From assembly GCF_005877905.1 (NCBI RefSeq), contig NZ_SWDV01000002.1, forward strand, positions 124,001 to 188,000: 64,000 bases of DNA, in the 5' to 3' direction. Below the pieces are notes generated by a model that had not been told where the DNA came from, did no database searches, and saw nothing but the letters and a program-made list of their open reading frames with translations. This DNA comes from Pseudomonas nicosulfuronedens (lineage in GTDB: Bacteria; Pseudomonadota; Gammaproteobacteria; Pseudomonadales; Pseudomonadaceae). A program made the translations under genes and the position numbers. This document shows, piece after piece, positions 1-64,000 of the stretch; position 1 is the stretch's first letter; every line of letters begins with the position of its first letter.

Positions 1-2
1 TG

Positions 3-719
3 CGCTTCAACAATCCGGCGCGGCGCAATGCGTTGTCCCCCGCGCTGCGTGCCGAGTTGCTCGAAGCACTGCGTGAGGCGGATGCCGATCCCGCCGTGCG
101 CAGCGTGGTGCTCACTGGCTCGGCGGAAGTCTTCAGCGCCGGCGGTGACCTCAGCGACATGCACGTCACCGACCTCAACGCCGGCCGCGTGCGCATGCAG
201 AAGAACGCCGACCTGATCCGCCAGATGCTGCGCATGGGTAAGCCGATCATCGCCGCCATCGAAGGTTGGGCGGTGGGTGCCGGGCTGTCCGTGGCGCTGG
301 CCTGCGACAGCCTGGTATGTGGCGGCACGGCACGCTTCGCCGCCGGCTTCGGCAAGGTCGGGCTGCTCGCCGACCTCGGCCAGCTGCACACCCTGCCGGC
401 CCGTATCGGCATCGGCCGCGCCCGGCAGGTGCTGATGTTCGGCCAGGTGATCGAAGCCGAGGAAGCGCTGCGCATTGGCCTGGTGGATCAGCTCTGTGCA
501 CCCGGTGCCGCGCTGGATGCCGCGCTCGCGCTGGCCGCGAAGGTCGAGCAGCAGGCACCGCTGGCGCTGGCGCTGACCAAGGCATTGCTCGCCGATGGCC
601 TGGAACTGCTGCTCGAACGCGAGGGCGATTTCCAGAGCCAGCTGTTCCTCAGCGCCGACCATGCCGAAGGCAAGGCGGCTTTCCTCGAAAAACGTTCCCC
701 GAATTTCCGGGGCCAGTAA
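3..719 (+). CDS. Enoyl-CoA hydratase/isomerase family protein, 5' end cut by window
   Basis: Crotonase-fold enzyme acting on acyl-CoA thioesters, probably in the catabolic cluster that follows. The frame is open from the first bases of the window (RFNNPARRNALS), so the start lies upstream; the internal TTG at 33 is not the start. The oxyanion-hole signatures SAGGDLSDM and IEGWAVGAG are visible. Aligned by eye with rat mitochondrial hydratase, both catalytic glutamates are missing: Ser stands in GAGLSVAL and Phe in AAGFGKVGL. An Asp is present in LLADLG, where PaaG-type isomerases carry their catalytic Asp. An isomerase or a non-hydratase crotonase is therefore at least as likely as a true hydratase. 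It ends 16 bases before the next gene, so co-transcription is likely. Confidence 0.85.
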   Translation, partial: RFNNPARRNALSPALRAELLEALREADADPAVRSVVLTGSAEVFSAGGDLSDMHVTDLNAGRVRMQKNADLIRQMLRMGKPIIAAIEGWAVGAGLSVALACDSLVCGGTARFAAGFGKVGLLADLGQLHTLPARIGIGRARQVLMFGQVIEAEEALRIGLVDQLCAPGAALDAALALAAKVEQQAPLALALTKALLADGLELLLEREGDFQSQLFLSADHAEGKAAFLEKRSPNFRGQ

Positions 720-735
720 TCAAGAGAGCAGTGAC

Positions 736-1881
736 ATGACCGATTACAACGCCCTGGGCGATGACGAATTCCGCCGACTGGTGCGCGACTGGGTCGCCGC
801 CAACTACCCGCAACGCATCCGCAATCCGGCCCACCGCCTGGGCCGCGACGACACCTGGGAGTGGTACCAGGCGCTGTCGCAGCAGGGCTGGCTGTGCCCC
901 GGCTGGCCCGTGCAGCACGGCGGCATGGGGCTGTCCGCCGGCAAGCAGCTGATCATGATCGAGGAGATGGAAAACTACGGCTGCGCGCGCCTGCCCGACA
1001 GCGGCATCACCATGCTCGGTCCGCTGCTGATCCGCTATGGCACCGACGCCCAGCGCGAGCGCTTCCTGCCGCGCATCCTCAGTGGCGAAGACATCTGGTG
1101 CCAGGGTTACAGCGAACCCAACGCCGGCTCCGACCTGGCCAGCCTGCGCACCGAGGCGGTGCTGCGTGACGGCGAATGGGTGATCAACGGCCAGAAGACC
1201 TGGACCACCATGGGCACCGAGGCCAACTGGATCTTCGTGCTGGCGCGCACCGAGCGTAGCGCCAAGGCGCAGCAGGGCATCAGCTTCCTGCTGGTGCCGA
1301 TGGACAGCCCCGGCGTCGAGGTTCGGCCGATCCTCAACCTCGAACTGCAGGGCGAATTCTGCGAGGTGTTCTTCAACGACGTGCGCGTGCCGGAGGAGAA
1401 CCTCGTCGGCGCGGTCAACCACGGCTGGGGCATGGCCAAGGCGCTGCTGGGCTTCGAGCGCATCTTCCTCGGCTCGCCGAAGCAGGCCACCTTCGCCCTC
1501 GAACGCCTGGTGCGCCTGGCGCGTCACCAGGGTCTGTGGGACGACCCGGTGTTCTCCCAGCGCTTCGCCGCACTGAGCATGGACCTGGACTGCCACAAAG
1601 CGCTCTACGAACGCTTCGCCGAACGCCTGCGGCGTGGCGAGGAGCTGGGCCCGGACGTTTCCCTGCTGAAGATCCACCAGTCCGAGCTGTACCAGCGCAT
1701 CAGCGAGCTGGGACTGGAGATCGCCGGCGTGGACTCCGCCCTGCTCAACCCCTTCGCCGACGATCCCGAGCTGCACCCGGCGGGCATCTTCATCCAGTCA
1801 CGGCCGACCACCATCTACGGCGGCACCAACGAGATCCAGCGCAACATCCTGGCCAAGGCCGTGCTCGGCCTGCCGAGCTGA
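736..1881 (+). CDS. Acyl-CoA dehydrogenase
   Basis: FAD-dependent alpha,beta-dehydrogenation of an acyl-CoA, 381 residues, the usual length for the family. The start MTDYNALGDDEF is preceded by an AGAGAG Shine-Dalgarno. Family marks are CQGYSEPNAGSDLAS (FAD and substrate loop), INGQKTWTT, and IYGGTNEIQRNIL near the C-terminus. In medium-chain dehydrogenases the last motif reads YEGT and its Glu is the catalytic base. Here it is Gly, as in the YGGTNEIQRNI subfamily, so the base must lie elsewhere in the chain. The gene sits between a crotonase and a short-chain dehydrogenase, which together make up most of a beta-oxidation-like cycle. The substrate cannot be read from the sequence. Confidence 0.9.
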   Translation: MTDYNALGDDEFRRLVRDWVAANYPQRIRNPAHRLGRDDTWEWYQALSQQGWLCPGWPVQHGGMGLSAGKQLIMIEEMENYGCARLPDSGITMLGPLLIRYGTDAQRERFLPRILSGEDIWCQGYSEPNAGSDLASLRTEAVLRDGEWVINGQKTWTTMGTEANWIFVLARTERSAKAQQGISFLLVPMDSPGVEVRPILNLELQGEFCEVFFNDVRVPEENLVGAVNHGWGMAKALLGFERIFLGSPKQATFALERLVRLARHQGLWDDPVFSQRFAALSMDLDCHKALYERFAERLRRGEELGPDVSLLKIHQSELYQRISELGLEIAGVDSALLNPFADDPELHPAGIFIQSRPTTIYGGTNEIQRNILAKAVLGLPS

Positions 1882-1934
1882 TCTGCGCGCAACGAATTCT
1901 CCGATTGAACGAACCGAACAGTAAGGAATTAGCG

Positions 1935-2852
1935 ATGACCCAACGACTCAACGAAGGCAAGGTAGCGATCGTCACCGGCGCCGGTGGCGGCATCGGCCGC
2001 GAGATTGCCCTGGCCCTGGCCGACAGTGGCGCGCGGGTACTGATCAACGATATCGGCGTGTCCCTGCAGGGCGAGGGCGGCTCGGCGTCCCCGGCCGAGG
2101 AAACCCTCGGGCTGATCCGCCAGCGTGGCGGCGACGGTGCGATCAATACCGACAGCGTGTCGGACTGGGACAGCGCGCGACGCATCGTCTCCAGCGCCAT
2201 CGACGCCTTCGGCCGCGTCGACATCGTGGTGAACAACGCCGGCATCCTGCGCGACACCATCTTCCACAAGATGAGCGCCGAGGACTGGTTGTCGGTGATC
2301 AACGTGCACCTCAACGGCAGCTTCTTCGTCAGCCGCGCCGCCGCCGAGCACTTCCGCGCGCAGAACAGCGGTGCCTTTGTGCACATGACCAGCACCTCGG
2401 GGCTGATCGGCAACTTCGGCCAGGCCAACTACTCGGCAGCCAAGCTCGGCATCGTTGCCCTGAGCAAGTCCATCGCCCTCGACATGCAGCGCTACAACGT
2501 GCGTTCCAACTGTATCGCACCCTTCGCCTGGAGCCGCATGACCGACTCCATCCCGGCCGAGACGCCGGAGCAGAAGGCGCGGGTGGAAAACCTCCAGCGC
2601 ATGACCCCGGACAAGAACGCGCCGCTGGCCGTCTACCTTGCCTCGGATGCTGCCAGCGCGGTCAACGGCCAGGTGTTCGCCGCGCGCAACCACGAGATCT
2701 TCCTGATGAGCCAGAGCCGCCCGCTGCGCAGCGTGCACAGCGACAACGGCTGGACCCCGCAGAGCATCGCCGAGCACGGCATGCCGGCATTGCGCGGCAG
2801 CTTCATGGACCTGGCGCGCAGCCCGGACGTGTTCTCCTGGGACCCGATCTGA
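1935..2852 (+). CDS. Short-chain dehydrogenase/reductase (3-hydroxyacyl-CoA dehydrogenase-like)
   Basis: NAD(P)-dependent oxidoreductase of 305 residues. The cofactor motif TGAGGGIG lies near residue 13, NNAG near 99, a catalytic Ser in TSTSG, and YxxxK in NYSAAK. The N-terminal pattern and the long C-terminal tail resemble the dehydrogenase part of peroxisomal multifunctional enzyme type 2. With its neighbours this suggests oxidation of a 3-hydroxyacyl-CoA. The start MTQRLNEG follows AAGGA (the GTAAGGAATT stretch). The exact substrate is unknown. Confidence 0.88.
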   Translation: MTQRLNEGKVAIVTGAGGGIGREIALALADSGARVLINDIGVSLQGEGGSASPAEETLGLIRQRGGDGAINTDSVSDWDSARRIVSSAIDAFGRVDIVVNNAGILRDTIFHKMSAEDWLSVINVHLNGSFFVSRAAAEHFRAQNSGAFVHMTSTSGLIGNFGQANYSAAKLGIVALSKSIALDMQRYNVRSNCIAPFAWSRMTDSIPAETPEQKARVENLQRMTPDKNAPLAVYLASDAASAVNGQVFAARNHEIFLMSQSRPLRSVHSDNGWTPQSIAEHGMPALRGSFMDLARSPDVFSWDPI

Positions 2853-3848
<996 letters not shown>

Positions 3849-3912
3849 TCCCAAGCGCGGCGCCTTCAGGAGCGGCGCCGCCTTCACCTCACCTGACGAA
3901 GAGACAACAACA

Positions 3913-5163
3913 ATGAAAAATCTTCCCGTACGGGCGCTCGTGTCGAGCTTCGCCTGCCTGCCCCTGTTCGCCCACGCGGACTTCATCGCGGACAGCAAGG
4001 CCAACCTGGAACTGCGCAATTTCTACTTCAACCGCGACTACCGCCAGAGCGGTGCCGCGCAGTCGAAATCCGAGGAGTGGGCGCAGGGTTTCCTGCTGCG
4101 CTTCGAGTCGGGCTACACCGAGGGCACGGTGGGCGTGGGCGTCGATGCGCTCGGCCTGCTGGGGATCAAGCTGGACTCCAGCCCCGACCGCACCGGTTCC
4201 GGCCTGCTGCCGTACTCGGCCAGCGACAAGCGCGCCGCCGACGACTACAGCTCCCTTGGCTTGACCGCCAAGCTGCGCGCCTCGAAAAGCACATTGAAGG
4301 TCGGCACGTTGCTGCCGAAGTTGCCGGTAGTGCAGTACAACGACACCCGCCTGGCGCCGCAGACCTTCCAGGGCGGCCTCGCCGAGATCAACGAGATCGA
4401 CGGCCTCACCGGGCAGCTCGGCCAGCTGCGCCAGGTGAAGCAACGCGATTCGACCAACGAGGAAGACCTGTCGATGACCCGTGGCAACAAGCGCAACATC
4501 GTGCTGGGCAGCCACACCAGCAGCGACCGCTTCAATCTCGCCGGCGGCACCTACCGCTGGACCGACAACCTCAGCACCAGCTACCACTACGGCGGCCTGG
4601 AGAACTTCTACCGCCAGCACTACCTGAGTGTGGTGCACACCCTGCCGATCACCGAGGGCCAATCGCTCAAGTCCGACATCCGCTGGGCGCGCTCCACTGA
4701 CGATGGCGGCAGCAATGTCGACAACCGCGCGCTCAACGCGCTGTTCACCTACCGCATCGGTGGCAGCGGTTTCGGCGTCGGCTACCAGCGTATGTCCGGC
4801 GACACCGGTTTCGCCTACCTCAGCGGCACCGACCCGTACCTGACCAACTTCGTGCAGATCGGCGACTTCGCCAACAAGGACGAGCGCTCCTGGCAGGCGC
4901 GCTATGACTACGACTTTGCCGGCCTCGGCCTGCCCGGCCTGACCTTCATGACCCGTTACCTGCAGGGCGACCACATCGACCTGCTCAACGGCCAGGGACG
5001 CGGCAAGGAGTGGGAGCGCGACACCGACATCGGCTACGTGGTGCAGAACGGCCCGTTCAAGAACCTCGGTTTCAAGGTGCGCAACGGTGCCTTCCGCAGC
5101 GACTTTGGCAACGATATCGACGAGACGCGGGTGATCGTCAGCTACCAGATGCCGCTCTGGTAA
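3913..5163 (+). CDS. OprD-family outer-membrane porin
   Basis: Outer-membrane specific channel of 416 residues. A signal peptide ending LFAHA is followed by DFIADSKANLELRNFYFNRDYR, the hallmark N-terminus of the OprD/OpdK family. The rest alternates short beta strands and ends in a terminal aromatic (PLW), as expected for barrel insertion. OprD relatives take up amino acids (OprD branch) or aromatic and other carboxylates (OpdK branch). The acyl-CoA enzymes upstream make a carboxylate the likely substrate, by inference. A GC-rich hairpin (GGCGCC...GGCGCC) lies in the 64-base gap before the gene. Confidence 0.9.
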   Translation: MKNLPVRALVSSFACLPLFAHADFIADSKANLELRNFYFNRDYRQSGAAQSKSEEWAQGFLLRFESGYTEGTVGVGVDALGLLGIKLDSSPDRTGSGLLPYSASDKRAADDYSSLGLTAKLRASKSTLKVGTLLPKLPVVQYNDTRLAPQTFQGGLAEINEIDGLTGQLGQLRQVKQRDSTNEEDLSMTRGNKRNIVLGSHTSSDRFNLAGGTYRWTDNLSTSYHYGGLENFYRQHYLSVVHTLPITEGQSLKSDIRWARSTDDGGSNVDNRALNALFTYRIGGSGFGVGYQRMSGDTGFAYLSGTDPYLTNFVQIGDFANKDERSWQARYDYDFAGLGLPGLTFMTRYLQGDHIDLLNGQGRGKEWERDTDIGYVVQNGPFKNLGFKVRNGAFRSDFGNDIDETRVIVSYQMPLW

Positions 5164-5259
5164 TCCCCTCTCTATTAACCTGCAGGGCGGGCAGTGGCGG
5201 TTTGGCCAGAATCGCTCTGCCCGTGGCGGGAATGTCCCTTTCCGCCAAAGTCTGAACCG

Positions 5260-5288
5260 TGATTCACTGCTTTTCATGCAGTGAATCA
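5260..5288. promoter_or_regulatory. 11-bp perfect inverted repeat, likely TetR operator
   Basis: TGATTCACTGC and GCAGTGAATCA flank a 7-base centre and end 11 bases before the ATG of the TetR gene. Position and symmetry fit an autoregulatory operator controlling the regulator and the overlapping AidB-like gene. Binding by this regulator is inferred. Confidence 0.6.
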
Positions 5289-5299
5289 GGATTCAGATC

Positions 5300-5983
5300 A
5301 TGGCTTACCGGCAAACCCCGGCCCGCCTGCAAAAGGACGGCGAACAGCGTGAGCGCATCCTCGCGCTGGCGCTGTCGCGGGTTGCCGATGGCGGCTTCAC
5401 CGCGCTGACCATGCAGGGCCTGGCCGATGACGCCGGCATCGCCACCGGCAGCCTCTACCGGCATTTCAGCGGCAAGGGCGAACTGGCCGCCGAAGTCTTT
5501 GCCCGCGCCAGCCAGCATGAAGTCGATACCCTGGGCACTTTGCTGAAAGCTTCCGGCAGCGCATCCGAACGCCTGAGCCGAGGCCTGCACCAGTTCGCCG
5601 CCCGTGCCTGGGGTAGCCGCCAACTGGCCTTTGCGCTGATCGCCGAGCCGGTGGACCCGGAAGTGGACGAGCAGCGCCTGATCTACCGCGAAGCCTACGC
5701 CGCGCTGTTTGTCACCCTGCTGGAGCAGGGCATCGCCGCCGGCGAATTCCAGCCGCAGCCGGTGCAACTGACCGCCGCCTGCCTGGTCGGCGCCATCGCC
5801 GAGGCTCTGATCGGCCCGCTCTCGCCACCGGCTCGAGCCGCGCGCGATGCCGGGCAATCCAGGGTTTCCCTGGAGGACGTCAGTGACGCCCTCGTGACTT
5901 TCTGCCTGCGCGCCGTCGGGGCGCGCCCATCTGTTCTGCCAAAGCCTGCCTCGCCCACAACCGCCACGGAGGACCCGCCATGA
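5300..5983 (+). CDS. TetR/AcrR-family transcriptional regulator
   Basis: DNA-binding repressor type, 227 residues. The N-terminal helix-turn-helix reads FTALTMQGLADDAGIATGSL followed by YRHFSGKGELAAEVF (about residues 33-68). The C-terminal ligand domain is not recognisable beyond the family. The stop overlaps the start of the next gene in ATGA, so both are one transcript. The 11-bp inverted repeat just upstream is its likely operator. The ligand is probably an acyl-CoA or similar catabolite, judged only from context. Confidence 0.9.
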   Translation: MAYRQTPARLQKDGEQRERILALALSRVADGGFTALTMQGLADDAGIATGSLYRHFSGKGELAAEVFARASQHEVDTLGTLLKASGSASERLSRGLHQFAARAWGSRQLAFALIAEPVDPEVDEQRLIYREAYAALFVTLLEQGIAAGEFQPQPVQLTAACLVGAIAEALIGPLSPPARAARDAGQSRVSLEDVSDALVTFCLRAVGARPSVLPKPASPTTATEDPP

Positions 5984-7629
5984 GCCTGCACCAGTACGCC
6001 GAAACCCATGAAGTGACCAACCAGGTGCCGCCGCTGGACGGTGCCAACCTTTATCGCATCGACCTGCCGCTGCAGGAGTGGGTGCGTCGCTATGACGGCG
6101 GCTTCGCCGAGCAGAAGCTCGACGCTTACGGTGCGCTGGCCGGCGGGCCATTGATGGCGGCGGGTTTCCTGGCCAACGAGAACAAGCCGGTGTTCAAGTC
6201 GCACGACCGCTATGGTCACCGTGTCGACCTGATCGAATTCCACCCGACCTATCACGAGCTGATGCGTGCCTCCATCGAGGCCGGCATTCCCTCCATGCCC
6301 TGGACCGACCCGCGCGCCGGTGCCCAGGTTGCCCGCGCGGGCCTCAGCTACCTGCACAGCCAGGCCGAAGCCGGCACCGGCTGCCCGCTGACCATGACCT
6401 TCGCCAGCGTGCCGGCGATCCGCCTGCAAGCGGACGTCGCCGAGAAGTGGCTACCGAAGATCCTCTCCACCGAATACGACCCGCGCAACCTGCCCATCGA
6501 GCAGAAGGCCGGCGCCACCATCGGCATGGCCATGACCGAGAAGCAGGGCGGCACCGACGTCCGCGCCAACACCACCCGCGCCTATCCGGTGGGCATTCCC
6601 GGCCCGGGCCAGGCCTACGAACTGGTTGGCCACAAGTGGTTCTGCTCGGCGCCCATGTGCGATGCCTTCCTTACCCTGGCCTATACCGACAAGGGGCTGA
6701 CCTGCTTCCTGCTGCCGCGTCACCGCCCGGACGGCAGCCGTAACGAGTTCTACATCCAGCGCCTGAAGAACAAGCTGGGCAACTGGTCCAACGCCTCCAG
6801 CGAGGTGGAGTACCGAGGCGCGCTGGCGTGGATGGTCGGTGAGGAAGGCCGTGGCGTGCCGACCATCATCGAGATGGTCGCCATGACCCGCTTCGATTGC
6901 ATGATCGGTTCCAGCTCCCTGATGCGCCAGGCGTTGACCCAGGCCGCGCACCACTGCGCCTACCGCCAGGTCGGTGGCCGCCTGCTGGCCGAGCAGCCGC
7001 TGATGCAGAATGTGCTGGCCGACCTTGCCCTGGAAAGCGAAGCCGCGCTGGCGCTGACCATGCGCATGGGCCGTGCCCTGGACCATCTGCACGACGAGCA
7101 GGAGGACAAGTTCGCCCGCCTGGTCACCGCCGTGGGCAAATACTGGATCTGCAAACGCGCCCCCGCGATGATCAACGAAGCCGCCGAATGCCTGGGTGGC
7201 GCCGGCTACGTCGAGGACACCATCCTCCCGCGCCTGTACCGCGAAGCGCCGGTCAACTCCACCTGGGAAGGCTCGGGTAACGTGCAGTGCCTGGACGTGT
7301 TGCGCGCGCTGTCGAAGGAGCCCGGCGTGCTCGACGCGCTGTTCGCTGAACTCGGCGACGGCCACGGCGACGCGCGACTGGCCTCGTTCATCGGCAACCT
7401 CAAGGCCTCCTTCGCCGACACCCAGGACATCCAGTACCGCGCCCGCCAGCTCACCGAGAATGTCGCCGTAGCGCTGCAGGCCAAGCTGCTGCTCGAAGCG
7501 GGCAATTCGGTGGTCTCCGACGCCTTCATCGCCAGCCGCCTGGACGACGGCGGCCGTGTCTACGGCACCCTGCCGCGCGGGGTGGATGTGGAAGCGCTGG
7601 TAGCGCGCTCGACGCCGCATCTGGCGTGA
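5980..7629 (+). CDS. AidB-type acyl-CoA dehydrogenase
   Basis: Flavoprotein of 549 residues, the length of E. coli AidB (about 540) and longer than ordinary acyl-CoA dehydrogenases. It shows TMTFASVPAI near residue 138, AMTEKQGGTDVRANTT near 183 and STWEGSGNVQCLDVLRAL near 427, all in AidB order. AidB of E. coli has isovaleryl-CoA dehydrogenase activity, binds DNA and belongs to the adaptive response to alkylation. Here the partner is a TetR gene overlapping by four bases and there is no ada or alkB nearby, so a metabolic acyl-CoA role seems likelier. No AidB DNA-binding claim can be made from sequence alone. Confidence 0.88.
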   Translation: MSLHQYAETHEVTNQVPPLDGANLYRIDLPLQEWVRRYDGGFAEQKLDAYGALAGGPLMAAGFLANENKPVFKSHDRYGHRVDLIEFHPTYHELMRASIEAGIPSMPWTDPRAGAQVARAGLSYLHSQAEAGTGCPLTMTFASVPAIRLQADVAEKWLPKILSTEYDPRNLPIEQKAGATIGMAMTEKQGGTDVRANTTRAYPVGIPGPGQAYELVGHKWFCSAPMCDAFLTLAYTDKGLTCFLLPRHRPDGSRNEFYIQRLKNKLGNWSNASSEVEYRGALAWMVGEEGRGVPTIIEMVAMTRFDCMIGSSSLMRQALTQAAHHCAYRQVGGRLLAEQPLMQNVLADLALESEAALALTMRMGRALDHLHDEQEDKFARLVTAVGKYWICKRAPAMINEAAECLGGAGYVEDTILPRLYREAPVNSTWEGSGNVQCLDVLRALSKEPGVLDALFAELGDGHGDARLASFIGNLKASFADTQDIQYRARQLTENVAVALQAKLLLEAGNSVVSDAFIASRLDDGGRVYGTLPRGVDVEALVARSTPHLA

Positions 7630-7637
7630 GCCCGGGA

Positions 7638-7661
7638 GGGCGGGGAAGTCCTGCCCCGCCC
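7638..7661. terminator. GC-rich hairpin between convergent genes
   Basis: GGGCGGGG and CCCCGCCC pair over an 8-base loop in the 40-base gap between the AidB-like gene and hicB, which converge here. No T-tract follows, so this may act as a bidirectional weak terminator or RNA end stabiliser. Confidence 0.45.
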
Positions 7662-7669
7662 GTTCACGG

Positions 7670-8077
7670 TCACGTGCCGCGGGTGAGCTTTTCCAGCGCT
7701 GCAGATGCCAGGAAGGAGGAGCGGCTCTTCACGCCGTGCAGGCGCACATGGTTGTCGATGCGCTGGATGATGTAGCCGGGCAGGGTGACGTTGACCTTCT
7801 CGGTCTTGCCCAGGTACGGGGTGACATCGATCTCCAGCAGACCCCAGCCCATTCCTTCGAAATCAGGATGGCTGCGGTGAGCCGCGACACTGGTCGGCAA
7901 CGGGACGTCCTCGCCGGCTCCAGCAATTTCTTCGAGCATCAGGTGCGCAACTTCGACGGCCGCTGCATAGGCCTCTTCGTAGGTGTCTCCGGCAGTGACT
8001 GCCCCGGGAATATCCGGAATGTGGATGCCGATGGCCGTGTCGTCGTTGCCCCACTCGATGGCGATTGGGTATTGCAT
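7670..8077 (-). CDS. hicB: HicB-family antitoxin
   Basis: Antitoxin of a type II HicAB module, 135 residues. The N-terminal partially degraded RNase-H-like domain starts MQYPIAIEW and carries DIPGAVTAGDTYEEAYAAAVE. The C-terminus (LPGYIIQRIDNHVRLHGVKSRSSF) is a ribbon-helix-helix DNA-binding domain, which marks this as the autorepressor type. The Met at 8077 was chosen because a GGAGGCTGAC site precedes it; further upstream the frame is only the antisense of hicA. hicA lies 23 bases upstream in the same operon. Confidence 0.9.
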   Translation of the reverse strand: MQYPIAIEWGNDDTAIGIHIPDIPGAVTAGDTYEEAYAAAVEVAHLMLEEIAGAGEDVPLPTSVAAHRSHPDFEGMGWGLLEIDVTPYLGKTEKVNVTLPGYIIQRIDNHVRLHGVKSRSSFLASAALEKLTRGT

Positions 8078-8100
8078 GTCAGCCTCCTGAGGGTGATGGA

Positions 8101-8283
8101 TCAAATCAGGCCGGCTCGCTTCTTGATGCTGCGTACCGTGCCGATGGGGAGGTCCTTCTTCGGATGAGGAACGGGGACCGAGTGAAGGCAGCCGGGGTGG
8201 GTGAAGACATGATGGCTGCCGGTAATCCGTTGAAGCGTCCACCCTGCTGTTTCCAGTTCCTTGATCAGTTCCCTGCTCTGCAC
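8101..8283 (-). CDS. hicA: HicA-family toxin
   Basis: mRNA-interferase toxin of 60 residues with a double-stranded-RNA-binding-like fold. MQSRELIKELETAGW, the active-site His in GSHHVFTHP, and VPHPKKDLPIGTVRSI are all typical. It is the first gene of the hicAB operon, preceded by AGGAAAGGATGAGACC. The module is neutralised by HicB binding. No sign of truncation. Confidence 0.92.
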   Translation of the reverse strand: MQSRELIKELETAGWTLQRITGSHHVFTHPGCLHSVPVPHPKKDLPIGTVRSIKKRAGLI

Positions 8284-8306
8284 GGTCTCATCCTTTCCTG
8301 TTGATG

Positions 8307-8359
8307 ATTTAAATACCTCCAGGGGTATATTTCAAGTCATGAAATAACCCTGGAGGTAT
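8307..8359 (-). promoter_or_regulatory. hicAB promoter with nested inverted repeats
   Basis: Read on the minus strand, TTGAAA (8330-8335) and TTAAAT (8307-8312) are spaced 17 bases as -35 and -10. ATACCTCCAGGG (8313-8324) and its complement CCCTGGAGGTAT (8348-8359) form a 12-bp inverted repeat, and one arm fills the -35/-10 spacer. A smaller repeat, ATTTCA...TGAAAT (8329-8345), sits at its centre. This is the layout expected of a HicB operator that blocks RNA polymerase. Binding is inferred. Confidence 0.65.
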
Positions 8360-8368
8360 GTTTCACAT

Positions 8369-8875
8369 TCAGATACCCGTTCGAGAACGCAGCTCGCGCC
8401 ACCAGCCGGCGCGTGAAGTTGTATCGGGTTTGGGTTGCAGCAACTGCGGCACGTCGCTGTAGCGCACCCAGAGTTGGTCGTTCCATTCCAGCAGGGCGAT
8501 GTCGCGGCTTTCCCAGCGCAGCAGGGAGCGGCGCGGTTGCTGGACGGGGAGGGTGGGGCCGCGCAGGGCGGGGATGACTTCCTGAGTTATCCATTGGCGC
8601 AAGCTGCGGTTTTCCGGGTGTCGGTAGCGCGTCAGCAGAAAGAAGAAGCCGCCCTCGCTGACTATCCAAGCGTCTTCCTCGCTTGTCTGGGTCTGTAGGC
8701 GGACTTTCTGTCGCAGGTCGGTATCGAGACGGTGAGCGACATACTGTTCGGCGTCGTGGCCGATCAGGCCGCCAAGGTCGCGGGCGGCGAACCAAGGCTG
8801 GTCCTCAATTATCAGGGCCCGAAGCGGGCGTTGGTGTCGCATGAAAACTGAAGGAATGTGAACGTCAATGTTCAT
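8369..8875 (-). CDS. BRO-N domain (phage antirepressor-like) protein
   Basis: 168 residues. The N-terminal part (PLRALIIEDQPWFAARDLGGLIG, then VSEGGFFFLLTRYRHPENR and LRQWITQEVIPALR) is a BRO-N domain as found in phage antirepressors and in standalone bacterial genes. The C-terminal half (LLRWESRDIALLEWNDQLWVRYSDVP) has no recognised domain. Two starts are possible: 8875, or an internal Met at 8842 (MRHQRPLRALI); neither has a strong ribosome-binding site. It lies just upstream of hicAB on the same strand, suggesting a small accessory or prophage-derived patch. Confidence 0.75.
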   Translation of the reverse strand: MNIDVHIPSVFMRHQRPLRALIIEDQPWFAARDLGGLIGHDAEQYVAHRLDTDLRQKVRLQTQTSEEDAWIVSEGGFFFLLTRYRHPENRSLRQWITQEVIPALRGPTLPVQQPRRSLLRWESRDIALLEWNDQLWVRYSDVPQLLQPKPDTTSRAGWWRELRSRTGI

Positions 8876-9396
8876 GAAAGGAACTCATCTGATTGGATCA
8901 AAAGTTCCTGCCTCCCTCCGCCGTCAATCGAAGGGTGGCAGACCGCGCGGGGTTGACGGACCGGCAATCAGACAAACCGGCAGATCCCATCCAGAGGAGG
9001 GTCTCCCTGCGCGACCTGCCATTGAACGTGACTGCAATAATGCAGACGGACAAGGCATACGAAGGTGTTCACCACCGTCATAGGCGTCGCAAGACGCAAG
9101 CGCGTCTAATTGATCAGGCCGTCAAACCCGACTGCGGGATTGACCGCAGCGCGGTCAATCTAGCCGCGACACCTCGATAAACAAGGCCCCTCCGGCAGCT
9201 TGAGATGCCCCGACACGCGATATACGAAAACGGAAGGTCGCCCGGTAATTCGGGCTGTCATCCGCACTCGCGGGCACGGATTCTGTCATAGGCTTTCTTC
9301 AACGCTTCCGCTCGTCCTGCCGGTTCCGAATCTGTCATCCCTTTCTGTGACGGAAGCAGGCAAGATGGAGCTGATCGTTCAGACAGGATGCCCACC
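8876..9396. other. Gene-poor stretch with a 9-bp palindrome
   Basis: No convincing gene is seen: short open frames here lack ribosome-binding sites and family resemblance. At 9139-9159, ATTGACCGC and GCGGTCAAT form a perfect 9-bp inverted repeat around AGC. It is not followed by a T-tract, so it resembles an operator more than a terminator. The last part is presumably the leader of amn. Confidence 0.5.
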
Positions 9397-10872
9397 ATGA
9401 GTCATACGACTGGCGACGAGTTCTTCGTCGCGCAGACCGCCGAAGAGGCCGTCGATCAACTGGCCGTGCTCCACGAGCGCGCCACCGGCGCCCTGAACCA
9501 GGCGCTGAAGCGGTACCTGAAGGACCGTGAAGTTCCCGACGCGCAGCAGCGCGAGCAATTCCGCTACCCGCTGCTGCGGGTGACCTACCTGTGCCAGGGT
9601 GAAGTGCCGTCCACTACTCGCGCCTACGCCAAGGTCCAGGTGCCCGGCACCTACGCGGTGACCATCACCCAGCCCAAGGCCTTCCGCAAATACCTGCTGG
9701 AACAGCTGCGCCCGCTGATGGAGGACTTCACCGTGCGCGTGGAAGTCGGCGTCAGCCAGCAGAACATTCCTTACCCTTATGTGGTGGAAAGCGGCGACGA
9801 ACTGGGTGGTTCCGGCGTAACGGCCGCCGAGCTGGCGCGGGTGTTCCCCAGTACCGATCTGTCGGCCACCTCCGATGGGGTGGCGGATGGCCTGTATGAA
9901 TGGGAAGGCGCCGACCCGATGCCGCTGGCGCTGTTCGACGCCGCGCGCACCGACTTCTCCCTGCGCCGCATGGTGCATTACACCGGCAGCGACTGGCGCC
10001 ATGTGCAGCCGTGGATCCTGCTGACCAACTACCACCGTTACGTCGATCAGTTCATTCACCTGGGCCTGGAGCGCCTGCGCGATGACCCGCGCTTCGTGCG
10101 CATGGTGTTGCCGGGCAATGTGATCATCGAGCGCGGCACCGACGCGGGCGAAGCCAACGCCATCGTCGCCAGCGTCGAATGGCACCGCTTCCAGATGCCG
10201 GCCTACCACCTGATCGCCGAGGATGGCGACGGCGTGACCCTGGTGAACATCGGCGTCGGCCCGTCCAATGCGAAGAACATCACCGACCACCTCGCCGTTC
10301 TGCGCCCGCACTGCTGGTTGATGGTCGGCCACTGTGGCGGCCTGCGGCAGTCGCAGACCATCGGCGATTACGTGCTGGCCCACGCCTACATGCGCCGCGA
10401 CGGTATCCTCGACCGCGTGCTGCCGCCGCACATTCCGATCCCGGCACTGGCCGAGGTACAACTGGCGTTGCAGGAAGCGGCCGCGCTGGTGACCGGCGAG
10501 CGCGGCGATCAGCTCAAGCGTCGCCTGCGCACCGGCACCGTGCTCACCTACGACGACCGAAACTGGGAGCTGCACTGGGCCCAGGAGCGCCCGCTGATCA
10601 ACCTGGCGCGGGCGATTGCGGTGGACATGGAAAGCGGCACCATCGCTGCCCAGGGCTACCGTCTGCGGGTGCCCTACGGCACGTTGCTGTGTGTCTCGGA
10701 CAAGCCGTTACACAGCGAGATCAAGCTGCCCGGCGCGGCCACGGCGTTCTACCAGCGCGCAGTGAGCCAGCACCTGTCCATCGGCATCGCCGCCGTCGAC
10801 CTGTTGCGTACCCAGCTCAACTCGCTGCACTCGCGCAAACTGCGCAGCTTCGACGAGCCGCCGTTCCGCTGA
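9397..10872 (+). CDS. amn: AMP nucleosidase
   Basis: Cleaves AMP to adenine and ribose 5-phosphate, helping control the adenylate pool. 491 residues. The N-terminal AMP-nucleosidase domain (about 1-190) and the C-terminal nucleoside-phosphorylase-like domain are both complete. The latter shows VNIGVGPSNAKNITDHLAVLRP, MVGHCGGLR, and MESGTIAAQGYR, where the Glu contacts the ribose. ATG 9397 is preferred over ATG 9388 because AGGA lies eight bases before it, whereas it abuts 9388. deoC follows 82 bases later, which joins two nucleotide-salvage steps yielding pentose phosphates. Confidence 0.93.
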   Translation: MSHTTGDEFFVAQTAEEAVDQLAVLHERATGALNQALKRYLKDREVPDAQQREQFRYPLLRVTYLCQGEVPSTTRAYAKVQVPGTYAVTITQPKAFRKYLLEQLRPLMEDFTVRVEVGVSQQNIPYPYVVESGDELGGSGVTAAELARVFPSTDLSATSDGVADGLYEWEGADPMPLALFDAARTDFSLRRMVHYTGSDWRHVQPWILLTNYHRYVDQFIHLGLERLRDDPRFVRMVLPGNVIIERGTDAGEANAIVASVEWHRFQMPAYHLIAEDGDGVTLVNIGVGPSNAKNITDHLAVLRPHCWLMVGHCGGLRQSQTIGDYVLAHAYMRRDGILDRVLPPHIPIPALAEVQLALQEAAALVTGERGDQLKRRLRTGTVLTYDDRNWELHWAQERPLINLARAIAVDMESGTIAAQGYRLRVPYGTLLCVSDKPLHSEIKLPGAATAFYQRAVSQHLSIGIAAVDLLRTQLNSLHSRKLRSFDEPPFR

Positions 10873-10954
10873 TCTGCGACAGGGCGCGGAGTGCCTGCCG
10901 GGGCGATGGTGGTTGCCCCGGCTGCCTGAAGAAAGCCGAAGGAGAGTGTTGCCG

Positions 10955-11731
10955 ATGACCGATCCTCGCAAGACCCCGGCGGGCCGTGTGCTCGCTCTGC
11001 TGGACCTGACCTCGCTGAATACCGGCGATGACCTGCAAAGCACCGTGGACCTCTGCCGCCGTGCACTGACGCCTTATGGCGAAGTGGCGGCGGTGTGCGT
11101 GTGGCCGAAGCTGGTACACGTCGCTCGGCGCACGCTCAACACCCTGGGCGGGCGCTCGGTGAAGGTTGTCAGCGTGTGCAACTTCCCCGCCGGCAATGCG
11201 CCGCTGGCGGATGTGGTGGAGGAGGTGCGCAAGACCCTCGCCGAAGGCGCTGATGAAATCGATCTGGTCTATCCCTGGCGCAAGCTCAAGGCGGGCGAGG
11301 CCACCGGTGCGGAGGAGCTGATTCGTACCTGCAAGACACTCTGTGGTCCCTACCATCGCCTGAAGGTCATCCTGGAAACCGGCGAGCTGGACGATGCGGA
11401 GCTGATCCGCACGGCTTGCCGCGAATCCATCGCCGGCGGCGCGGATTTCCTCAAGACCAGTACCGGCAAGGCGGCCACGCATGCCACGCCCGAAGCCGTG
11501 CGAGTGATGCTTGAAATCATCGAGGAAGAGGGCGGCAAGGTCGGGCTGAAGGTCTCCGGTGGGCTGCGCAGCCTGGCCGACGCACTGCAATACCGGACGC
11601 TGGTGGAGGAGCGTTTGGGTGCCGCGTGGATCACGCCGGAGCACCTGCGTTTCGGCGCCTCCGCACTGCTCGACGATCTACTGCGTGAGCTGAGCACCGA
11701 GGCCAAGCCCATCTCCACTCGCAGCTATTGA
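10955..11731 (+). CDS. deoC: Deoxyribose-phosphate aldolase
   Basis: Class I aldolase that splits 2-deoxyribose 5-phosphate into glyceraldehyde 3-phosphate and acetaldehyde. 258 residues, as in the E. coli enzyme. The Schiff-base lysine is K167 in FLKTSTGKA, and the second lysine of the relay is K199 in VGLKVSGG. An acidic relay segment ADEIDLVYPW lies near residue 100. ATG 10955 was chosen over an upstream ATG at 10913 because GGAG precedes it and the protein then starts as in the family. It is probably co-transcribed with amn. Confidence 0.94.
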   Translation: MTDPRKTPAGRVLALLDLTSLNTGDDLQSTVDLCRRALTPYGEVAAVCVWPKLVHVARRTLNTLGGRSVKVVSVCNFPAGNAPLADVVEEVRKTLAEGADEIDLVYPWRKLKAGEATGAEELIRTCKTLCGPYHRLKVILETGELDDAELIRTACRESIAGGADFLKTSTGKAATHATPEAVRVMLEIIEEEGGKVGLKVSGGLRSLADALQYRTLVEERLGAAWITPEHLRFGASALLDDLLRELSTEAKPISTRSY

Positions 11732-11741
11732 ACCGAGCGCG

Positions 11742-11802
11742 TTGACGCCACCCGAGGCGAGCCTAGAATGCTCGCCTCCCGCGCCACGGGGAACCGTGGC
11801 GC
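11742..11802 (+). promoter_or_regulatory. Sigma-70-type promoter followed by a 9-bp hairpin
   Basis: TTGACG (11742-11747) and TAGAAT (11764-11769) are 16 bases apart. The start of the transcript would contain GCGCCACGG/CCGTGGCGC (11781-11802), a stem capped by a GGAA tetraloop. The region also holds GAGGCGAG/CTCGCCTC around the -10 box. It probably drives the SEC-C gene. Confidence 0.5.
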
Positions 11803-11847
11803 GTCCCTCCGGTCGGACCTTCGCCGACCTTTTCCGCTGGTGATCCC

Positions 11848-12411
11848 ATGCCGTTTCGCGCTCCTTCTCACCTCACCAACCCTCTGCGCCGTTTTGCCCG
11901 CCGACTGGTGGAAAACGGCACGCCCGAAGTTGCCGCGCCGCTCCCTCTGCCCGACAGCATTGCCGGCGAGCCCTGGTTCTCCGTGGGCAAGGCAGTGGCA
12001 GGGCTGGGCGGCGAACGGGTGGATGGCTGGTGCCTGGATGAGTGGCCCGGCCTGGCCTTGCGCGCCCGTTTCAGCGCCTGCTGGCGCGACGCTCAGGGCC
12101 GCCTGTGGAATGTGCTGCCGGGTGGCGAAGCCATCGCCTTCTTGCCCGACCCGAAACGTCGCTACGAAGGTGTGCCGCTGGCCGAGCAGTGGCACGCGCT
12201 GGAGCGTGACGAACTGCTGGAGGACTACCTCTGGCTCAGCCGCGAGCTGAGCAAACCGCAGCTGGACGACGAGCGCCGGGAAGTCCGTGAGTCCATGCGC
12301 CAGCGCCTGGAAAGCTGGCTGGAGCTGGGCGGTCGGGGTGATAAACCTTGCCCGTGCAACAGTGGCAAGCGTTATCGCAATTGCTGCAGCAAGCGCGTCC
12401 GCGAGCACTGA
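11848..12411 (+). CDS. SEC-C motif protein of unknown function
   Basis: 187 residues. The last 25 residues contain the metal-binding SEC-C motif CPCNSGKRYRNCC, which in SecA binds zinc and contacts SecB and ribosomes. The first 160 residues match nothing recognised; they are acidic and Trp-rich with no signal or membrane segment. It follows a probable promoter after deoC and is the last + strand gene before a REP cluster. A zinc-binding cytosolic protein is as far as the sequence goes. Confidence 0.75.
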   Translation: MPFRAPSHLTNPLRRFARRLVENGTPEVAAPLPLPDSIAGEPWFSVGKAVAGLGGERVDGWCLDEWPGLALRARFSACWRDAQGRLWNVLPGGEAIAFLPDPKRRYEGVPLAEQWHALERDELLEDYLWLSRELSKPQLDDERREVRESMRQRLESWLELGGRGDKPCPCNSGKRYRNCCSKRVREH

Positions 12412-12427
12412 CCCAAGGGGATTTTTC

Positions 12428-12609
12428 GTAGGGCGAATAACGCGCCAGCGTTATCCGCCGAGAAGGGCCGGCGGACAACCTGTTCCAGGTTATGCGCCTA
12501 CCGATCTGACGTTTTCTATAGGAGCGAGCTTGCTCGCGAACCGCCCAGCACCCAAGCCGCCGGAAGGCACGTTCGCGAGCAAGAACGATGGCCTCCCCCT
12601 CGCTCCTAC
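12428..12609. repeat. Two REP-like palindromic elements
   Basis: First, GTAGGGCGAATAACGCGCC...GGTTATGCGCCTA (12428-12500). Second, TAGGAGCGAGCTTGCTCGCGAA with its inverted partner TTCGCGAGCAAG...CTCGCTCCTA (12519-12609). Both families recur elsewhere in this window. The stop codon of the convergent metallo-hydrolase lies inside the right arm of the second element. Confidence 0.8.
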
Positions 12610-13652
12610 AGCGATGCGTCTGGCATAGGTGGGACGAGCCATTGTTCGCCCGGCTTCGGCGCGCGGAAACGCTCCGCGGCCACGCCTCGCTTCTGCAACG
12701 CCGCCGCCAGGTCGCTGACCGGCGTGAACTGCCCTTCGTCGCTCAGGCGGAAGGTGCCGAAGTGGATCGCCATGCTGCATTGTGAGTCGAGATGCTGGTG
12801 CGCTTGCACCGCATCGTCCGGGTTCATGTGGTGGTGGCGCATGAACCAGCGCGGTTCGTAGGCGCCGATGGGCAGGGCGGCGAAGCGCATGGGGCCGAAG
12901 CGCTCGTGCATCAGGCCGAACTCTTCGCCCAGCCCGGTATCGCCGGGGAACAGCAGCGGGCCATCCGGCGACTCCAGCACGAAGCCCATCCACAGCGTGC
13001 GGTTGGTGTCGCGCCGCGAGCGCGCCGACCAGTGCTGCGCCGGCACGCCGGTGAGCAGCATGCCCTCGGGCATCGGCAGGCTCTGCCACCAGTCCAGCTC
13101 GGCGATATCAGTGAAGCCGCAGGCGCGGATCAGCTCGCCATTGCCCAGGCCGGTCACCACCTTCGCGGACGGGAAGCGCCGGGCCAGCTCGCGCAGGCTG
13201 TGGATATCCAGGTGGTCGTAGTGGTTGTGGCTGACCAGGATCAGGTTGATCGGTGGCAGCTCGTCCAGCGCCAGGCCCGGCGGGTGCACGCGCTTGGGAC
13301 CGACGAAGCTGAACGGGCTGGTGCGTTCGCACCAGAGCGGGTCGGTGAGGATATTCAGGCCGCGGTGCTGGATCAGCAGGGTGGCGTGGTTGATGTAGGT
13401 GACGCGCAGTTCGTCACCCTCGACGCGGGCTGGTGTCTCCGGGCGGGCATCCGGGCCGGGTTGGGCAATCCACTCTTGCTGGCGGCCGCGTTCACGCTGC
13501 CACTTGAGAAAGGCGCGCAGGCCGTTGTGCGGTTGGCGGTCGAGGTTGTGGAAGCGGCTACCGTCGAAATGTTCGGATTGCGGGCCGCGATAGCGGGCGC
13601 CGAGGCGACCGCTGAGGTTCTGCAAGGTGATCAGCCAGGTGGGGTGGCTCAT
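12606..13652 (-). CDS. NAPE-PLD-like metallo-beta-lactamase-fold hydrolase
   Basis: 348 residues. The metal-binding signature is [11 protein letters not shown] (HxHxDH), followed by a lone Asp in FPGDTG and later His residues in HHHMNPDDA and [11 protein letters not shown]. The layout ([10 protein letters not shown]...[23 protein letters not shown]) matches bacterial homologues of N-acyl-phosphatidylethanolamine phospholipase D. A phosphodiesterase on a lipid or related substrate is likely. The start may also be 13658 (MPMSHP); neither has a clear ribosome-binding site. It diverges from rluE. Confidence 0.85.
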
Positions 13653-13749
13653 GGGCATGCTCGTGCGTGCTCTTGCGATGAGGACTCGGCACAACCTAGC
13701 ATGCCGGGCATTCGCCGTACCCCCAACCTCGGTTACCAGTCTTTTCGCC

Positions 13750-14376
13750 ATGTCTCGTCCTCCGCGTCCCGCCAATCGTCGTCCCGCCAGCCGTCTCGCG
13801 CCTCGCCGTGTGGCCAAGGCGCCGCCGGCGCAACCGAAGCTGATCCTGCTGAACAAGCCGTTCGACGTGCTGACGCAATTCAACGACAGCGAGGGCCGCG
13901 CGACGTTGAAGGATTTCGTCGATGTGCCGGGCATCTATCCGGCGGGCCGCCTGGACCGCGACAGCGAAGGCTTGCTCCTGCTGACCAATGACGGTCGCTT
14001 GCAGGCGCGCATTGCCGACCCGAAGCACAAGCTGCCGAAGACCTATTGGGTGCAGGTGGAAGGCGAGCCGAGCGAAGAACAGCTCGATCAGCTGCGCAAG
14101 GGCGTGCAGCTCAATGATGGCCCGACCCTGCCGGCGGAGGCCCGGCGGCTGGAGGAGCCGCGGCTGTGGGAGCGCGACCCGCCGGTGCGTTTTCGCAAGT
14201 CGGTCCCGACGGCCTGGCTGGAGCTGGTGATCCGCGAAGGGCGCAACCGGCAGGTGCGGCGGATGACGGCGGCAGTCGGCCTGCCCACGCTGCGCCTGGT
14301 GCGCGTGCGCATCGGGCCGTGGCAGCTGGATGGGCTGCAGCCGGGGCAGTGGCGGGAAGTCAGCCCCGAGCTCTGA
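13750..14376 (+). CDS. rluE: 23S rRNA pseudouridine synthase RluE
   Basis: Isomerises a uridine in 23S rRNA (U2457 in E. coli). 208 residues, no S4 domain, as in the RluE branch. The catalytic Asp lies in [18 protein letters not shown]; the family segments [11 protein letters not shown] and [25 protein letters not shown] follow. The basic N-terminal tail ([20 protein letters not shown]) is rRNA-binding in character. The Met at 13750 gives the family-length protein; in-frame Met codons further upstream lie in the divergent promoter region. Confidence 0.9.
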
Positions 14377-14397
14377 AACTCGGGGCGGGGGTGCGGG

Positions 14398-14601
14398 TCA
14401 GAAGCCGCCTTCGAGCCCGGCGACGACCACGGACTTGATCAGGAAGCCGAGCACGCCCAGGCCCAGAGCAAAGAACAGAACCATGGTGCCCATGCGGCCG
14501 GCCTTGGACTTCTTGGCGAGGTCCCAGACGATGAAGGCCATGAACAGGATCAGGCCGGTCACCAGGCCATACATCATCCAGTCTTCGAAACTTTCGTTCA
14601 T
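14398..14601 (-). CDS. DUF2788 small membrane protein
   Basis: 67 residues with two transmembrane helices (about 10-28 and 40-60) separated by the basic loop WDLAKKSKAGR. Matches the DUF2788 family of short inner-membrane proteins, whose function is unknown. It converges on rluE and has a TATAAT box about 70 bases upstream of its start. Confidence 0.8.
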   Translation of the reverse strand: MNESFEDWMMYGLVTGLILFMAFIVWDLAKKSKAGRMGTMVLFFALGLGVLGFLIKSVVVAGLEGGF

Positions 14602-14670
14602 TACAGCTCCTGCCCGGTACGGAGGTTATCCGAGGGACGCCGGGGCGCGGTGGTGGTGAAGAAGGCGCGC

Positions 14671-14699
14671 ATTATACGCATGCGGCGCTTTGTCGTTCA
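14671..14699 (-). promoter_or_regulatory. Sigma-70-type promoter for the DUF2788 gene
   Basis: On the minus strand TATAAT (14671-14676) lies 17 bases after TGAACG (14694-14699), a perfect -10 and a weak -35. A 5-bp inverted repeat GTTCA-TAAAT-TGAAC (14705-14719) sits just upstream. Confidence 0.5.
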
Positions 14700-14848
14700 G
14701 AGCCGTTCATAAATTGAACAGTTCCTCCTGCGCGGCGGGCGCAATGCCGCAAAAGTTCGCGCCGCGGCACGGCTGGCGGGGAAATCTGCGGTATCGATTT
14801 CGTTCGGCGGGAGGCAGGGTGCGCCGCTGTGTCGCAGGGGCGCAGGTT

Positions 14849-14937
14849 GTAGGAGCGAGCTTGCTCGCGAACCGCACCGGCGTGCCAGGAGGCCACGTTC
14901 GCGAGCAAGGGCTAGGCGCCCCCCTCGGTCCTGCAGA
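14849..14937. repeat. REP-like palindrome
   Basis: GTAGGAGCGAGCTTGCTCGCGAA on the left and an eroded inverted partner (TTCGCGAGCAAGG...CGGTCCTGCAG) on the right. Same family as the elements near 12.5, 29.9, 32.4 and 45.4 kb. Apart from this and the DUF2788 promoter, nothing is seen between 14602 and 14944. Confidence 0.75.
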
Positions 14938-14944
14938 AAGCCGA

Positions 14945-15424
14945 TCAGGCCCGCAGGTGATCCAGCGGCAACTCGGTGCTCGCCAGCACATTGCGCAGCA
15001 CGAAGCTCGAGCGCACGCTGGTGACCCCTTCGATACGGGTCACGGTGCCGAGCAGGAAGTGCTGGTAGTGCTCCATGTCCGGCACCATGACCTTGAGCTG
15101 GTAGTCTGCGTCCATCCCGGTCACCAGGCTGCATTCCAGTACCTCGGGGCACTTGCCGATGATCTGCTGGAAGTGCTCGAAACGCTCCGGCGTATGACGG
15201 TCCATGCCGATCAGCACGAAGGCGGTGAGGCTCAGGCCGAGCTTCTTGCTGTCGAGCAGGGCGACCTGGCGGACGATGTAGCCGTCGTCCTCGAGCTGCT
15301 TCACCCGCCGCGAGCAGGGCGAGGGCGACAGGCCGATGCGTTCGGCCAGCTCCTGGTTGGAGATGCGTGCGTCGCGTTGCAGTTCGGCAAGAATGCGCAG
15401 GTCGTAGCGGTCCAGCTTGTCCAT
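14945..15424 (-). CDS. Lrp/AsnC-family transcriptional regulator
   Basis: 159 residues. The N-terminal winged helix-turn-helix (LDRYDLRILAELQRDARISNQELAERIGLSPSPCSRRV) is followed by a RAM ligand-binding domain (VLECSLVTGMDADYQLKVMVPDMEHYQHFL). Lrp/AsnC proteins form octamers and respond to amino acids. The target is not evident; the divergent transcript at 15.5 kb is the nearest candidate because these regulators often control the divergent unit. Confidence 0.9.
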   Translation of the reverse strand: MDKLDRYDLRILAELQRDARISNQELAERIGLSPSPCSRRVKQLEDDGYIVRQVALLDSKKLGLSLTAFVLIGMDRHTPERFEHFQQIIGKCPEVLECSLVTGMDADYQLKVMVPDMEHYQHFLLGTVTRIEGVTSVRSSFVLRNVLASTELPLDHLRA

Positions 15425-15497
15425 GAAAGCCTCGTTATTCTATTGAATTGCGCTTGTGGCGTAATTTTTAGGTATTTGTTGCTCAGGTGGTGCCTGT

Positions 15498-15722
15498 ATG
15501 AGCAATCTTAGCAATCATTTCCTTGCCTTGTCGCTTTACTATTTCTCCCAGATTCACAGCCCGGACATCACGTCCCCTGCGATCCGCCCAATCAGGCGCT
15601 TCGCGGCCCGCCGACCCCACAGGATCGCGCCGGCCACCGGGCTACGCACTGCCCAGAAGGTGGAGCGAGGTGAGCCGGCGCCAACAGCGACGAGCAGGAC
15701 GAGATTCCGGAAGGGAGGCTGA
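15498..15722 (+). CDS. Possible leader peptide or small protein
   Basis: 74-codon open frame beginning MSNLSNHFLALSLYYFSQIH, with a good ribosome-binding site (AGGTGG, seven bases before the ATG). The stop codon lies within a strong intrinsic terminator. The second half is Arg/Pro/Ala-rich and looks less like a natural protein. The Leu/Tyr/Phe-rich start and the terminator would fit an attenuation leader, but no gene follows within 120 bases that would obviously need one. Translation is uncertain. Confidence 0.35.
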   Translation: MSNLSNHFLALSLYYFSQIHSPDITSPAIRPIRRFAARRPHRIAPATGLRTAQKVERGEPAPTATSRTRFRKGG

Positions 15723-15738
15723 CGAGTCTCCCTTTTTT
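15713..15738 (+). terminator. Intrinsic terminator of an unidentified short transcript
   Basis: GGGAG pairs with CTCCC, possibly extended by AA-TT pairs, followed at once by TTTTTT. It acts on + strand transcripts only. The Lrp/AsnC gene runs away from it on the minus strand, so it must end a transcript starting near 15.48 kb: a small RNA or the short frame above. Confidence 0.75.
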
Positions 15739-15862
15739 CTTGCCCGCGATTTACCCCCCATCTTTACCCTGACTTTACCCAGCACCCTGCAATGGCGGCT
15801 TCGCGCCGTGGTCTATGGCAATGTCACATCACGGTTTCGGCCATTGCCGAAGTGAGGAATCC

Positions 15863-17008
15863 ATGAAGTCGGGTCTCGGGCGGTTCGCCTCGTTCGCTGT
15901 GCTTTCTCTGGCCGTCGCGGCCCAGGCGCTGGCAGCCGACGGTCCCGATATGCAGGGCCGTCCGGCGGCAGGCGGCGGGCCGTCCCAGGGGCGTCCGCAG
16001 GGCAGCAATGGAGGCCAGGAGCATGGTCGTCCACAGGGCAACAATGGCGGCCAGTGGCAGGGCCGTCCTCAGGGCGGCAATGGAGGCCAGGAGCACGGTC
16101 GTCCGCAGGGCAACAACGGTGGCCAGTGGCAGGGGCGCCCGCAGGGCAATAATGGTGGCCAGGACCACGGCCGTCCGCAGGGCAATACCGGCGGCCAGTG
16201 GCAGGGGCGTCCGCCGGGCAACAGTGGGGGCCAGGACCATGGCCGTCCACAGGGCAACAATGGCGGCCAGTGGCAGGGCCATCCGCCGGGCAACAGTGGT
16301 GGCCAGGACCACGATCGTCCGCCGGGCAATAACGGCGGCCAATGGCAGGGTCGTCCGCCAGGCAACAACGGTGGGCAATGGCAAGGCCGCCCGCCGAGCA
16401 ACGACCACGGCAGCACCGGCTGGCAGGGCGGCAATCGCCCGCCATCGGCCGGCTGGCAGGGTCGTCCGCCGCCCTCCCACGGCAACTGGGGCCCGCATCC
16501 GTCCTACTGGCGGCCGGGCTATGTGGTCAATTCCATGCCGAGCGGCCATTACCGCGTGCCTTATCGCGGCAGCGACTACTACTTCAACGATGGCTACTGG
16601 TACCGCCCTTACGGCTCACGCTATGTAGTGGTGACGCCACCTTATGGCGTGCGCGTACGCTATCTGCCGTCCTACGCCGAGCAGGTGTGGATCGGCAGCA
16701 TCGGCTACTTCCTGGCCGCCGGTACCTACTACCTGTGGCAGGCCAGCTCGCAGGACTACGAAGTGGTGGAGCCGCCGCAGCAGGTGGCCAGCGTGGCGCA
16801 GTCGGCTTATGACGTGATCGCCTACCCGATGTACAACCAAGGCCCGGACCAGCAGGCCCGCGACCGCTACGAATGCCACCGCTGGGCCGCCGATCAGAGT
16901 GGCTTCGACCCGGCCCTGGCGAGCTATGCGCCCCCGGCCTACGTTGCCGACAACTACCGCCGCGCGCTGGGCGCCTGCCTGAGCGGACGCGGCTACAGCG
17001 TCAACTGA
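15863..17008 (+). CDS. Secreted repetitive Gly/Gln/Asn-rich protein with DUF6515-like C-terminus
   Basis: 381 residues. A signal peptide ends near AAQALA. Residues 43-174 are eleven copies of a 12-residue unit of the type GRPQGNNGGQWQ, with WQ and (E/D)H alternating at the unit end. The C-terminal part (YVVNSMPSGHYRVPYRGSDYY..YRPYGSRYVVVTPPYGVRVRYLP) resembles DUF6515 proteins, and the end carries C-x3-W and C-x2-G cysteines (YECHRWAADQSGF, LGACLSGRGY). Start chosen at 15863 after GTGAGGAATCC. Probably periplasmic or surface-associated; function unknown. Confidence 0.75.
   Translation: MKSGLGRFASFAVLSLAVAAQALAADGPDMQGRPAAGGGPSQGRPQGSNGGQEHGRPQGNNGGQWQGRPQGGNGGQEHGRPQGNNGGQWQGRPQGNNGGQDHGRPQGNTGGQWQGRPPGNSGGQDHGRPQGNNGGQWQGHPPGNSGGQDHDRPPGNNGGQWQGRPPGNNGGQWQGRPPSNDHGSTGWQGGNRPPSAGWQGRPPPSHGNWGPHPSYWRPGYVVNSMPSGHYRVPYRGSDYYFNDGYWYRPYGSRYVVVTPPYGVRVRYLPSYAEQVWIGSIGYFLAAGTYYLWQASSQDYEVVEPPQQVASVAQSAYDVIAYPMYNQGPDQQARDRYECHRWAADQSGFDPALASYAPPAYVADNYRRALGACLSGRGYSVN
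15989..16384. repeat. 36-bp tandem repeat array within the secreted protein gene
   Basis: Eleven consecutive 36-bp units in frame, with a 72-bp higher-order period because units ending in codons for E/D-H alternate with units ending W-Q; the last two units are both of the WQ type. Codon differences between copies show it is not a recent perfect duplication. Copy number could vary by slippage. Confidence 0.9.
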
Positions 17009-17014
17009 TGCCCT

Positions 17015-17911
17015 CTAGCTGATGGTTTCCTTGCCTACCACTTCCTGCGGGTCGGCGTGCACCAGCACCTCGGCCCGCGGAAACTCCTTGTGGATCGCCA
17101 GCACCGCCTCGTCGCACAGATGATGCGCTTTCGACAGTGACAGCTCGCCGGGCAGCTCCAGGTGCAACTGGACGAACCAGTGCGTGCCGGAAATCCGCGT
17201 GCGCAAGTCATGGGCGCCGAGCACGCCGGGCACTTCGCGCACCAGTTCGAGCATGCGCGTGCTGACGTCCGGCGGCAGCTCCTCGTCCATCAGCACCGCG
17301 ACCGATTCGCGGGCGATCTGGAAGGAGCTCCAGAGGATGTAGAACGCGATGCCCAGGCCGAAGATGGCGTCCATCTGCTGCCAGCCGAACTGCGCGAGGA
17401 GCAACGCCACCAGGATGCTGCTGTTGAGCAGCAGATCCGAGCGGTAGTGCAGGGAGTCGGCGCGGATGGCGTTGGAGCCGGTGATCTTCACCACGTAGCC
17501 CTGCACCATCAGCAGGCCAGCGGTGAGCACCAGCGACAGGACCATCACCGCAATGCCCCAGCCGACGGCTTCCACCGGTTCGGGGTGCTGCAGGCGGTCG
17601 ATGGCCTGGGCGCCGACCAGTACGGCACTGACCGCGATGAACAGCGCCTGCGCCAGCCCCGACAGCGATTCCGCCTTGCCGTGGCCATAGCGGTGGTCGT
17701 CGTCCGCCGGGCGAATGGCGTAGTGCACCGCCAGCAGGTTGAGGAAGGACGCGGCGCCGTCGAGCAGCGAGTCGGTGAGGCCGGCGAGCAGACTGACCGA
17801 CCCGCTGAGCCACCAGGCGATGGCCTTGGCGACGATCAGGGTGGTGGCGACGCCGAGCGACGCAAAGGTCGCCAGCCGCATCAGGTGGGCGTGGCTGGCG
17901 TGCTTGAGCAT
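17015..17911 (-). CDS. Cation diffusion facilitator metal exporter (FieF-like)
   Basis: Proton-coupled divalent-metal efflux protein in the inner membrane, 298 residues. Metal-site motifs LLAGLTDSLLDGAASF (D-x3-D in TM2) and NAIRADSLHYRSDLL (the TM5 D/H site) are present. So is the cytosolic domain with VQLHLELPGELSLSKAHHLCDEA. The D-D/H-D pattern fits the FieF (YiiP) branch for Fe/Zn. The start at 17911 overlaps the stop of the DinB gene (TGATG), so the two are co-translated. Confidence 0.9.
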   Translation of the reverse strand: MLKHASHAHLMRLATFASLGVATTLIVAKAIAWWLSGSVSLLAGLTDSLLDGAASFLNLLAVHYAIRPADDDHRYGHGKAESLSGLAQALFIAVSAVLVGAQAIDRLQHPEPVEAVGWGIAVMVLSLVLTAGLLMVQGYVVKITGSNAIRADSLHYRSDLLLNSSILVALLLAQFGWQQMDAIFGLGIAFYILWSSFQIARESVAVLMDEELPPDVSTRMLELVREVPGVLGAHDLRTRISGTHWFVQLHLELPGELSLSKAHHLCDEAVLAIHKEFPRAEVLVHADPQEVVGKETIS

Positions 17912-18423
17912 CAGGTGTCCAGGCGGTTGGGCAGGAAGTAGATGTAGTCCAGCAGCGGCGCCTTCTGGCCCAGCGTGGTGAGCGCAGCGCTCATCTGGCC
18001 GCGGTGGTGGGTGCCGTGGTTGACCAGGTGCTGGACGATGTTCGCCAGGCTCTGGCGGTGTTCCTGCCCGGCCATGTTGCGATAGTCCAGCTGGGTACCG
18101 AGGGTGGCGTCGCTCTGCTTGCTCAGCCACAGGCGCCAGGCACCGACGCCGTCATTGAGGAAATCGGCGAGACCGGCCCGATCAGGCGCGGCCTCGGCGT
18201 CGAGCCGTTCGAACTGCCAGGGCTCTCGCTGCACGCGGGCGAACCAGATGCGATCGACCACCGCGAGGTGGTTGAGGGTGCCGTGCAGGCTGCCGAAGAA
18301 CAGCCCGCGCGGTGCGCGGTAGGCCTCTTCATCCAGGGGCGCGACGGCCTCCAGGATGCGTTCGTAGGCCCACTGGTGGTACGCCAGGAGTTGTTGCAGG
18401 TGTGAAGCGAGAGCGCCGTGCAT
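17911..18423 (-). CDS. DinB-family protein
   Basis: 170 residues, four-helix bundle of the DinB/YfiT type. Metal-ligand histidines are seen in GTLNHLAVVDRIW and in HLVNHGTHHRGQM. Family members are metal-dependent transferases or hydrolases, sometimes using bacillithiol or mycothiol, which Pseudomonas lacks. The actual substrate is unknown. It is translationally coupled to the CDF exporter. Confidence 0.85.
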   Translation of the reverse strand: MHGALASHLQQLLAYHQWAYERILEAVAPLDEEAYRAPRGLFFGSLHGTLNHLAVVDRIWFARVQREPWQFERLDAEAAPDRAGLADFLNDGVGAWRLWLSKQSDATLGTQLDYRNMAGQEHRQSLANIVQHLVNHGTHHRGQMSAALTTLGQKAPLLDYIYFLPNRLDT

Positions 18424-18424
18424 A

Positions 18425-18841
18425 TCAGGCCTCCGGGCGCAGGCCCAGGCTGGCGAGTTGTTGGAGGCTGCCGCTGCGCTGGAGCAGACGCGGGTCGTCC
18501 AGGGGCAGGCTGCGGCCGGTTTCACGCTCGAGGATCGCCTTGAGTTTAGCCTTGTCCACGGTGCCGTCTTCACTCACGGCATCCTTGAGCTTCTCCGGGG
18601 CGACCGAGTACTTCTCATCGGGCAGGTAGATCGCGCCGGTGGCGAAGTCTACGCCGAAGGCGATCAGGCCCGGGATGACGTAGAACAACAGGCCGACGGC
18701 ATCCAGGGCGGCGACAGCCGGGTCGATGCGGCCGTCGATCTGGCCGCGACGATCAGGGTAGAACAGGGTGCCGCAGGCCGTCAGCTGGCTGAACAGGGCG
18801 GCGCTCAGAACTGCACAGGAGACTCGGGTGGCAAGACGCAT
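18425..18841 (-). CDS. YceK/YidQ-like small lipoprotein
   Basis: 138 residues. The lipobox LTAC places the lipidated Cys near residue 24 (signal MRLATRVSCAVLSAALFSQLTAC). The segment CGTLFYPDRRGQIDGRIDP..LDAVGLLFYVIPGLIAFGVDF resembles the DUF1375 lipoproteins. The Met at 18841 was chosen because CCGGAGGTT precedes it on the minus strand. It is one base upstream of the DinB gene, so a three-gene operon with DinB and the metal exporter is likely. Confidence 0.75.
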   Translation of the reverse strand: MRLATRVSCAVLSAALFSQLTACGTLFYPDRRGQIDGRIDPAVAALDAVGLLFYVIPGLIAFGVDFATGAIYLPDEKYSVAPEKLKDAVSEDGTVDKAKLKAILERETGRSLPLDDPRLLQRSGSLQQLASLGLRPEA

Positions 18842-18949
18842 GAAAAAACCTCCGGGAGGATGATGCGGACAACTATAACAACGAGTCCTGAACGGCTGCT
18901 GGCAGTTTCGCACTAGCCGGCGTTCTCGTTGCTTCTATTGACTGCCGAG

Positions 18950-18976
18950 TTGGCGCCGCGGTTCGCCCGCTATAAT
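18950..18976 (+). promoter_or_regulatory. Promoter of hrpB
   Basis: A consensus TATAAT (18971-18976) lies 60 bases before the hrpB start, with TTGGCG (18950-18955) 15 bases upstream as a suboptimal -35. Confidence 0.5.
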
Positions 18977-19035
18977 CGCCGCCCCCCGCGTATTCCGGGT
19001 TACCGCCTTATGAAATTCGAGTTCCAGGAGCCGGC

Positions 19036-21567
19036 ATGAACGCCCTTCCCATCGACAGCGTCCTACCCGCCCTGCGCCAGGCCCTGGCCGCGCGCCACGA
19101 AGTGGTGCTGGAAGCGCCTCCCGGTGCCGGCAAGACCACCCGCGTGCCGCTGGCGCTGCTGGGCGAGGCGTGGCTGGACGGACAGTCGATCCTGATGCTG
19201 GAACCGCGCCGCCTGGCTGCCCGCGCCGCCGCCGAAAGACTGGCCACGGAACTGGGTGAAAAGGTCGGCGAGACCGTCGGCTACCGCATTCGCCTGGACA
19301 GCAGGGTGGGATCGAAGACGCGCATCGAGGTGGTCACTGAAGGCATCCTCGCCCGCCGCCTGCAGGACGACCCGGCGCTGGAGGGCGTGGGGCTGGTGAT
19401 CTTCGATGAGTTCCACGAGCGCTCGCTGGATGCCGACCTCGCGCTGGCGCTGACCCTCAACGGTCGCGCGCTGCTACGCGACGAGCCGCCACTCAAGGTG
19501 CTGGTGATGTCGGCCACGCTGGAAGGCGAGCGCCTGTCCGTGCTGCTCGACGACGCGCAGGTGGTGCGCAGCGAAGGCCGCATGTTCCCGGTGGACATCC
19601 GCTGGGGGCGCCCGTGGCAGGCCGGCGAGTTCATCGAGCCGCGTGTGGTGCAGACAGTGCAACAGGCGCTGGCGGATGAGCCCGGCAGCCTGCTGGTGTT
19701 CCTCCCCGGCCAGGCGGAGATTCGCCGCGTCGCCGAACAGCTGGGCGAGGTACTGGCCGGTCGTCCCGAAGTCCTCATCTGCCCGCTGCACGGCGAACTC
19801 GACCTCGACGCCCAGCGCGCCGCCATCGAGCCCGCACCGATGGGCAAGCGCAAGGTGGTGCTGGCGACCAACATTGCCGAGACCAGCCTGACCATCGACG
19901 GCGTGCGCGTTGTCGTGGATGCCGGGCTGGCGCGGGTGCCACGCTTCGATCCGGGCAGTGGCATGACCCGACTGGACACCCAGCGTATCTCCCGTGCCTC
20001 CGCCACCCAGCGCGCCGGCCGTGCCGGGCGCCTGGAACCGGGCGCCTGCTATCGCCTGTGGTCCGAGGCACAGCACGATCAACTGCCGGCTTACGGCACG
20101 GCGGAAATCCTCCAGGCCGACCTGGCTGGCCTGGCCCTGCAACTGGCGCGCTGGGGCGTCGCTCCGCAGGAACTGGCCTGGCTCGACCTGCCGCCCGCCG
20201 CCGCTTATGCCCAGGCCCAGGATCTGCTGGAGCGCCTTGGTGCGCTCGCTTCCCGTGTCGGTGGCGGCAGCCTCACGCCCCACGGCCAGGCCATGGCCGA
20301 AGTACCGGCGCACCCGCGTATCGCCCATCTGCTGCTGCGCGGCCATGCGCTGGGGCTGGGGCAGTTGGCCTGTGATCTGGCGGCTTTGCTCGGTGAGCGT
20401 GACATCCTGCGCGGCAACGATGCCGACCTGCATCATCGCATCGCTTTACTGGCCGGCGAGCAGAGCGGCCCGCGCGCCAGCCGTGGCGCGGTGCAACGTG
20501 TTCGCCAGCTGGCGCGGCAGTTCAAGGGCTACTTGCGCGGCCCGGCCCGCGAGCCGGTGGCCGACCCCGATCATCCGCGCTGGCTGGGCGGCCTGCTGGC
20601 CTTCGCCTACCCGGACCGCATCGCCCGGCAGCGTCGCGCTGGCGGTGGCGAGTACCGCCTGGCCAACGGCCGCGCCGCGCTGTTCGGCGAGCCGGACGCG
20701 CTGATGAAAGAAGCCTGGCTGGTGATCGCCGACCTCGGCAGCCGCCAGGGCCAGCGCGAGGAGCGCATCTACCTGGCAGCGGCGCTGGAGCCGGCACTGT
20801 TCGAGACCATCCTCGCCGAACAGGTCAGCGTCCACGATGAGCTGGAGTGGGACGAGCGCGAAGGCGTGCTGCGCGCCGAGCGTCAGCGCAAGGTCGGCGA
20901 GCTGGTGCTGTCCACCGAGGCGCTGCCCAACCTCGACGCCGAGGCCCGCAGCCGTGCGCTGCTTGGGCTGGTGCGGCGCAAGGGACTGGAGCTGCTGCCG
21001 TGGACGCCGGAGCTGCGCCAGTGGCAGGCACGCATTGCCTTGCTGCGCCGGCTCGATCTGGACGGCAAGGGCGAGAGCGAGTGGCCGGACGTCAGCGACG
21101 CCGCGCTGCTGGCTTCGCTGGAAGACTGGCTGCTGCCCTACCTTGGCAAGGTTTCGCGGCTATCGCACTTCGCCAACCTGGAGCTGAGCGGGATTCTTCA
21201 TGCGCTGCTGCCCTGGCCGCTGCCGCCAAGGCTGGACGAGTTGGCGCCGCGCACGCTGCAGGTGCCGTCTGGCTCGAATATCCGTCTGGACTACAGCGAG
21301 TTTCCGCCGGTGCTCGCCGTTCGCCTGCAGGAGCTGTTCGGCCTGGCCGATACGCCGCGCATCGCGGGTGGCCGGGTGGCGGTCAAGTTGCACCTGCTAT
21401 CCCCGGCGCAGCGTCCGGTGCAGGTCACCCAGGACCTGGCCAACTTCTGGCGTAGCACCTATGCGGAAGTGAAGAAGGATCTGAAGGGCCGATACCCCAA
21501 GCACTATTGGCCGGACGATCCCTTGATCGCCGAGCCAACGGCACGGGCGAAGCCGCGCAAGGGATAG
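19036..21567 (+). CDS. hrpB: ATP-dependent RNA helicase HrpB
   Basis: DExH-box helicase of 843 residues, normal for HrpB (about 810-850). Walker A is EAPPGAGKTTRVP near residue 27. The B motif is IFDEFHERS, the DEFH variant proper to HrpB. Then MSATLEG (motif III), ATNIAETSLTIDG and QRAGRAGR (motif VI) follow. The C-terminal HrpB-specific domain ends in the VQVTQDLANFWRSTYAEVKKDLKGRYPKHYWPDDP stretch typical of the family. The cellular role in Pseudomonas is not established. Confidence 0.95.
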   Translation: MNALPIDSVLPALRQALAARHEVVLEAPPGAGKTTRVPLALLGEAWLDGQSILMLEPRRLAARAAAERLATELGEKVGETVGYRIRLDSRVGSKTRIEVVTEGILARRLQDDPALEGVGLVIFDEFHERSLDADLALALTLNGRALLRDEPPLKVLVMSATLEGERLSVLLDDAQVVRSEGRMFPVDIRWGRPWQAGEFIEPRVVQTVQQALADEPGSLLVFLPGQAEIRRVAEQLGEVLAGRPEVLICPLHGELDLDAQRAAIEPAPMGKRKVVLATNIAETSLTIDGVRVVVDAGLARVPRFDPGSGMTRLDTQRISRASATQRAGRAGRLEPGACYRLWSEAQHDQLPAYGTAEILQADLAGLALQLARWGVAPQELAWLDLPPAAAYAQAQDLLERLGALASRVGGGSLTPHGQAMAEVPAHPRIAHLLLRGHALGLGQLACDLAALLGERDILRGNDADLHHRIALLAGEQSGPRASRGAVQRVRQLARQFKGYLRGPAREPVADPDHPRWLGGLLAFAYPDRIARQRRAGGGEYRLANGRAALFGEPDALMKEAWLVIADLGSRQGQREERIYLAAALEPALFETILAEQVSVHDELEWDEREGVLRAERQRKVGELVLSTEALPNLDAEARSRALLGLVRRKGLELLPWTPELRQWQARIALLRRLDLDGKGESEWPDVSDAALLASLEDWLLPYLGKVSRLSHFANLELSGILHALLPWPLPPRLDELAPRTLQVPSGSNIRLDYSEFPPVLAVRLQELFGLADTPRIAGGRVAVKLHLLSPAQRPVQVTQDLANFWRSTYAEVKKDLKGRYPKHYWPDDPLIAEPTARAKPRKG

Positions 21568-21590
21568 CTCGGGCGTGGAGCGTTCGCTCC

Positions 21591-21730
21591 GTAGGATGGC
21601 GTGGAGCGAAGCGATACCCATCGCTCGTGGGCGCGGCATTCCAGTCCCGTAGCGTAGAGTGCATTACGCGCCAGCGTTATCCGCTGCTTGATGGCCGGCG
21701 GATAACCTGCTCCAGGTTATGCGCCCTGCG
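21591..21730. repeat. REP-like elements of two families
   Basis: GTAGGATGGCGTGGAGCGAAGCGATACCCATCG (21591-21623) belongs to the family seen again at 45.5 kb. GTAGAGTGCATTACGCGCCAGCG...TCCAGGTTATGCGCCCTGC (21654-21730) belongs to the family at 12.43 and 29.83 kb. They fill the gap between the convergent hrpB and binding-protein genes. Confidence 0.75.
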
Positions 21731-21776
21731 GTTACGCCCGCGAATGGAAGACGGTCGCGCCTGTGCGAAACGCCGT

Positions 21777-22541
21777 TCAGGGCAATTTCATTTCGTAGCC
21801 CGCCGCCACCAGGTCGTCGTAGGCGCGGTCCAGCTGCGCGCGCAGACCTTCGGCGTCGGGAGCGTGGCGGGAGACGATGAGCTTGGTCGGCACGCTGTAC
21901 AGGCTGTCGAAGGCCAGTGGCGCCATGTTCAGTTCCCGGCGTGCCTGCTCCACCGGGGTCTGGTAGTCGATCAGGTAATCGCCGCGGCCGCGTTCGAGCA
22001 TCTGTAAGGCAGCAGCGTGGGTGCTGGTGCGATGGATTTCCAGTTGCAGCTTGGGGTCGGCCAGCATCTCGGTGATGGGGCGCCAATAGCTGTAGCCGCT
22101 GATGAGGATGACGCGGCTGCCGGTCAGCCCATCCGGTATTTTCGGAGAGTTTTGCGAGGGCATGCGGTAGAGGTTCAGCTCAACGTGACCGAGCACGCGC
22201 TCGCACTCCAGGGTGCTGTCGGCCAGCTCGACCTTGCCCGGTGCGCCGGCCCACAGCTGCACGCTGCCGTCCTGCAGGCCGAGGTACAGGCGGGCGCTGG
22301 GCAGCGGACGGAAGTCGGCGCGGTAACCGGCCTTGAGCAGGATGCGCCGGACCATCTCGGCGCCGCTGCCTCGGGTGCTGCCATCCGGGGCAGTGTAGGT
22401 ATAGGGCGGGAATTCGTAGTAGCCCACGGTCAAGGCCGGCAGCGGGTGCGGCAGGCGGTCGGCCAGCGTGGGCCTGTCGACGGCGAGGGCGTTGAGGCAG
22501 AAGAGGGCGAGGATCAGCCCGGCGAGACGGCGCAAATGCAT
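21777..22541 (-). CDS. Periplasmic amino-acid-type substrate-binding protein
   Basis: 254 residues, type II periplasmic-binding fold (family 3). A signal peptide ending ALA is followed by LTVGYYEFPPYTYTAPDGSTRGSGAEMVRRIL, the usual N-terminal lobe entry. No transporter permease or ATPase gene lies nearby, so this is an orphan binding protein. Such orphans in Pseudomonas may work with distant ABC systems or sense ligands. Confidence 0.8.
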   Translation of the reverse strand: MHLRRLAGLILALFCLNALAVDRPTLADRLPHPLPALTVGYYEFPPYTYTAPDGSTRGSGAEMVRRILLKAGYRADFRPLPSARLYLGLQDGSVQLWAGAPGKVELADSTLECERVLGHVELNLYRMPSQNSPKIPDGLTGSRVILISGYSYWRPITEMLADPKLQLEIHRTSTHAAALQMLERGRGDYLIDYQTPVEQARRELNMAPLAFDSLYSVPTKLIVSRHAPDAEGLRAQLDRAYDDLVAAGYEMKLP

Positions 22542-22645
22542 GGATGGCCTGGATGCTCGTTATCGTTTTTGTTCGAAGCGAGCCGAGCATGCGACTGCCA
22601 CATCGCGCTTGTCCAGCCTCCACTGGCGGCGATGTGCCGCAGCGC

Positions 22646-23728
22646 TCAGTGAGGTAGCAGGAAGCGCGCGGATAGCGGCAGGTGGTTGGAGATGCGCAGG
22701 GTGTCGTGGCTGCGTACGCCGGCATCCAGGCGGTTCAGGCTGGTGCTGTGGAACAGGTAGTCGAGGGTGCGATCGGGCTTGTGCACGCGCGGGTCGTTGG
22801 GGAAGTGGGTGTACCACTTCTCCTGGTCGGCGCCGCTGGATTCCTCGACCGCCGGGACCACTGGGAAGCGCGCCGCCAGCAGGTTCAGTTCGCTGTTGGC
22901 GCGGTAGGGCTCGCGCAGCACTTCCGGCAGGTAGGGGTACTGGCCCAGCGGCAGCAGGCCGAGGTCGCCGCCGAGCAGCCAGGGGCGGCCGGCGGCCTGC
23001 AGGGTGTTCAGGTGGGCCTCGACGGCCTCGACCTGCCGCTGTGGGGTGTTGTCGCCGTTGGGGCGTTCCAGGCGCGTGTTGATCACGCTGAGCTGGCCAC
23101 CGCCGCGAATCGGCAGGTCGCTCTGAAGCATCGCCGGCTGCGGGGCGAACAGGTGCAGCAGCGGGATGGATGAGCGCTGCGGCAGGGCGATGCGCTCGCC
23201 GCCGGTGATCTGGAAACGACTGAAGGTCACCAGCTTACGCCCGGCGCTGCCGAAAACATGGGGGTTCGGATCGAAGCGCGCTTTCCAGTCGAAGGCGGCG
23301 GTGGAGCAGGGGTAGAGGTCGGTCAGGCGATCGCCGATGAGCGCCTGCTGGTCCTGCTTGCCGGTGGCGGCGGCACCGTCGTCTACCTCCTGCAGCAGGA
23401 CGATGTCCGGGGCCTCGTCGCGAATCACCCGCACCACTTCGTCGAGGCTGTAGGCGATGTCCTCGGGGCTGGGGCTGTCGTCGGGACCGGTGGTGTCGGG
23501 CAGGTCGTCCCAGAAGATGTAGCGCTTGCCGGCCAGGTACTGGACGTTCCAGGTCATCACCTTCAGCGCCTGCCCCGGCTGCAGTTGCGGCGCGGGTGCG
23601 CGGCACTGCGCGGCGACGCTTTCACGCTCGGCGGGGTGCCAGGCCAGCAGCCAGGCGGCGGCGGTGACGGCGAGCAGCAGGGCGATGAGCAGCACGAAGA
23701 GGAAGCGGTGGCGAAGCGAGAGGCTCAT
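22646..23728 (-). CDS. Membrane-anchored endonuclease/exonuclease/phosphatase-family protein
   Basis: 360 residues. One N-terminal transmembrane helix (about 8-28) is followed by an EEP fold. Motifs are MTWNVQYL, IVLLQEVDD (metal-binding Glu), SVINTRLERP, LLGGDLGLLPLG (usual GDFN reads GDLG) and the C-terminal RTLDYLFHS..SNHLPLSARF with catalytic His. It presumably hydrolyses a phosphodiester or phospholipid on the periplasmic face. The Asn-to-Gly change in the GDxN motif is unusual. Confidence 0.8.
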   Translation of the reverse strand: MSLSLRHRFLFVLLIALLLAVTAAAWLLAWHPAERESVAAQCRAPAPQLQPGQALKVMTWNVQYLAGKRYIFWDDLPDTTGPDDSPSPEDIAYSLDEVVRVIRDEAPDIVLLQEVDDGAAATGKQDQQALIGDRLTDLYPCSTAAFDWKARFDPNPHVFGSAGRKLVTFSRFQITGGERIALPQRSSIPLLHLFAPQPAMLQSDLPIRGGGQLSVINTRLERPNGDNTPQRQVEAVEAHLNTLQAAGRPWLLGGDLGLLPLGQYPYLPEVLREPYRANSELNLLAARFPVVPAVEESSGADQEKWYTHFPNDPRVHKPDRTLDYLFHSTSLNRLDAGVRSHDTLRISNHLPLSARFLLPH

Positions 23729-23881
23729 GGGTGACCAGGGGCTATGCTTGTTGGGTCCAGAGGATAGTGGTTGCGACTTTGTATTTCACCTCCGTGTTTG
23801 ATGTGGGAATTATCCTGAAACCTTGTGAGATGTAGTTCGCAAGACGTCAACATCGCGCCCTGCGGGCTTCGGGAGACTGCC

Positions 23882-24718
23882 ATGCCCCGCACACTCTTCT
23901 CCCATTCGACCTACCGGCGCAAGGTGGTGCTGGTCAGCGGCGGCTGTTCCGGTATCGGCCGCGCGCTGGTGCTGCGCTTTTCCCAGGCCGGCGCGCACCC
24001 GGTGATCCTCGACCTCGATCAGGCGGCGCTGGACAGCCTGGTGCAGCACTTGCGCGAGCACCTGAACGTCGAAGCCCTCGGCCTGCGCTGCGACATCGCC
24101 GACGCTGAGGCGGTGGAGCGTGCAGTGGCGCTTGCCGTCGAGCGCTTCGGCGGCATCGACGTGCTGGTGAACAACGCTGGCATCACCCACCGCAGCCTGT
24201 TCATCGAGACCGAGCTGGCGGTGTTCCGGCGGGTGATGGCAGTGAACTTCTATGGTGCGCTGCACTGCACCCAGGCGGCGCTGCCCAGCCTGCTGGCGCG
24301 GCACGGGCAGATCGTCGTGCTCAGTTCGCTGACCGGCTTCGCCCCGTTGCTCTACCGCAGCGCCTACAACGCCAGCAAGCACGCGCTGCACGGGCTGTTC
24401 GACACGCTGCGCATGGAGCTGGACGGCACCGGCGTGGCGATCACCCTGGCCTGCCCGGGCTTTACCGCCACCGATCTGCGCAAGAACGCCCTGGTGGGCG
24501 ACGGCTCGGTGATTCGCCAGCCAGCCGTGGTGCTGGGCGCGGAAGTGGCCTCGCCGCGCGACGTGGCCGAGGCGATCTACCAGGGGGCCTTGCGTCGTCG
24601 GCGACTGCTGGTGCTGTCCAACGTCAATTGGCGTGCGCGCCTGCTGGCGCGGTTTTTCCCCCGGCTGTTCGAGAAGCTGCTGGTGCCGAAGATGTCGGGG
24701 CTCAGGCCGGGACATTAG
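23882..24718 (+). CDS. Short-chain dehydrogenase/reductase
   Basis: 278 residues. Motifs: SGGCSGIG for cofactor, NNAGIT, Ser in LSSLTGF and YxxxK in AYNASKHALHG. The C-terminal tail (RRRLLVLSNVNWRARLLARFFPRLFEKLLVPKM) is basic and amphipathic, as in membrane-associated SDRs acting on lipids or retinol-like substrates. ATG 23882 was chosen; the frame extends further upstream without a ribosome-binding site. Confidence 0.85.
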   Translation: MPRTLFSHSTYRRKVVLVSGGCSGIGRALVLRFSQAGAHPVILDLDQAALDSLVQHLREHLNVEALGLRCDIADAEAVERAVALAVERFGGIDVLVNNAGITHRSLFIETELAVFRRVMAVNFYGALHCTQAALPSLLARHGQIVVLSSLTGFAPLLYRSAYNASKHALHGLFDTLRMELDGTGVAITLACPGFTATDLRKNALVGDGSVIRQPAVVLGAEVASPRDVAEAIYQGALRRRRLLVLSNVNWRARLLARFFPRLFEKLLVPKMSGLRPGH

Positions 24719-24749
24719 CTTTTCTACAGATGAAGCCCCTTGCCACCCC

Positions 24750-25181
24750 TCAGTGGGAGTGGGTATCGAAACCTCCACCCGCCAGCGCCATGTCCCAGAA
24801 CGACGCCTCGATCTTGTGCCCGTCCAGGTCACGGACGAAGCAGCCGTAGTAGGGGGCGCCGTAGAGCGGACGCGGACCGGGGGCGCCCTCGTCGGTGGCG
24901 CCAGCGGCAATCGCGGCGCGGTAGAAAGCGTCCACGTCCTCGCGGGAATTGGCCATGAAGCCGAAATGCGTGCCGTTGCCGACAGAGGCCGGGCGCCCGT
25001 CGATGGGCGTCTGCAGCCAGAACTCGGGGAACACGCGGCCGTAGGCCACGGCGCCGGGGTGTTCCATGATCGGCTGGCAGCCCAGGGCCGGCAGCACGGC
25101 GTCGTAGAACGCCTTGGCGCGGGGATAGTCGTTGGTGCCGATGGAAATGTGCGAAAGGCAGCTGGGCGGGAAGTCGCTCAC
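24750..25181 (-). CDS. VOC-family (glyoxalase-like) protein
   Basis: 143 residues with two beta-alpha-beta-beta-beta modules. LSHISIGTNDYPRAKAFYDAVL begins the first; VRDLDGHKIEASFWD ends the second and includes the usual metal-ligand Glu. Proteins of this type include lyases, isomerases and resistance proteins. Nothing nearby fixes the substrate. Confidence 0.85.
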   Translation of the reverse strand: MSDFPPSCLSHISIGTNDYPRAKAFYDAVLPALGCQPIMEHPGAVAYGRVFPEFWLQTPIDGRPASVGNGTHFGFMANSREDVDAFYRAAIAAGATDEGAPGPRPLYGAPYYGCFVRDLDGHKIEASFWDMALAGGGFDTHSH

Positions 25182-25269
25182 GGCGAGTCTCCATACTCGG
25201 GGAAAGGAGACTCCAGCGTAGAACCCCGGCCCGTTGTGTGCCGGGGGATTTGTTGCGACTTGCTGCCGC

Positions 25270-25920
25270 TCAGGCGGCTTCGCGGCCGAGCAGGATGAAG
25301 ATGCGGTAGGCGGCCACCGTCAGCAGCAGCTGGAAGAACCCGCTCAGCGAGTGCAGGACCACGCTCAGGACCGGCGCGTCCTTGCCGGCCTCGGTGATCC
25401 AGCCCTCGGCGATCCACACCGGGGCGAGGATGGCCAGGGAGGTCATCAGCAGCAGGAAGAAATGCCCGGTGGTCAGCGCGAAGCTCTCGCGCATCGCGTC
25501 GATGGGCGAACGGCCGCGCTGCACCAGGAGGAATTCGGCGAAGGCCAGCTTGATCATGACGAAGATGCCCGGCAGGACCATCAGGTACAGGCCGATCACG
25601 ATCAGCAGCGAGGTGATCGCCGAGAGCAGGGCGAAGGCCGGCCACAGCCGCAGGGCTGCGCTCCACAGTTCGCGTACGCCCCGCTCGACGCCTTCGCCGG
25701 CGTCGATCATGTAGAGGATCAGGCTGGCGGTGTAGATCGGGTAGAACACCAGGCCCGCGGCCATGCCCCAGGGCGCGAAGTTCTGCGGGCCGGCGGCGAC
25801 GTTGATCTGCTGCTGGACCAACGTCTCGATGACGATCCAGGGCAGGCACAGCGGCACCAGGATGCCGAGGTGACGGGAGAAGAAGAACCAGGTGTCGCGG
25901 AGGATGGAAAGGGGATTCAT
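25270..25920 (-). CDS. YciC-like (UPF0259) inner-membrane protein
   Basis: 216 residues with about five or six transmembrane helices: HLGILVPLCLPWIVIETLV, the region around AAGLVFYPIYTASLIL, FALLSAITSLLIVIGLYLMV, and others. The central LPGIFVMIKLAFAEFLLVQRGRSPIDAMRES is the family's conserved segment. The start at 25920 (MNPLSILRDTW) fits the family better than the Met 15 codons upstream. Function unknown. Confidence 0.8.
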   Translation of the reverse strand: MNPLSILRDTWFFFSRHLGILVPLCLPWIVIETLVQQQINVAAGPQNFAPWGMAAGLVFYPIYTASLILYMIDAGEGVERGVRELWSAALRLWPAFALLSAITSLLIVIGLYLMVLPGIFVMIKLAFAEFLLVQRGRSPIDAMRESFALTTGHFFLLLMTSLAILAPVWIAEGWITEAGKDAPVLSVVLHSLSGFFQLLLTVAAYRIFILLGREAA

Positions 25921-26077
25921 CAGTAACCCGATACTGTCCGAGGGCTTCGACTCTAACTTAAGCAAACCCTCAGCTGAAGACGCCAGAATTCTGCGATCGG
26001 AACTTGTTTTTTTGCGAGCCGATCCAATGTTGGAAAGGCAATGTTCTGCCGAACCACCCGCTCACTCGAGGTCTGCC

Positions 26078-26824
26078 ATGAATTCCGAAGAGCAATCCCT
26101 GATCGATGGTCTGTTCACCCGCCTGCGTGACGCCGAGGCGCAGACCGCGCCGCGCGACGTCGACGCCGAAGCACAGATCAACCGGCACCTGGTGCAACAG
26201 CCGGCTGCGCCGTACTACATGGCCCAGGCGATGCTGATCCAGGAAGCGGCGATCAAGCGCCTGGACCAGCGCGTCAAGGAGCTGGAAGCGCAGCAGGCCA
26301 GGGCGCAGGAACAGCGCCCGAGCAGCGGCGGCTTCCTCGCTGGGCTGTTCGGCGGCGGCCAGAGCCAGGATCCGCGCCCGGCGCAACCGCAGCAACGCCC
26401 GGATGGCTGGGGCCAGACGCGCTTCTCGCAACCCGGCGGCAATGCGGCTTACGCCAATACCCCTGCGAGCAGCAATCCGAACGACTTCAGACCTGCTCAG
26501 CCTGCGCAAGCCGCGCCCCAGGGCGGCGGCTTCCTGCGCGGTGCCCTGCAGACCGCAGCGGGCGTGGCCGGTGGCGTGATGGTGGCGAATGCGCTGACCA
26601 GCCTGTTCCACAGCAGCCAGCCCCAGGAGATCGTCGAGGTGATCCAGGAGCAGCCGGTACAGCCGGAGCCCTCGAGCTTCGATGACTCCCGAGGCGACGA
26701 TTCCTTCGGGGGTGGCGACCGCTATGCCGACAACAACTTCAGTGACGCCAATTACGACGACGGCGGCAGCTTCGGTGACGACTCCGGCTTCTTCGGCGGT
26801 GACGACGGCGATATGTTCAGCTGA
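26078..26824 (+). CDS. DUF2076 protein
   Basis: 248 residues. It begins MNSEEQSLIDGLFTRLRDAE, the DUF2076 signature, then shows a short coiled coil (AAIKRLDQRVKELEAQQARAQ, about 65-85), Gly/Pro/Gln-rich linkers, a hydrophobic GALQTAAGVAGGVMVANAL segment, and an acidic tail of Asp and Gly. Resembles periplasmic ligand-binding-like YebC/GvpP-type DUF2076 proteins of proteobacteria. ATG 26078 follows GAGGTCT. Function not established. Confidence 0.75.
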   Translation: MNSEEQSLIDGLFTRLRDAEAQTAPRDVDAEAQINRHLVQQPAAPYYMAQAMLIQEAAIKRLDQRVKELEAQQARAQEQRPSSGGFLAGLFGGGQSQDPRPAQPQQRPDGWGQTRFSQPGGNAAYANTPASSNPNDFRPAQPAQAAPQGGGFLRGALQTAAGVAGGVMVANALTSLFHSSQPQEIVEVIQEQPVQPEPSSFDDSRGDDSFGGGDRYADNNFSDANYDDGGSFGDDSGFFGGDDGDMFS

Positions 26825-26917
26825 GCGCACGCTCAAGCTGACCCGCCCGCCGGGACTGGCGGGGGCGCGTCGCTGTGCCGATAATGCGCCCCCGCTGTTC
26901 GAGTCCCGGAGTCACCG

Positions 26918-27394
26918 TTGAAGACCATCGCCCTGTTCGCCGACGTGCAGAACCTCTACTACACCGTGCGTCAGGCCTACGGCTGCCACTTCAACTACGC
27001 TGCGCTGTGGGCCGAGCTGAGTGCCCAGGGCACTATCGTCCAGGCCTACGCCTATGCCATCGACCGTGGCGATGCCAGGCAGCAGCAGTTCCAGCAGATC
27101 CTGCGCAAGCTTGGCTTCACCGTGAAGCTCAAGCCCTACATCCAGCGCGCCGACGGCTCGGCCAAGGGTGACTGGGACGTGGGCATCACCATCGACATCC
27201 TCGACGCCGCGCCAAACGTGGACGAGATCGTCCTGGCTTCCGGCGACGGTGATTTCGACCTGCTGCTCGACCGCGTCCGTGCCGGCGGCACCGATGCCAC
27301 TGCCTACGGCGTGCCGGGCCTTACCGCCCAGGCGCTGATCCGCGCGGCCAGCCGCTACGTGCCCGTCGAAGGCTCGCTGCTGCTGCGATCCTGA
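26918..27394 (+). CDS. LabA-like NYN-domain protein
   Basis: 158 residues, PIN-like NYN fold. Acidic residues of the presumed nuclease site are seen in FADVQNLYY (near residue 9), KGDWDVGITIDIL (near 83-92) and ASGDGDFDLLLDRV (near 107-113). The start is TTG 26918, preceded by CGGAG. A GATAAT box lies about 35 bases upstream. Relatives include LabA of cyanobacteria and RNases; an RNA-processing role is plausible. It precedes rhlE on the same strand. Confidence 0.8.
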   Translation: MKTIALFADVQNLYYTVRQAYGCHFNYAALWAELSAQGTIVQAYAYAIDRGDARQQQFQQILRKLGFTVKLKPYIQRADGSAKGDWDVGITIDILDAAPNVDEIVLASGDGDFDLLLDRVRAGGTDATAYGVPGLTAQALIRAASRYVPVEGSLLLRS

Positions 27395-27444
27395 CCCTTG
27401 CGGCTACAATGCCGCCCATTCCAAATCGTTTTTGCGAGCGCTCC

Positions 27445-28827
27445 ATGACCTTCGCCTCCCTTGGCCTGATCGATCCCCTCCTGCACGCCCTCGACGGGCT
27501 CGGCTACCAGAATCCGACGGCGGTGCAGGCCCAGGCCATCCCTGCGGTGCTCAAGGGGCGCGACCTGCTGGCCGCCGCCCAGACCGGCACCGGCAAGACC
27601 GCCGGCTTCGCCCTGCCGCTGCTGCAGAGGCTGCTGCAGGAAGGCCCGCAGGTGGCCGCCAACTCGATCCGCGCCCTGGTACTGGTGCCGACCCGCGAGC
27701 TGGCCGAGCAGGTCCATGAGAGTGTCCGCGCCTACGGCCAGCATGTGCCGCTGCGCACCGCCGTGGCGTACGGCGGGGTCAGCATCAACCCGCAGATGAT
27801 GAAGCTGCGCAAGGGTGTCGATGTACTGGTGGCGACGCCCGGCCGCCTGCTCGACCTGTATCGGCAGAACGCCCTGAAATTCACCCAGCTGCAGGTGCTG
27901 GTGCTGGACGAGGCCGACCGCATGCTCGACCTGGGCTTCGCCCGCGAGCTGGACGAAGTCTTCGCCGCGCTGCCAAGGCGCCGGCAGACCCTGCTGTTTT
28001 CCGCGACCTTCTCCGACGCCATTCGGCAGATGGCCCGCGAGCTGCTGCGTGACCCGCTGACCATCGACGTGGCGCCGCGCAATACGGCGGCAAAGACGGT
28101 GAAGCAGCACCTGGTCACCGTGGACAAGAAGCGCAAGGCCGAGCTGTTCCTGCACCTGCTGCGTGAGCAGGGCTGGCGCCAGGCGCTGGTGTTCGCCAAG
28201 ACCCGCAAGGGCGTCGACGAGCTGGTCGACGTGCTGCACAAGCAAGGCATTCGCGCGGACTCGATCCACGGCGACAAGCCGCAGCCGACACGCCTGCGCG
28301 CGCTGGCGCGGTTCAAGGCCGGCGAAGTGGATTTCCTCGTCGCCACCGACGTCGCCGCGCGCGGCCTGGATATCGAGGAGATGCCGCTGGTGGTCAACTT
28401 CGACCTGCCCATCGTCCCCGAGGATTACGTGCACCGCATCGGCCGCACCGGTCGCGCTGGCGCCAGCGGTCAGGCGATCTCGCTGGTCTGCGCCGATGAA
28501 GTGCAGCAGCTGGCGGCCATCGAGACGCTGATCGGGCAACTGTTGCAGCGTCGTGAAGAGGATGGGTTCGAAGCCGAACACCGGGTGCCGCAGACCACGC
28601 TGGGCGGCCAGGTACTGAAGAAGCCGAAGAAGCCCAAGCAACCCAAGGTGCCCGAAGGCAAGCCGGGCAAGGTTCACCTCGGCTCGCTGCTGGATGACAA
28701 GCCGCAGGTCAAGGCGGTGCGCAAGGCCCCGGGCTTTGGCCTCGGTGGTAAACCGGCCGGCGGCAAGTCTCCCGCCGGCAAATCGCCTGCTGCAAAGCCG
28801 GGCGGCAAGGGCGGTCGTCGCCCCTGA
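27445..28827 (+). CDS. rhlE: DEAD-box RNA helicase, RhlE type
   Basis: 460 residues. The Q motif lies in PTAVQAQAIP; Walker A is AQTGTGKT near residue 47; DEAD is LDEADRMLD near 150; SAT in FSATFS; motif VI HRIGRTGRAG. The tail after about residue 375 is Lys/Pro/Gly-rich (KKPKKPKQPK, GGKPAGGKSPAGK) and probably binds RNA. RhlE helicases act on ribosome assembly and mRNA decay. Pseudomonads carry more than one RhlE paralogue, so the exact orthologue is not assigned. Confidence 0.9.
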   Translation: MTFASLGLIDPLLHALDGLGYQNPTAVQAQAIPAVLKGRDLLAAAQTGTGKTAGFALPLLQRLLQEGPQVAANSIRALVLVPTRELAEQVHESVRAYGQHVPLRTAVAYGGVSINPQMMKLRKGVDVLVATPGRLLDLYRQNALKFTQLQVLVLDEADRMLDLGFARELDEVFAALPRRRQTLLFSATFSDAIRQMARELLRDPLTIDVAPRNTAAKTVKQHLVTVDKKRKAELFLHLLREQGWRQALVFAKTRKGVDELVDVLHKQGIRADSIHGDKPQPTRLRALARFKAGEVDFLVATDVAARGLDIEEMPLVVNFDLPIVPEDYVHRIGRTGRAGASGQAISLVCADEVQQLAAIETLIGQLLQRREEDGFEAEHRVPQTTLGGQVLKKPKKPKQPKVPEGKPGKVHLGSLLDDKPQVKAVRKAPGFGLGGKPAGGKSPAGKSPAAKPGGKGGRRP

Positions 28828-28996
28828 GCCGATAAGGCGCGCGCCTGCTCCATCGCGGTGCGCGGCCTTGGGCTGAATCGGGGTTGTCTTCAGGCGCGGC
28901 GGGGCCTTGCGGGGTGTGGCGCAAAAGCTGCATTTCCGTGTGGAATCCCGAACGCCTATAGTGTGCCCATTGCGCACACAACAAGAACGACAGCCC

Positions 28997-29815
28997 ATGC
29001 GCCACAAGGAACTCAAAGCCTGGACCGGCGGAGTCGCCCATCTGCTCCCGCTGGCCGCCGGTCGCCCGAGCCTGCTCGGCCTCAGCCAATGGCTGCAGCA
29101 GGTCTGCGCGGTGGATAACTTCGTGCTCTTCGTCTACGAAGGCAACCACCGACCACTGGACCTGTTCGACAGCTTCCCGGCGGACATCCGGCATGTCTAC
29201 GTCGAGGACTACCAGGCCGGCCCGTACCTGCTCGATCCCTTCTACCTCGCCTGCACCCGCCACCAGGCGCCCGGCCTGTGGCGTTTGCGGCAGTTCGCGC
29301 CGGACCACTTCTACCTGGGCGAGTACTACCAGACGTATTACCAGCAGACCGGCCTGACCGAGGAGATTGCCTTCTTCATCGACCTTGCCGATGGCGCCAC
29401 CGCCGTGCTCTCGCTGATGCGCAAGACCTCCAGTCCCGCCTACAGCCGTGACGAGATGCAACTGCTGGAGTGCGCGCGGCCGGTGGTCGAGCAGGTGGTA
29501 CGCGAGGCCTGGGAGCTGCGCCGTGCGCAACCGCGCCCGGCACAGGACCTGGACTACCAGATCCGCGAGGCCTTCGACCAGTTCGGCGCCCAGCTGCTCA
29601 CGCCCCGTGAGCAGGAGATCGTCCAGCTTCTGCTGCGTGGCCACTCCAGCGCTTCGGTGGCCGAGCAGCTGGATATCAGCCCCGGTACGGTGAAGATCCA
29701 CCGCAAGAACATCTACGCCAAGCTCGGCATCGGCAGCCAGTCGGAGCTGCTCGGGCTGTTCATCCGTGAACTGGCGGGGCGCGATGCGGCGGGTGGGATG
29801 CTCGCGGCGGGTTGA
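28997..29815 (+). CDS. LuxR-family transcriptional regulator
   Basis: 272 residues. The C-terminal helix-turn-helix is LLTPREQEIVQLLLRGHSSASVAEQLDISPGTVKIHRKNIYAKLG (about 200-245). The N-terminal 190 residues do not look like an acyl-homoserine-lactone-binding or receiver domain. The next operon encodes polyamine-type uptake and an aldehyde dehydrogenase, and it is the likely target. A 6-bp palindrome at 30041-30056 is a candidate site. Confidence 0.88.
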   Translation: MRHKELKAWTGGVAHLLPLAAGRPSLLGLSQWLQQVCAVDNFVLFVYEGNHRPLDLFDSFPADIRHVYVEDYQAGPYLLDPFYLACTRHQAPGLWRLRQFAPDHFYLGEYYQTYYQQTGLTEEIAFFIDLADGATAVLSLMRKTSSPAYSRDEMQLLECARPVVEQVVREAWELRRAQPRPAQDLDYQIREAFDQFGAQLLTPREQEIVQLLLRGHSSASVAEQLDISPGTVKIHRKNIYAKLGIGSQSELLGLFIRELAGRDAAGGMLAAG

Positions 29816-29828
29816 GTGTTGGCAACCC

Positions 29829-30016
29829 GTAGGGCGAATAACCGTTCACGGTTATCCGCCGTTGTCTTTGGCTGCGATCCGCGCGGCGGATAACGCTTGG
29901 GGCGTTATGCGCCCTACGTGATTACGTACGCGGCTCTTCGTAGGAGCGAGCTTGCTCGCGAACCGTTCGACGCCGGCGTCAGTGGAAAGCCCGTTCGCGA
30001 GCAAGCTCGCTCCTAC
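29829..30016. repeat. Two adjacent REP-like palindromes
   Basis: GTAGGGCGAATAACCG...GGCGTTATGCGCCCTAC (29829-29917), then GTAGGAGCGAGCTTGCTCGCGAA...TTCGCGAGCAAGCTCGCTCCTAC (29940-30016), which is nearly perfect. They lie between the LuxR gene and the ABC operon and may end the upstream transcript. Confidence 0.85.
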
Positions 30017-30040
30017 AGGGTGTGACGGTGACTACGCATC

Positions 30041-30056
30041 TATCCCCCGAGGGATA
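30041..30056. promoter_or_regulatory. Palindrome upstream of the ABC operon
   Basis: TATCCC-CCGA-GGGATA followed by TATACACCCC, about 65 bases before the ATPase start. A plausible activator-binding site for the LuxR-type regulator encoded next door; inferred from position only. Confidence 0.4.
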
Positions 30057-30121
30057 TATACACCCCGAAAGCCCCGTTGCTAGCTTGAGCCCCAACAAGA
30101 ACAAAGTGGGAGCGCGCGGTG

Positions 30122-31237
30122 ATGGAGAGCGGTCAGGACTTCGATATCGAATTCCGCAACGTGGTCAAGCGCTACGGCAGCGTGCCGGCGGTCAACGGGC
30201 TGAGCTTCCGGGTGAAGCGCGGCGCCTTCCATTCCTTCCTCGGCAGTTCGGGCTGCGGCAAGACCACCACCCTGCGGATGATCGCCGGCTTCGAGCAGCC
30301 CAGCGAAGGCGAAGTGTTGTTGGCCGGTAAAGCCGTCGCCGGGGTGCCGGCGCACCAGCGCGCAGTGAACATGGTGTTCCAGCACTACGCGTTGTTCCCG
30401 CACCTGACGGTGACCGAGAACATCGCCTACGGCCTGCGCTACCGCACGCCGCGCCCGGACCGTACGCAGCAGCGCCGCATGGCCGACGAGGCGCTGGAGA
30501 TGGTGCGCCTGTCCGGCTTCGGCACGCGCAAGCCCCACGAGCTTTCCGGTGGCCAGCAACAGCGCGTGGCGCTGGCCCGCGCGCTGGTCAACAAGCCCAC
30601 CGTGCTGCTGCTCGACGAGCCCCTGGCGGCGCTGGATCGCAAGCTGCGTAAGGAGATGCAGTCCGAGTTGCTGCGTCTGCAGCGCGAGGTCGGCATCACC
30701 TTCGTGCTGGTCACCCATGACCAGGAAGAAGCGCTGTCGATGAGCGACAGCATCAGCATCATGAAGGACGGCCTGATCATCCAGACCGCCACCCCCGAGG
30801 CGCTCTACGAGACCCCGGCGAGCCGCTACGTGGCGGACTTCATCGGCGAGTCCAACCTCTTCTCCGGCACCGTGCGCCGACTTGATTCCGGCCGCGTGGT
30901 CCTGGGCACCCCGGCCGGGCTGGAACTGAGCAGCCCGCCGACGCCCACCGGCCCTGCGCTGGCGCCCCAGGCCGAGGGTTGCATCGCCGTGCGCCCCGAG
31001 CTGGTCGGCATCGCCGCCGCCGACTCGGAGCTGCAGCGCGAGGTGCGCCTGAAGGGCCGCGTCGAAGACCGTATCTACCTGGGCAACCTCACCGAGTACC
31101 GCGTGCGCACCGACGCCTTCGGCATCGTCTGCGTACGTGTGCCGCGCAAGGCAGGAGGCGAGTCCGAGGCCTTCGAGCACGGTGCGCCGGTACAGGTCGG
31201 CTGGAACCAGGCCAGCGGCCTGGCCATGGCCCTTTGA
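30122..31237 (+). CDS. ABC transporter ATPase, polyamine (PotA) type
   Basis: 371 residues. Walker A GSSGCGKTTT near residue 41, Q loop VFQHYALFPH, signature LSGGQQQRVALARAL, Walker B VLLLDEPLAALD, H-loop VTHDQEEAL. A C-terminal TOBE-like regulatory domain follows (about 240-371). Energises the importer made with the two permeases downstream. ATG 30122 preferred, preceded by GTGGGAG; a GTG one codon earlier is possible. Substrate inferred as a polyamine or similar cationic amine. Confidence 0.9.
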   Translation: MESGQDFDIEFRNVVKRYGSVPAVNGLSFRVKRGAFHSFLGSSGCGKTTTLRMIAGFEQPSEGEVLLAGKAVAGVPAHQRAVNMVFQHYALFPHLTVTENIAYGLRYRTPRPDRTQQRRMADEALEMVRLSGFGTRKPHELSGGQQQRVALARALVNKPTVLLLDEPLAALDRKLRKEMQSELLRLQREVGITFVLVTHDQEEALSMSDSISIMKDGLIIQTATPEALYETPASRYVADFIGESNLFSGTVRRLDSGRVVLGTPAGLELSSPPTPTGPALAPQAEGCIAVRPELVGIAAADSELQREVRLKGRVEDRIYLGNLTEYRVRTDAFGIVCVRVPRKAGGESEAFEHGAPVQVGWNQASGLAMAL

Positions 31238-31287
31238 GTTCGACGATCCAACCATAACGACAATCAGCAGACAGGCGGGGAGTGACG

Positions 31288-32430
31288 ATGGACAAGAAGA
31301 GCTTCATCAAGACGATGCGCAGCTGGGAAAACGGCTCCATCACGCGGCGCGATTTCCTTGGCAAGACCGGTCTCGGCCTGGCGATGGCGGTGGTCGCCGC
31401 CAATACCCCCGGCCTGCTGACCGGCAAGGCCTACGCGGCCGAGGGCAGCAACATCGGTGACCGCCTGGCGCTGGCCACCTGGCCGAACTACCACAGCCAG
31501 GAAAACTTCGACGCCTTCGCCAAGGCCACGGGCGCGCGCGTACAGATGAACGTGTTCGGCTCCAACGAGGAGATGCTCGCCAAGCTGCAGGCCGGCGGCA
31601 GCGGCTGGGACGTCTTCGTGCCGACCAACTACACCATCAGTACCTATGTGCAGCTCGGGCTGATCGAGCCGCTGGACCTCTCGCGCATTCCCAACTTCGA
31701 CCCCAAGGCCTTCGAGGAGCGCTTCATGGCCCAGGGCACGGTGGACGGCAAGGTCTACGCGGTGCCGAAGAACTGGGGCACCACCGGCATCGTCTATGAC
31801 GCCAGTCGCGTGAAGGGCAGCCCGGACTCCTGGAAACAATTCTGGGACCTGACGCTGACCAGCGCCTCGGGCCGCACCATCGTCCACGACTACCAGCTCA
31901 CCGCCATCGGCAACGCGCTGAAGTATTACGGCTACAGCTTCAACTCGCTGGACCCGAAGGAACTGGCCGAGGCCGAGAAGCTGCTGATCCAGGCCAAGCC
32001 GCACCTGTTCGCGATCAACTCCGACATCCAGCCTTCAATGCGCAACGGCGACGCCTGGATGGCCATGGCCTGGACCGGCGATGCCTCGCAGCTGCATCGC
32101 GACAACCCGGACATGACCTTCGTGCTGGGCAAGGAGGGCGGCGAGATCTGGAGCGACTTCTTCGCCATTCCCAAGGGGGCCGAGCACAAGGATGCCGCCT
32201 ACGCCTTCATCAACTACCTGCTCGACCCGCAGCACAACAAGCTGGAGGTGCTCTCCCACGGCTACCCGAGCGGGGACAAGCGCGTCGATGCGCTGCTCTC
32301 CAAGGAGATGCTCGACGACCCGATCATGTACCCGGCAGCCGAGCGTCTTTCGCCGCTGGAGTTCGGCGCCGCGGCGACCCTCACCAGCCCGGCGCGCGCC
32401 GAACTGATGGCGCGGTTCAAGGCCGCCTGA
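31288..32430 (+). CDS. Extracellular solute-binding protein, polyamine (PotD) type, Tat-exported
   Basis: 380 residues. The N-terminus carries a twin-arginine signal, ITRRDFLGKTGLGLAMAVV, so export should be via Tat in a folded state. The mature part has the PotD/PotF fold: LATWPNYHSQENFDAFAKATG, WDVFVPTNYTI, AVPKNWGTTGIVYD and AYAFINYLLDPQ. ATG 31288 follows GGGGAG. It is 50 bases after the ATPase gene. Binding of a polyamine or another organic cation is inferred from the family. Confidence 0.9.
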   Translation: MDKKSFIKTMRSWENGSITRRDFLGKTGLGLAMAVVAANTPGLLTGKAYAAEGSNIGDRLALATWPNYHSQENFDAFAKATGARVQMNVFGSNEEMLAKLQAGGSGWDVFVPTNYTISTYVQLGLIEPLDLSRIPNFDPKAFEERFMAQGTVDGKVYAVPKNWGTTGIVYDASRVKGSPDSWKQFWDLTLTSASGRTIVHDYQLTAIGNALKYYGYSFNSLDPKELAEAEKLLIQAKPHLFAINSDIQPSMRNGDAWMAMAWTGDASQLHRDNPDMTFVLGKEGGEIWSDFFAIPKGAEHKDAAYAFINYLLDPQHNKLEVLSHGYPSGDKRVDALLSKEMLDDPIMYPAAERLSPLEFGAAATLTSPARAELMARFKAA

Positions 32431-32440
32431 CGGCCTCTTT

Positions 32441-32518
32441 GTAGGAGCGAGCTCGCTCGCGAACCCGCCCAGCCTCCGAGCTGACGGGAGAAGCGTTCGC
32501 GAGCAAGCTCGCTCCTAC
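32441..32518. repeat. REP palindrome inside the ABC operon
   Basis: GTAGGAGCGAGCTCGCTCGCGAA and its partner TTCGCGAGCAAGCTCGCTCCTAC form a long hairpin between the binding-protein gene and the first permease gene. Such placement often stabilises the upstream mRNA and lowers permease expression relative to the binding protein. Confidence 0.9.
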
Positions 32519-32555
32519 AGGGGAGCTGCGTAATTCCATGCGTAGGGAATCGAAC

Positions 32556-33467
32556 ATGAACATCGCTGTCAGCGCCCCGTTGCCGCAGACCCAGGCGACA
32601 CCCACGGTCTCGCGTGCGAAAAGCCTCGGCCGGCGCGTCACGCTCCTGCTGCTCCTGCCGTCCACCCTGTGGTTCCTGCTGCTTCTGCTGATGCCGCTGG
32701 TGATCATCCTGGTCTTCAGCTTCGGCGAGCGCAGCGCCGTGGGCGGCTACGGCGGCGGGCTGACGCTGGAGAACTACCTGAACCTCGGTTCCCGCGCCCA
32801 GGCCTTCTGGAACACCCTGACCCTGGCGCCGCTGGGCACTCTCGCGTGCCTGCTGGCAGCCTACCCGCTGGCCTACTTCCTGGCGGTGAAGGTGCGGCGC
32901 AACAAGTCGCTGCTGCTGACCCTGGTGATCGTGCCGTTCTGGACCAGCTTCCTGATCCGCACCTACGCCTGGATCTTCATCCTCAGCGGCAAAGGCATTC
33001 CGGCACTGCTGGAGAGCTTCGGCATCGCCGACGTGCGCCTGATCAACACGCCGTACGCGGTGCTGATCGGCATCGTCTACGGCTACCTGCCGCTGATGGT
33101 GTTCCCCATCTACGTGACCCTGGAAAAACTCGACAAGCGCCTGCTGGAAGCTTCCGGTGACCTCGGCGCGAGTGCCTTCGAGACCTTCCGCCGGATCACC
33201 CTGCCGCTGTCCGCGCCGGGGGTGATCACCGGGGTGATGCTGGTGTTCATCCTGCTCATGGGCGAGTTCCTGATCCCGGCGATCCTCGGCGGCGGCAAGG
33301 TGTTCTTCGTCGGCAACGCGCTGGTCGACCTGTTCCTGCAATCGCGCAACTGGCCCTTCGGCAGCGCGGTGGCGATGACCCTGGTGGCGATGATGCTGGT
33401 GATCATCGGCGTCTACCTGAAACTCGTGGCGCGCTACGGCGGCTCACGCAACGACGGAGTGCTCTGA
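32556..33467 (+). CDS. ABC transporter permease, PotB type
   Basis: 303 residues with six transmembrane helices. The EAA loop LLEASGDLGASAFETFRRITLPLSAPG lies near residues 195-222. First TM at about 28-50 (TLLLLLPSTLWFLLLLLMPLV). ATG 32556 (MNIAVSAPL) was chosen over one six codons earlier. Forms the channel with the next gene, separated by one base. Confidence 0.9.
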   Translation: MNIAVSAPLPQTQATPTVSRAKSLGRRVTLLLLLPSTLWFLLLLLMPLVIILVFSFGERSAVGGYGGGLTLENYLNLGSRAQAFWNTLTLAPLGTLACLLAAYPLAYFLAVKVRRNKSLLLTLVIVPFWTSFLIRTYAWIFILSGKGIPALLESFGIADVRLINTPYAVLIGIVYGYLPLMVFPIYVTLEKLDKRLLEASGDLGASAFETFRRITLPLSAPGVITGVMLVFILLMGEFLIPAILGGGKVFFVGNALVDLFLQSRNWPFGSAVAMTLVAMMLVIIGVYLKLVARYGGSRNDGVL

Positions 33468-33468
33468 G

Positions 33469-34287
33469 ATGTGGCTGCGCAGTTACTCCACCTCGGTCTA
33501 CCTGTTCCTCTACGCGCCCATCGCGCTGATCATGCTCTTCGCCTTCAACGCCGGGCGCAGCGGGCTGAGCTTCCAGTGCTGCTCGGTGCAGTGGTTCGGT
33601 CGTGCCTTCGGCAACCCGTTCATCATGGAAGCGCTGGGCAACAGCGCGCTGATCGCCTTCTGCTCGGCGCTGATCGCCACACTGTTCGGCACCCTTGCGG
33701 TGTTCGGCCTGCAACGCGTGGGCAAGCGCGTGCGCCTGCTGTTCGACGCGCTGACCTACTGCGCGATCATCGTGCCGGGCATCGTCATCGGCATTGCGAC
33801 GCTGATCGCCTTCATCACCCTGTTCGACGTGGTGAACCCGCTGCTGGCGCTGCTGGACATCGGCCTGCCGAAACTCAACATGGGCTTCGGCACCGTGGTG
33901 GCGGCGCACTCGCTGTTTACCATGGCGCTGGTGATGGTGATCGTCCGCACCCGCGTCGAAGCCATGGACAAGTCGCTGCTGGAAGCTTCCGCCGACCTCT
34001 ATGCGCCACCGCTGGACACCTTCTGGCGCGTGACCCTGCCGCAGATTGCCCCGGCGATCCTGGCGGGCTTCCTGCTGGCGTTCACCTTCAGCTTCGACGA
34101 TTTCATCATCGCCTTCTTCGTCGCCGGCTCCGAGACCACGCTGCCGATCTACATCTTCTCGTCGATCCGTCGCGGCATCACGCCGGAGATCAACGCCATC
34201 TCCACGGTGATCATCTGCGCCTCGCTGGCGCTGCTGTTCACCTCCCGCTACCTGCAGAACCGCCGCACCGGCGTTCAGGCCGCCTGA
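33469..34287 (+). CDS. ABC transporter permease, PotC type
   Basis: 272 residues, six transmembrane helices. EAA loop: LLEASADLYAPPLDTFWRVTLPQIAPA. The segment AFTFSFDDFIIAFFVAG near residue 202 is typical of PotC/PotI permeases. One base after the PotB-type gene, so translation is coupled. Completes the importer. Confidence 0.9.
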   Translation: MWLRSYSTSVYLFLYAPIALIMLFAFNAGRSGLSFQCCSVQWFGRAFGNPFIMEALGNSALIAFCSALIATLFGTLAVFGLQRVGKRVRLLFDALTYCAIIVPGIVIGIATLIAFITLFDVVNPLLALLDIGLPKLNMGFGTVVAAHSLFTMALVMVIVRTRVEAMDKSLLEASADLYAPPLDTFWRVTLPQIAPAILAGFLLAFTFSFDDFIIAFFVAGSETTLPIYIFSSIRRGITPEINAISTVIICASLALLFTSRYLQNRRTGVQAA

Positions 34288-34312
34288 GGGCCGACTTCAA
34301 GGAGACGCGAGC

Positions 34313-35785
34313 ATGCGTGACCAGCTCTACATCAACGGGCAGTGGGTCAGGCCGGACCTGGGCGGTCGCTTCACCAGCTTCGACCCCGCCACCGGCCAGC
34401 CGCTGCGCGAAGTGCCGGCGGCGACCGAGGAAGACGTCGACCATGCCGTGCGCGCGGCGCGTACCGCGTTCAATCGCGGCTGGGGGCAGAGCCGCGGCAG
34501 CGAGCGCGCCGAATGGCTGGAGGCGCTGGCCGAGGAGCTTGCGCGCAACCAGGACACCCTGGCCGAACTGGAAGTGCGCGACAACGGCAAGCCGCTGCCC
34601 GAGGCGCAGTGGGACGTGGCTGACGCTATCGGCTGCTTCCGCTACTACGCCGACCTGGCGCGGGAACTGGACGAGCGCCAGGACCAGGTCCTGGCGCTGC
34701 CCGACGAGCGCTTCCGCTGCCGCATCCGCCAGGAGCCGGTGGGTGTGGCCGGGCAGATCATTCCCTGGAACTACCCGCTGCTGATGGCGGCCTGGAAGGT
34801 CGCGCCAGCCCTGGCGGCGGGTGCGACCTGCGTGCTCAAACCATCCGAGTTGACACCACTGAGCGCCCTGGAACTGGCCGCCGCGGCGGACGCCGTGGGC
34901 CTGCCAGCGGGCGTACTCAATGTATTGCCCGGCCTCGGCGCAGAGGCCGGCAGGCCGCTGAGCCAGCATCCGGGCGTGGACAAGCTGGCCTTCACTGGCA
35001 GCGTGCCGACCGGCTCACGGATCATGTCGGCGGCGGCCCAGGACATCAAGAACGTCAGCCTGGAGCTGGGCGGCAAATCGGCCTTCATCGTCTTCGACGA
35101 CAGCGATGTCGAGGCGGCGGTGGAGTGGATCCTGTTCGGCATCTTCTGGAACCAGGGGCAGGTATGCAGCGCCACCTCGCGCCTGCTGGTGCAGGAGGGC
35201 ATCGCCCCGCGCCTGATCGAGCGGCTGGTGGAAGCGACCCGCGCCATCACCATCGGTGACGGCCTGCAGCCGGGCGTGCTGCTGGGGCCGCTGGTCAGCC
35301 AGGGACAGCACGAAAAGGTACTCGGCTTCGTCGAAAAAGGCCGCGCGGGCGGCGCCCGGTTGCTCACCGGTGGCAAGCGCCCGGCGGGGCTGGAGCAGGG
35401 TTGGTTCATCGAGCCGGCGATCTTCGACGAACCGGCCGAGGACGCGCTGATCTGGCGCGAGGAAATCTTCGGCCCGGTGCTCTGTGTGAAGCGCTTCAAG
35501 ACCGAGGCCGAGGCCCTGCGCCTGGCCAACGACAGCCGCTTCGGCCTGGCCGGCGCGGTGATGTCGGGTGATCCGCAACGCGCCGCGCGGGTAGCCGACG
35601 GGCTGCGCGCGGGGATCGTCTGGGTCAACTGCTCGCAGCCCACCTTCACCCAGGCGCCCTGGGGTGGCATGAAGCAGAGTGGCATCGGCCGCGAGCTGGG
35701 CGTGTGGGGGCTGGAGAACTACCTGGAGGTGAAGCAGGTGACCGAGTATGTCTCCGATCAGCCCTGGGGCTGGTACCTGAAGTAG
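34313..35785 (+). CDS. NAD(P)-dependent aldehyde dehydrogenase (betaine/aminoaldehyde type)
   Basis: 490 residues. Catalytic Cys285 in GQVCSATS, general base Glu251 in SLELGGKS, and the N-terminal PWNYPLLMAAWKVAPALAAG cofactor segment. The nearest families are betaine-aldehyde and 4-aminobutyraldehyde dehydrogenases. It is 25 bases after the permease gene and follows AAGGAGACG. Coupling an amine importer to an aminoaldehyde dehydrogenase suggests polyamine catabolism, but the amine-to-aldehyde step is not encoded nearby. Confidence 0.9.
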   Translation: MRDQLYINGQWVRPDLGGRFTSFDPATGQPLREVPAATEEDVDHAVRAARTAFNRGWGQSRGSERAEWLEALAEELARNQDTLAELEVRDNGKPLPEAQWDVADAIGCFRYYADLARELDERQDQVLALPDERFRCRIRQEPVGVAGQIIPWNYPLLMAAWKVAPALAAGATCVLKPSELTPLSALELAAAADAVGLPAGVLNVLPGLGAEAGRPLSQHPGVDKLAFTGSVPTGSRIMSAAAQDIKNVSLELGGKSAFIVFDDSDVEAAVEWILFGIFWNQGQVCSATSRLLVQEGIAPRLIERLVEATRAITIGDGLQPGVLLGPLVSQGQHEKVLGFVEKGRAGGARLLTGGKRPAGLEQGWFIEPAIFDEPAEDALIWREEIFGPVLCVKRFKTEAEALRLANDSRFGLAGAVMSGDPQRAARVADGLRAGIVWVNCSQPTFTQAPWGGMKQSGIGRELGVWGLENYLEVKQVTEYVSDQPWGWYLK

Positions 35786-35795
35786 CGGCATCACT

Positions 35796-36010
35796 GTAGG
35801 AGCGATCTTGCTTACTCCCAGTCACCCGGGGGGTTCGGCCGGGCTTCGCCCCTCTCCCTAACCCTCTCCCTGAAGGGAGAGGGAACCGTTGGGCAGAGTC
35901 GGGTGTTCCGGAGTCAGCCGGCTAGCATAGGGTAGCCGGCTGAAATCTAATCTCGCTCGGCACGGACAAGCCCCCTCTCCCTTCAGGGAGAGGGCAGGGG
36001 AGAGGGATCG
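35796..36010. repeat. Intergenic repeat cluster with inverted copies
   Basis: An REP-like fragment (GTAGGAGCGATCTTGC, 35796-35811) is followed by CTCTCCCTGAAGGGAGAGGG near 35864-35883. An inverted related stretch CCCTCTCCCTTCAGGGAGAGGG lies near 35972-35993. Between them GCCGGCTAGCATAGGGTAGCCGGC forms a hairpin. No gene is visible between 35786 and 36062. Confidence 0.65.
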
Positions 36011-36062
36011 AGGGTCAACCCAGTACACTGCAGTACCCGACGAGCACCACCCGCGACACATC

Positions 36063-36431
36063 TCAGTCGAGGTTATGCCCGATCCGCCAGAGCACGCCGC
36101 TCGGGTCGTGCAGGGTGAAGTCGCGCATCTTCCACGGCTGGTCTTCCAGTGCACCGAGGCGCACGCCATAGCGCTCGGCGAGGCCGGAGTCGCGGACCTT
36201 CGCGTACCAGGCGTCGGCATCCTCCACCAGCAGGTGCAGCATCAGGTTCTCGGCGAATTCCTTGACGTAGTAGTTCTGCAGCAGGAAGGCGCAGTGGTCG
36301 CCATGGTGGAAGTAGGCGAGTTCCTCGGAGTTCCACGGCGAGAGGAATCCCAGCTCCTTATAGAACTGTTGGGAGAGCGTGAAATCGCGGGCGGGGACGA
36401 AGACTTTCAGTTCAACGCTGGCAGTGCTCAT
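36063..36431 (-). CDS. VOC-family (glyoxalase/bleomycin-resistance fold) protein
   Basis: 122 residues. ELKVFVPARDFTLSQQFYKELGF begins the fold and FTLHDPSGVLWRIGHN ends it. The Met at 36431 is preferred over that at 36437 because AGGAAGG lies seven bases before it. Family members bind metals or drugs; no substrate can be assigned, and the canonical metal ligands are incomplete. Confidence 0.85.
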   Translation of the reverse strand: MSTASVELKVFVPARDFTLSQQFYKELGFLSPWNSEELAYFHHGDHCAFLLQNYYVKEFAENLMLHLLVEDADAWYAKVRDSGLAERYGVRLGALEDQPWKMRDFTLHDPSGVLWRIGHNLD

Positions 36432-36525
36432 GGGCAACCTTCCTGGTAAGTCGTGAGCAGGCTTTTCGACGGTGCCCTCAACGCGGGCCGGTCGCCTCTG
36501 GCGGGCGGCTGGCCGGGAGTCTACC

Positions 36526-37131
36526 TCAGAGCTGGCGCTGCATGTAGCGGTGGCTGGAAACGCCCGGCAGGGTCGAGACGCGCTCTACCTGCACGCTGAA
36601 ACCCAGGCGTTCATAGAGCGCCTGGGCCTTGGGGTTGGCCACCGAAACGTCCAGCGCCGCAATGGGCAGGTTGGCGTCGCGACCCATTTGCAGGAAGTGA
36701 TCGATCAGCTGGCTGCCCAGGCCTTCGCCGCGCAGCGTCGGCGTGACGCCCAGATGCGCGAGGTACAGCGTCCGGCGCGGCGGCGGGCAGATGATCTTCT
36801 CCAGTTGCAGGCCACGGCGTATCACCCCCGCCGATCCCAGTCCGAAGTAGCCGAGGATCTGCCGCGTAGCCGCCAGTAGGTAGCCCAGGTTCGCCTCGCC
36901 GCCGAACACCGTGCCGGCCGCCACCACCTGGCCGTCCTGTTCGCCGACCCAGTGCTGGCGCCAGCCGAACTGGCCGCCACCCTGGACGAAGGCGTAGCGC
37001 AGGAAGTCCTGGGCGCTGTTGCGGCCGGGGCGGGCGAAGGCGTAGTCGAAGGCGTCGGGGCCGGAGCTGTAGATCAGCGGGATGGCGGCGTCGACATCAT
37101 CGGGGCGGGCGCGGCGAAAGGTCAGCGGCAT
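36526..37131 (-). CDS. GNAT-family acetyltransferase
   Basis: 201 residues. The acetyl-CoA-binding motif A is LAHLGVTPTLRGEGLGSQLIDHF (R/Q-x2-G-x-G/A); motif B region is ANPKAQALYERLGF. N-terminus FRRARPDDVDAAIPLIYSSGPDAFDYAF. The acceptor is unknown. Confidence 0.88.
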   Translation of the reverse strand: MPLTFRRARPDDVDAAIPLIYSSGPDAFDYAFARPGRNSAQDFLRYAFVQGGGQFGWRQHWVGEQDGQVVAAGTVFGGEANLGYLLAATRQILGYFGLGSAGVIRRGLQLEKIICPPPRRTLYLAHLGVTPTLRGEGLGSQLIDHFLQMGRDANLPIAALDVSVANPKAQALYERLGFSVQVERVSTLPGVSSHRYMQRQL

Positions 37132-37191
37132 GCAGGCGACTCCTGGGTGGGAGTCGAGAATCTAGCACTGTCGTTCCATAAAGTGCAGCGC

Positions 37192-38433
37192 TCAGCCTTG
37201 GGCTTCGAGCCACTTCAGCGCGCCCAATCCGGACGTACGGCCGCTGGCGAAGCAGGCGGTGAGCAGATAGCCCCCGGTGGGCGCTTCCCAGTCGAGCATC
37301 TCGCCGGCGCAGAACACGCCCGGCAGCACCTTGAGCATCAGGTGCTCGTCCAGTGCCTCGAAGGTCACCCCGCCGGCGCTGCTGATGGCTTCATCCAGCG
37401 GGCGGGTGCGCACCACGGTCAGCGGGAGTGCCTTGATCCGTTCGGCGAGGCGCTGCGGATCAGCGTAGTCGGCGGCTGTGGACAACTCGCGCAACAGTCC
37501 GGCGCGCACGCCGTCCAGGCCGAGTCGGCCGCGCAGGTGGTTGGCCATGGACTTGGAGCCGCGCGGCTGCGCGACAGCCTTGGCGACCTGCTCCAGGCTG
37601 CGGCTGGGCAGCAGGTCCAGGTGCACGGTGGCGCTGCCGGTCTGCTCGATGGACTCGCGGATGCCGGAGGACAGCGCGTAGACCAGGCTGCCCTCGATGC
37701 CGCCGGCTGTGACCACGAACTCCCCCTGGCGTGGCGTTCCCCCGGGCAGCGAAAGCGCCACCGGCTTGACCGGCGCGCCAGCGAACTTGTCGCGGAAGAA
37801 CTCGCTCCAGCCGGCCACCTCGAAGCCGCAGTTGGCCGGGCGCAGTGGCGAGATATCCACCGCGCGTTCGGCCAGCAGCGGCACCCAGGCGCCGTCCGAG
37901 CCCAGGCGCTGCCAGCTGCCGCCCCCGAGGGCCAGCACAGTGGCATCGGCCGTCAGGCTACGCTGGCCTTCCGGCCCGTCGATCAGCAGCGCGCCCTCGG
38001 CGTCCCAGCCCAGCCAGCGGTGGCGGGTGTGGATAACCACGCCGGCTTCGCGCAGGCGTTTGAGCCAGGCGCGCAGCAGCGGCGCGGCCTTCATGTCGGT
38101 GGGGAAGACGCGGCCGGAGGTGCCGACGAAGGTCTCGATCCCCAGGCCATGAATCCACGCGCACAGCGCCTGGTTGTCGAAGGCGTCGATTAGCGGCGCG
38201 AGGCTCGGCGCGCGCTGGCCGTAGCGCGACAGGAAGGGTTCGCGCTCCTCGGAGTGGGTGATGTTCATGCCGCCCACGCCAGCCAGCAGGAACTTGCGCC
38301 CGACCGAGGGCATGGCATCGAACAGCTGTACCTGCACGCCGGCGCCAGCCAGGACTTCGGCCGCCATGAGGCCAGCGGGGCCGCCGCCGATGACAATCGT
38401 GGTACGGGAGGCGAGCGGGCGGAGATCGGTCAT
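37192..38433 (-). CDS. HI0933-like FAD-dependent oxidoreductase
   Basis: 413 residues. N-terminal dinucleotide site VIGGGPAGLMAAEVLAGAG, then GVGGMNITHSEE with the family's GR-rich loop around VGRKFLLAGVGG, and the C-terminal FAD segment PGVFCAGEMLDWEAPTGGYLLTACFASG. Belongs to the TIGR03862-type branch of the HI0933 flavoproteins (BaiN-like). The reaction is unknown; relatives include a bile-acid reductase. Confidence 0.88.
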   Translation of the reverse strand: MTDLRPLASRTTIVIGGGPAGLMAAEVLAGAGVQVQLFDAMPSVGRKFLLAGVGGMNITHSEEREPFLSRYGQRAPSLAPLIDAFDNQALCAWIHGLGIETFVGTSGRVFPTDMKAAPLLRAWLKRLREAGVVIHTRHRWLGWDAEGALLIDGPEGQRSLTADATVLALGGGSWQRLGSDGAWVPLLAERAVDISPLRPANCGFEVAGWSEFFRDKFAGAPVKPVALSLPGGTPRQGEFVVTAGGIEGSLVYALSSGIRESIEQTGSATVHLDLLPSRSLEQVAKAVAQPRGSKSMANHLRGRLGLDGVRAGLLRELSTAADYADPQRLAERIKALPLTVVRTRPLDEAISSAGGVTFEALDEHLMLKVLPGVFCAGEMLDWEAPTGGYLLTACFASGRTSGLGALKWLEAQG

Positions 38434-38735
38434 GCAGGAGGCCAGGCGAAGGAGGGCGGGAAAGGCCGCAATTCTAGCGCAGCGGTGCGGCGCGCCGGTT
38501 GCTCATTTTTTGTCCAGTTCTCGCGGAGCCTGTGTCGTTGGGCGCGGCAGGCGTTTTTCCGCAGCTTATCCACAGGCCGCCTCACAGTTATCGTGGAAAA
38601 GCCGCACAGCGGGGCTCCAAGCCATGATGGATAGGGGTTACGAGAATTCCTACAGGGGATCGGGATTGCGCCGATGTTGGCGCTTTTGTGAATCCATCAG
38701 CATGCGGGCCTCTTGCAACCTTGGTCCGACTGTCG
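38434..38735. other. Intergenic stretch without a gene
   Basis: Holds the divergent promoters for the flavoprotein and the next gene. It includes a T-rich segment (TCATTTTTTGTCC near 38505) and one TTATCCACA (38566-38574), the DnaA-box consensus. No cluster of such boxes is present. Confidence 0.5.
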
Positions 38736-39236
38736 ATGAAAGTCCGTGATTACCTTCGCTCTCATGAGGCCCACCTGTGGGTGGAGGGCAGCGACACCCG
38801 CGTCCGGGTGAATGGCCTCGACATTGTCATCCGTAGCCTGCCCAGCGAGGAGATCCGCACCCTCCTCAACGAGGCGGTGGCCCATATGGTGGTGCGCCTG
38901 AACAAGAACCTGCAGGGTTCGAAGGTCAAGTTCGAACAGCGGGTACTGGAGCTGCTGTCGATACAGATCGCCCTGCACAACCTCTATGTCTTCACCAACT
39001 GGAGCCGCCTGTTGCCGCGTTACCTGCAATTCGCGGGGCCGCTGCGCGCCCAGGAACTGCTGCAGCACCATGTGCCCGAGCAGGTGATGCGCTTTTGCGA
39101 GAGGAGTTACGGCGACGAGTGCCGCCCGCGGGCTGCCGCGCTGCTGGGGTTCTCCGCCCATGAACTGGCGCGCTGGGAGCAGCAGCGCCTGCCCACGCGA
39201 ATGGACACCAACAACTCGCGTTACCGGGCCAACTGA
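38736..39236 (+). CDS. Conserved-looking protein of unknown function
   Basis: 166 residues, start MKVRDYLRSHEAHLWVEGSD at 38736; an alternative lies 16 codons upstream. No domain recognised. It looks soluble, helical and moderately basic, with a hydrophobic middle (VLELLSIQIALHNLYVFTNW). Its last 16 bases overlap the end of the convergent deacetylase gene. Codon use is like its neighbours, which supports it being a real gene. Confidence 0.6.
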   Translation: MKVRDYLRSHEAHLWVEGSDTRVRVNGLDIVIRSLPSEEIRTLLNEAVAHMVVRLNKNLQGSKVKFEQRVLELLSIQIALHNLYVFTNWSRLLPRYLQFAGPLRAQELLQHHVPEQVMRFCERSYGDECRPRAAALLGFSAHELARWEQQRLPTRMDTNNSRYRAN

Positions 39237-40144
39237 AACTCGCGCGCCACCCGCGCGGCGCTGTGGTGCAGGATGCCATGGCGCCGGGCCAGCGCCTGGC
39301 GGTCCTTGTCGTAGCCACCGCCGATCACGCCCACCACTGGGATATCGCTGGACAGGCAGCGGCGGATGACGTGCTCGTCCCGCGCCGCCAGTCCCGCGTC
39401 GGTGAGTTGCAGGTAACCCAGGGCGTCGTCCTTGTGCACATCCACGCCGGCGTCATAGAGCACGATGTCCGGCTGGTACAGCGGCAACAGGTAGTCCAGC
39501 GCTTCCTGCACCACCTTCAGGTACTCCGCGTCACCCAGGTGCAGTGGCAGGGGAATGTCCCAGTCGCTCTGCGCCTTGCGCGCGGGGAAGTTCTTCTCGC
39601 AGTGCAGAGACACGGTCACGGCATCCGGTACGTTCTCCAGGATGCGCGCGGTGCCGTCGCCCTGGTGCACGTCGCAGTCGAAGATCAGCACCCGGTTGGC
39701 CTTGCCGCTTTCCAGCAGGTAGAGGCTGATCACTGCCAGGTCGTTGAAGATGCAGAAGCCCGAGGCGTGGTCGTGGTGTGCGTGGTGCGTGCCGCCGGCG
39801 AGGTGGCAGGCCAGGCCGTTCTGCAGTGCCAGTTCGGCCGTCAGCAGCGAGCCACCCACTGCGCGCACCGTGCGCCTCGCCAGCGCTTCAGTCCAGGGCA
39901 GGCCAAGGCGGCGAAGTTCCTCGCGCTCCATCGCGCCGCTGCAATAGCGCTCGATATAGTTGCGGTCGTGGGCCAGGGCGAGGATATCCACAGGGCAGAG
40001 TTCCGGGCGCAGCAGCTGCTCGTCCTGCACCAGGGCGCTGTCCACTAGGTGGTCGCGCAGCAGGCGGAACTTCTCCATGGGAAAACGATGGTTGTCCGGA
40101 AAGGGCGGACTGTAGTCGTCGTGGTAGACCAGGGGCAGCGGCAT
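39221..40144 (-). CDS. Histone-deacetylase-superfamily hydrolase
   Basis: 307 residues. Zinc and active-site motifs: THHAHHDHASGFCIFND (tandem His), DCDVHQGDGTA (Asp and His ligands) and LYDAGVDVHKDD (third ligand Asp). C-terminal GGGYDKD. Bacterial members remove acetyl groups from polyamines or other amines. A polyamine importer gene set at 29-36 kb is in the same window but not adjacent. Start MPLPLVYHDDYS at 40144. Confidence 0.9.
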   Translation of the reverse strand: MPLPLVYHDDYSPPFPDNHRFPMEKFRLLRDHLVDSALVQDEQLLRPELCPVDILALAHDRNYIERYCSGAMEREELRRLGLPWTEALARRTVRAVGGSLLTAELALQNGLACHLAGGTHHAHHDHASGFCIFNDLAVISLYLLESGKANRVLIFDCDVHQGDGTARILENVPDAVTVSLHCEKNFPARKAQSDWDIPLPLHLGDAEYLKVVQEALDYLLPLYQPDIVLYDAGVDVHKDDALGYLQLTDAGLAARDEHVIRRCLSSDIPVVGVIGGGYDKDRQALARRHGILHHSAARVAREFQLAR

Positions 40145-40245
40145 GGCGTCGGCGGATCGGGAATGTGCTGCACAGGGTACGTCGTCGTGGCGCACAGGCG
40201 AAAGGGCCGGCATTGCGCCGGCCACATCGCATTCGAGCTCGCGTA

Positions 40246-41451
40246 TCAGCCTTCGTTGGAGGCTGCTGCGTTGCGCTGTTCGCCGCGGCTGGTAGCCACC
40301 GACACCGACCACAGCACGAAGCCGCCGATGGCCAGCAGGCTGCCGACCCAGCCTGGCGAGGTCCAGCCGTAGCCCGCCGCCAGGGCCAGGCCGCCGAGGT
40401 ACGGGCCCAGCGCGTTGGCGAAGTTGAACGCCGAGTGGTTCAGTGCCGCGGCCAGGCCCTGGGCGTCCTCGGCGACGTCCATCAGGCGGGTCTGCAGGAC
40501 GGTGCCGAGGGCGCCGCCGAAGCCGACGAAGAACACGCAGATCGAGATGGTCCAGATGTTCCCGGCAGTGAACGGGAAGATCGCCAGCACCACCGCGCTC
40601 CACACCAGCAGTCCACCGGCGGTGGGCATCACGGCACGGTCGGCGAGCACCGGAATGAACAGGTTGCCCAGGGTCATGCCGATACCGAACACCGCCATCA
40701 CCAGCGGCACGATGCTCGGCGAGACGTGGGTCACCGCGCCGAGGATATCGGCCAGGTAGGTGTACACCGCGAACAGGCCGCCGAAGCCGATGGCGCCGAT
40801 GCCCAGGGTCAGCCAGACCTGCCCGCGCTTGAGCGCACCCAGCTCGCGCAGCGGGCTGGAGTTCGGCTCGGCGGGCGAGTAGGGGGCCAGCAGGCGCACG
40901 CAGATCATGGTCAGCACGCCCAGCGCGGCAACCAGAGCGAAGCTCCAGCGCCAGCCCGCGGCCTGGCTCAGCCAGTTGGCCAGCGGCACGCCGATGATGG
41001 TGGCGACGGTGAGGCCGAGGAACATCCGCCCGACCGCCACGGTGCGCCGGTGCGGCGGCACGATGGAGGCGGCGACCAGCGCGGCGATGCCGAAATAGGC
41101 GCCGTGGGGCAGACCGCTGATGAAGCGGAACAGCAGCATCCAGTGGTAGGTCGGCGCCAGGGCGCTCAGGCCGTTGCCGACAGCGAACAGCGCCATCAGC
41201 AGCACCAGCAGGGTGCGCCGCGGGAGGCGCGCGCCGAGCACCGCCAGCAGTGGTGCACCGACGACTACGCCCAGGGCGTAGGCGCTGATCACATGACCGG
41301 CGGTCGGGGCATCGATGCCCAGTGCCGGGGCGAAGTAGGGCAGCAGGCTCATGGTGGCGAATTCGGTGGTGCCGATGGCGAAGCCGCCGACAGCCAATGC
41401 GAAAAGCACCAGGGCCGTACTGCGTTGCAGTCCGGTGGTGGAGGTCGTCAT
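40246..41451 (-). CDS. MFS efflux transporter (AraJ/YdhP-like)
   Basis: 401 residues with 12 predicted transmembrane helices. TM1 is ALVLFALAVGGFAIGTTEF; the loop GARLPRRTLLVLL carries the MFS motif after TM2, and FRFISGLPHGAYFG is the antiporter-type TM4/5 motif. The family exports sugars, chloramphenicol-like drugs or purines. Start at 41451 (MTTSTTGLQ), with GGAAC just upstream. No regulator adjoins it. Confidence 0.88.
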   Translation of the reverse strand: MTTSTTGLQRSTALVLFALAVGGFAIGTTEFATMSLLPYFAPALGIDAPTAGHVISAYALGVVVGAPLLAVLGARLPRRTLLVLLMALFAVGNGLSALAPTYHWMLLFRFISGLPHGAYFGIAALVAASIVPPHRRTVAVGRMFLGLTVATIIGVPLANWLSQAAGWRWSFALVAALGVLTMICVRLLAPYSPAEPNSSPLRELGALKRGQVWLTLGIGAIGFGGLFAVYTYLADILGAVTHVSPSIVPLVMAVFGIGMTLGNLFIPVLADRAVMPTAGGLLVWSAVVLAIFPFTAGNIWTISICVFFVGFGGALGTVLQTRLMDVAEDAQGLAAALNHSAFNFANALGPYLGGLALAAGYGWTSPGWVGSLLAIGGFVLWSVSVATSRGEQRNAAASNEG

Positions 41452-41651
41452 GGGAGTTCCTTGGTCTTTTTTGAGGTGCGCCATGGCGGCGCGGCTGTCT
41501 GCGTGAGCACGGTCAAGGCAGTGACCGACAGCGAAGGTAGGAGAAAAATACCAGATGAAGGTGCTTTGTGCTGAATCGATTGCGCCTGGTCTGACGGATT
41601 GCGCCCTACAGCCGTGGGGACGGGTATCATGGTCTTCTCTGATGAACCGCG

Positions 41652-42203
41652 ATGCCGCCCATGGATTTTCCCAGCCTGACCACCGAGCGCCTGCTGCTAC
41701 GTCCCTGGCGCCACGACGACCTGGTGCCCTTCGCCGCGCTGAATGCCGACGCCGAGGTGATGCGCCATTTCCCTGCCTGCATGAGCCGTGAGGAAAGCGA
41801 TTTGCTGGCCGCGCGAATCCTCCAGCATTTCGATGAGCAGGGCTTCGGTCAGTGGATCGTCGAGCGCCGCAGTGACGGAGCATTCATTGGCGTACTCGGG
41901 TTGGCTCGGGTCTCCTTCGAAGCGGCGTTCACCCCGGCGGTGGAGATCGGCTGGCGCTTCAATGTTGCCTACTGGCGCCAGGGCTATGCGCTGGAAGCGG
42001 CCCGTGCGGCGCTGGACTTTGCATTCGACCAGTTGAAGCTGGACGAGGTCGTGGCCTTCACCGTGCCGGCCAACTTGCCCTCGCAAGGATTGATGCAGCG
42101 CCTGGGCATGCAGCGTGACGAGGCTGGTGATTTCGAGCATCCGCGCCTGCCCGAAGGCCACGCCCTGCGCCCGCATGTGCTGTACCGGATTCGCCGCCCA
42201 TGA
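41652..42203 (+). CDS. GNAT-family acetyltransferase (RimJ/RimL type)
   Basis: 183 residues. N-terminal LTTERLLLRPWRHDDL is typical of RimJ-like enzymes; GWRFNVAYWRQGYALEAARAALDFAF is the acetyl-CoA site; VVAFTVPANLPSQGLMQRLGM follows. Start either 41652 or 41661. The stop overlaps the next start by four bases (ATGA). Confidence 0.88.
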   Translation: MPPMDFPSLTTERLLLRPWRHDDLVPFAALNADAEVMRHFPACMSREESDLLAARILQHFDEQGFGQWIVERRSDGAFIGVLGLARVSFEAAFTPAVEIGWRFNVAYWRQGYALEAARAALDFAFDQLKLDEVVAFTVPANLPSQGLMQRLGMQRDEAGDFEHPRLPEGHALRPHVLYRIRRP

Positions 42204-43816
42204 CGCCGGAAGAGGGCGTGCGCGCCTTTCACCAACTGAGTAGCCACCGCCCCGAGCGCTTCGCCCCCGGCCCCGGCCAGCTCGACTGGGCGACTCAGCC
42301 GGCTGCCTTCCGCCGTTATGCCGGCGCGCGTTGCGTCGAGCTGCTGCATCGGCCGCAGGAAGAGTCGCCGGGGTATGACGAAGCATTTGCCGGCCCCATC
42401 GGCCAGCCAGCGCCGCTTGATCTGGCCAGCGTTTCGCAATTGCTCTACGACAGCCTGGCTATCTCGGCGTGGAAGGAAGCGGGCGGCAACCGCTGGGCGC
42501 TGCGGGTCAATCCGTCCAGTGGCAACCTGCACCCGACCGAGGCCTATCTGCTGCTGCCTGCCGGGGCTGTGGATAACGCCGCGCTGCTGGCTCATTACAG
42601 CGCCGACGAGCATGTGCTGGAGGTGCGTGCCGAGCTGCCCACGCCGCTGGCCGAACAGCTGAACCACGCTCTGCCCGCTGGCGGTTTCCTGCTGGCGCTG
42701 GCGAGCATCCCCTGGCGCGAGGCCTGGAAGTACGGCGAGCGCGCCTATCGCTACTGCAATCACGACCTCGGCCACGCGCTGGCCTGCCTGAGCATCGCCG
42801 CGGCGATCCAGGGCTGGGAAGTGCGCCTGTTGCGCGGTGTTGCAGAGGCACGGTTGGATGCGCTGATCGGTCTCGACCGTGATGGTTTCAGCGAGCACGA
42901 GTTCGCCGACGCACTGCTGTGGATCGGCCCGGCACAACCCGCCGAATTCCCGCTGCCCAACAACCTGCTCAAGGGCCTCGCCGAACTGCCGCTGGCCGGA
43001 ACGCCCAATCGCCTGTCGCGGGACTATCGCCACTGGCCGGAGCTGGAGCGCGTGCACGCGCTGTGCCGCGCGCCTGCGTTGCCGGCTGGCGAATGGGCCG
43101 CGTCGCAGCTGGAAGCGGCTGTGGATAACCCCGGCCTGCCGCTGCGCCCGATCCTCCACCGCCGCCGCAGCGCGCAGTCCATGGACGGCCGCAGCGGCAT
43201 TCACGCCGAGCTGCTGTATGCCTGGCTGCGCCGCCTGATGCCGGAGCGCTCGCCCGTGCCCTTCGCCTGTACCGGCGAACCGGCGCGCATCGACCTGCTG
43301 CTGTTCATCCACCGCGTCCAGGGCCTGGAACCCGGCTTGTACTGGCTGGGCCGCAGTGGCCGCGACGCCGGTGGGCTGCGCGAGGACTACCTGTGGCAGA
43401 GCGTGGAGGAAAGCGGCCTGCCGCTGTACCGCCTGCTGTCCGGCGATGCGCGCGGGCTGTCGGCTTTCCTCTCCTGCGGGCAGGACATCGCCAGTGACGG
43501 CTGCGTCGCCTTTGCCATGCTCGCCGATCTCGACGCTGCGCTGGCCGAGGGGGCATGGACTTATCCGCGCCTGTACTGGGAGGCCGGCCAGATCGGCCAA
43601 ATGCTCTACCTGGAAGCCGAGGCTGCGGGAATTTCCGGCACCGGCATCGGCTGCTATTTCGATCCGGCGCTGGAAGAACTGCTGGGCGGGAGTTCGGACT
43701 GCCCGGTCAGCCTCTATCATTTCACCATCGGCTGCGCGGTCTGGGATGAACGGCTCACCAGCCTTCCCGCCTACAGCGCGCCGCGCCGACTCCCACTTCA
43801 GCAAGACCGCAATTGA
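42200..43816 (+). CDS. SagB-type nitroreductase-fold dehydrogenase, two domains
   Basis: 538 residues, about twice a single nitroreductase domain. The first half has RWALRVNPSSGNLHPTEAYLLL (FMN site) and YCNHDLGHALACLSIAAAIQGW. The second has HRRRSAQSMDG (FMN-contacting Arg), then WEAGQIGQMLYLEAEAAGISGTGIGCYFD. SagB proteins oxidise azolines in peptide natural-product pathways; others stand alone with unknown substrates. No precursor peptide or cyclodehydratase gene is seen here. It overlaps the acetyltransferase gene by four bases. Confidence 0.85.
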   Translation: MTPEEGVRAFHQLSSHRPERFAPGPGQLDWATQPAAFRRYAGARCVELLHRPQEESPGYDEAFAGPIGQPAPLDLASVSQLLYDSLAISAWKEAGGNRWALRVNPSSGNLHPTEAYLLLPAGAVDNAALLAHYSADEHVLEVRAELPTPLAEQLNHALPAGGFLLALASIPWREAWKYGERAYRYCNHDLGHALACLSIAAAIQGWEVRLLRGVAEARLDALIGLDRDGFSEHEFADALLWIGPAQPAEFPLPNNLLKGLAELPLAGTPNRLSRDYRHWPELERVHALCRAPALPAGEWAASQLEAAVDNPGLPLRPILHRRRSAQSMDGRSGIHAELLYAWLRRLMPERSPVPFACTGEPARIDLLLFIHRVQGLEPGLYWLGRSGRDAGGLREDYLWQSVEESGLPLYRLLSGDARGLSAFLSCGQDIASDGCVAFAMLADLDAALAEGAWTYPRLYWEAGQIGQMLYLEAEAAGISGTGIGCYFDPALEELLGGSSDCPVSLYHFTIGCAVWDERLTSLPAYSAPRRLPLQQDRN

Positions 43817-43829
43817 GGAAACAACGCGC

Positions 43830-44699
43830 ATGACCCAGATCCTGGACAACCTGGTGGCTCTGCTGAGCCTGGAACAGATCGAAGAGAACCTGTTCCGCGG
43901 CACGAGCCAGGACCTCGGGTTCCGCCAGCTGTACGGCGGGCAGGTACTCGGCCAGGCGCTGTCGGCGGCCAGCCAGACCGTCGAGGCGGAGCGCCACGTG
44001 CATTCGATGCACGGTTACTTCCTGCGTCCGGGTGATGCCAGCAAGCCGGTCGTCTACCAGGTCGATCGCGTGCGTGACGGCGGCACCTTCAGTACCCGCC
44101 GCGTCACCGCGATCCAGAAGGGCCAGCCGATCTTCGCCCTGAGCACCTCGTTCCAGACCGACGAGGAAGGCTTCGAGCACCAGATCACCATGCCCGACGT
44201 GGTCGGCCCGGAGAACCTGCCTACCGACCTGGAACTGAAGAAGGCCGGCGCGGAGAAATTCCCAGAACGCATCCGCGACAAGCTGCTCTATCCCAAGCCC
44301 ATCGAGATCCGTCCGGTCACCCAGAACGACCCTTACGAACCCACCGTCGGCGAGCCGATCAAGTACCTCTGGCTGCGCGCTGACGGCAAGCTGCCGGACA
44401 TCCCGGCACTGCACAAGTACATCCTCGCCTACGCCTCGGACTTCGGTTTCCTCACCACCTCGCTGCTGCCCCACGGCCGCTCGGTCTGGCAGAAGGACAT
44501 GCAGGTCGCCACCATCGACCACTCCGTGTGGTTCCACCGCGACCTGCGTGCGGACGAATGGCTGCTCTACGCCATCGACAGCCCCTGGGCCGGCAACGGC
44601 CGTGGCTTTGTGCGCGGCAGCATCTTCAACCGTGACGGCCAGCTGGTCGCATCCTCGACCCAGGAAGGCCTGATCCGCCGCCGCGAGGACTGGGCATGA
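43830..44699 (+). CDS. tesB: Acyl-CoA thioesterase II
   Basis: Hydrolyses acyl-CoA to free acid and CoA. 289 residues, standard double-hotdog TesB length. The N-terminal hotdog has GGQVLGQALSAASQTV and MHGYFLRPGD. The C-terminal hotdog has ATIDHSVWFHRDLRADEWLLYAIDSPWAGNGRGF, with the catalytic Asp in TIDH and the Gln/Thr relay partners close by. GAGGAAAC precedes the start. The stop overlaps the HAD gene start. Confidence 0.94.
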   Translation: MTQILDNLVALLSLEQIEENLFRGTSQDLGFRQLYGGQVLGQALSAASQTVEAERHVHSMHGYFLRPGDASKPVVYQVDRVRDGGTFSTRRVTAIQKGQPIFALSTSFQTDEEGFEHQITMPDVVGPENLPTDLELKKAGAEKFPERIRDKLLYPKPIEIRPVTQNDPYEPTVGEPIKYLWLRADGKLPDIPALHKYILAYASDFGFLTTSLLPHGRSVWQKDMQVATIDHSVWFHRDLRADEWLLYAIDSPWAGNGRGFVRGSIFNRDGQLVASSTQEGLIRRREDWA

Positions 44700-45319
44700 C
44701 GCTCGCCCTGTCGCTGGGAGAGATTCGCCACTGGGTGTTCGACATGGACGGCACCCTGACCCTGGCGGTGCACGACTTCCCGGCGATCAAGCGGGCGCTG
44801 GGGATTCCCCAGGAACACGACATCCTCACCCACCTGGCCGCGTTGCCGGAAGATGAGGCAGCAGCCAAGCACGCCTGGCTGCTGGAGCATGAGCGCGAGC
44901 TGGCGGTGGCGTCCAAGGCCGCGCCGGGCGCGGTGGAACTGGTGCGCGCGCTGCACGGCGCGGGTTACCGGCTCGGCATCCTCACTCGCAATGCCCATGA
45001 GCTGGCGCTGATCACACTGGACGCCATCGGCATCGGCGATTGCTTCCTCACCGAGGATGTTCTCGGCCGTGGCGAGGCGGACCCCAAGCCCAGCCCGGAC
45101 GGCCTGCTGCGCCTGGCCGCGCGCTGGGATGTGGCGCCGCAGCGGATGCTGATGGTCGGCGATTACCGCTTCGATCTCGATTGCGCCCGTGCCGCCGGCG
45201 CGCACAGCGCGCTGGTCAATCTGGCCGACCATCTACAAGAGAACCCCTGGCCCGAGCTGACCGACTGGCACGCGCAGGACTGCGCGGAGCTTGGGCGGAT
45301 GGCGGGCGTCCTGGTCTGA
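44696..45319 (+). CDS. HAD-superfamily phosphatase
   Basis: 207 residues. Motif I FDMDGTLTL (nucleophile Asp near residue 17), motif II LTRNA, motif III Lys in DPKPSPDGL, motif IV MVGDYRFDLDCARAAG. Cap of subclass I type. Likely a phosphoglycolate-phosphatase-like or sugar phosphatase. It overlaps tesB by four bases, so it is co-transcribed. Confidence 0.88.
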   Translation: MTLALSLGEIRHWVFDMDGTLTLAVHDFPAIKRALGIPQEHDILTHLAALPEDEAAAKHAWLLEHERELAVASKAAPGAVELVRALHGAGYRLGILTRNAHELALITLDAIGIGDCFLTEDVLGRGEADPKPSPDGLLRLAARWDVAPQRMLMVGDYRFDLDCARAAGAHSALVNLADHLQENPWPELTDWHAQDCAELGRMAGVLV

Positions 45320-45335
45320 GTCCGCTGCCTTGCGG

Positions 45336-45583
45336 GTTCGCGAGCAAGCTCGCTCCTACGATGAGCAAACCGGGGAGCTCAGGGATATCCCTGCACGCCA
45401 ACCCTGTAGGAGCGAGCTTGCTCGCGAACAGCCGCCAGCACCGAGGTTCCCGGTAGGAGCGCCCCTTGGTCGCGCTCCTGGCATATGTGTGAACCTCGAT
45501 CCGTAGGATGGGTGGAGCCTAGGCGATACCCATGCTGGCAGTGCCAGGCACGATGGGTATCGCTGCGCTCCACGCCATCCTAC
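45336..45583. repeat. Cluster of four REP-like elements
   Basis: GTTCGCGAGCAAGCTCGCTCCTAC (45336-45359) and its inverse GTAGGAGCGAGCTTGCTCGCGAA (45406-45428); GTAGGAGC...GCGCTCCT (45453-45479); and GTAGGATGGGTGGAGC with inverted partner GCTCCACGCCATCCTAC (45503-45583). They fill the space between the convergent HAD and btuB genes. Confidence 0.85.
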
Positions 45584-45609
45584 GAAGAGCCAGGTGGCTC
45601 GGACGTGAG

Positions 45610-47463
45610 TTACAGCTCCGGCGTCCAGGTCACCGCCAGCAGCGCGGTGCGGCCCGGTTCGCGGTAGGGGCGGGCTTCGCCCATGTAGTCGCTCGGGCTG
45701 GTCGGGCGCAGGTAGTCGCCCAGGGTGTAGTTGCGATCCAGGGCGTTATCCAGCTTCAGGTCGAAGCGAATTTCATTGCTGGCCAACCAACTGGTGCGCA
45801 GGTCGAGCACGCCGTAGCCGGACAGCTCGCGGGTGTTGGCGTCGTCGTAGCGCTGGCTGACCGCGCGCCAGGTGCCGCCGACACCGAAGGCGCCGAACTG
45901 GCGGTCGAGGTCCAGGCTCAGGGTGCGGCGCGCGCGGTAGGGCAGGGTGTGGCCGGTGTCGCGGTCGCGCGGGTCGATCAGGCTCAGGCCGAGCGCGGCC
46001 TGCCAGCCCAGTACCTCGCGGGCGACGCTGGCCTCGAAGCCATTGATACGTGCCTTGTTGATGTTCTCCGGCTGGTTGCTGCTGCTGTCCCAGGCGATCA
46101 GGTCGTCGATCTCGGTGCGGTACAGCGAGGCTTCCAGGTGTGTGCCGGAGAAGTCTCCGCGCCATTGCAGCTCGTAGGTCTTCGAGGTCTCGGCCTTCAG
46201 GTCCGGGTTGCTCGCGCCGGGGTAGTAGAGGTCGCTGAAGGTCGGCGCGCGGAAGCCTTCGCCGTAGCTGGCAATCCAGGTCTGGCTGTCGCCCACCGGC
46301 AGGCTGAAGGCGGCGTTCCAGCTGTTCTGGCTGCCATAGGCCTGGTTGTTGTCGTGACGGATGCCCAGCTCGGTGCCGAAGCTGTCGCCCTTGAAACTGT
46401 GCTGGGCGAAGAAGGCGCGGTTGCTGCGCTGGTCCTCGGCGAAATCGGTGGTGCCGTCGACCTTGTCTTCGTACCAGTCGGCGCCCAGGGCCAGCTGGTT
46501 GGCTTCGTCCAGTTGCAGGCGGTTGAGCCAGCTCGCCGAGTGGCGGGTGGTTTCCAGCGTGCCGTTGTTCCAGCTGTCGGCGGCGCCCACGGCCTTGTTG
46601 CGGTCGTAGCTGCGACCCAGCTCCAGGCGGCTGTTCCACATCGAGGTGATCTGGCCGTCGAGGTAGGCGCTGTAGCTGCTGACGCGGAATTCGTCGCGGG
46701 GCGAGCCCGGCTCGAAGTTGTAGGCGTCGTCGTATTCGTTCTTGCCACGCTGGTCGTTGAGGTTCAGGCCGGCCTTCCAGTCCTCGCTGAAGCGATGGTC
46801 CAGGTTCAGGTGCACGGCCTTGTTGCGCTGGGCATCGTGGTCGTTGTCGGCGCCAACGTTGTCGCTGGTGCGGTCCCAGCCCTGGCTCTCGTCCAGGCTG
46901 CCACCCAGGTTGTAGCGGGTCTGTTCGTCGCCGCCGGAGAGGCTCAGGCTGCGCTCGAAGGTGCCGTGGCTGCCGGCGGCCAGGCGCACTTCCGGGTGCA
47001 GGCCGGCTTCGCCGCGGCGGGTGAATATCTGGATGACGCCGCCGATGGCATCGGCGCCGTACAGCGCGGAACGCGGGCCACGGGTCACTTCGACACGCTC
47101 GATGCTGTCGATGCTCAGGTAGTCCAGGCGGGCGATGCCGCTGCTGGCCGAGGCGACACGTTGGCCGTCCACCAGCACCAGGGTCTGCGCGGTGCTGGTG
47201 CCACGCACGGAGTACGAGACCACGCCGCCGGAGCTGCCCATCTGCACGCCGGGCACGCGGGCGAGCAGGGCGGGGACGCTGCGCACCTGCAGGCGTTCGA
47301 TGTCGGCACGGGTGAATACGCTGTTGGCCGAGGTGGCTTCGGCGCGCGGCTGGGCCTGGCGCGCGGAGGTGATCACCTGGTCGGAGAGCGTGTAGATGTC
47401 GCCAGTGGCGAAGGCCATGCCGGGCAGCAGGCTGGTGGCCAGGGCGAGTCGGGTCAGTTTCAT
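45610..47463 (-). CDS. btuB: TonB-dependent vitamin B12 receptor BtuB
   Basis: Outer-membrane receptor for cobalamin uptake, 617 residues. A signal peptide ends AFA. The plug domain (about 30-140) contains ARVPGVQMGSSGGVVSYSVRG and VEVTRGPRSALYGADAIGGVIQIFTR. The remainder is a beta barrel ending FLTW-type residues (ALLAVTWTPEL). BtuB assignment rests on plug sequence and the cobalamin riboswitch upstream. It diverges from the B12-dependent eut operon, so this receptor likely provides the cofactor for EutBC. Confidence 0.9.
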   Translation of the reverse strand: MKLTRLALATSLLPGMAFATGDIYTLSDQVITSARQAQPRAEATSANSVFTRADIERLQVRSVPALLARVPGVQMGSSGGVVSYSVRGTSTAQTLVLVDGQRVASASSGIARLDYLSIDSIERVEVTRGPRSALYGADAIGGVIQIFTRRGEAGLHPEVRLAAGSHGTFERSLSLSGGDEQTRYNLGGSLDESQGWDRTSDNVGADNDHDAQRNKAVHLNLDHRFSEDWKAGLNLNDQRGKNEYDDAYNFEPGSPRDEFRVSSYSAYLDGQITSMWNSRLELGRSYDRNKAVGAADSWNNGTLETTRHSASWLNRLQLDEANQLALGADWYEDKVDGTTDFAEDQRSNRAFFAQHSFKGDSFGTELGIRHDNNQAYGSQNSWNAAFSLPVGDSQTWIASYGEGFRAPTFSDLYYPGASNPDLKAETSKTYELQWRGDFSGTHLEASLYRTEIDDLIAWDSSSNQPENINKARINGFEASVAREVLGWQAALGLSLIDPRDRDTGHTLPYRARRTLSLDLDRQFGAFGVGGTWRAVSQRYDDANTRELSGYGVLDLRTSWLASNEIRFDLKLDNALDRNYTLGDYLRPTSPSDYMGEARPYREPGRTALLAVTWTPEL

Positions 47464-47520
47464 GGAACGTCCTCAAAAGCGGTCGGATGACTTTCGAGGA
47501 GGGCGTGGCAAGGGCGGCAG

Positions 47521-47540
47521 GCCGCACTTGACGGTGCGGC
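47521..47540 (-). promoter_or_regulatory. Hairpin between riboswitch and btuB start
   Basis: GCCGCAC pairs with GTGCGGC over a 6-base loop. It lies between the aptamer and the btuB ribosome-binding site (TTTGAGGACG), where the expression platform should be. No T-tract follows, so control of translation is likelier than termination. Confidence 0.5.
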
Positions 47541-47565
47541 CCTCCGCAACACCTGTCGGGGCGTG

Positions 47566-47735
47566 TCGAGGGCGGTCTCCGGGCTGCCGACGTCACATCG
47601 CCGCCTTCCCACAGTCGTGCAGTGGCTACTGGCGATGCTGCAATCCATGAAGGATCGCGTCGGTTACCGTTGCGGGGGCAGCGCAGGTCTTTCACCTGCT
47701 TCCCGTTACCTCGAACGAAAACGGGGCGAACCATA
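47566..47735 (-). promoter_or_regulatory. Cobalamin riboswitch
   Basis: On the minus strand the aptamer reads GGTAACGGGAAGCAGGTG, then GCGCTGCCCCCGCAACGG, GCCACTG, GTGGGAAGGCGG, and ends in a B12 box AGCCCGGAGACCGCC (about 47571-47585). These are the conserved parts of the AdoCbl/Cbl riboswitch in proper order. It should reduce btuB expression when cobalamin is abundant. Borders are approximate. Confidence 0.92.
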
Positions 47736-48000
47736 CGATCAAGGTCTGCGATGAGCAAGGGCAGCGGCGATCGACGGCTCGTGCTGCGCTGTGCCAACGC
47801 TTTCCGACGACTCGCCGCCAGCCCATCTGGCAGGGGCTTTGCCGACCTATTGCGGGCTGCGACGAAATCGCCCAGGTCGTGCCCATGGGCGCGATGGCTC
47901 ACTCGAACTCTGTCGATCCGCTGAAAAGTTTGCCGATTTTCGATAGGGCTGGTCTGCCCCCCTTGGTTAGCCTTTTGTTCATGGACAAGAGGTGCGCCCG

Positions 48001-48336
48001 ATGAGCAGAGAACGAATCATTCAGGAGTTTGTGCCAGGCAAGCAGGTGACCCTGGCACACCTGATTGCGCATCCGCAGGAAGACCTGTCGAGCAAGATCG
48101 GCGTCCCTGGCGCCGAGGCCATCGGCATCATGACGCTCACCCCCGGCGAGACGGCGATGATCGCGGGTGATTTCGCCACCAAGGCCGCCAATGTGCAGAT
48201 CGGCTTCCTCGATCGCTTCAGCGGCGCACTGGTCCTCTATGGCAGCGTCGGTGCGGTGGAAGAAGCGCTGGAGCGTACCTGCGCCAACCTCGACCGCCTG
48301 CTCGCCTACACCATTTGCCCGGTGACCCGGAGTTGA
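48001..48336 (+). CDS. eutS: Ethanolamine microcompartment shell protein EutS
   Basis: BMC shell protein of the circularly permuted EutS/PduU type, 111 residues, identical in length to the enterobacterial protein. It begins [25 protein letters not shown] and contains [39 protein letters not shown]. Permuted hexamers of this kind are bent in Eut and help close the shell. First gene of the operon; AAGAGG precedes the ATG at 48001. Confidence 0.95.
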
Positions 48337-48338
48337 GC

Positions 48339-48806
48339 ATGCAGACCCATCGATATGCCCTGGTCGGCGGCGTGGGAGCGGGCAAGACCACTTTGTTCAA
48401 CGCCCTGCGCGGCCGCCGCGAAACGCCGCGCAAGACCCAGGCCCTGGACTTCGACCTGTGCGGTGCGATGGATACCCCCGGCGAGTTCATCAGTCATCCA
48501 CGGCTGTACCGGGCCTTGATTACCAGCACCGACAACGTGGACACCCTGGTCTACGTGCATCCGGCCAATGAGCCGGAGTGTCGTTTGCCGCCGGGACTGC
48601 TCGACATTCACTCGGGCAAGCGCCTGGTCGGTGTGATCAGCAAGTGCGACCTGGCCGACGCGGACCCGGATGCGGCCGAGTCCCTGATGCGGCGGCACGG
48701 CATCCATGGCGAGATCCTGCGCGTCGCCCAGGACGACCCCACCAGTATCGAGCGTCTGCGCCAGGTGTTGCACGGACGCGCTCCGCTTGAGGAAAAGTAT
48801 CCATGA
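48339..48806 (+). CDS. eutP: EutP/PduV-family GTPase-like protein
   Basis: 155 residues. P-loop VGGVGAGKTTLF near residues 9-20, a DTPGEF switch II segment near 48, and SKCDLADA as the base-recognition motif near 105 (usual NKxD, here SKCD). EutP of Salmonella has been described as an acetate kinase, while PduV localises to microcompartments. Two bases after eutS. The last codons overlap eutQ in ATGA. Confidence 0.93.
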   Translation: MQTHRYALVGGVGAGKTTLFNALRGRRETPRKTQALDFDLCGAMDTPGEFISHPRLYRALITSTDNVDTLVYVHPANEPECRLPPGLLDIHSGKRLVGVISKCDLADADPDAAESLMRRHGIHGEILRVAQDDPTSIERLRQVLHGRAPLEEKYP

Positions 48807-49531
48807 AAAAGCTGATTACCGCGGGCTCCGTGCGCGAGGCGATTGCCGCCGGGCAGCGTTCGCTCGAAGTCGAGCTGCCGCGCTGCATTCTGACGCCCGA
48901 GGCGCGGATGATCGCCGAGGAAGCAGGGCTGGAGATCATCGAGCGCATCGCCGGTGAGGCCGTGCAGCCTGGGGATGGTACGGCCATGAAAGACACCGAG
49001 GCGGTCAACGATTCCGCGCTTGCCAGCGAGGACCAGATTGCGGCCATCCGCGCAGCCGTGCTGGAGCGTCTTCCTGCCGATGCCGATGCGGCACTGGTTG
49101 AACAACTGGTGCGCAAGGCGGCTCGGGCGGGTGGCATGACAGCGAGTCCGGAACCGTCGGGATTCGAGTCGCGCACCGGTGCTGGCGGCATCAAGCTGGT
49201 GAAGGGCGACAGCGTGCGTTTCGGCCTGCTCGACGGCGTCGAGGGCGGTTGCCAGATCGGCATCACCGACGTGGTCGGTACCGAGGATGGCAGCAGCATG
49301 GGCGCCGGCTTCATGCAGTGGGAAAACGCTTTCTTCCCGTGGACGCTGAACTACGACGAGGTGGACCTGGTACTCGAGGGTGAGCTGCACATTCGTCAGT
49401 ACGGCGAGACCCTGGTTGGCCGGCCCGGCGACCTGCTGTTCATTCCCAAGGGCAGCCGCATCGAGTTCGGTACGCCGACCCGTGTGCGCTTCCTCTATGT
49501 GGCCTGGCCGGCCAACTGGCAGGAGCAGTGA
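48803..49531 (+). CDS. eutQ: EutQ cupin protein (acetate kinase-like, assembly factor)
   Basis: 242 residues, slightly longer than the Salmonella protein (229). N-terminal MKKLITAGSVREAI, a variable linker to about residue 120, then the C-terminal cupin domain (TDVVGTEDGSSMGAGFMQWEN, LNYDEVDLVLEGELHIRQYG, GRPGDLLFIPKGSRIEFG). In Salmonella, EutQ has acetate kinase activity and is needed for microcompartment assembly. Overlaps eutP by four bases; eutT starts five bases on. Confidence 0.93.
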   Translation: MKKLITAGSVREAIAAGQRSLEVELPRCILTPEARMIAEEAGLEIIERIAGEAVQPGDGTAMKDTEAVNDSALASEDQIAAIRAAVLERLPADADAALVEQLVRKAARAGGMTASPEPSGFESRTGAGGIKLVKGDSVRFGLLDGVEGGCQIGITDVVGTEDGSSMGAGFMQWENAFFPWTLNYDEVDLVLEGELHIRQYGETLVGRPGDLLFIPKGSRIEFGTPTRVRFLYVAWPANWQEQ

Positions 49532-49535
49532 GGCG

Positions 49536-50369
49536 ATGAGCACCTTCATCACCGAGACCTGGCTGCGTGAGCGACATGGCCTGAGCGAAGGTACCGAGTT
49601 GCACCTGCCGGCCGACGCCCGCTTGACCCCGGCGGCGCGTGCGCTGATCGAGGCGCGCCGGCTGACAGTGAAGTACCACGACGAGCAAGGGCGCCTGTTC
49701 CGCGACAACCAGGCCGGCGATGGCGCCGAGCCGGAGCCGGTGCACGGGCTGACCGGTCAGGCGGAAAGCGTCGTTGCCTGCTGCCAGCTGTGTCACCAGC
49801 CGGCCGAGCACAAGCCCGAGGGCATGACCCACCTGAACGCCCGCGAGCTGGTGGCCAAGAACGATCCGCGCCTGCGCTTGCGCGCCCAGCTCGATGCGGC
49901 CATCGCCCTCGCGGTGTGGTTGCAGGTGGAGCTGCGCGAACCTCAGGAACTGGTCGCCTGGCTGGGTGACCTGCGCTCGGTGCTGGGCCAGGTGATGCGC
50001 GCTGATGTGCTGGGTGAGTCGTTGCCTGGTTTCAGTATCGGCGGGCTCGATGATGGCGAGCTGCACCGATTGTCCCATGCGCCGCTGAAGTACCTCGGGC
50101 ATGACCATCTGGTGCCGGAGCTGGCGCACGGGCGTGCCTGCGCACAACTCAACCTGTTGCGCGCCAAGGTGCGCGAAGTCGAGGTCTGTGCCGCCGAGGT
50201 GTTCATCGGACCCGGCTACCAACTGCAGCGCAAGGATCTGCTGCACGCACTCAATCGGCTTTCCAGTGCGCTCTATGTGGCGATGCTGCTCAGTGTCCTG
50301 CACCAGCGCGGCCAGCCTTGGCCCAGTCGAGAAGTGCTGCTGCAACGCCTGCAAGGAGATCGCTCATGA
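49536..50369 (+). CDS. eutT: ATP:cob(I)alamin adenosyltransferase EutT
   Basis: Makes coenzyme B12 for EutBC. 277 residues (267 in Salmonella). The EutT-specific metal site H-x11-CC-x2-C is present as His70, Cys82, Cys83 and Cys86 (HGLTGQAESVVACCQLC). The C-terminal helical half has KYLGHDHLVPELAHGRACAQLNLLRAKVREVE and the PduO-like fold. The Fe/Zn site and Cys ligands are intact, so the enzyme should be functional. Overlaps eutD by four bases. Confidence 0.94.
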   Translation: MSTFITETWLRERHGLSEGTELHLPADARLTPAARALIEARRLTVKYHDEQGRLFRDNQAGDGAEPEPVHGLTGQAESVVACCQLCHQPAEHKPEGMTHLNARELVAKNDPRLRLRAQLDAAIALAVWLQVELREPQELVAWLGDLRSVLGQVMRADVLGESLPGFSIGGLDDGELHRLSHAPLKYLGHDHLVPELAHGRACAQLNLLRAKVREVEVCAAEVFIGPGYQLQRKDLLHALNRLSSALYVAMLLSVLHQRGQPWPSREVLLQRLQGDRS

Positions 50370-51367
50370 GCCTGCTCGACGAGTGCCGCCGGGCCGCCCG
50401 GCTTGATCCACCGCGGGTGGTATTCCCTGATGGCCTGGATCGCCGCGCCATCGAGGCGGCGCAGTATCTCAAGCGCGAAGGGCTGGCACAGCCACTGCTC
50501 CTGGGCAACCCCTTCGCCCTGCGCAGCTATTGCCTGGAGCAGGGCGTGCGTCTGGGCGAGGTACCCGTGCTCGACCCCGAGCACTCGCCCAGGATCGATG
50601 CCTTTGTCGAGTCCTTGTTGCAGCGGCAGTCGAAGCTGACCCCGGAGCAGGCGTGTGAGTCGCTGCGTTCACCGCTTGGGTTCGGCGCGGCCATGCTCGA
50701 GGCCGGTCTGGTCGACCTGTGCATTGCCGGCAATCTCAGTTCCACCGCCGATGTGCTGCGCGCAGGTCTGCGAGTGGTGGGTCTGGAACCGGGTAACCGC
50801 ACACTGTCTTCGGTGTTCTTCATGCTGCCGCCCGATGGCGGACAGCCGCTGGCGTTCGCCGATTGCGGCGTGATCCCGCGGCCGACGGTGGAGCAGCTGG
50901 CGGATATCACCCTCAGCTCGGCTGCCAGCTTCGAGCGGGTGACCGGCCAGCCGGCGAAGGTGGCGATGCTCTCCTTCTCCAGTCATGGCAGCGCCCGCCA
51001 TCCCGATGCCGAGGCCGTGCGCGCGGCGTGCGCGTTGGTACGCGAACGCGCGCCGCAATTGTGTGTGGATGGCGAACTGCAGTTCGACGCGGCTTTCGTG
51101 CCCCAGGTCGCCGCCCTGAAGGTGCCCTCCAGCCCGCTGCAGGGGGCGGCCAATGTGTTCGTCTTCCCCAGCCTGGAGGCCGGCAACATTGGCTACAAGA
51201 TCGCTCAGCGCCTGGGCGGCTATCGCGCCATCGGGCCGATGCTTCAGGGCATGCGCGCCGCGCTGCACGACCTGTCCCGTGGCTGTAGTACGGAAGAAAT
51301 GATTCAGATGGTTCTGCTCGCCGGAAAGATGGGCGGTGGAGCCGCTGCTGTGAACCGAGTCGCCTGA
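50366..51367 (+). CDS. eutD: Ethanolamine-specific phosphotransacetylase EutD
   Basis: Converts acetyl-CoA to acetyl-phosphate, recycling CoA inside the compartment. 333 residues, short EutD form lacking the N-terminal regulatory part of Pta. PPRVVFPDGLDRRAIEAAQYL begins it; AGNLSSTADVLRAGLRVVGLEPGNRTLSSVFF, MLSFSSHGSARHPDAEAV, and VFPSLEAGNIGYKIAQRLGG are the conserved active-site stretches. Start at 50366 preceded by AAGGAG. The shell gene eutM follows after 105 bases. Confidence 0.95.
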   Translation: MSLLDECRRAARLDPPRVVFPDGLDRRAIEAAQYLKREGLAQPLLLGNPFALRSYCLEQGVRLGEVPVLDPEHSPRIDAFVESLLQRQSKLTPEQACESLRSPLGFGAAMLEAGLVDLCIAGNLSSTADVLRAGLRVVGLEPGNRTLSSVFFMLPPDGGQPLAFADCGVIPRPTVEQLADITLSSAASFERVTGQPAKVAMLSFSSHGSARHPDAEAVRAACALVRERAPQLCVDGELQFDAAFVPQVAALKVPSSPLQGAANVFVFPSLEAGNIGYKIAQRLGGYRAIGPMLQGMRAALHDLSRGCSTEEMIQMVLLAGKMGGGAAAVNRVA

Positions 51368-51392
51368 GCGGCCGGTTCGAGCCATACGGTGG

Positions 51393-51433
51393 CCCCCGCC
51401 GTCCCGGGGGTGAGTCGAGTGGTCAGCCACTCG
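51393..51433 (+). other. Paired hairpins between eutD and eutM
   Basis: CCCCCG/CGGGGG (51393-51410, six-base loop) and CGAGTGG/CCACTCG (51416-51433, loop TCAG). Neither is followed by a T-tract. Position upstream of a shell gene suggests RNA processing or stability, or an attenuating element. Confidence 0.55.
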
Positions 51434-51472
51434 GATGCAGTCCCGCAAGGGTGATTGTTCGAGGAGAGTGTG

Positions 51473-51763
51473 ATGGAAGCGTTAGGCATGATTGAAACCA
51501 AGGGCCTGGTGGCGCTGATCGAAGCGTCCGACGCCATGGTCAAGGCCGCCCGGGTCAAGCTGGTCGGGGTCAAGCAGATCGGTGGTGGCCTGGTCACCGC
51601 GATGGTGCGTGGCGACGTCGCCGCGTGCAAGGCCGCCACTGATGCCGGTGCCGCCGCGGCACAGCGCGTCGGTGAGGTGGTTTCGGTGCAGGTGATTCCG
51701 CGTCCGCATTCGGACCTGGAAGAAGTCTTCCCGATCAAGCTGACCGGTGGTTCGCTGGATTGA
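51473..51763 (+). CDS. eutM: Major hexameric shell protein EutM
   Basis: Single-BMC-domain protein of 96 residues ([26 protein letters not shown]...[30 protein letters not shown]). It forms flat hexagonal sheets with a central pore and is usually the most abundant shell subunit. Start 51473 follows GGAGAGTGTG. Long non-coding gaps (105 and 123 bases) flank it, unlike the overlapping genes around, which suits a separate expression level. Confidence 0.96.
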
Positions 51764-51782
51764 TGATCCGAGTGTGCGGTGT

Positions 51783-51857
51783 ACCAACGTGTTGGTGCTC
51801 CGCCATCGGTGAATGCACCTCGCCGCCCCGGAGCCGTCCCTGCGATACAGGGCGGCG
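51783..51857 (+). other. Structured spacer between eutM and eutN
   Basis: ACCAA/TTGGT (51783-51796, loop CGTG), then CGCCGCC (51821-51827) pairing with GGCGGCG (51851-51857), with CCCTG/CAGGG (51838-51852) as an alternative overlapping stem. No T-tract. Could protect the 3' end of the eutM message. Confidence 0.45.
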
Positions 51858-51886
51858 CCGGCCAGCGGCATGGCAAGGAATGACGA

Positions 51887-52174
51887 ATGAAACTGGCAAT
51901 GGTGGTGGGGCAGGTGGTTTGCACCGTCAAGCATCCGGGCCTGGGGCTCGATCGGTTGTTACTGGTCCAGGGACTGGACGGTGAAGGCCGACCCGACGGC
52001 GAGCGCCTGGTCGCCAGCGATGCCATCGGCGCCGGCAACGGCGAATGGGTCCTGCTGGCCAGCGGGAGCTCCGCACGGCAGGCCAGCAGCGACGGGCGCG
52101 CGCCCATAGATCTGTGCGTGGTCGGCATCGTCGATGAGGCGGTGCTGGACGGCGAAGTGTTCTACCGCAAGTAA
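51887..52174 (+). CDS. eutN: Pentameric shell vertex protein EutN
   Basis: 95 residues, EutN/CcmL family. MKLAMVVGQVVCTVKHPGLGLDRLLLVQ is the typical opening and APIDLCVVGIVDEAVLDG the end. Pentamers of this family close the vertices of microcompartments. The spacer before it ends with AAGGAATGACGA; the one after is 100 bases. Confidence 0.95.
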   Translation: MKLAMVVGQVVCTVKHPGLGLDRLLLVQGLDGEGRPDGERLVASDAIGAGNGEWVLLASGSSARQASSDGRAPIDLCVVGIVDEAVLDGEVFYRK

Positions 52175-52213
52175 GCGCGCCAAGACGGCGCACCCCGAAT
52201 TTCGAAACGGCTT

Positions 52214-52238
52214 CTCCGCTGGCCCCGTCCAGCCGGAG
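52214..52238 (+). other. Hairpin between eutN and eutE
   Basis: CTCCG-CTGG pairs with CCAG-C-CGGAG (one bulged C) over a six-base loop. It begins 40 bases after the eutN stop and ends 36 bases before eutE. No T-tract. Confidence 0.5.
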
Positions 52239-52274
52239 CGGACGGATTCATCCTGAATTTGAGTGAGGCACGAC

Positions 52275-53699
52275 GTGGATATCAACCCGAAGGAAATCGA
52301 ACAGGTAGTCAAGGCGGTACTCGCCTCGATAGGGGCGACCTCCACGGCCGCTGCAGCCTCCGCGCCCGGTGCCAGTTGTGCACCGGGCGTCTTCATCGAA
52401 CTCGACGACGCCGTGGCGGCCGCTCGCCACGCACAAAAGGCTCTGCATTCGGTCGCCATGCGCAACACCGCGGTTGCCGCCATTCGCGGCGCCGGTGAAC
52501 GCCATGCCCGTGAACTGGCGGAGCTGGCGGTGGAAGAAACCGGCATGGGCCGGGTGGACGACAAGATCGCCAAGAACATCGCCCAGGCTCGTCATACCCC
52601 GGGTACCGAATGCCTGCAGGCGCAGGTGCTGACCGGCGACCACGGCTTGACCCTGATCGAGAATGCCGCCTGGGGCGTGATCGCCTCGGTGACGCCGTCG
52701 ACCAACCCGGCGGCCACGGTGATCAACAACGCCATCAGCATGATCGCCGCCGGCAACTCGGTGGTGTTCGCCCCGCACCCGGCGGCCAAACGGGTATCCC
52801 AGCGCACGGTCAGCCTGCTCAATGAAGCGTTGGTCGAAGCGGGCGCGCCGGCCAATCTGATCACCACCGTACAGAGTCCGGACATCGAAACTGCGCAGCG
52901 TCTGTTCCGTTATCCGGGCATCGGGCTGCTGGTGGTCACCGGTGGCGAGGCCGTGGTCGAGGCGGCGCGCAAGCACACCGACAAACGCCTGATCGCCGCC
53001 GGTGCCGGCAACCCGCCGGTGGTGGTGGACGAATCCGCCGACCTGGCGCGCGCCGGGCGCGACATCGTGTTTGGCGCCTCGTTCGACAACAACATCATCT
53101 GCGCCGACGAGAAGGTGCTGATCGTCGTCGAAAGCGTGGCCGACCGTCTCAAGGCCGAGATGCTCAAGCATCAGGCGGTGGAGCTGACAGCGGCCCAGGC
53201 AGCGCAGCTGCTACCGGTGCTGCTGCCGAAGATCGACGCCCAGGGCCGTGGTGCTGTGTCCCGCGACTGGGTCGGCCGCGACGCGGCGAAGATCGCCGCC
53301 GCCATCGGCCTGCAAGTGCCTGCCGACACGCGTCTGCTGTTGGTGGAAACCAGTGCCGAGCACCCGTTTGCGGTCACCGAACTGATGATGCCAGTGCTGC
53401 CTATGGTGCGGGTCGCCAGCGTCGAGCGCGCCATCGAGTTGGCCGTGACGCTCGAAGGTGGCTGCCACCACACCGCTGCCATGCACTCGCGCAATCTGGA
53501 AAACCTCGATCGCATGGCCAACGCCATCGACACCAGCATCTTCGTCAAGAACGGGCCGTGCATTGCGGGCCTGGGCTTTGGTGGGGAGGGCTGGACCACC
53601 ATGACCATCACCACACCCACCGGCGAGGGCGTGACCTCGGCGCGCACCTTCGTGCGCCTGCGTCGGTGCGTCATGGTCGATCAACTGCGAATCGTCTGA
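52275..53699 (+). CDS. eutE: CoA-acylating acetaldehyde dehydrogenase EutE
   Basis: Oxidises acetaldehyde to acetyl-CoA with NAD and CoA. 474 residues, GTG start at 52275. The first 20 residues (MDINPKEIEQVVKAVLASIG) form an amphipathic helix of the encapsulation-peptide type, followed by an Ala-rich linker. The catalytic Cys is C276 in NNIICADEKVLI. NAD-binding TPSTNPAATVINNAISMI is present. The C-terminal GPCIAGLGFGGEGWTTMTI is typical. Cargo of the compartment; its NADH is recycled by EutG. Confidence 0.96.
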   Translation: MDINPKEIEQVVKAVLASIGATSTAAAASAPGASCAPGVFIELDDAVAAARHAQKALHSVAMRNTAVAAIRGAGERHARELAELAVEETGMGRVDDKIAKNIAQARHTPGTECLQAQVLTGDHGLTLIENAAWGVIASVTPSTNPAATVINNAISMIAAGNSVVFAPHPAAKRVSQRTVSLLNEALVEAGAPANLITTVQSPDIETAQRLFRYPGIGLLVVTGGEAVVEAARKHTDKRLIAAGAGNPPVVVDESADLARAGRDIVFGASFDNNIICADEKVLIVVESVADRLKAEMLKHQAVELTAAQAAQLLPVLLPKIDAQGRGAVSRDWVGRDAAKIAAAIGLQVPADTRLLLVETSAEHPFAVTELMMPVLPMVRVASVERAIELAVTLEGGCHHTAAMHSRNLENLDRMANAIDTSIFVKNGPCIAGLGFGGEGWTTMTITTPTGEGVTSARTFVRLRRCVMVDQLRIV

Positions 53700-53706
53700 G
53701 GCGGCC

Positions 53707-54549
53707 ATGCAACGCGATCTGCAGCACTGGCTGTCACCCCGCTTGCGGCGCGCCGCCGCTTGCCAGGCTGAACCCGCCGTGACGGACATCGTCGCGGGGC
53801 CGCTGAGCCTGGGCATCGACCTGGGGACTTGCGACGTGGTGTCGATGGTACTCGACACCCAGGGCATACCGGTTGCTGTGCGCCTGGACTGGGCGGATGT
53901 GGTGCGTGATGGCGTGGTCTGGGATTTCTACGGTGCGGTGACGCTCGTCCGCCGGCAACTCGACAGCCTGCAGGAGCAGTTGGGCGTGCGCTTCACCCAG
54001 GCGGCGACCTCCTTCCCTCCGGGCACCGAGCCACGCATCTCGATCAACGTGCTGGAAGCGGCCGGGCTGGATGTCACCTGCGTGATCGACGAGCCCTCAG
54101 CCGTGGCACGGATGCTCCGGCTGAAGAGTGCCGCGGTGGTCGACATCGGTGGTGGCACCACTGGCGTAGCGGTGGTGCGTGACGGCCAGGTCATTCATTC
54201 CGCCGACGAGCCCACTGGTGGTCACCACGTCAGCCTGGTGCTGGCCGGCCACCTGGGCATTGCCCTGGAAGAGGCCGAGCAGCGTAAACGCCGTGAAGGC
54301 GAAGCGCTCTGGCCGCTGGTGCGCCCGGTGTTCGAGAAGATGACCGACATCGTCCGCCAACACTTGCGCGGCTTCGACGTCGACGAAATCTACCTGTCCG
54401 GCGGCTCCTGCACCCTGCCCGGCGTGCAGGCGTTGTTCGCCCAGGCGTTTCCACAGCAGCGGGTGCTGCTGCCGGCGCCCCCTCTCTTCACGACCCCACT
54501 GGCCATTGCCAGTTGTGGCCTGCAAGCCGCGTCAGGAGTTTCACCATGA
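53707..54549 (+). CDS. eutJ: EutJ, Hsp70-like actin-fold protein
   Basis: 280 residues. ATPase phosphate loops: LGIDLGTCDVVSMVLD near residue 35 and VVDIGGGTTGVAVV near 145; adenosine motif LSGGSCTLPGVQALFA near 240. It lacks the substrate-binding domain of DnaK. Presumed chaperone for Eut enzymes. Follows GAGGCGG and overlaps eutG by four bases (ATGA). Confidence 0.93.
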   Translation: MQRDLQHWLSPRLRRAAACQAEPAVTDIVAGPLSLGIDLGTCDVVSMVLDTQGIPVAVRLDWADVVRDGVVWDFYGAVTLVRRQLDSLQEQLGVRFTQAATSFPPGTEPRISINVLEAAGLDVTCVIDEPSAVARMLRLKSAAVVDIGGGTTGVAVVRDGQVIHSADEPTGGHHVSLVLAGHLGIALEEAEQRKRREGEALWPLVRPVFEKMTDIVRQHLRGFDVDEIYLSGGSCTLPGVQALFAQAFPQQRVLLPAPPLFTTPLAIASCGLQAASGVSP

Positions 54550-55745
54550 AGCAGCAGGATGTCGGCCGGGTGATCTACCGTGCCCTGGACATGCTCAACG
54601 CCCGGGCCGTGCGTGAGTTCCGCGTGCCACCCAGCACCTACATCGGCGCCGGTGCCATCGCGCGCGCTGGAGAAGCGATCAGGGCCTGCGGCATCGGCCG
54701 GGTGTTCGTGATGGTCGATGGTCTGCTGCACCAGCAGGGACTCGACGAAGGGCTGTTCCGCTCGCTGGACGATGCCGGCGTGGCCTTCGAATGCCTGGTC
54801 TATCCCGGCGGTGAGCCACACAGCGAAACCGTGGAAGCGGCGGGCCGGCAATTGCTCGCCACCGCCTGTGACGGCGTGCTGGCCTTCGGTGGCGGCTCGG
54901 TGCTGGATGCCGCCAAGGTCACCGCGATGCTGGCAGCCAACCTGGGTTGTGCGCTGAATGGCCTGGGACAGGAAGGGCAGCCGTTGCGCCGCCGAGTGCC
55001 ACTGATCGCCGTACCGACCACCGCCGGCACCGGCTCCGAAGCCACCAATGTGGCGGTCATCACCGACAGCATTCGGCGGGTGAAGCAGGTGTTGGTGCAC
55101 ACCGACCTGATTCCTGACCTGGCGATCATCGATGCCTGTCTGACCGTTGGCGTGCCGCCGGCCGTGACCGCCACTACCGGTATCGATGCGCTGACCCATG
55201 CGGTGGAGGCCTATGTGTCGCCGACCGCCACGCCTCTGACCCAGGGCCTGGCCCTGCGCGCCGTGACGCTGATCGGCGAGGCGCTGCCGCTGGCAGTGGG
55301 GCAGGGCGGCAACGTCGCTGCGCGCGAGTCGATGATGCTCGCTTCCTACATGGCCGGAATGGCCTTCTCCAACTCCGGGCTGGGGCTCTGCCATGCCACT
55401 GCCCACCCGCTCGGCGCGCGCTACGGCATCCCTCACGGGCAGGCCAACGCGCTGATGCTGCCGGCCGTCATGCGTTTCAACCAACTGGTGTGCAAGCGCG
55501 CCTACGCCGAGATCGGTTGTGCGCTGACCCGCCGTGAGCTGGATGCCAGCGACAGCATTGGTGCCGTGCAGCAGCTGATCGACGAAGTCGGTGCGGGTCG
55601 CCCACTGGCGTCGTTCGGCGTGCTGCGCGAGGACTTCGCCGCCCTTGCCGAGGTTGCGCTGCAGGACAACTGCCTGGCCGGAAACCCGCGCACTGCCACG
55701 GCACAACAAATCATCGGCATCTACCAGGATGCCTGGCAGCGCTGA
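54546..55745 (+). CDS. eutG: Iron-dependent alcohol dehydrogenase EutG
   Basis: Reduces acetaldehyde to ethanol and regenerates NAD inside the shell. 399 residues. GGGSVLDAAK (NAD phosphate loop), PTTAGTGSEATNV, and metal ligands in GIDALTHAVEAY and HATAHPLGARYGIPHGQANA. Residues 3-20 (QQDVGRVIYRALDMLNAR) look like an N-terminal targeting helix. Overlaps eutJ by four bases and is 47 bases before eutH. Confidence 0.94.
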   Translation: MKQQDVGRVIYRALDMLNARAVREFRVPPSTYIGAGAIARAGEAIRACGIGRVFVMVDGLLHQQGLDEGLFRSLDDAGVAFECLVYPGGEPHSETVEAAGRQLLATACDGVLAFGGGSVLDAAKVTAMLAANLGCALNGLGQEGQPLRRRVPLIAVPTTAGTGSEATNVAVITDSIRRVKQVLVHTDLIPDLAIIDACLTVGVPPAVTATTGIDALTHAVEAYVSPTATPLTQGLALRAVTLIGEALPLAVGQGGNVAARESMMLASYMAGMAFSNSGLGLCHATAHPLGARYGIPHGQANALMLPAVMRFNQLVCKRAYAEIGCALTRRELDASDSIGAVQQLIDEVGAGRPLASFGVLREDFAALAEVALQDNCLAGNPRTATAQQIIGIYQDAWQR

Positions 55746-55792
55746 GGCGGCTGCCCAACGGAATCAAGAGACGTTCAGGAGCAGTAGCAGTC

Positions 55793-57043
55793 ATGAGCAT
55801 CAACGAAATCATCATGGTCATCATGATGGTCTTCCTGCTGATCGCAGCGGTGGACAGGGTATTCAGTCAGTTTGGTGGGTCGGAGCGTATTCTCGGCTTC
55901 ATCGGCCTGGGCAAGGTCGGACGGGGCATCGAGGGGGCCGGCTCGCAGTTCGAAGAAGGCTTCATGGCCATGGGCGCCCTGGGCCTGGCGATGGTCGGTA
56001 TCACCGCGCTGGCGCCGGTACTGGCGCACCTGCTCGGCCCGCTGGTGATCCCGCTGTATGAAAGTGTTGGGGCGAGCCCGGCCATGTTTGCCGGCACCCT
56101 GCTGGCCAACGACATGGGCGCGTTCTTCCTGGCCAAGGAACTGGCCGGTGGCGACACCGCCGCCTGGCTGTACTCCGGCCTGATCCTCGGCGCGATGATG
56201 GGCCCGACCCTGGTGTTCATCATTCCCGTGGCGCTGGGCATCATCGAGCCGGGCGACCGCCGCTACCTGGCCCTTGGCACGCTGGCTGGCATCGTCACCA
56301 TTCCGCTGGGCTGCATCGCCGGTGGGCTGGTGGCGATGGTCTCGAACATCGAGGTCAACGGCCTGCCGGTCGAGTTCACCCTGGCGATGATCCTGATCAA
56401 CATGATCCCGGTGCTGATCGTCGCCGGCCTGATCGCCCTGGGCCTGAAGTTCTGCCCGGAAAAGATCATTGCCGGCTTCGAAGTGTTCGCCAAGATCCTC
56501 GTCGGCGTGATCACCGTCGGCCTGGCTGCCGCCGTGGTGCAGTACACCGTTGGCTGGACGCTGATCCCCGGTATCGATCCGATCTTCATGAGCGCCGGTG
56601 ACAAGCCGGGCGAGGTGATGCGCGCCATCGAGGTGATCGGCTCGATCGCCTGCGTATTGCTGGGCGCCTATCCCATGGTGATGTTGCTGACCCGCTGGTT
56701 CGGCACACCGCTGATGAAGGTCGGCAGCCTGCTGGGGATGAACAAGGATGCCGCCGCCGGCATGGTCGCCAGCCTGGCCAACGTGATCCCGATGTTCGGC
56801 ATGTTCGGCAAGATGGATAACCGCGGCAAGGTCATCAATTGCGCCTTCGCCGTGTCCGCTGGCTTCGCCCTGGGCGACCACCTCGGTTTCACCGCCGCGA
56901 ACATGTCCGCGATGATCTTCCCGATGATCGTCGGCAAGCTGATCGGCGGCGTCACTGCGGTGATCGTGGCGATGATGATCGTGCCCAGGTCCGAGCCGCT
57001 CGCCATCGACGCCGATGCGCCCGCATCGCTGCCGGCCAAATAG
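55793..57043 (+). CDS. eutH: Ethanolamine permease EutH
   Basis: 416 residues, about eleven transmembrane helices, beginning MSINEIIMVIMMVFLLIAAVDRVFSQFGGSERILG. Conserved segments include GMAS-type FAGTLLANDMGAFFLAKEL and MVASLANVIPMFGMFGKMDNRGKVINCAFAVSAGFALGDHLGFTAA. The family carries ethanolamine across the inner membrane when it is scarce or protonated. Many pseudomonads use the unrelated Eat permease with eutBC; EutH is the enterobacterial type. Confidence 0.95.
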   Translation: MSINEIIMVIMMVFLLIAAVDRVFSQFGGSERILGFIGLGKVGRGIEGAGSQFEEGFMAMGALGLAMVGITALAPVLAHLLGPLVIPLYESVGASPAMFAGTLLANDMGAFFLAKELAGGDTAAWLYSGLILGAMMGPTLVFIIPVALGIIEPGDRRYLALGTLAGIVTIPLGCIAGGLVAMVSNIEVNGLPVEFTLAMILINMIPVLIVAGLIALGLKFCPEKIIAGFEVFAKILVGVITVGLAAAVVQYTVGWTLIPGIDPIFMSAGDKPGEVMRAIEVIGSIACVLLGAYPMVMLLTRWFGTPLMKVGSLLGMNKDAAAGMVASLANVIPMFGMFGKMDNRGKVINCAFAVSAGFALGDHLGFTAANMSAMIFPMIVGKLIGGVTAVIVAMMIVPRSEPLAIDADAPASLPAK

Positions 57044-57053
57044 GAGCGCGGCG

Positions 57054-58460
57054 ATGAGCAGGAAGGAGTTGCGCAGCGTCGGCATCGACATCGGCACCAC
57101 CACCACCCAGGTGATCTTCTCCCGGCTGGTGCTGGTCAACCGTGCCTCGCTTTCCCAGGTGCCGCACTACGAGTTCGCTTCGCGGGAGGTCACCTACGTC
57201 AGCCCGGTGACTTTCACGCCGATCGACTTCGAGGGGCATCTGCGCGAAGACGAGCTGCTCGACTTCATTCTTGCGCAATATCAAGCGGCAGGGCTGGTGC
57301 CGGAGGACATCGAATCCGGCGCGATCATCATCACCGGTGAAACCTCCAAGGCGCGCAATGCCCGTCCAGCCGTGCTGAAGCTGGCCGAGCGGCTCGGTGA
57401 CTTCGTGGTTGCCAGCGCCGGGCCGCACCTGGAGTCGGTGATCGCCGGGCGCGGCGCCGGTGCCGCCGAGCTGTCGGCGCAAAGCGCCAGCCGCGTTCTG
57501 AACATCGACATCGGTGGCGGCACCGCCAACTATGCGCTGTTCGAGGCCGGCCGGGTGGTCGCCTCGGCCTGCCTGAACGTCGGCGGGCACCTGGTGGAGC
57601 TCGATGGCCAGGGGCGGGTCAGGCACCTGCACGCCCCTGCACGCGCCATCTGCCGTGAGCTGTTTCCCGGCTTTGACGAGGCCCGTGGGTTGAGCGCCGA
57701 GCAGTTGCGCGCGCTGACCCGGCGCATGGCCCATTTGCTTCATGAGGTGATCAGCGGCGAGCTGTCACCGCTGGCGCACGAACTGCTGATGACCGCTCCG
57801 CTGCCGGCCACGGCGCCGCTGCACGCGGTGACCCTCTCCGGCGGCGTCGGGCAGTGTTACTACCATGATCGCGACGAGGCGCCGTTGCGCTACGGCGATA
57901 TCGGCCCTTTGCTGGCCAACGCGCTGCGCGAGGACGCGGGACTCGCCAGCCTGCCGGTCCGCGAGCCGAAACAGACCGTGCGCGCCACGGTGATCGGCGC
58001 CGGCGCTCACAGCCTGTCGCTGTCGGGTAGCACCATCTGGTTGCGCGACCTGCACCTGCCGTTGCGCAACATCCCGGTCATCCATGGTGTGCCCGGCCAG
58101 GCATCGGTCGAGGCCTGGAGCGCCCGCCTGGCGCAGATGGACCTGCGCGCCAGCGAGGACCTCTATGCCCTGGCCCTGGCCGACGACCTGCCCATCGCCT
58201 ACCAGGCGTTGCAACGCTGCGTGACGGAACTCAGCGAGTTCCAGCGCCGGCATCCCAATCCCCATCCATTGCTGGTTGTCGCCAGCCAGGACCTCGGCAA
58301 GGCGCTGGGCATGTTGCTCCAGCCGCACCTGGCCGGGCGGGCCCTGGCGGTGATCGACGAGGTCGCGACCGGCGATGGCGATTACATCGATATCGGCAGC
58401 CCGATCTTCGACGGCGAGATCCTCCCGGTCACCGTCAAGTCCCTGGCTTTTCCTTCCTGA
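57054..58460 (+). CDS. eutA: Ethanolamine ammonia-lyase reactivase EutA
   Basis: Removes damaged cobalamin from EutBC using ATP. 468 residues, as in Salmonella (467). Actin-like loops: VGIDIGTTTTQVIFSRL near residue 7 and LNIDIGGGTANYALFEAG near 150. Met at 57054 follows AGGAGCGCGGCG; upstream in-frame Met codons lie within the end of eutH. The gene is ten bases after eutH. Confidence 0.95.
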   Translation: MSRKELRSVGIDIGTTTTQVIFSRLVLVNRASLSQVPHYEFASREVTYVSPVTFTPIDFEGHLREDELLDFILAQYQAAGLVPEDIESGAIIITGETSKARNARPAVLKLAERLGDFVVASAGPHLESVIAGRGAGAAELSAQSASRVLNIDIGGGTANYALFEAGRVVASACLNVGGHLVELDGQGRVRHLHAPARAICRELFPGFDEARGLSAEQLRALTRRMAHLLHEVISGELSPLAHELLMTAPLPATAPLHAVTLSGGVGQCYYHDRDEAPLRYGDIGPLLANALREDAGLASLPVREPKQTVRATVIGAGAHSLSLSGSTIWLRDLHLPLRNIPVIHGVPGQASVEAWSARLAQMDLRASEDLYALALADDLPIAYQALQRCVTELSEFQRRHPNPHPLLVVASQDLGKALGMLLQPHLAGRALAVIDEVATGDGDYIDIGSPIFDGEILPVTVKSLAFPS

Positions 58461-58486
58461 GCTTTCTCTTTCCCAAGGCAGTGACG

Positions 58487-59848
58487 ATGAAACTCAAGAC
58501 TCAGTTGTTCGGCAAGATCTACCAGTTCGGTAGCGTCAAGGAAGTCCTGGCCAAGGCCAACGAGCCACGCTCAGGCGACATTCTCGCAGGAGTTGCCGCG
58601 AGCACTGCCCAGGAGCGTGTCGCGGCCAAGCAGGTGCTTTCGGAACTGACCGTCGCCGACATCCGCATGAACCCGGTCATCCCTTATGAGGAGGACTGCG
58701 TCACGCGGTTGATCCAGGACGGCATCAACGAGACGTCCTATGCCCGTGTGGCGAACTGGAGCATCGGCGAGCTGCGCGAGTACATCCTCGCCGACAGCAC
58801 CGACACCGATGCCATTGCCTTCCTCCGCAAGGGGTTGAGCTCCGAGGTGGTCGCGGCGGTGGCGAAGATCTGCTCCAACACCGACCTGATCTACGGCGCG
58901 AAGAAGATCCCGGTGGTCAAGCGCGCCAACAACACCATCGGCCTGCCCGGCCACTTCAGCGCCCGCCTGCAGCCCAACGACACCCGCGACGATGTGAAGA
59001 GCATCGCTGCGCAGCTGTACGAGGGGCTGTCCTACGGCATCGGCGACGCGGTGATCGGGGTCAACCCGGTGACCGACAACGTGGAGAACACCACCCGGGT
59101 ACTGGGCACCCTCTACGAGGCCATCGACAAGTTCGAGATTCCGACCCAGGGCTGCGTGCTGGCGCACGTCACCACCCAGGTCGAGGCCATTCGCCGGGGC
59201 GCACCGGGCGGGCTGATCTTCCAGAGCATCTGCGGCAGCGAGAAGGGGCTGCGCGAGTTCGGTGTGGAACTGGCCATGCTCGACGAAGCACGAGCCGTGG
59301 GCGCCGAGTACAACCGTATCGCCGGCAGCAACTGCCTGTACTTCGAAACCGGCCAGGGCTCGGCGCTGTCCGCTGGGGCGCACTTCGGCGCCGACCAGTT
59401 GACCATGGAAGCGCGCAACTACGGCCTGGCCCGCCACTACGACCCGTTCATGGTCAACACGGTGGTCGGCTTCATCGGCCCGGAGTACCTCTACAACGAC
59501 CGCCAGATTATCCGCGCCGGTCTCGAAGACCACTTCATGGGCAAGCTCAGTGGCCTCTCCATGGGCGTGGACTGCTGCTACACCAACCACGCCGACGCCG
59601 ACCAGAACTCCAACGAGAACCTGATGATCCTGCTGGCCGCCGCTGGCTGCAACTTCATCATCGGCATGCCGATGGGCGACGACATCATGCTCAATTACCA
59701 GACCAGCGCCTTCCACGACACCGCCACCATTCGCCAGTTGCTCGGCCTGCGTCCGGCACCGGAATTCGAGCAGTGGCTCGAGCGCATGGGGCTGATGCAC
59801 AACGGCCGGCTGACGGCGCGCGCCGGCGATCCCTCCATTTTCTTTTAA
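58487..59848 (+). CDS. eutB: Ethanolamine ammonia-lyase large subunit EutB
   Basis: Substrate-binding TIM-barrel subunit of the AdoCbl-dependent lyase that splits ethanolamine to acetaldehyde and ammonia. 453 residues, the exact length of the enterobacterial subunit. Hallmark stretches: LPGHFSARLQPNDTRDDVKSIAAQLYEGLSYGIGDAVIGVNPVTD, FETGQGSALSAGAHFGADQLTMEARNYGLARHY, MGVDCCYTNHADADQNSNENLM. ATG 58487 preferred to GTG 58481; AAGGCAG precedes. Complete and apparently intact. Confidence 0.97.
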   Translation: MKLKTQLFGKIYQFGSVKEVLAKANEPRSGDILAGVAASTAQERVAAKQVLSELTVADIRMNPVIPYEEDCVTRLIQDGINETSYARVANWSIGELREYILADSTDTDAIAFLRKGLSSEVVAAVAKICSNTDLIYGAKKIPVVKRANNTIGLPGHFSARLQPNDTRDDVKSIAAQLYEGLSYGIGDAVIGVNPVTDNVENTTRVLGTLYEAIDKFEIPTQGCVLAHVTTQVEAIRRGAPGGLIFQSICGSEKGLREFGVELAMLDEARAVGAEYNRIAGSNCLYFETGQGSALSAGAHFGADQLTMEARNYGLARHYDPFMVNTVVGFIGPEYLYNDRQIIRAGLEDHFMGKLSGLSMGVDCCYTNHADADQNSNENLMILLAAAGCNFIIGMPMGDDIMLNYQTSAFHDTATIRQLLGLRPAPEFEQWLERMGLMHNGRLTARAGDPSIFF

Positions 59849-59860
59849 AGGTGAACTGAC

Positions 59861-60742
59861 ATGCATCAGCAGCAGATCGAGGACATCGTTCGCTCCGTAT
59901 TGAACGAGCTCAAGGCAAGTCCGGCCGGTGCCCCGGGAATGGAGGCGGCCCCCGTTCAGGCTGGCGTCGAGGATGGCCTGTGCTCCTGGGACCTGGGCTC
60001 CGCCGAGGCCCGGCAATGGATCGGTATCGACAACGCGCAGCGCCCGGAGGTGCTCCAGGAATTCCGCAAATCCACCGCCGCGCGCGTCTGCCTCGGGCGT
60101 GCCGGCGTGCGTCCGCGCACCCAGGCACTGCTGCGTTTCCTGGCGGACCACTCGCGCTCCAAGGACACCGTACTCAAGGAGGTCTCTGCCGAGTGGGTGA
60201 AGCAGCAGGGCCTGCTCGAAGTGCAATCGGAAGTGGAAACCAAGGACCAGTACCTGACCCGTCCGGACATGGGCCGTCGCCTTGACGAAAAGGCCATCGC
60301 CACACTGTTGGCCGAGTGCAGGAAGAACCCGCAGGTGCAGGTGGTGATCTCCGATGGCTTGTCCACCGATGCGGTGACGGCGAACTTCGACGAGATTCTT
60401 CCGCCCTTGCTGCAGGGCCTGAAAAGCGCCGGGCTGGATGTCGGCACGCCGTTCTTCGTGCGCTACGGCCGGGTCAAGGTCGAAGACCAGATCGGCGAAC
60501 TGCTCGGCGCCCAGGTAGTGATCCTGCTGGTGGGTGAGCGTCCGGGCCTGGGCCAGTCGGAAAGCCTGTCCTGCTATGCGGTGTACAAGCCGACCCAGGC
60601 CGGCACCGTGGAAGCCGACCGTACCTGCATCTCCAACATCCACCGCGGCGGCACCCCGCCGGTGGAAGCGGCAGCGGTCATTGTCGATCTGGCCAAGCGG
60701 ATGCTGGAGAAGAAAGCCTCCGGTATCGCACTGAACCGTTAA
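59861..60742 (+). CDS. eutC: Ethanolamine ammonia-lyase small subunit EutC
   Basis: Cobalamin-contacting subunit, 293 residues (298 in Salmonella). Residues 1-20 ([20 protein letters not shown]) form an amphipathic targeting helix joined by a Gly/Ala/Pro linker to the catalytic part. Conserved: [67 protein letters not shown]. It lies 12 bases after eutB and is 14 bases before eutL. Confidence 0.96.
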
Positions 60743-60756
60743 GGGAGTGACATTCG

Positions 60757-61416
60757 ATGAGCATGCTCGATCCGATCAAACCCAGCGTCACGGCCATGCG
60801 CCTGATCGCTTCGCTGCAGGATGACTTCCGCCGCGAACTGAAACTCCCCGATGACATCCGCAGCCTCGGACTGATCAGCGTCGACTCCGACGATGTGGCC
60901 TACATCGCCGCCGACGAAGCCACCAAGCAGGCGCTGGTGCAGGTGGTCTATGGCCGCTCGCTCTACGCTGGCGCGGCCAACGGCCCGTCGTCCACCGCCG
61001 GCGAAGTACTGATCATGCTCGGCGGGCCGAACCCTGCCGAGGTGCGCGCCGGCCTCGATGCGATGGTCGCCACCATCGAGAACGGCCCGGCGTTCCGCTG
61101 GGCCAACGATGCCGAGAACATCGCCTTCCTCGCCCATGTGGTATCGCGCACCGGCAGCTACCTGGCGCAGACCGCGGGGATCACCGAGGGCGATCCCATC
61201 GCCTACCTGGTGGCGCCTCCGCTGGAAGCGACCTTTGGCATCGACGCGGCGCTCAAGGCTGCCGACGTGCAACTGGTGACCTACGTACCGCCGCCTTCGG
61301 AGACCAACTACTCGGCCGCGTTCCTCAGTGGCAGCCAGGCGGCCTGCCTGGCCGCTTGCAACGCCTTCCGCGAAGCCGTCCTGGACGTTGCGCGGCAGCC
61401 TGTCCAGTTGCGCTGA
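60757..61416 (+). CDS. eutL: Trimeric tandem-BMC shell protein EutL
   Basis: 219 residues, same length as the enterobacterial EutL, two permuted BMC domains in tandem (about 1-105 and 106-219). Conserved: [67 protein letters not shown] and [14 protein letters not shown]. EutL trimers have a gated large pore; the family also has a small-molecule site. Confidence 0.96.
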
Positions 61417-61429
61417 GGAGGAACGCGGA

Positions 61430-61957
61430 ATGCTCAACGCCATCGGTCTGCTGGAAGTTCGTGGCCTGGTCGTCGGGATCGAGGCCGCTGACGCCATGCT
61501 CAAGTCGGCCTCGGTTCGCCTGCTACGCCAGGCACTCACCAATCCTGCGCTGGTCAGCCTGGTGGTGGAGGGCGATCTCGCAGCCTGCCGCGCTGCACTG
61601 GATGCTGGCGCAGCTGTAGCCTTGCGCGCCAACGCGCTGGTCAGCCGCAAGGAAATCGGCCGGCCGGAGGACGACACGGCCTACCTGCTGGACACTCTGC
61701 TGGCGGAGCCATCTCCGCCTCCGCCAACCGCTTGCGCCAGCGCGCCGGCGGTCGTTGCCGAGGAACCGATCGAGGTGCCGGAAGGGCTTCTGCCGTTGTT
61801 GGCGCAGCACAAGCACGGCTGCAGTGCCAGTGAGGTGTCGGCGGCGTTCGAGGTGCCAGTGGAGGTGGCTCGCGATTGGCTGGAGCAACTCTGCGTCAGC
61901 GGCAAGTTGCGCAAGCGCGGCAGCCGCTACCGGCGTGCGGGAGGTAGTGCGACATGA
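61430..61957 (+). CDS. eutK: Shell protein EutK with C-terminal winged-helix domain
   Basis: 175 residues. N-terminal BMC domain (1-90): LGL-type LLEVRGLVVGIEAADAMLKSASVRLL and VVEGDLAACRAALDAGAA, ending SRKEIGRPEDDT. An Ala/Pro linker is followed by a helix-turn-helix (about 125-175: LLPLLAQHKHGCSASEVSAAFEVPVEVARDWLEQLCVSGKLRKRGSRY). This two-part layout is specific to EutK and suggests nucleic-acid binding in the lumen. GAGGAGGAAC ribosome-binding site. Overlaps the next gene by four bases. Confidence 0.95.
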   Translation: MLNAIGLLEVRGLVVGIEAADAMLKSASVRLLRQALTNPALVSLVVEGDLAACRAALDAGAAVALRANALVSRKEIGRPEDDTAYLLDTLLAEPSPPPPTACASAPAVVAEEPIEVPEGLLPLLAQHKHGCSASEVSAAFEVPVEVARDWLEQLCVSGKLRKRGSRYRRAGGSAT

Positions 61958-63345
61958 CCCGCATCCTCGACCTGGATGCCGGGCTGATCCGGCGCCGGGT
62001 AGCGGCGGCAGGTGTGGTCGGGGCCGGCGGCGCCGGCTTCCCGACTCACGTCAAGCTCAATGCCAGCGCCGAGATCTACCTGGTCAACGGCGCGGAGTGC
62101 GAGCCTTTGCTGAAGGTCGACCAGCAGATGGCCGATGAGCAGGCCGAGTGGTTGATCAAGGGGCTGCTGTACGGCATGGCTGCGACCGGCGCCGCTGAAG
62201 GCATCATTGCGCTCAAGGCCAAATACCAGGCCGCCATCGATCGCCTGACGCCGTTGCTCCCCGAGCGCGTGCGGTTGCACATCCTGCCGGACATCTATCC
62301 GGCCGGCGACGAGGTGATCACCATCTGGCTGGCCACTGGCCGGCGTGTACCGCCGGCGCAGCTTCCGCTGTCCATCGGCGTGGTGGTGAGCAACGTGCAG
62401 ACGCTGATCAACGTCGCCCGCGCGGTCGAGCTCGAGCAGCCGGTCACCCAGCGCACCCTGACGGTGAACGGCGCGGTGCGCCAGCCGCTGACGCTCAGCC
62501 TGCCGCTGGGTACGCCGCTGCGCGAGGCGCTGGCGTTGGCTGGCGGCTGCACGGTGAGCAATCCCGCCTTCATCAATGGCGGGCCGATGATGGGGCACCT
62601 GCTGGATGACCTCGACGAGCCGGTGACCAAGACCACCGGCGGCCTGCTGGTGCTGCCCGAGGATCACCTGCTGATCCGCCGTCGCCGGCAGAGCATGGAC
62701 ACGGTGCTGGCCATGGCACGTTCGGTGTGCGAGCAGTGCACGCTGTGCACCGAACTCTGCCCACGGCACATGATCGGTCACGAACTGCCGCCGCACCTGA
62801 TCGTGCGCGCCACCAATTACCAGCACATTGCCCAGCCCAGTGTATTGCTGTCGGCGCTGACCTGTTCCGAGTGCGGTATCTGCGAGGCCTATGCCTGCCC
62901 GGTGGAGATATCGCCGATGCGCTTGAATCAGGCGCTCAAGGGCCGTCTGCGCGCCGAGGGCGCCCGCTACGAAGGCGAGCTGCGCGCGGCCGACCCGATG
63001 GCCGAGTACCGCCTGCTGCCGGTCAGCCGGCTGATTTCCCGCCTGGAGCTGCAAGCCTTCAACCACAAGGCGCCGATGCAGGTCACGGACGACGCCCCGC
63101 GTGAGGTCAGCCTGCCGTTGCGCCAGCACATCGGCGTTGCAGCCGAGCCTTGCGTTGGCGTGGGCCAGACGGTGGTTGCCGGCCAATGCATCGCCAGCAT
63201 CCCTGAAGGGCAGCTGGGTGTTCCGCTGCACGCGAGTATCGATGGCCAGGTCATCGAGGTCGGTATCAGCCATATCCGCATTGCAGCCTCCACCGCGGAC
63301 ACACTTTCCCAAGGAGAATCTCCATGTATCACGCCATCGGCCTGA
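61954..63345 (+). CDS. pduS: PduS-like flavin/iron-sulfur cobalamin reductase
   Basis: 463 residues, RnfC/Nqo1-like. The N-terminal flavin- and NADH-binding fold has [16 protein letters not shown] near residue 20 and [19 protein letters not shown]. Two cysteine clusters: C259-x2-C-x2-C-x3-C ([11 protein letters not shown]) and C304-x2-C-x2-C-x4-C ([12 protein letters not shown]), for two [4Fe-4S] centres. In the Pdu system PduS reduces cob(III/II)alamin for adenosylation and binds PduT. Here it follows eutK, where Salmonella has eutR. Overlaps pduT by 22 bases. Confidence 0.92.
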
Positions 63346-63872
63346 TCGAGCTGACCAGCATTGCCCGTGGCGTCCAGGTCGCCGACCTGATGCTCAAGAG
63401 TGCCGATGTGCAACTGCTCTCGGCCAAGACCATCTGTCCCGGCAAGTACATTGCCATGGTCGGCGGACAGATCGCTGCGGTGCAGCAGGCCGTTGCCACG
63501 GGAGAAGAGGCGGGCGGCCACATGGTGGTCGATCGCTTCGTTCTGCCCAATATCCACGAATCGGTGTTGCCGGCGATCAGCGGCGTGACCCGGGTGGAGC
63601 GCACCCAGGCGCTGGGCGTGGTGGAAACCTTCAGTGTGGCAGCCTGCATCGAAGCGGCGGACGCCGCGGTGAAAGCGGCCAACGTGGTACTGGTGCGCGT
63701 ACACATGGCCTTCGGCATTGGCGGCAAATGCTACCTGGTGGTGACCGGCGACGTCGCCGACGTGGAGACCGCGGTCAAGGTCGCGTCGCAAAGTGCCGGT
63801 GAGAAGGGTCTGCTGGTTCACAGCATGACGGTTCCCAGGCCGCACGTTGACCTGTGGCAGCACCTGCTCTAG
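63324..63872 (+). CDS. pduT: PduT-like tandem-BMC shell protein with Fe-S cysteine
   Basis: 182 residues (184 in Salmonella PduT). Two BMC domains: [29 protein letters not shown] and [41 protein letters not shown]. Cys38 in KTICPGKY is at the residue that ligates the pore [4Fe-4S] cluster in the PduT trimer. The cluster is thought to pass electrons across the shell. CAAGGAGAATCTCC before the ATG. Last gene seen in the operon; 128 bases remain after it. Confidence 0.94.
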
Positions 63873-64000
63873 CTGACTGAAACAGTCTTGTCAGGCGACC
63901 GAAGAGTCGCTGATCCAAGTAAGAAATGTTGTGCCTTGCAGATGAAGTTGGCGTTCAGCGCCAGATTTGGTCGTGGACCCCGTCGGGGTGTGGCAAGGCA
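63873..64000. other. Tail of window after pduT
   Basis: Short stems GACTG-AAA-CAGTC (near 63878) and GCGAC...GTCGC (near 63896) follow the stop, without a T-tract. No gene start is recognised before the window ends. Confidence 0.4.

Follow-up and report, generated by a model that had tools for sequence, protein, structure and literature searches.

Towards its downstream end, the window (the whole 64,000-nucleotide stretch of Pseudomonas nicosulfuronedens DNA that was analysed) carries a series of ethanolamine utilization (eut) genes on the plus strand, with a cobalamin riboswitch and a receptor gene facing the other way at one end and a pduS-like and a pduT-like gene at the other. The genes of the locus, identified with high confidence, are the following, the last two lying beyond the end of the window:

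45610..47463, minus strand: TonB-dependent receptor gene, behind the riboswitch (PF00593 and PF07715)
47554..47746, minus strand: cobalamin riboswitch, flanked by the TonB receptor gene and eutS (RF00174, 71.9 bits, gathering threshold 31.5)
47992..48336, plus strand: eutS (NF012012, 191.9 bits)
48315..48806, plus strand: eutP-like (NF012011, 163.6 bits, under the cut-off of 258, near full length)
48803..49531, plus strand: eutQ (NF012001, 269.8 bits)
49530..50369, plus strand: eutT, cobalamin adenosyltransferase (NF011595, 358.1 bits; PF01923)
50363..51367, plus strand: eutD, Pta-type phosphotransacetylase (NF007233, 354.7 bits)
51455..51763, plus strand: eutM (NF012018, 185.1 bits)
51887..52174, plus strand: eutN (NF011992, 129.7 bits)
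52263..53699, plus strand: eutE, acetaldehyde dehydrogenase (NF011927, 688.3 bits)
53707..54549, plus strand: eutJ (NF011660, 346.7 bits)
54546..55745, plus strand: eutG-like alcohol dehydrogenase (NF011998, 452.3 bits, under the cut-off of 556, near full length)
55793..57043, plus strand: eutH (NF011665, 694.3 bits)
57051..58460, plus strand: eutA, reactivating factor (NF007993, 698 bits, under the cut-off of 769, near full length)
58481..59848, plus strand: eutB (NF011649, 661.8 bits)
59861..60742, plus strand: eutC (NF003971, 330.7 bits)
60757..61416, plus strand: eutL (NF011934, 370.7 bits)
61430..61957, plus strand: eutK (NF012010, 177.3 bits, under the cut-off of 218, near full length)
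61954..63345, plus strand: pduS-like, 463 aa; NADH/FMN domain (Nuo51-like), SLBB, two 4Fe-4S clusters, RnfC-type barrel
63324..63872, plus strand: pduT-like, 182 aa; tandem BMC-domain shell protein with Cys38
64004..65062 in window-equivalent coordinates (L005:2005-3063; genome G000, contig C2), same strand: eutR (NF007522)
L005:3150-4331, after eutR: acetate kinase family gene (TIGR00016, 438.4 bits)

The starts of eutT, eutD, eutG and eutA were picked by the analyst within longer open reading frames, as was the start of eutR, whose frame as listed begins at window-equivalent 63926. Four matches (EutP, EutG, EutA and EutK) fall under their NCBIfam cut-offs, though near full length. The riboswitch and the TonB receptor gene (45610-47746, minus strand) are divergent to eutS and likely represent B12 uptake adjoining a B12-dependent operon; the receptor is presumably BtuB.

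Taken together, the locus amounts to a complete ethanolamine microcompartment operon of the proteobacterial (EUT1) type, eutSPQTDMNEJGHABCLK-pduST-eutR-ackA, found in a Pseudomonas and of the Morganella kind. The features listed for EUT1 in the excerpts available from PMC4207490 are present: eutB, eutC and the reactivating factor eutA, a Pta-type EutD, EutT, the alcohol dehydrogenase EutG, and EutR, encoded just past pduT, beyond the end of the window. The same excerpts report maeB/hemF/yfeX neighbours in 90% of EUT1 loci.

The pduS-like and pduT-like genes are real and an integral part of this operon. The first overlaps eutK by 4 bases and the second overlaps the first by 22 (from ORF coordinates), and an aaggag motif precedes the pduT-like start; the overlaps, as an earlier note on this DNA had held, point to a shared transcript with the eut genes. 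The PduS protein holds the Pfam domains PF01512, PF10531, PF13534 and PF13375, which is the domain set given for PduS in the part of PMC6325248 that was available. It also carries the two tetracysteine motifs described for Citrobacter PduS, CxxCxxCxxxC and CxxCxxCxxxxC, together with an N-terminal GxGxxG (PMC2982820, in part), here GAGGAG at residues 23-28 as counted by eye. Both four-cysteine clusters (C259/262/265/269 and C304/307/310/315) are invariant in 83/83 aligned rows and C38 of PduT is invariant in 81/81, the rows having been collected by likeness to the window PduS, so that the ligand retention claimed in the earlier note is borne out. The ten best records of a plasmid collection, every one enterobacterial, are 63-66% identical to the window PduS. 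The PduT protein combines tandem BMC domains with the pore Cys38 and matches the PDB PduT chains 3pac (E 9e-76) and 3n79 (E 9e-73); since this strong match comes with a TIGR02526 eut_PduT score of 139.5 bits, under the cut-off of 250.3, the protein was filed as a PduT homologue and not as a TIGR02526 equivalog.

The window ends 128 bases past pduT, which explains why the pair had been taken for the two 3'-most genes of the operon, standing in place of eutR. Neither statement survives, as the next gene on the same strand encodes EutR (389.6 bits to NF007522, cut-off 319) and is followed by the acetate kinase gene. A full pdu operon immediately downstream, sharing pduST, was the objection that the earlier note raised against itself; it is rejected, given that eutR and acetate kinase occupy that place and that the genome has a single BMC-domain locus. 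All seven PF00936 (BMC-domain) matches of the genome fall within it, and the PF00936 search found no second one (its control was positive in 2/14 genomes, E. coli and Synechococcus). A search of the genome with PF02286 (diol dehydratase, PduC) gave no match but shows little, its control matching in 0/14 genomes. Two further EutB matches lie off the BMC locus, at G000 C10:235326-236627 (L105) and C2:235182-236471 (L106), which apparently brings the ethanolamine ammonia-lyase large subunits of the genome to three, with one of them in the compartment operon.

The distribution of the pair was followed in one scan of species genomes, in which 140 PduS loci were confirmed and the best 80 kept. By their neighbouring genes, these best 80 of 140 comprise 39 loci in eut context, 38 in pdu context and 3 without a label. 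The eut label is based on an eutB match in 35 cases, on eutL only in 3 and on a eutK-like match in 1; the pdu label is based on pduC in 28 and on pduO in 10. The 39 eut-context loci come from beta- and gammaproteobacteria, apart from one in a Desulfovibrio and three in Desulfosporosinus. The earlier note had suggested a search of eut loci for pduST beside eutK. A eutK match lies at most 153 bases upstream of the PduS match in 32/39 eut-context loci, and within 1.3 kb in four more, the three Desulfosporosinus loci having another layout. In 12/39, a eutR match follows pduT on the same strand within 162 bases, namely in three Pseudomonas, four Morganella, Klebsiella sp. BIGb0407, Pluralibacter, Xenophilus and two Chromobacterium. 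A pduT-like shell gene adjoins the PduS gene in 81/81 rows.

Within the genus of the window, eutL was found in 5/25 genomes and PduS in the same 5/25 (limit E 1e-60), about 0.6 kb from eutL; one of these five PduS matches (G001) contains a TGA. In a class-wide sample, eutL occurred in 1/369 genomes, the one being the window's own. Four Thauera/Pseudothauera loci (L028, L034, L035, L036) have their eut genes split, with eutBCLK-pduST on one strand and eutR, eutS and eutP on the other, joined there by eutQTD where the stretch reaches. A Planctomycetaceae bin with PduS/PduT (L060) shows no eut or pdu marker nearby above the thresholds; its PduS is nearest to that of a Desulfovibrio bin, and contamination of the bin is possible.

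The mechanism proposed for the pair builds on its Citrobacter homologues. According to the available excerpts of PMC2982820, Citrobacter PduS binds FMN (also PMC6325248, in part), apparently holds two 4Fe-4S clusters, reported to be oxygen-labile, is reduced by NADH and acts on cob(III)- and cob(II)alamin; it co-purifies with tagged PduT, while the converse experiment with tagged PduS failed. Any benefit under air, as envisaged in the earlier note, is hypothetical and stands beside this reported oxygen lability. By analogy with the Citrobacter proteins, PduS would most likely be bound to the PduT trimer on the lumen side of the shell. Electrons from the NADH made by EutE would enter at the FMN of PduS and pass to its two 4Fe-4S clusters; PduS could then reduce oxidised cobalamin, which EutT would re-adenosylate for EutBC, and surplus electrons would leave the lumen through the Fe-S centre in the PduT pore. 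The potential quoted for the PduT cluster, +99 mV (PMC2982820, in part), is suited to letting electrons out and not to donating them for cobalamin reduction. The reactions with NADH and cobalamin, like the docking of PduS to PduT, are carried over from the studied Citrobacter proteins, and the coupling to EutT and the direction of electron flow are purely conjectural; gene content, gene order, conserved ligands and co-occurrence with eut are matters of observation.

A cobalamin-reducing role was taken as the first choice because EutT is encoded in the operon and the riboswitch and TonB receptor gene lie next to eutS. As a whole, the explanation of a Morganella-type Eut operon in which PduS reduces cobalamin and PduT provides an electron outlet is considered moderately probable, and cobalamin reduction as the main role is seen as evenly balanced. 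Among the points against this explanation are that the genome also encodes a CobO/BtuR-type adenosyltransferase and that the eut operon of E. coli, in one genome read, has no pduST. PduS has also been regarded as nothing more than a flavin reductase, a view recorded in PMC2982820 (in part).

The strongest alternative is that PduST works mainly as an NADH dehydrogenase of the lumen with an electron outlet, regenerating the NAD+ that EutE uses, in addition to EutG or in its place, with electrons going to a respiratory acceptor outside the shell and cobalamin being secondary. In its favour are eut loci with pduST whose genomes appear to lack EutT and an EutG-level match. EutT and EutG were searched genome-wide for 9/39 eut-context loci, a choice made to include six that looked deprived and three that did not. 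EutT was found in 3/9 of these genomes, and an EutG-level match (>400 bits) in the same 3; neither was found in the six others (L050, L052, L055, L062, L070, L075), which nevertheless keep pduST. In four of the six, nothing better than weaker iron alcohol dehydrogenases turned up (best 150-227 bits), and in the other two nothing matched; in the stretches of these six betaproteobacterial loci eutG, eutT, eutJ and eutH give no match above 60 bits. The L050 and L055 stretches read eutSPQDMNEABCLK-pduST, followed by a transporter and ackA; the transporter downstream of pduT is a TRAP transporter in L050 and an amino-acid permease in L055. Each of the six genomes is a metagenome bin, and five belong to a single clade, which weighs against this alternative and makes the absence tentative.

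Further points in favour of this alternative are that PduST is often retained in glycyl-radical compartments that have no B12 enzymes (PMC6325248, PMC4207490, both in part), that a PduT-like shell protein of the Listeria eut cluster has been proposed as a redox carrier (PMC8547011, in part), and that the nearest solved structures to PduS are RnfC and NADH dehydrogenase subunits. Set against it are the presence of EutG in the window operon and in 17/39 eut-context stretches, many of the others being incomplete or split, and the fact that the PduS biochemistry tested so far, in the excerpts of PMC2982820, is corrin reduction. NADH disposal as the main role, in this form, is regarded as rather unlikely. 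The six bins nonetheless bear on the preferred reading as well: together with the B12-free glycyl-radical loci they indicate that PduST does not need EutT, and a role tied to EutT alone is therefore unlikely as a general explanation. For these six, an electron-outlet role tentatively fits better than one dedicated to EutT. The reductase for EutT envisaged in the earlier note accordingly remains plausible in this operon, which encodes EutT, and improbable as a rule for all such loci.

The names of the genes, and the identity to enterobacterial PduS given above, could also be read as a recent capture of pduST from a propanediol operon, the pair being a passenger or a hybrid part. This is very improbable, and largely contradicted by trees of PduS built from the 80 best matches to the window query and thus biased to near relatives. 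In the first tree, the pdu-context rows form one group of 38 plus one unlabelled row, with no eut-context row (SH-aLRT 95). With Ilyobacter and Acetoanaerobium as outgroups, the 38 rows stay on one side of a branch (SH-aLRT 95), and in a reduced tree 25 pdu-context rows form one clade (support 100/94). The reduced tree dropped 23/84 rows (three of unknown context, three with long branches, the rest near-copies), its rows being chosen by hand after the first trees to keep 33 eut, 25 pdu and 3 outgroup sequences. To the first two outgroups Listeria PduS was later added; their branches are very long and several forks weak. The window PduS groups with three Pseudomonas, and the pair follows eutK in distant classes. 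Since no eut-context PduS arises from inside the pdu-context clade, recent capture is rejected and the term hybrid Eut/Pdu compartment, as used in the earlier note, becomes doubtful.

When the tree is rooted with the distant outgroups, the pdu clade nests among the eut sequences, and 0% of 200 bootstrap trees unite the eut sequences in one clade; a tree that forces them into one clade has a log-likelihood 9.5 lower and is not rejected (p-AU 0.176). A joined EutB+EutC+EutL tree with 36 rows (34/39 eut-context loci, the window and E. coli) places the E. coli operon, which has no pduST, in a set of 10 rows whose other members all carry pduST (98/99); this set in turn lies in one of 14 rows (100/100). 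The separate clade of pdu-context PduS and the nested position of E. coli tentatively make pduST appear an old Eut part and not a fresh Pdu graft. The branching suggests that pduST was lost in the E. coli line, with one pduST-free operon in the tree. A broader scenario is put forward as possible, though tentative: pduST would be ancestral in proteobacterial Eut, lost in E. coli-type operons and passed from Eut to Pdu, and the role shared by all would be electron transfer across the shell, not service to EutT.

Finally, a respiratory RnfC-like subunit unrelated to the compartment, as hinted at by RnfC TIGR01945 being the top NCBIfam model for PduS (252.6 bits, cut-off 245.95), has next to no probability and is rejected by the constant adjacency of pduT, the likeness to enterobacterial PduS and the next-best match in the genome, on another contig and only 34% identical, which is presumably the genome's own RnfC.

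The wider pattern, in which eut-context pduST extends over beta- and gammaproteobacteria, Desulfosporosinus and a Desulfovibrio and also over six bins lacking detectable EutT or an EutG-level match, could matter. Whether PduS/PduT serve B12 repair or electron export could be tested on Eut compartments that have the pair and others that lack it, for which a cultivable Pseudomonas offers itself.

Several related systems have been described. Compared with the PduS/PduT of Pdu compartments, the window proteins show the same domain order, both cysteine clusters, Cys38 and adjacent genes; they differ in accompanying EutT and EutBC and not PduO and a diol dehydratase, and in belonging to a separate PduS lineage. 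PduS is present in EUT2B and EUT2D loci, and GRM1 has a PduS homologue with a BMC-T protein carrying the PduT cluster cysteine (PMC4207490, in part). EUT2B and EUT2D thus likewise have PduS in ethanolamine loci, with another locus type, other regulators and another phosphotransacylase, and the Listeria eut cluster shares the PduT-like shell protein but is of a different locus type. The order eutE-J-G-H-A-B-C-L-K and the presence of eutR are common to the window and to E. coli EUT1 (one genome, in the stretch from eutE on), where eutR follows eutK directly, without pduST; in that genome, E. coli A10, examined among 5338 with an eutB match, no annotated gene lies between the two. The enteric eut set is given as 17 genes (cited from PMC3521468, in part).

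Among the titles and abstracts listed from the open-licence literature, pduST was not found for Pseudomonas or betaproteobacterial eut operons, a weak null result, and the available parts of PMC8217296, PMC11101070 and PMC3542024 do not mention the pair in a eut operon. The earlier note knew of no described Eut system with this pair, but one was reported in 2012: Morganella morganii KT has the operon eutSPQTDMNEJGHABCLK-pduST-eutR, its eutK-pduS-pduT-eutR junctions were checked by PCR and sequencing, and its authors found no pdu operon in the genome (PMC3521468, in part). The window has the same genes in the same order, with pduST between eutK and eutR, and its PduS is 68-70% identical to that of four Morganella genomes other than KT. 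What differs is the host and the ackA gene after eutR in the window's genome; the layout of the operon is already known, and Pseudomonas is a new host for it.
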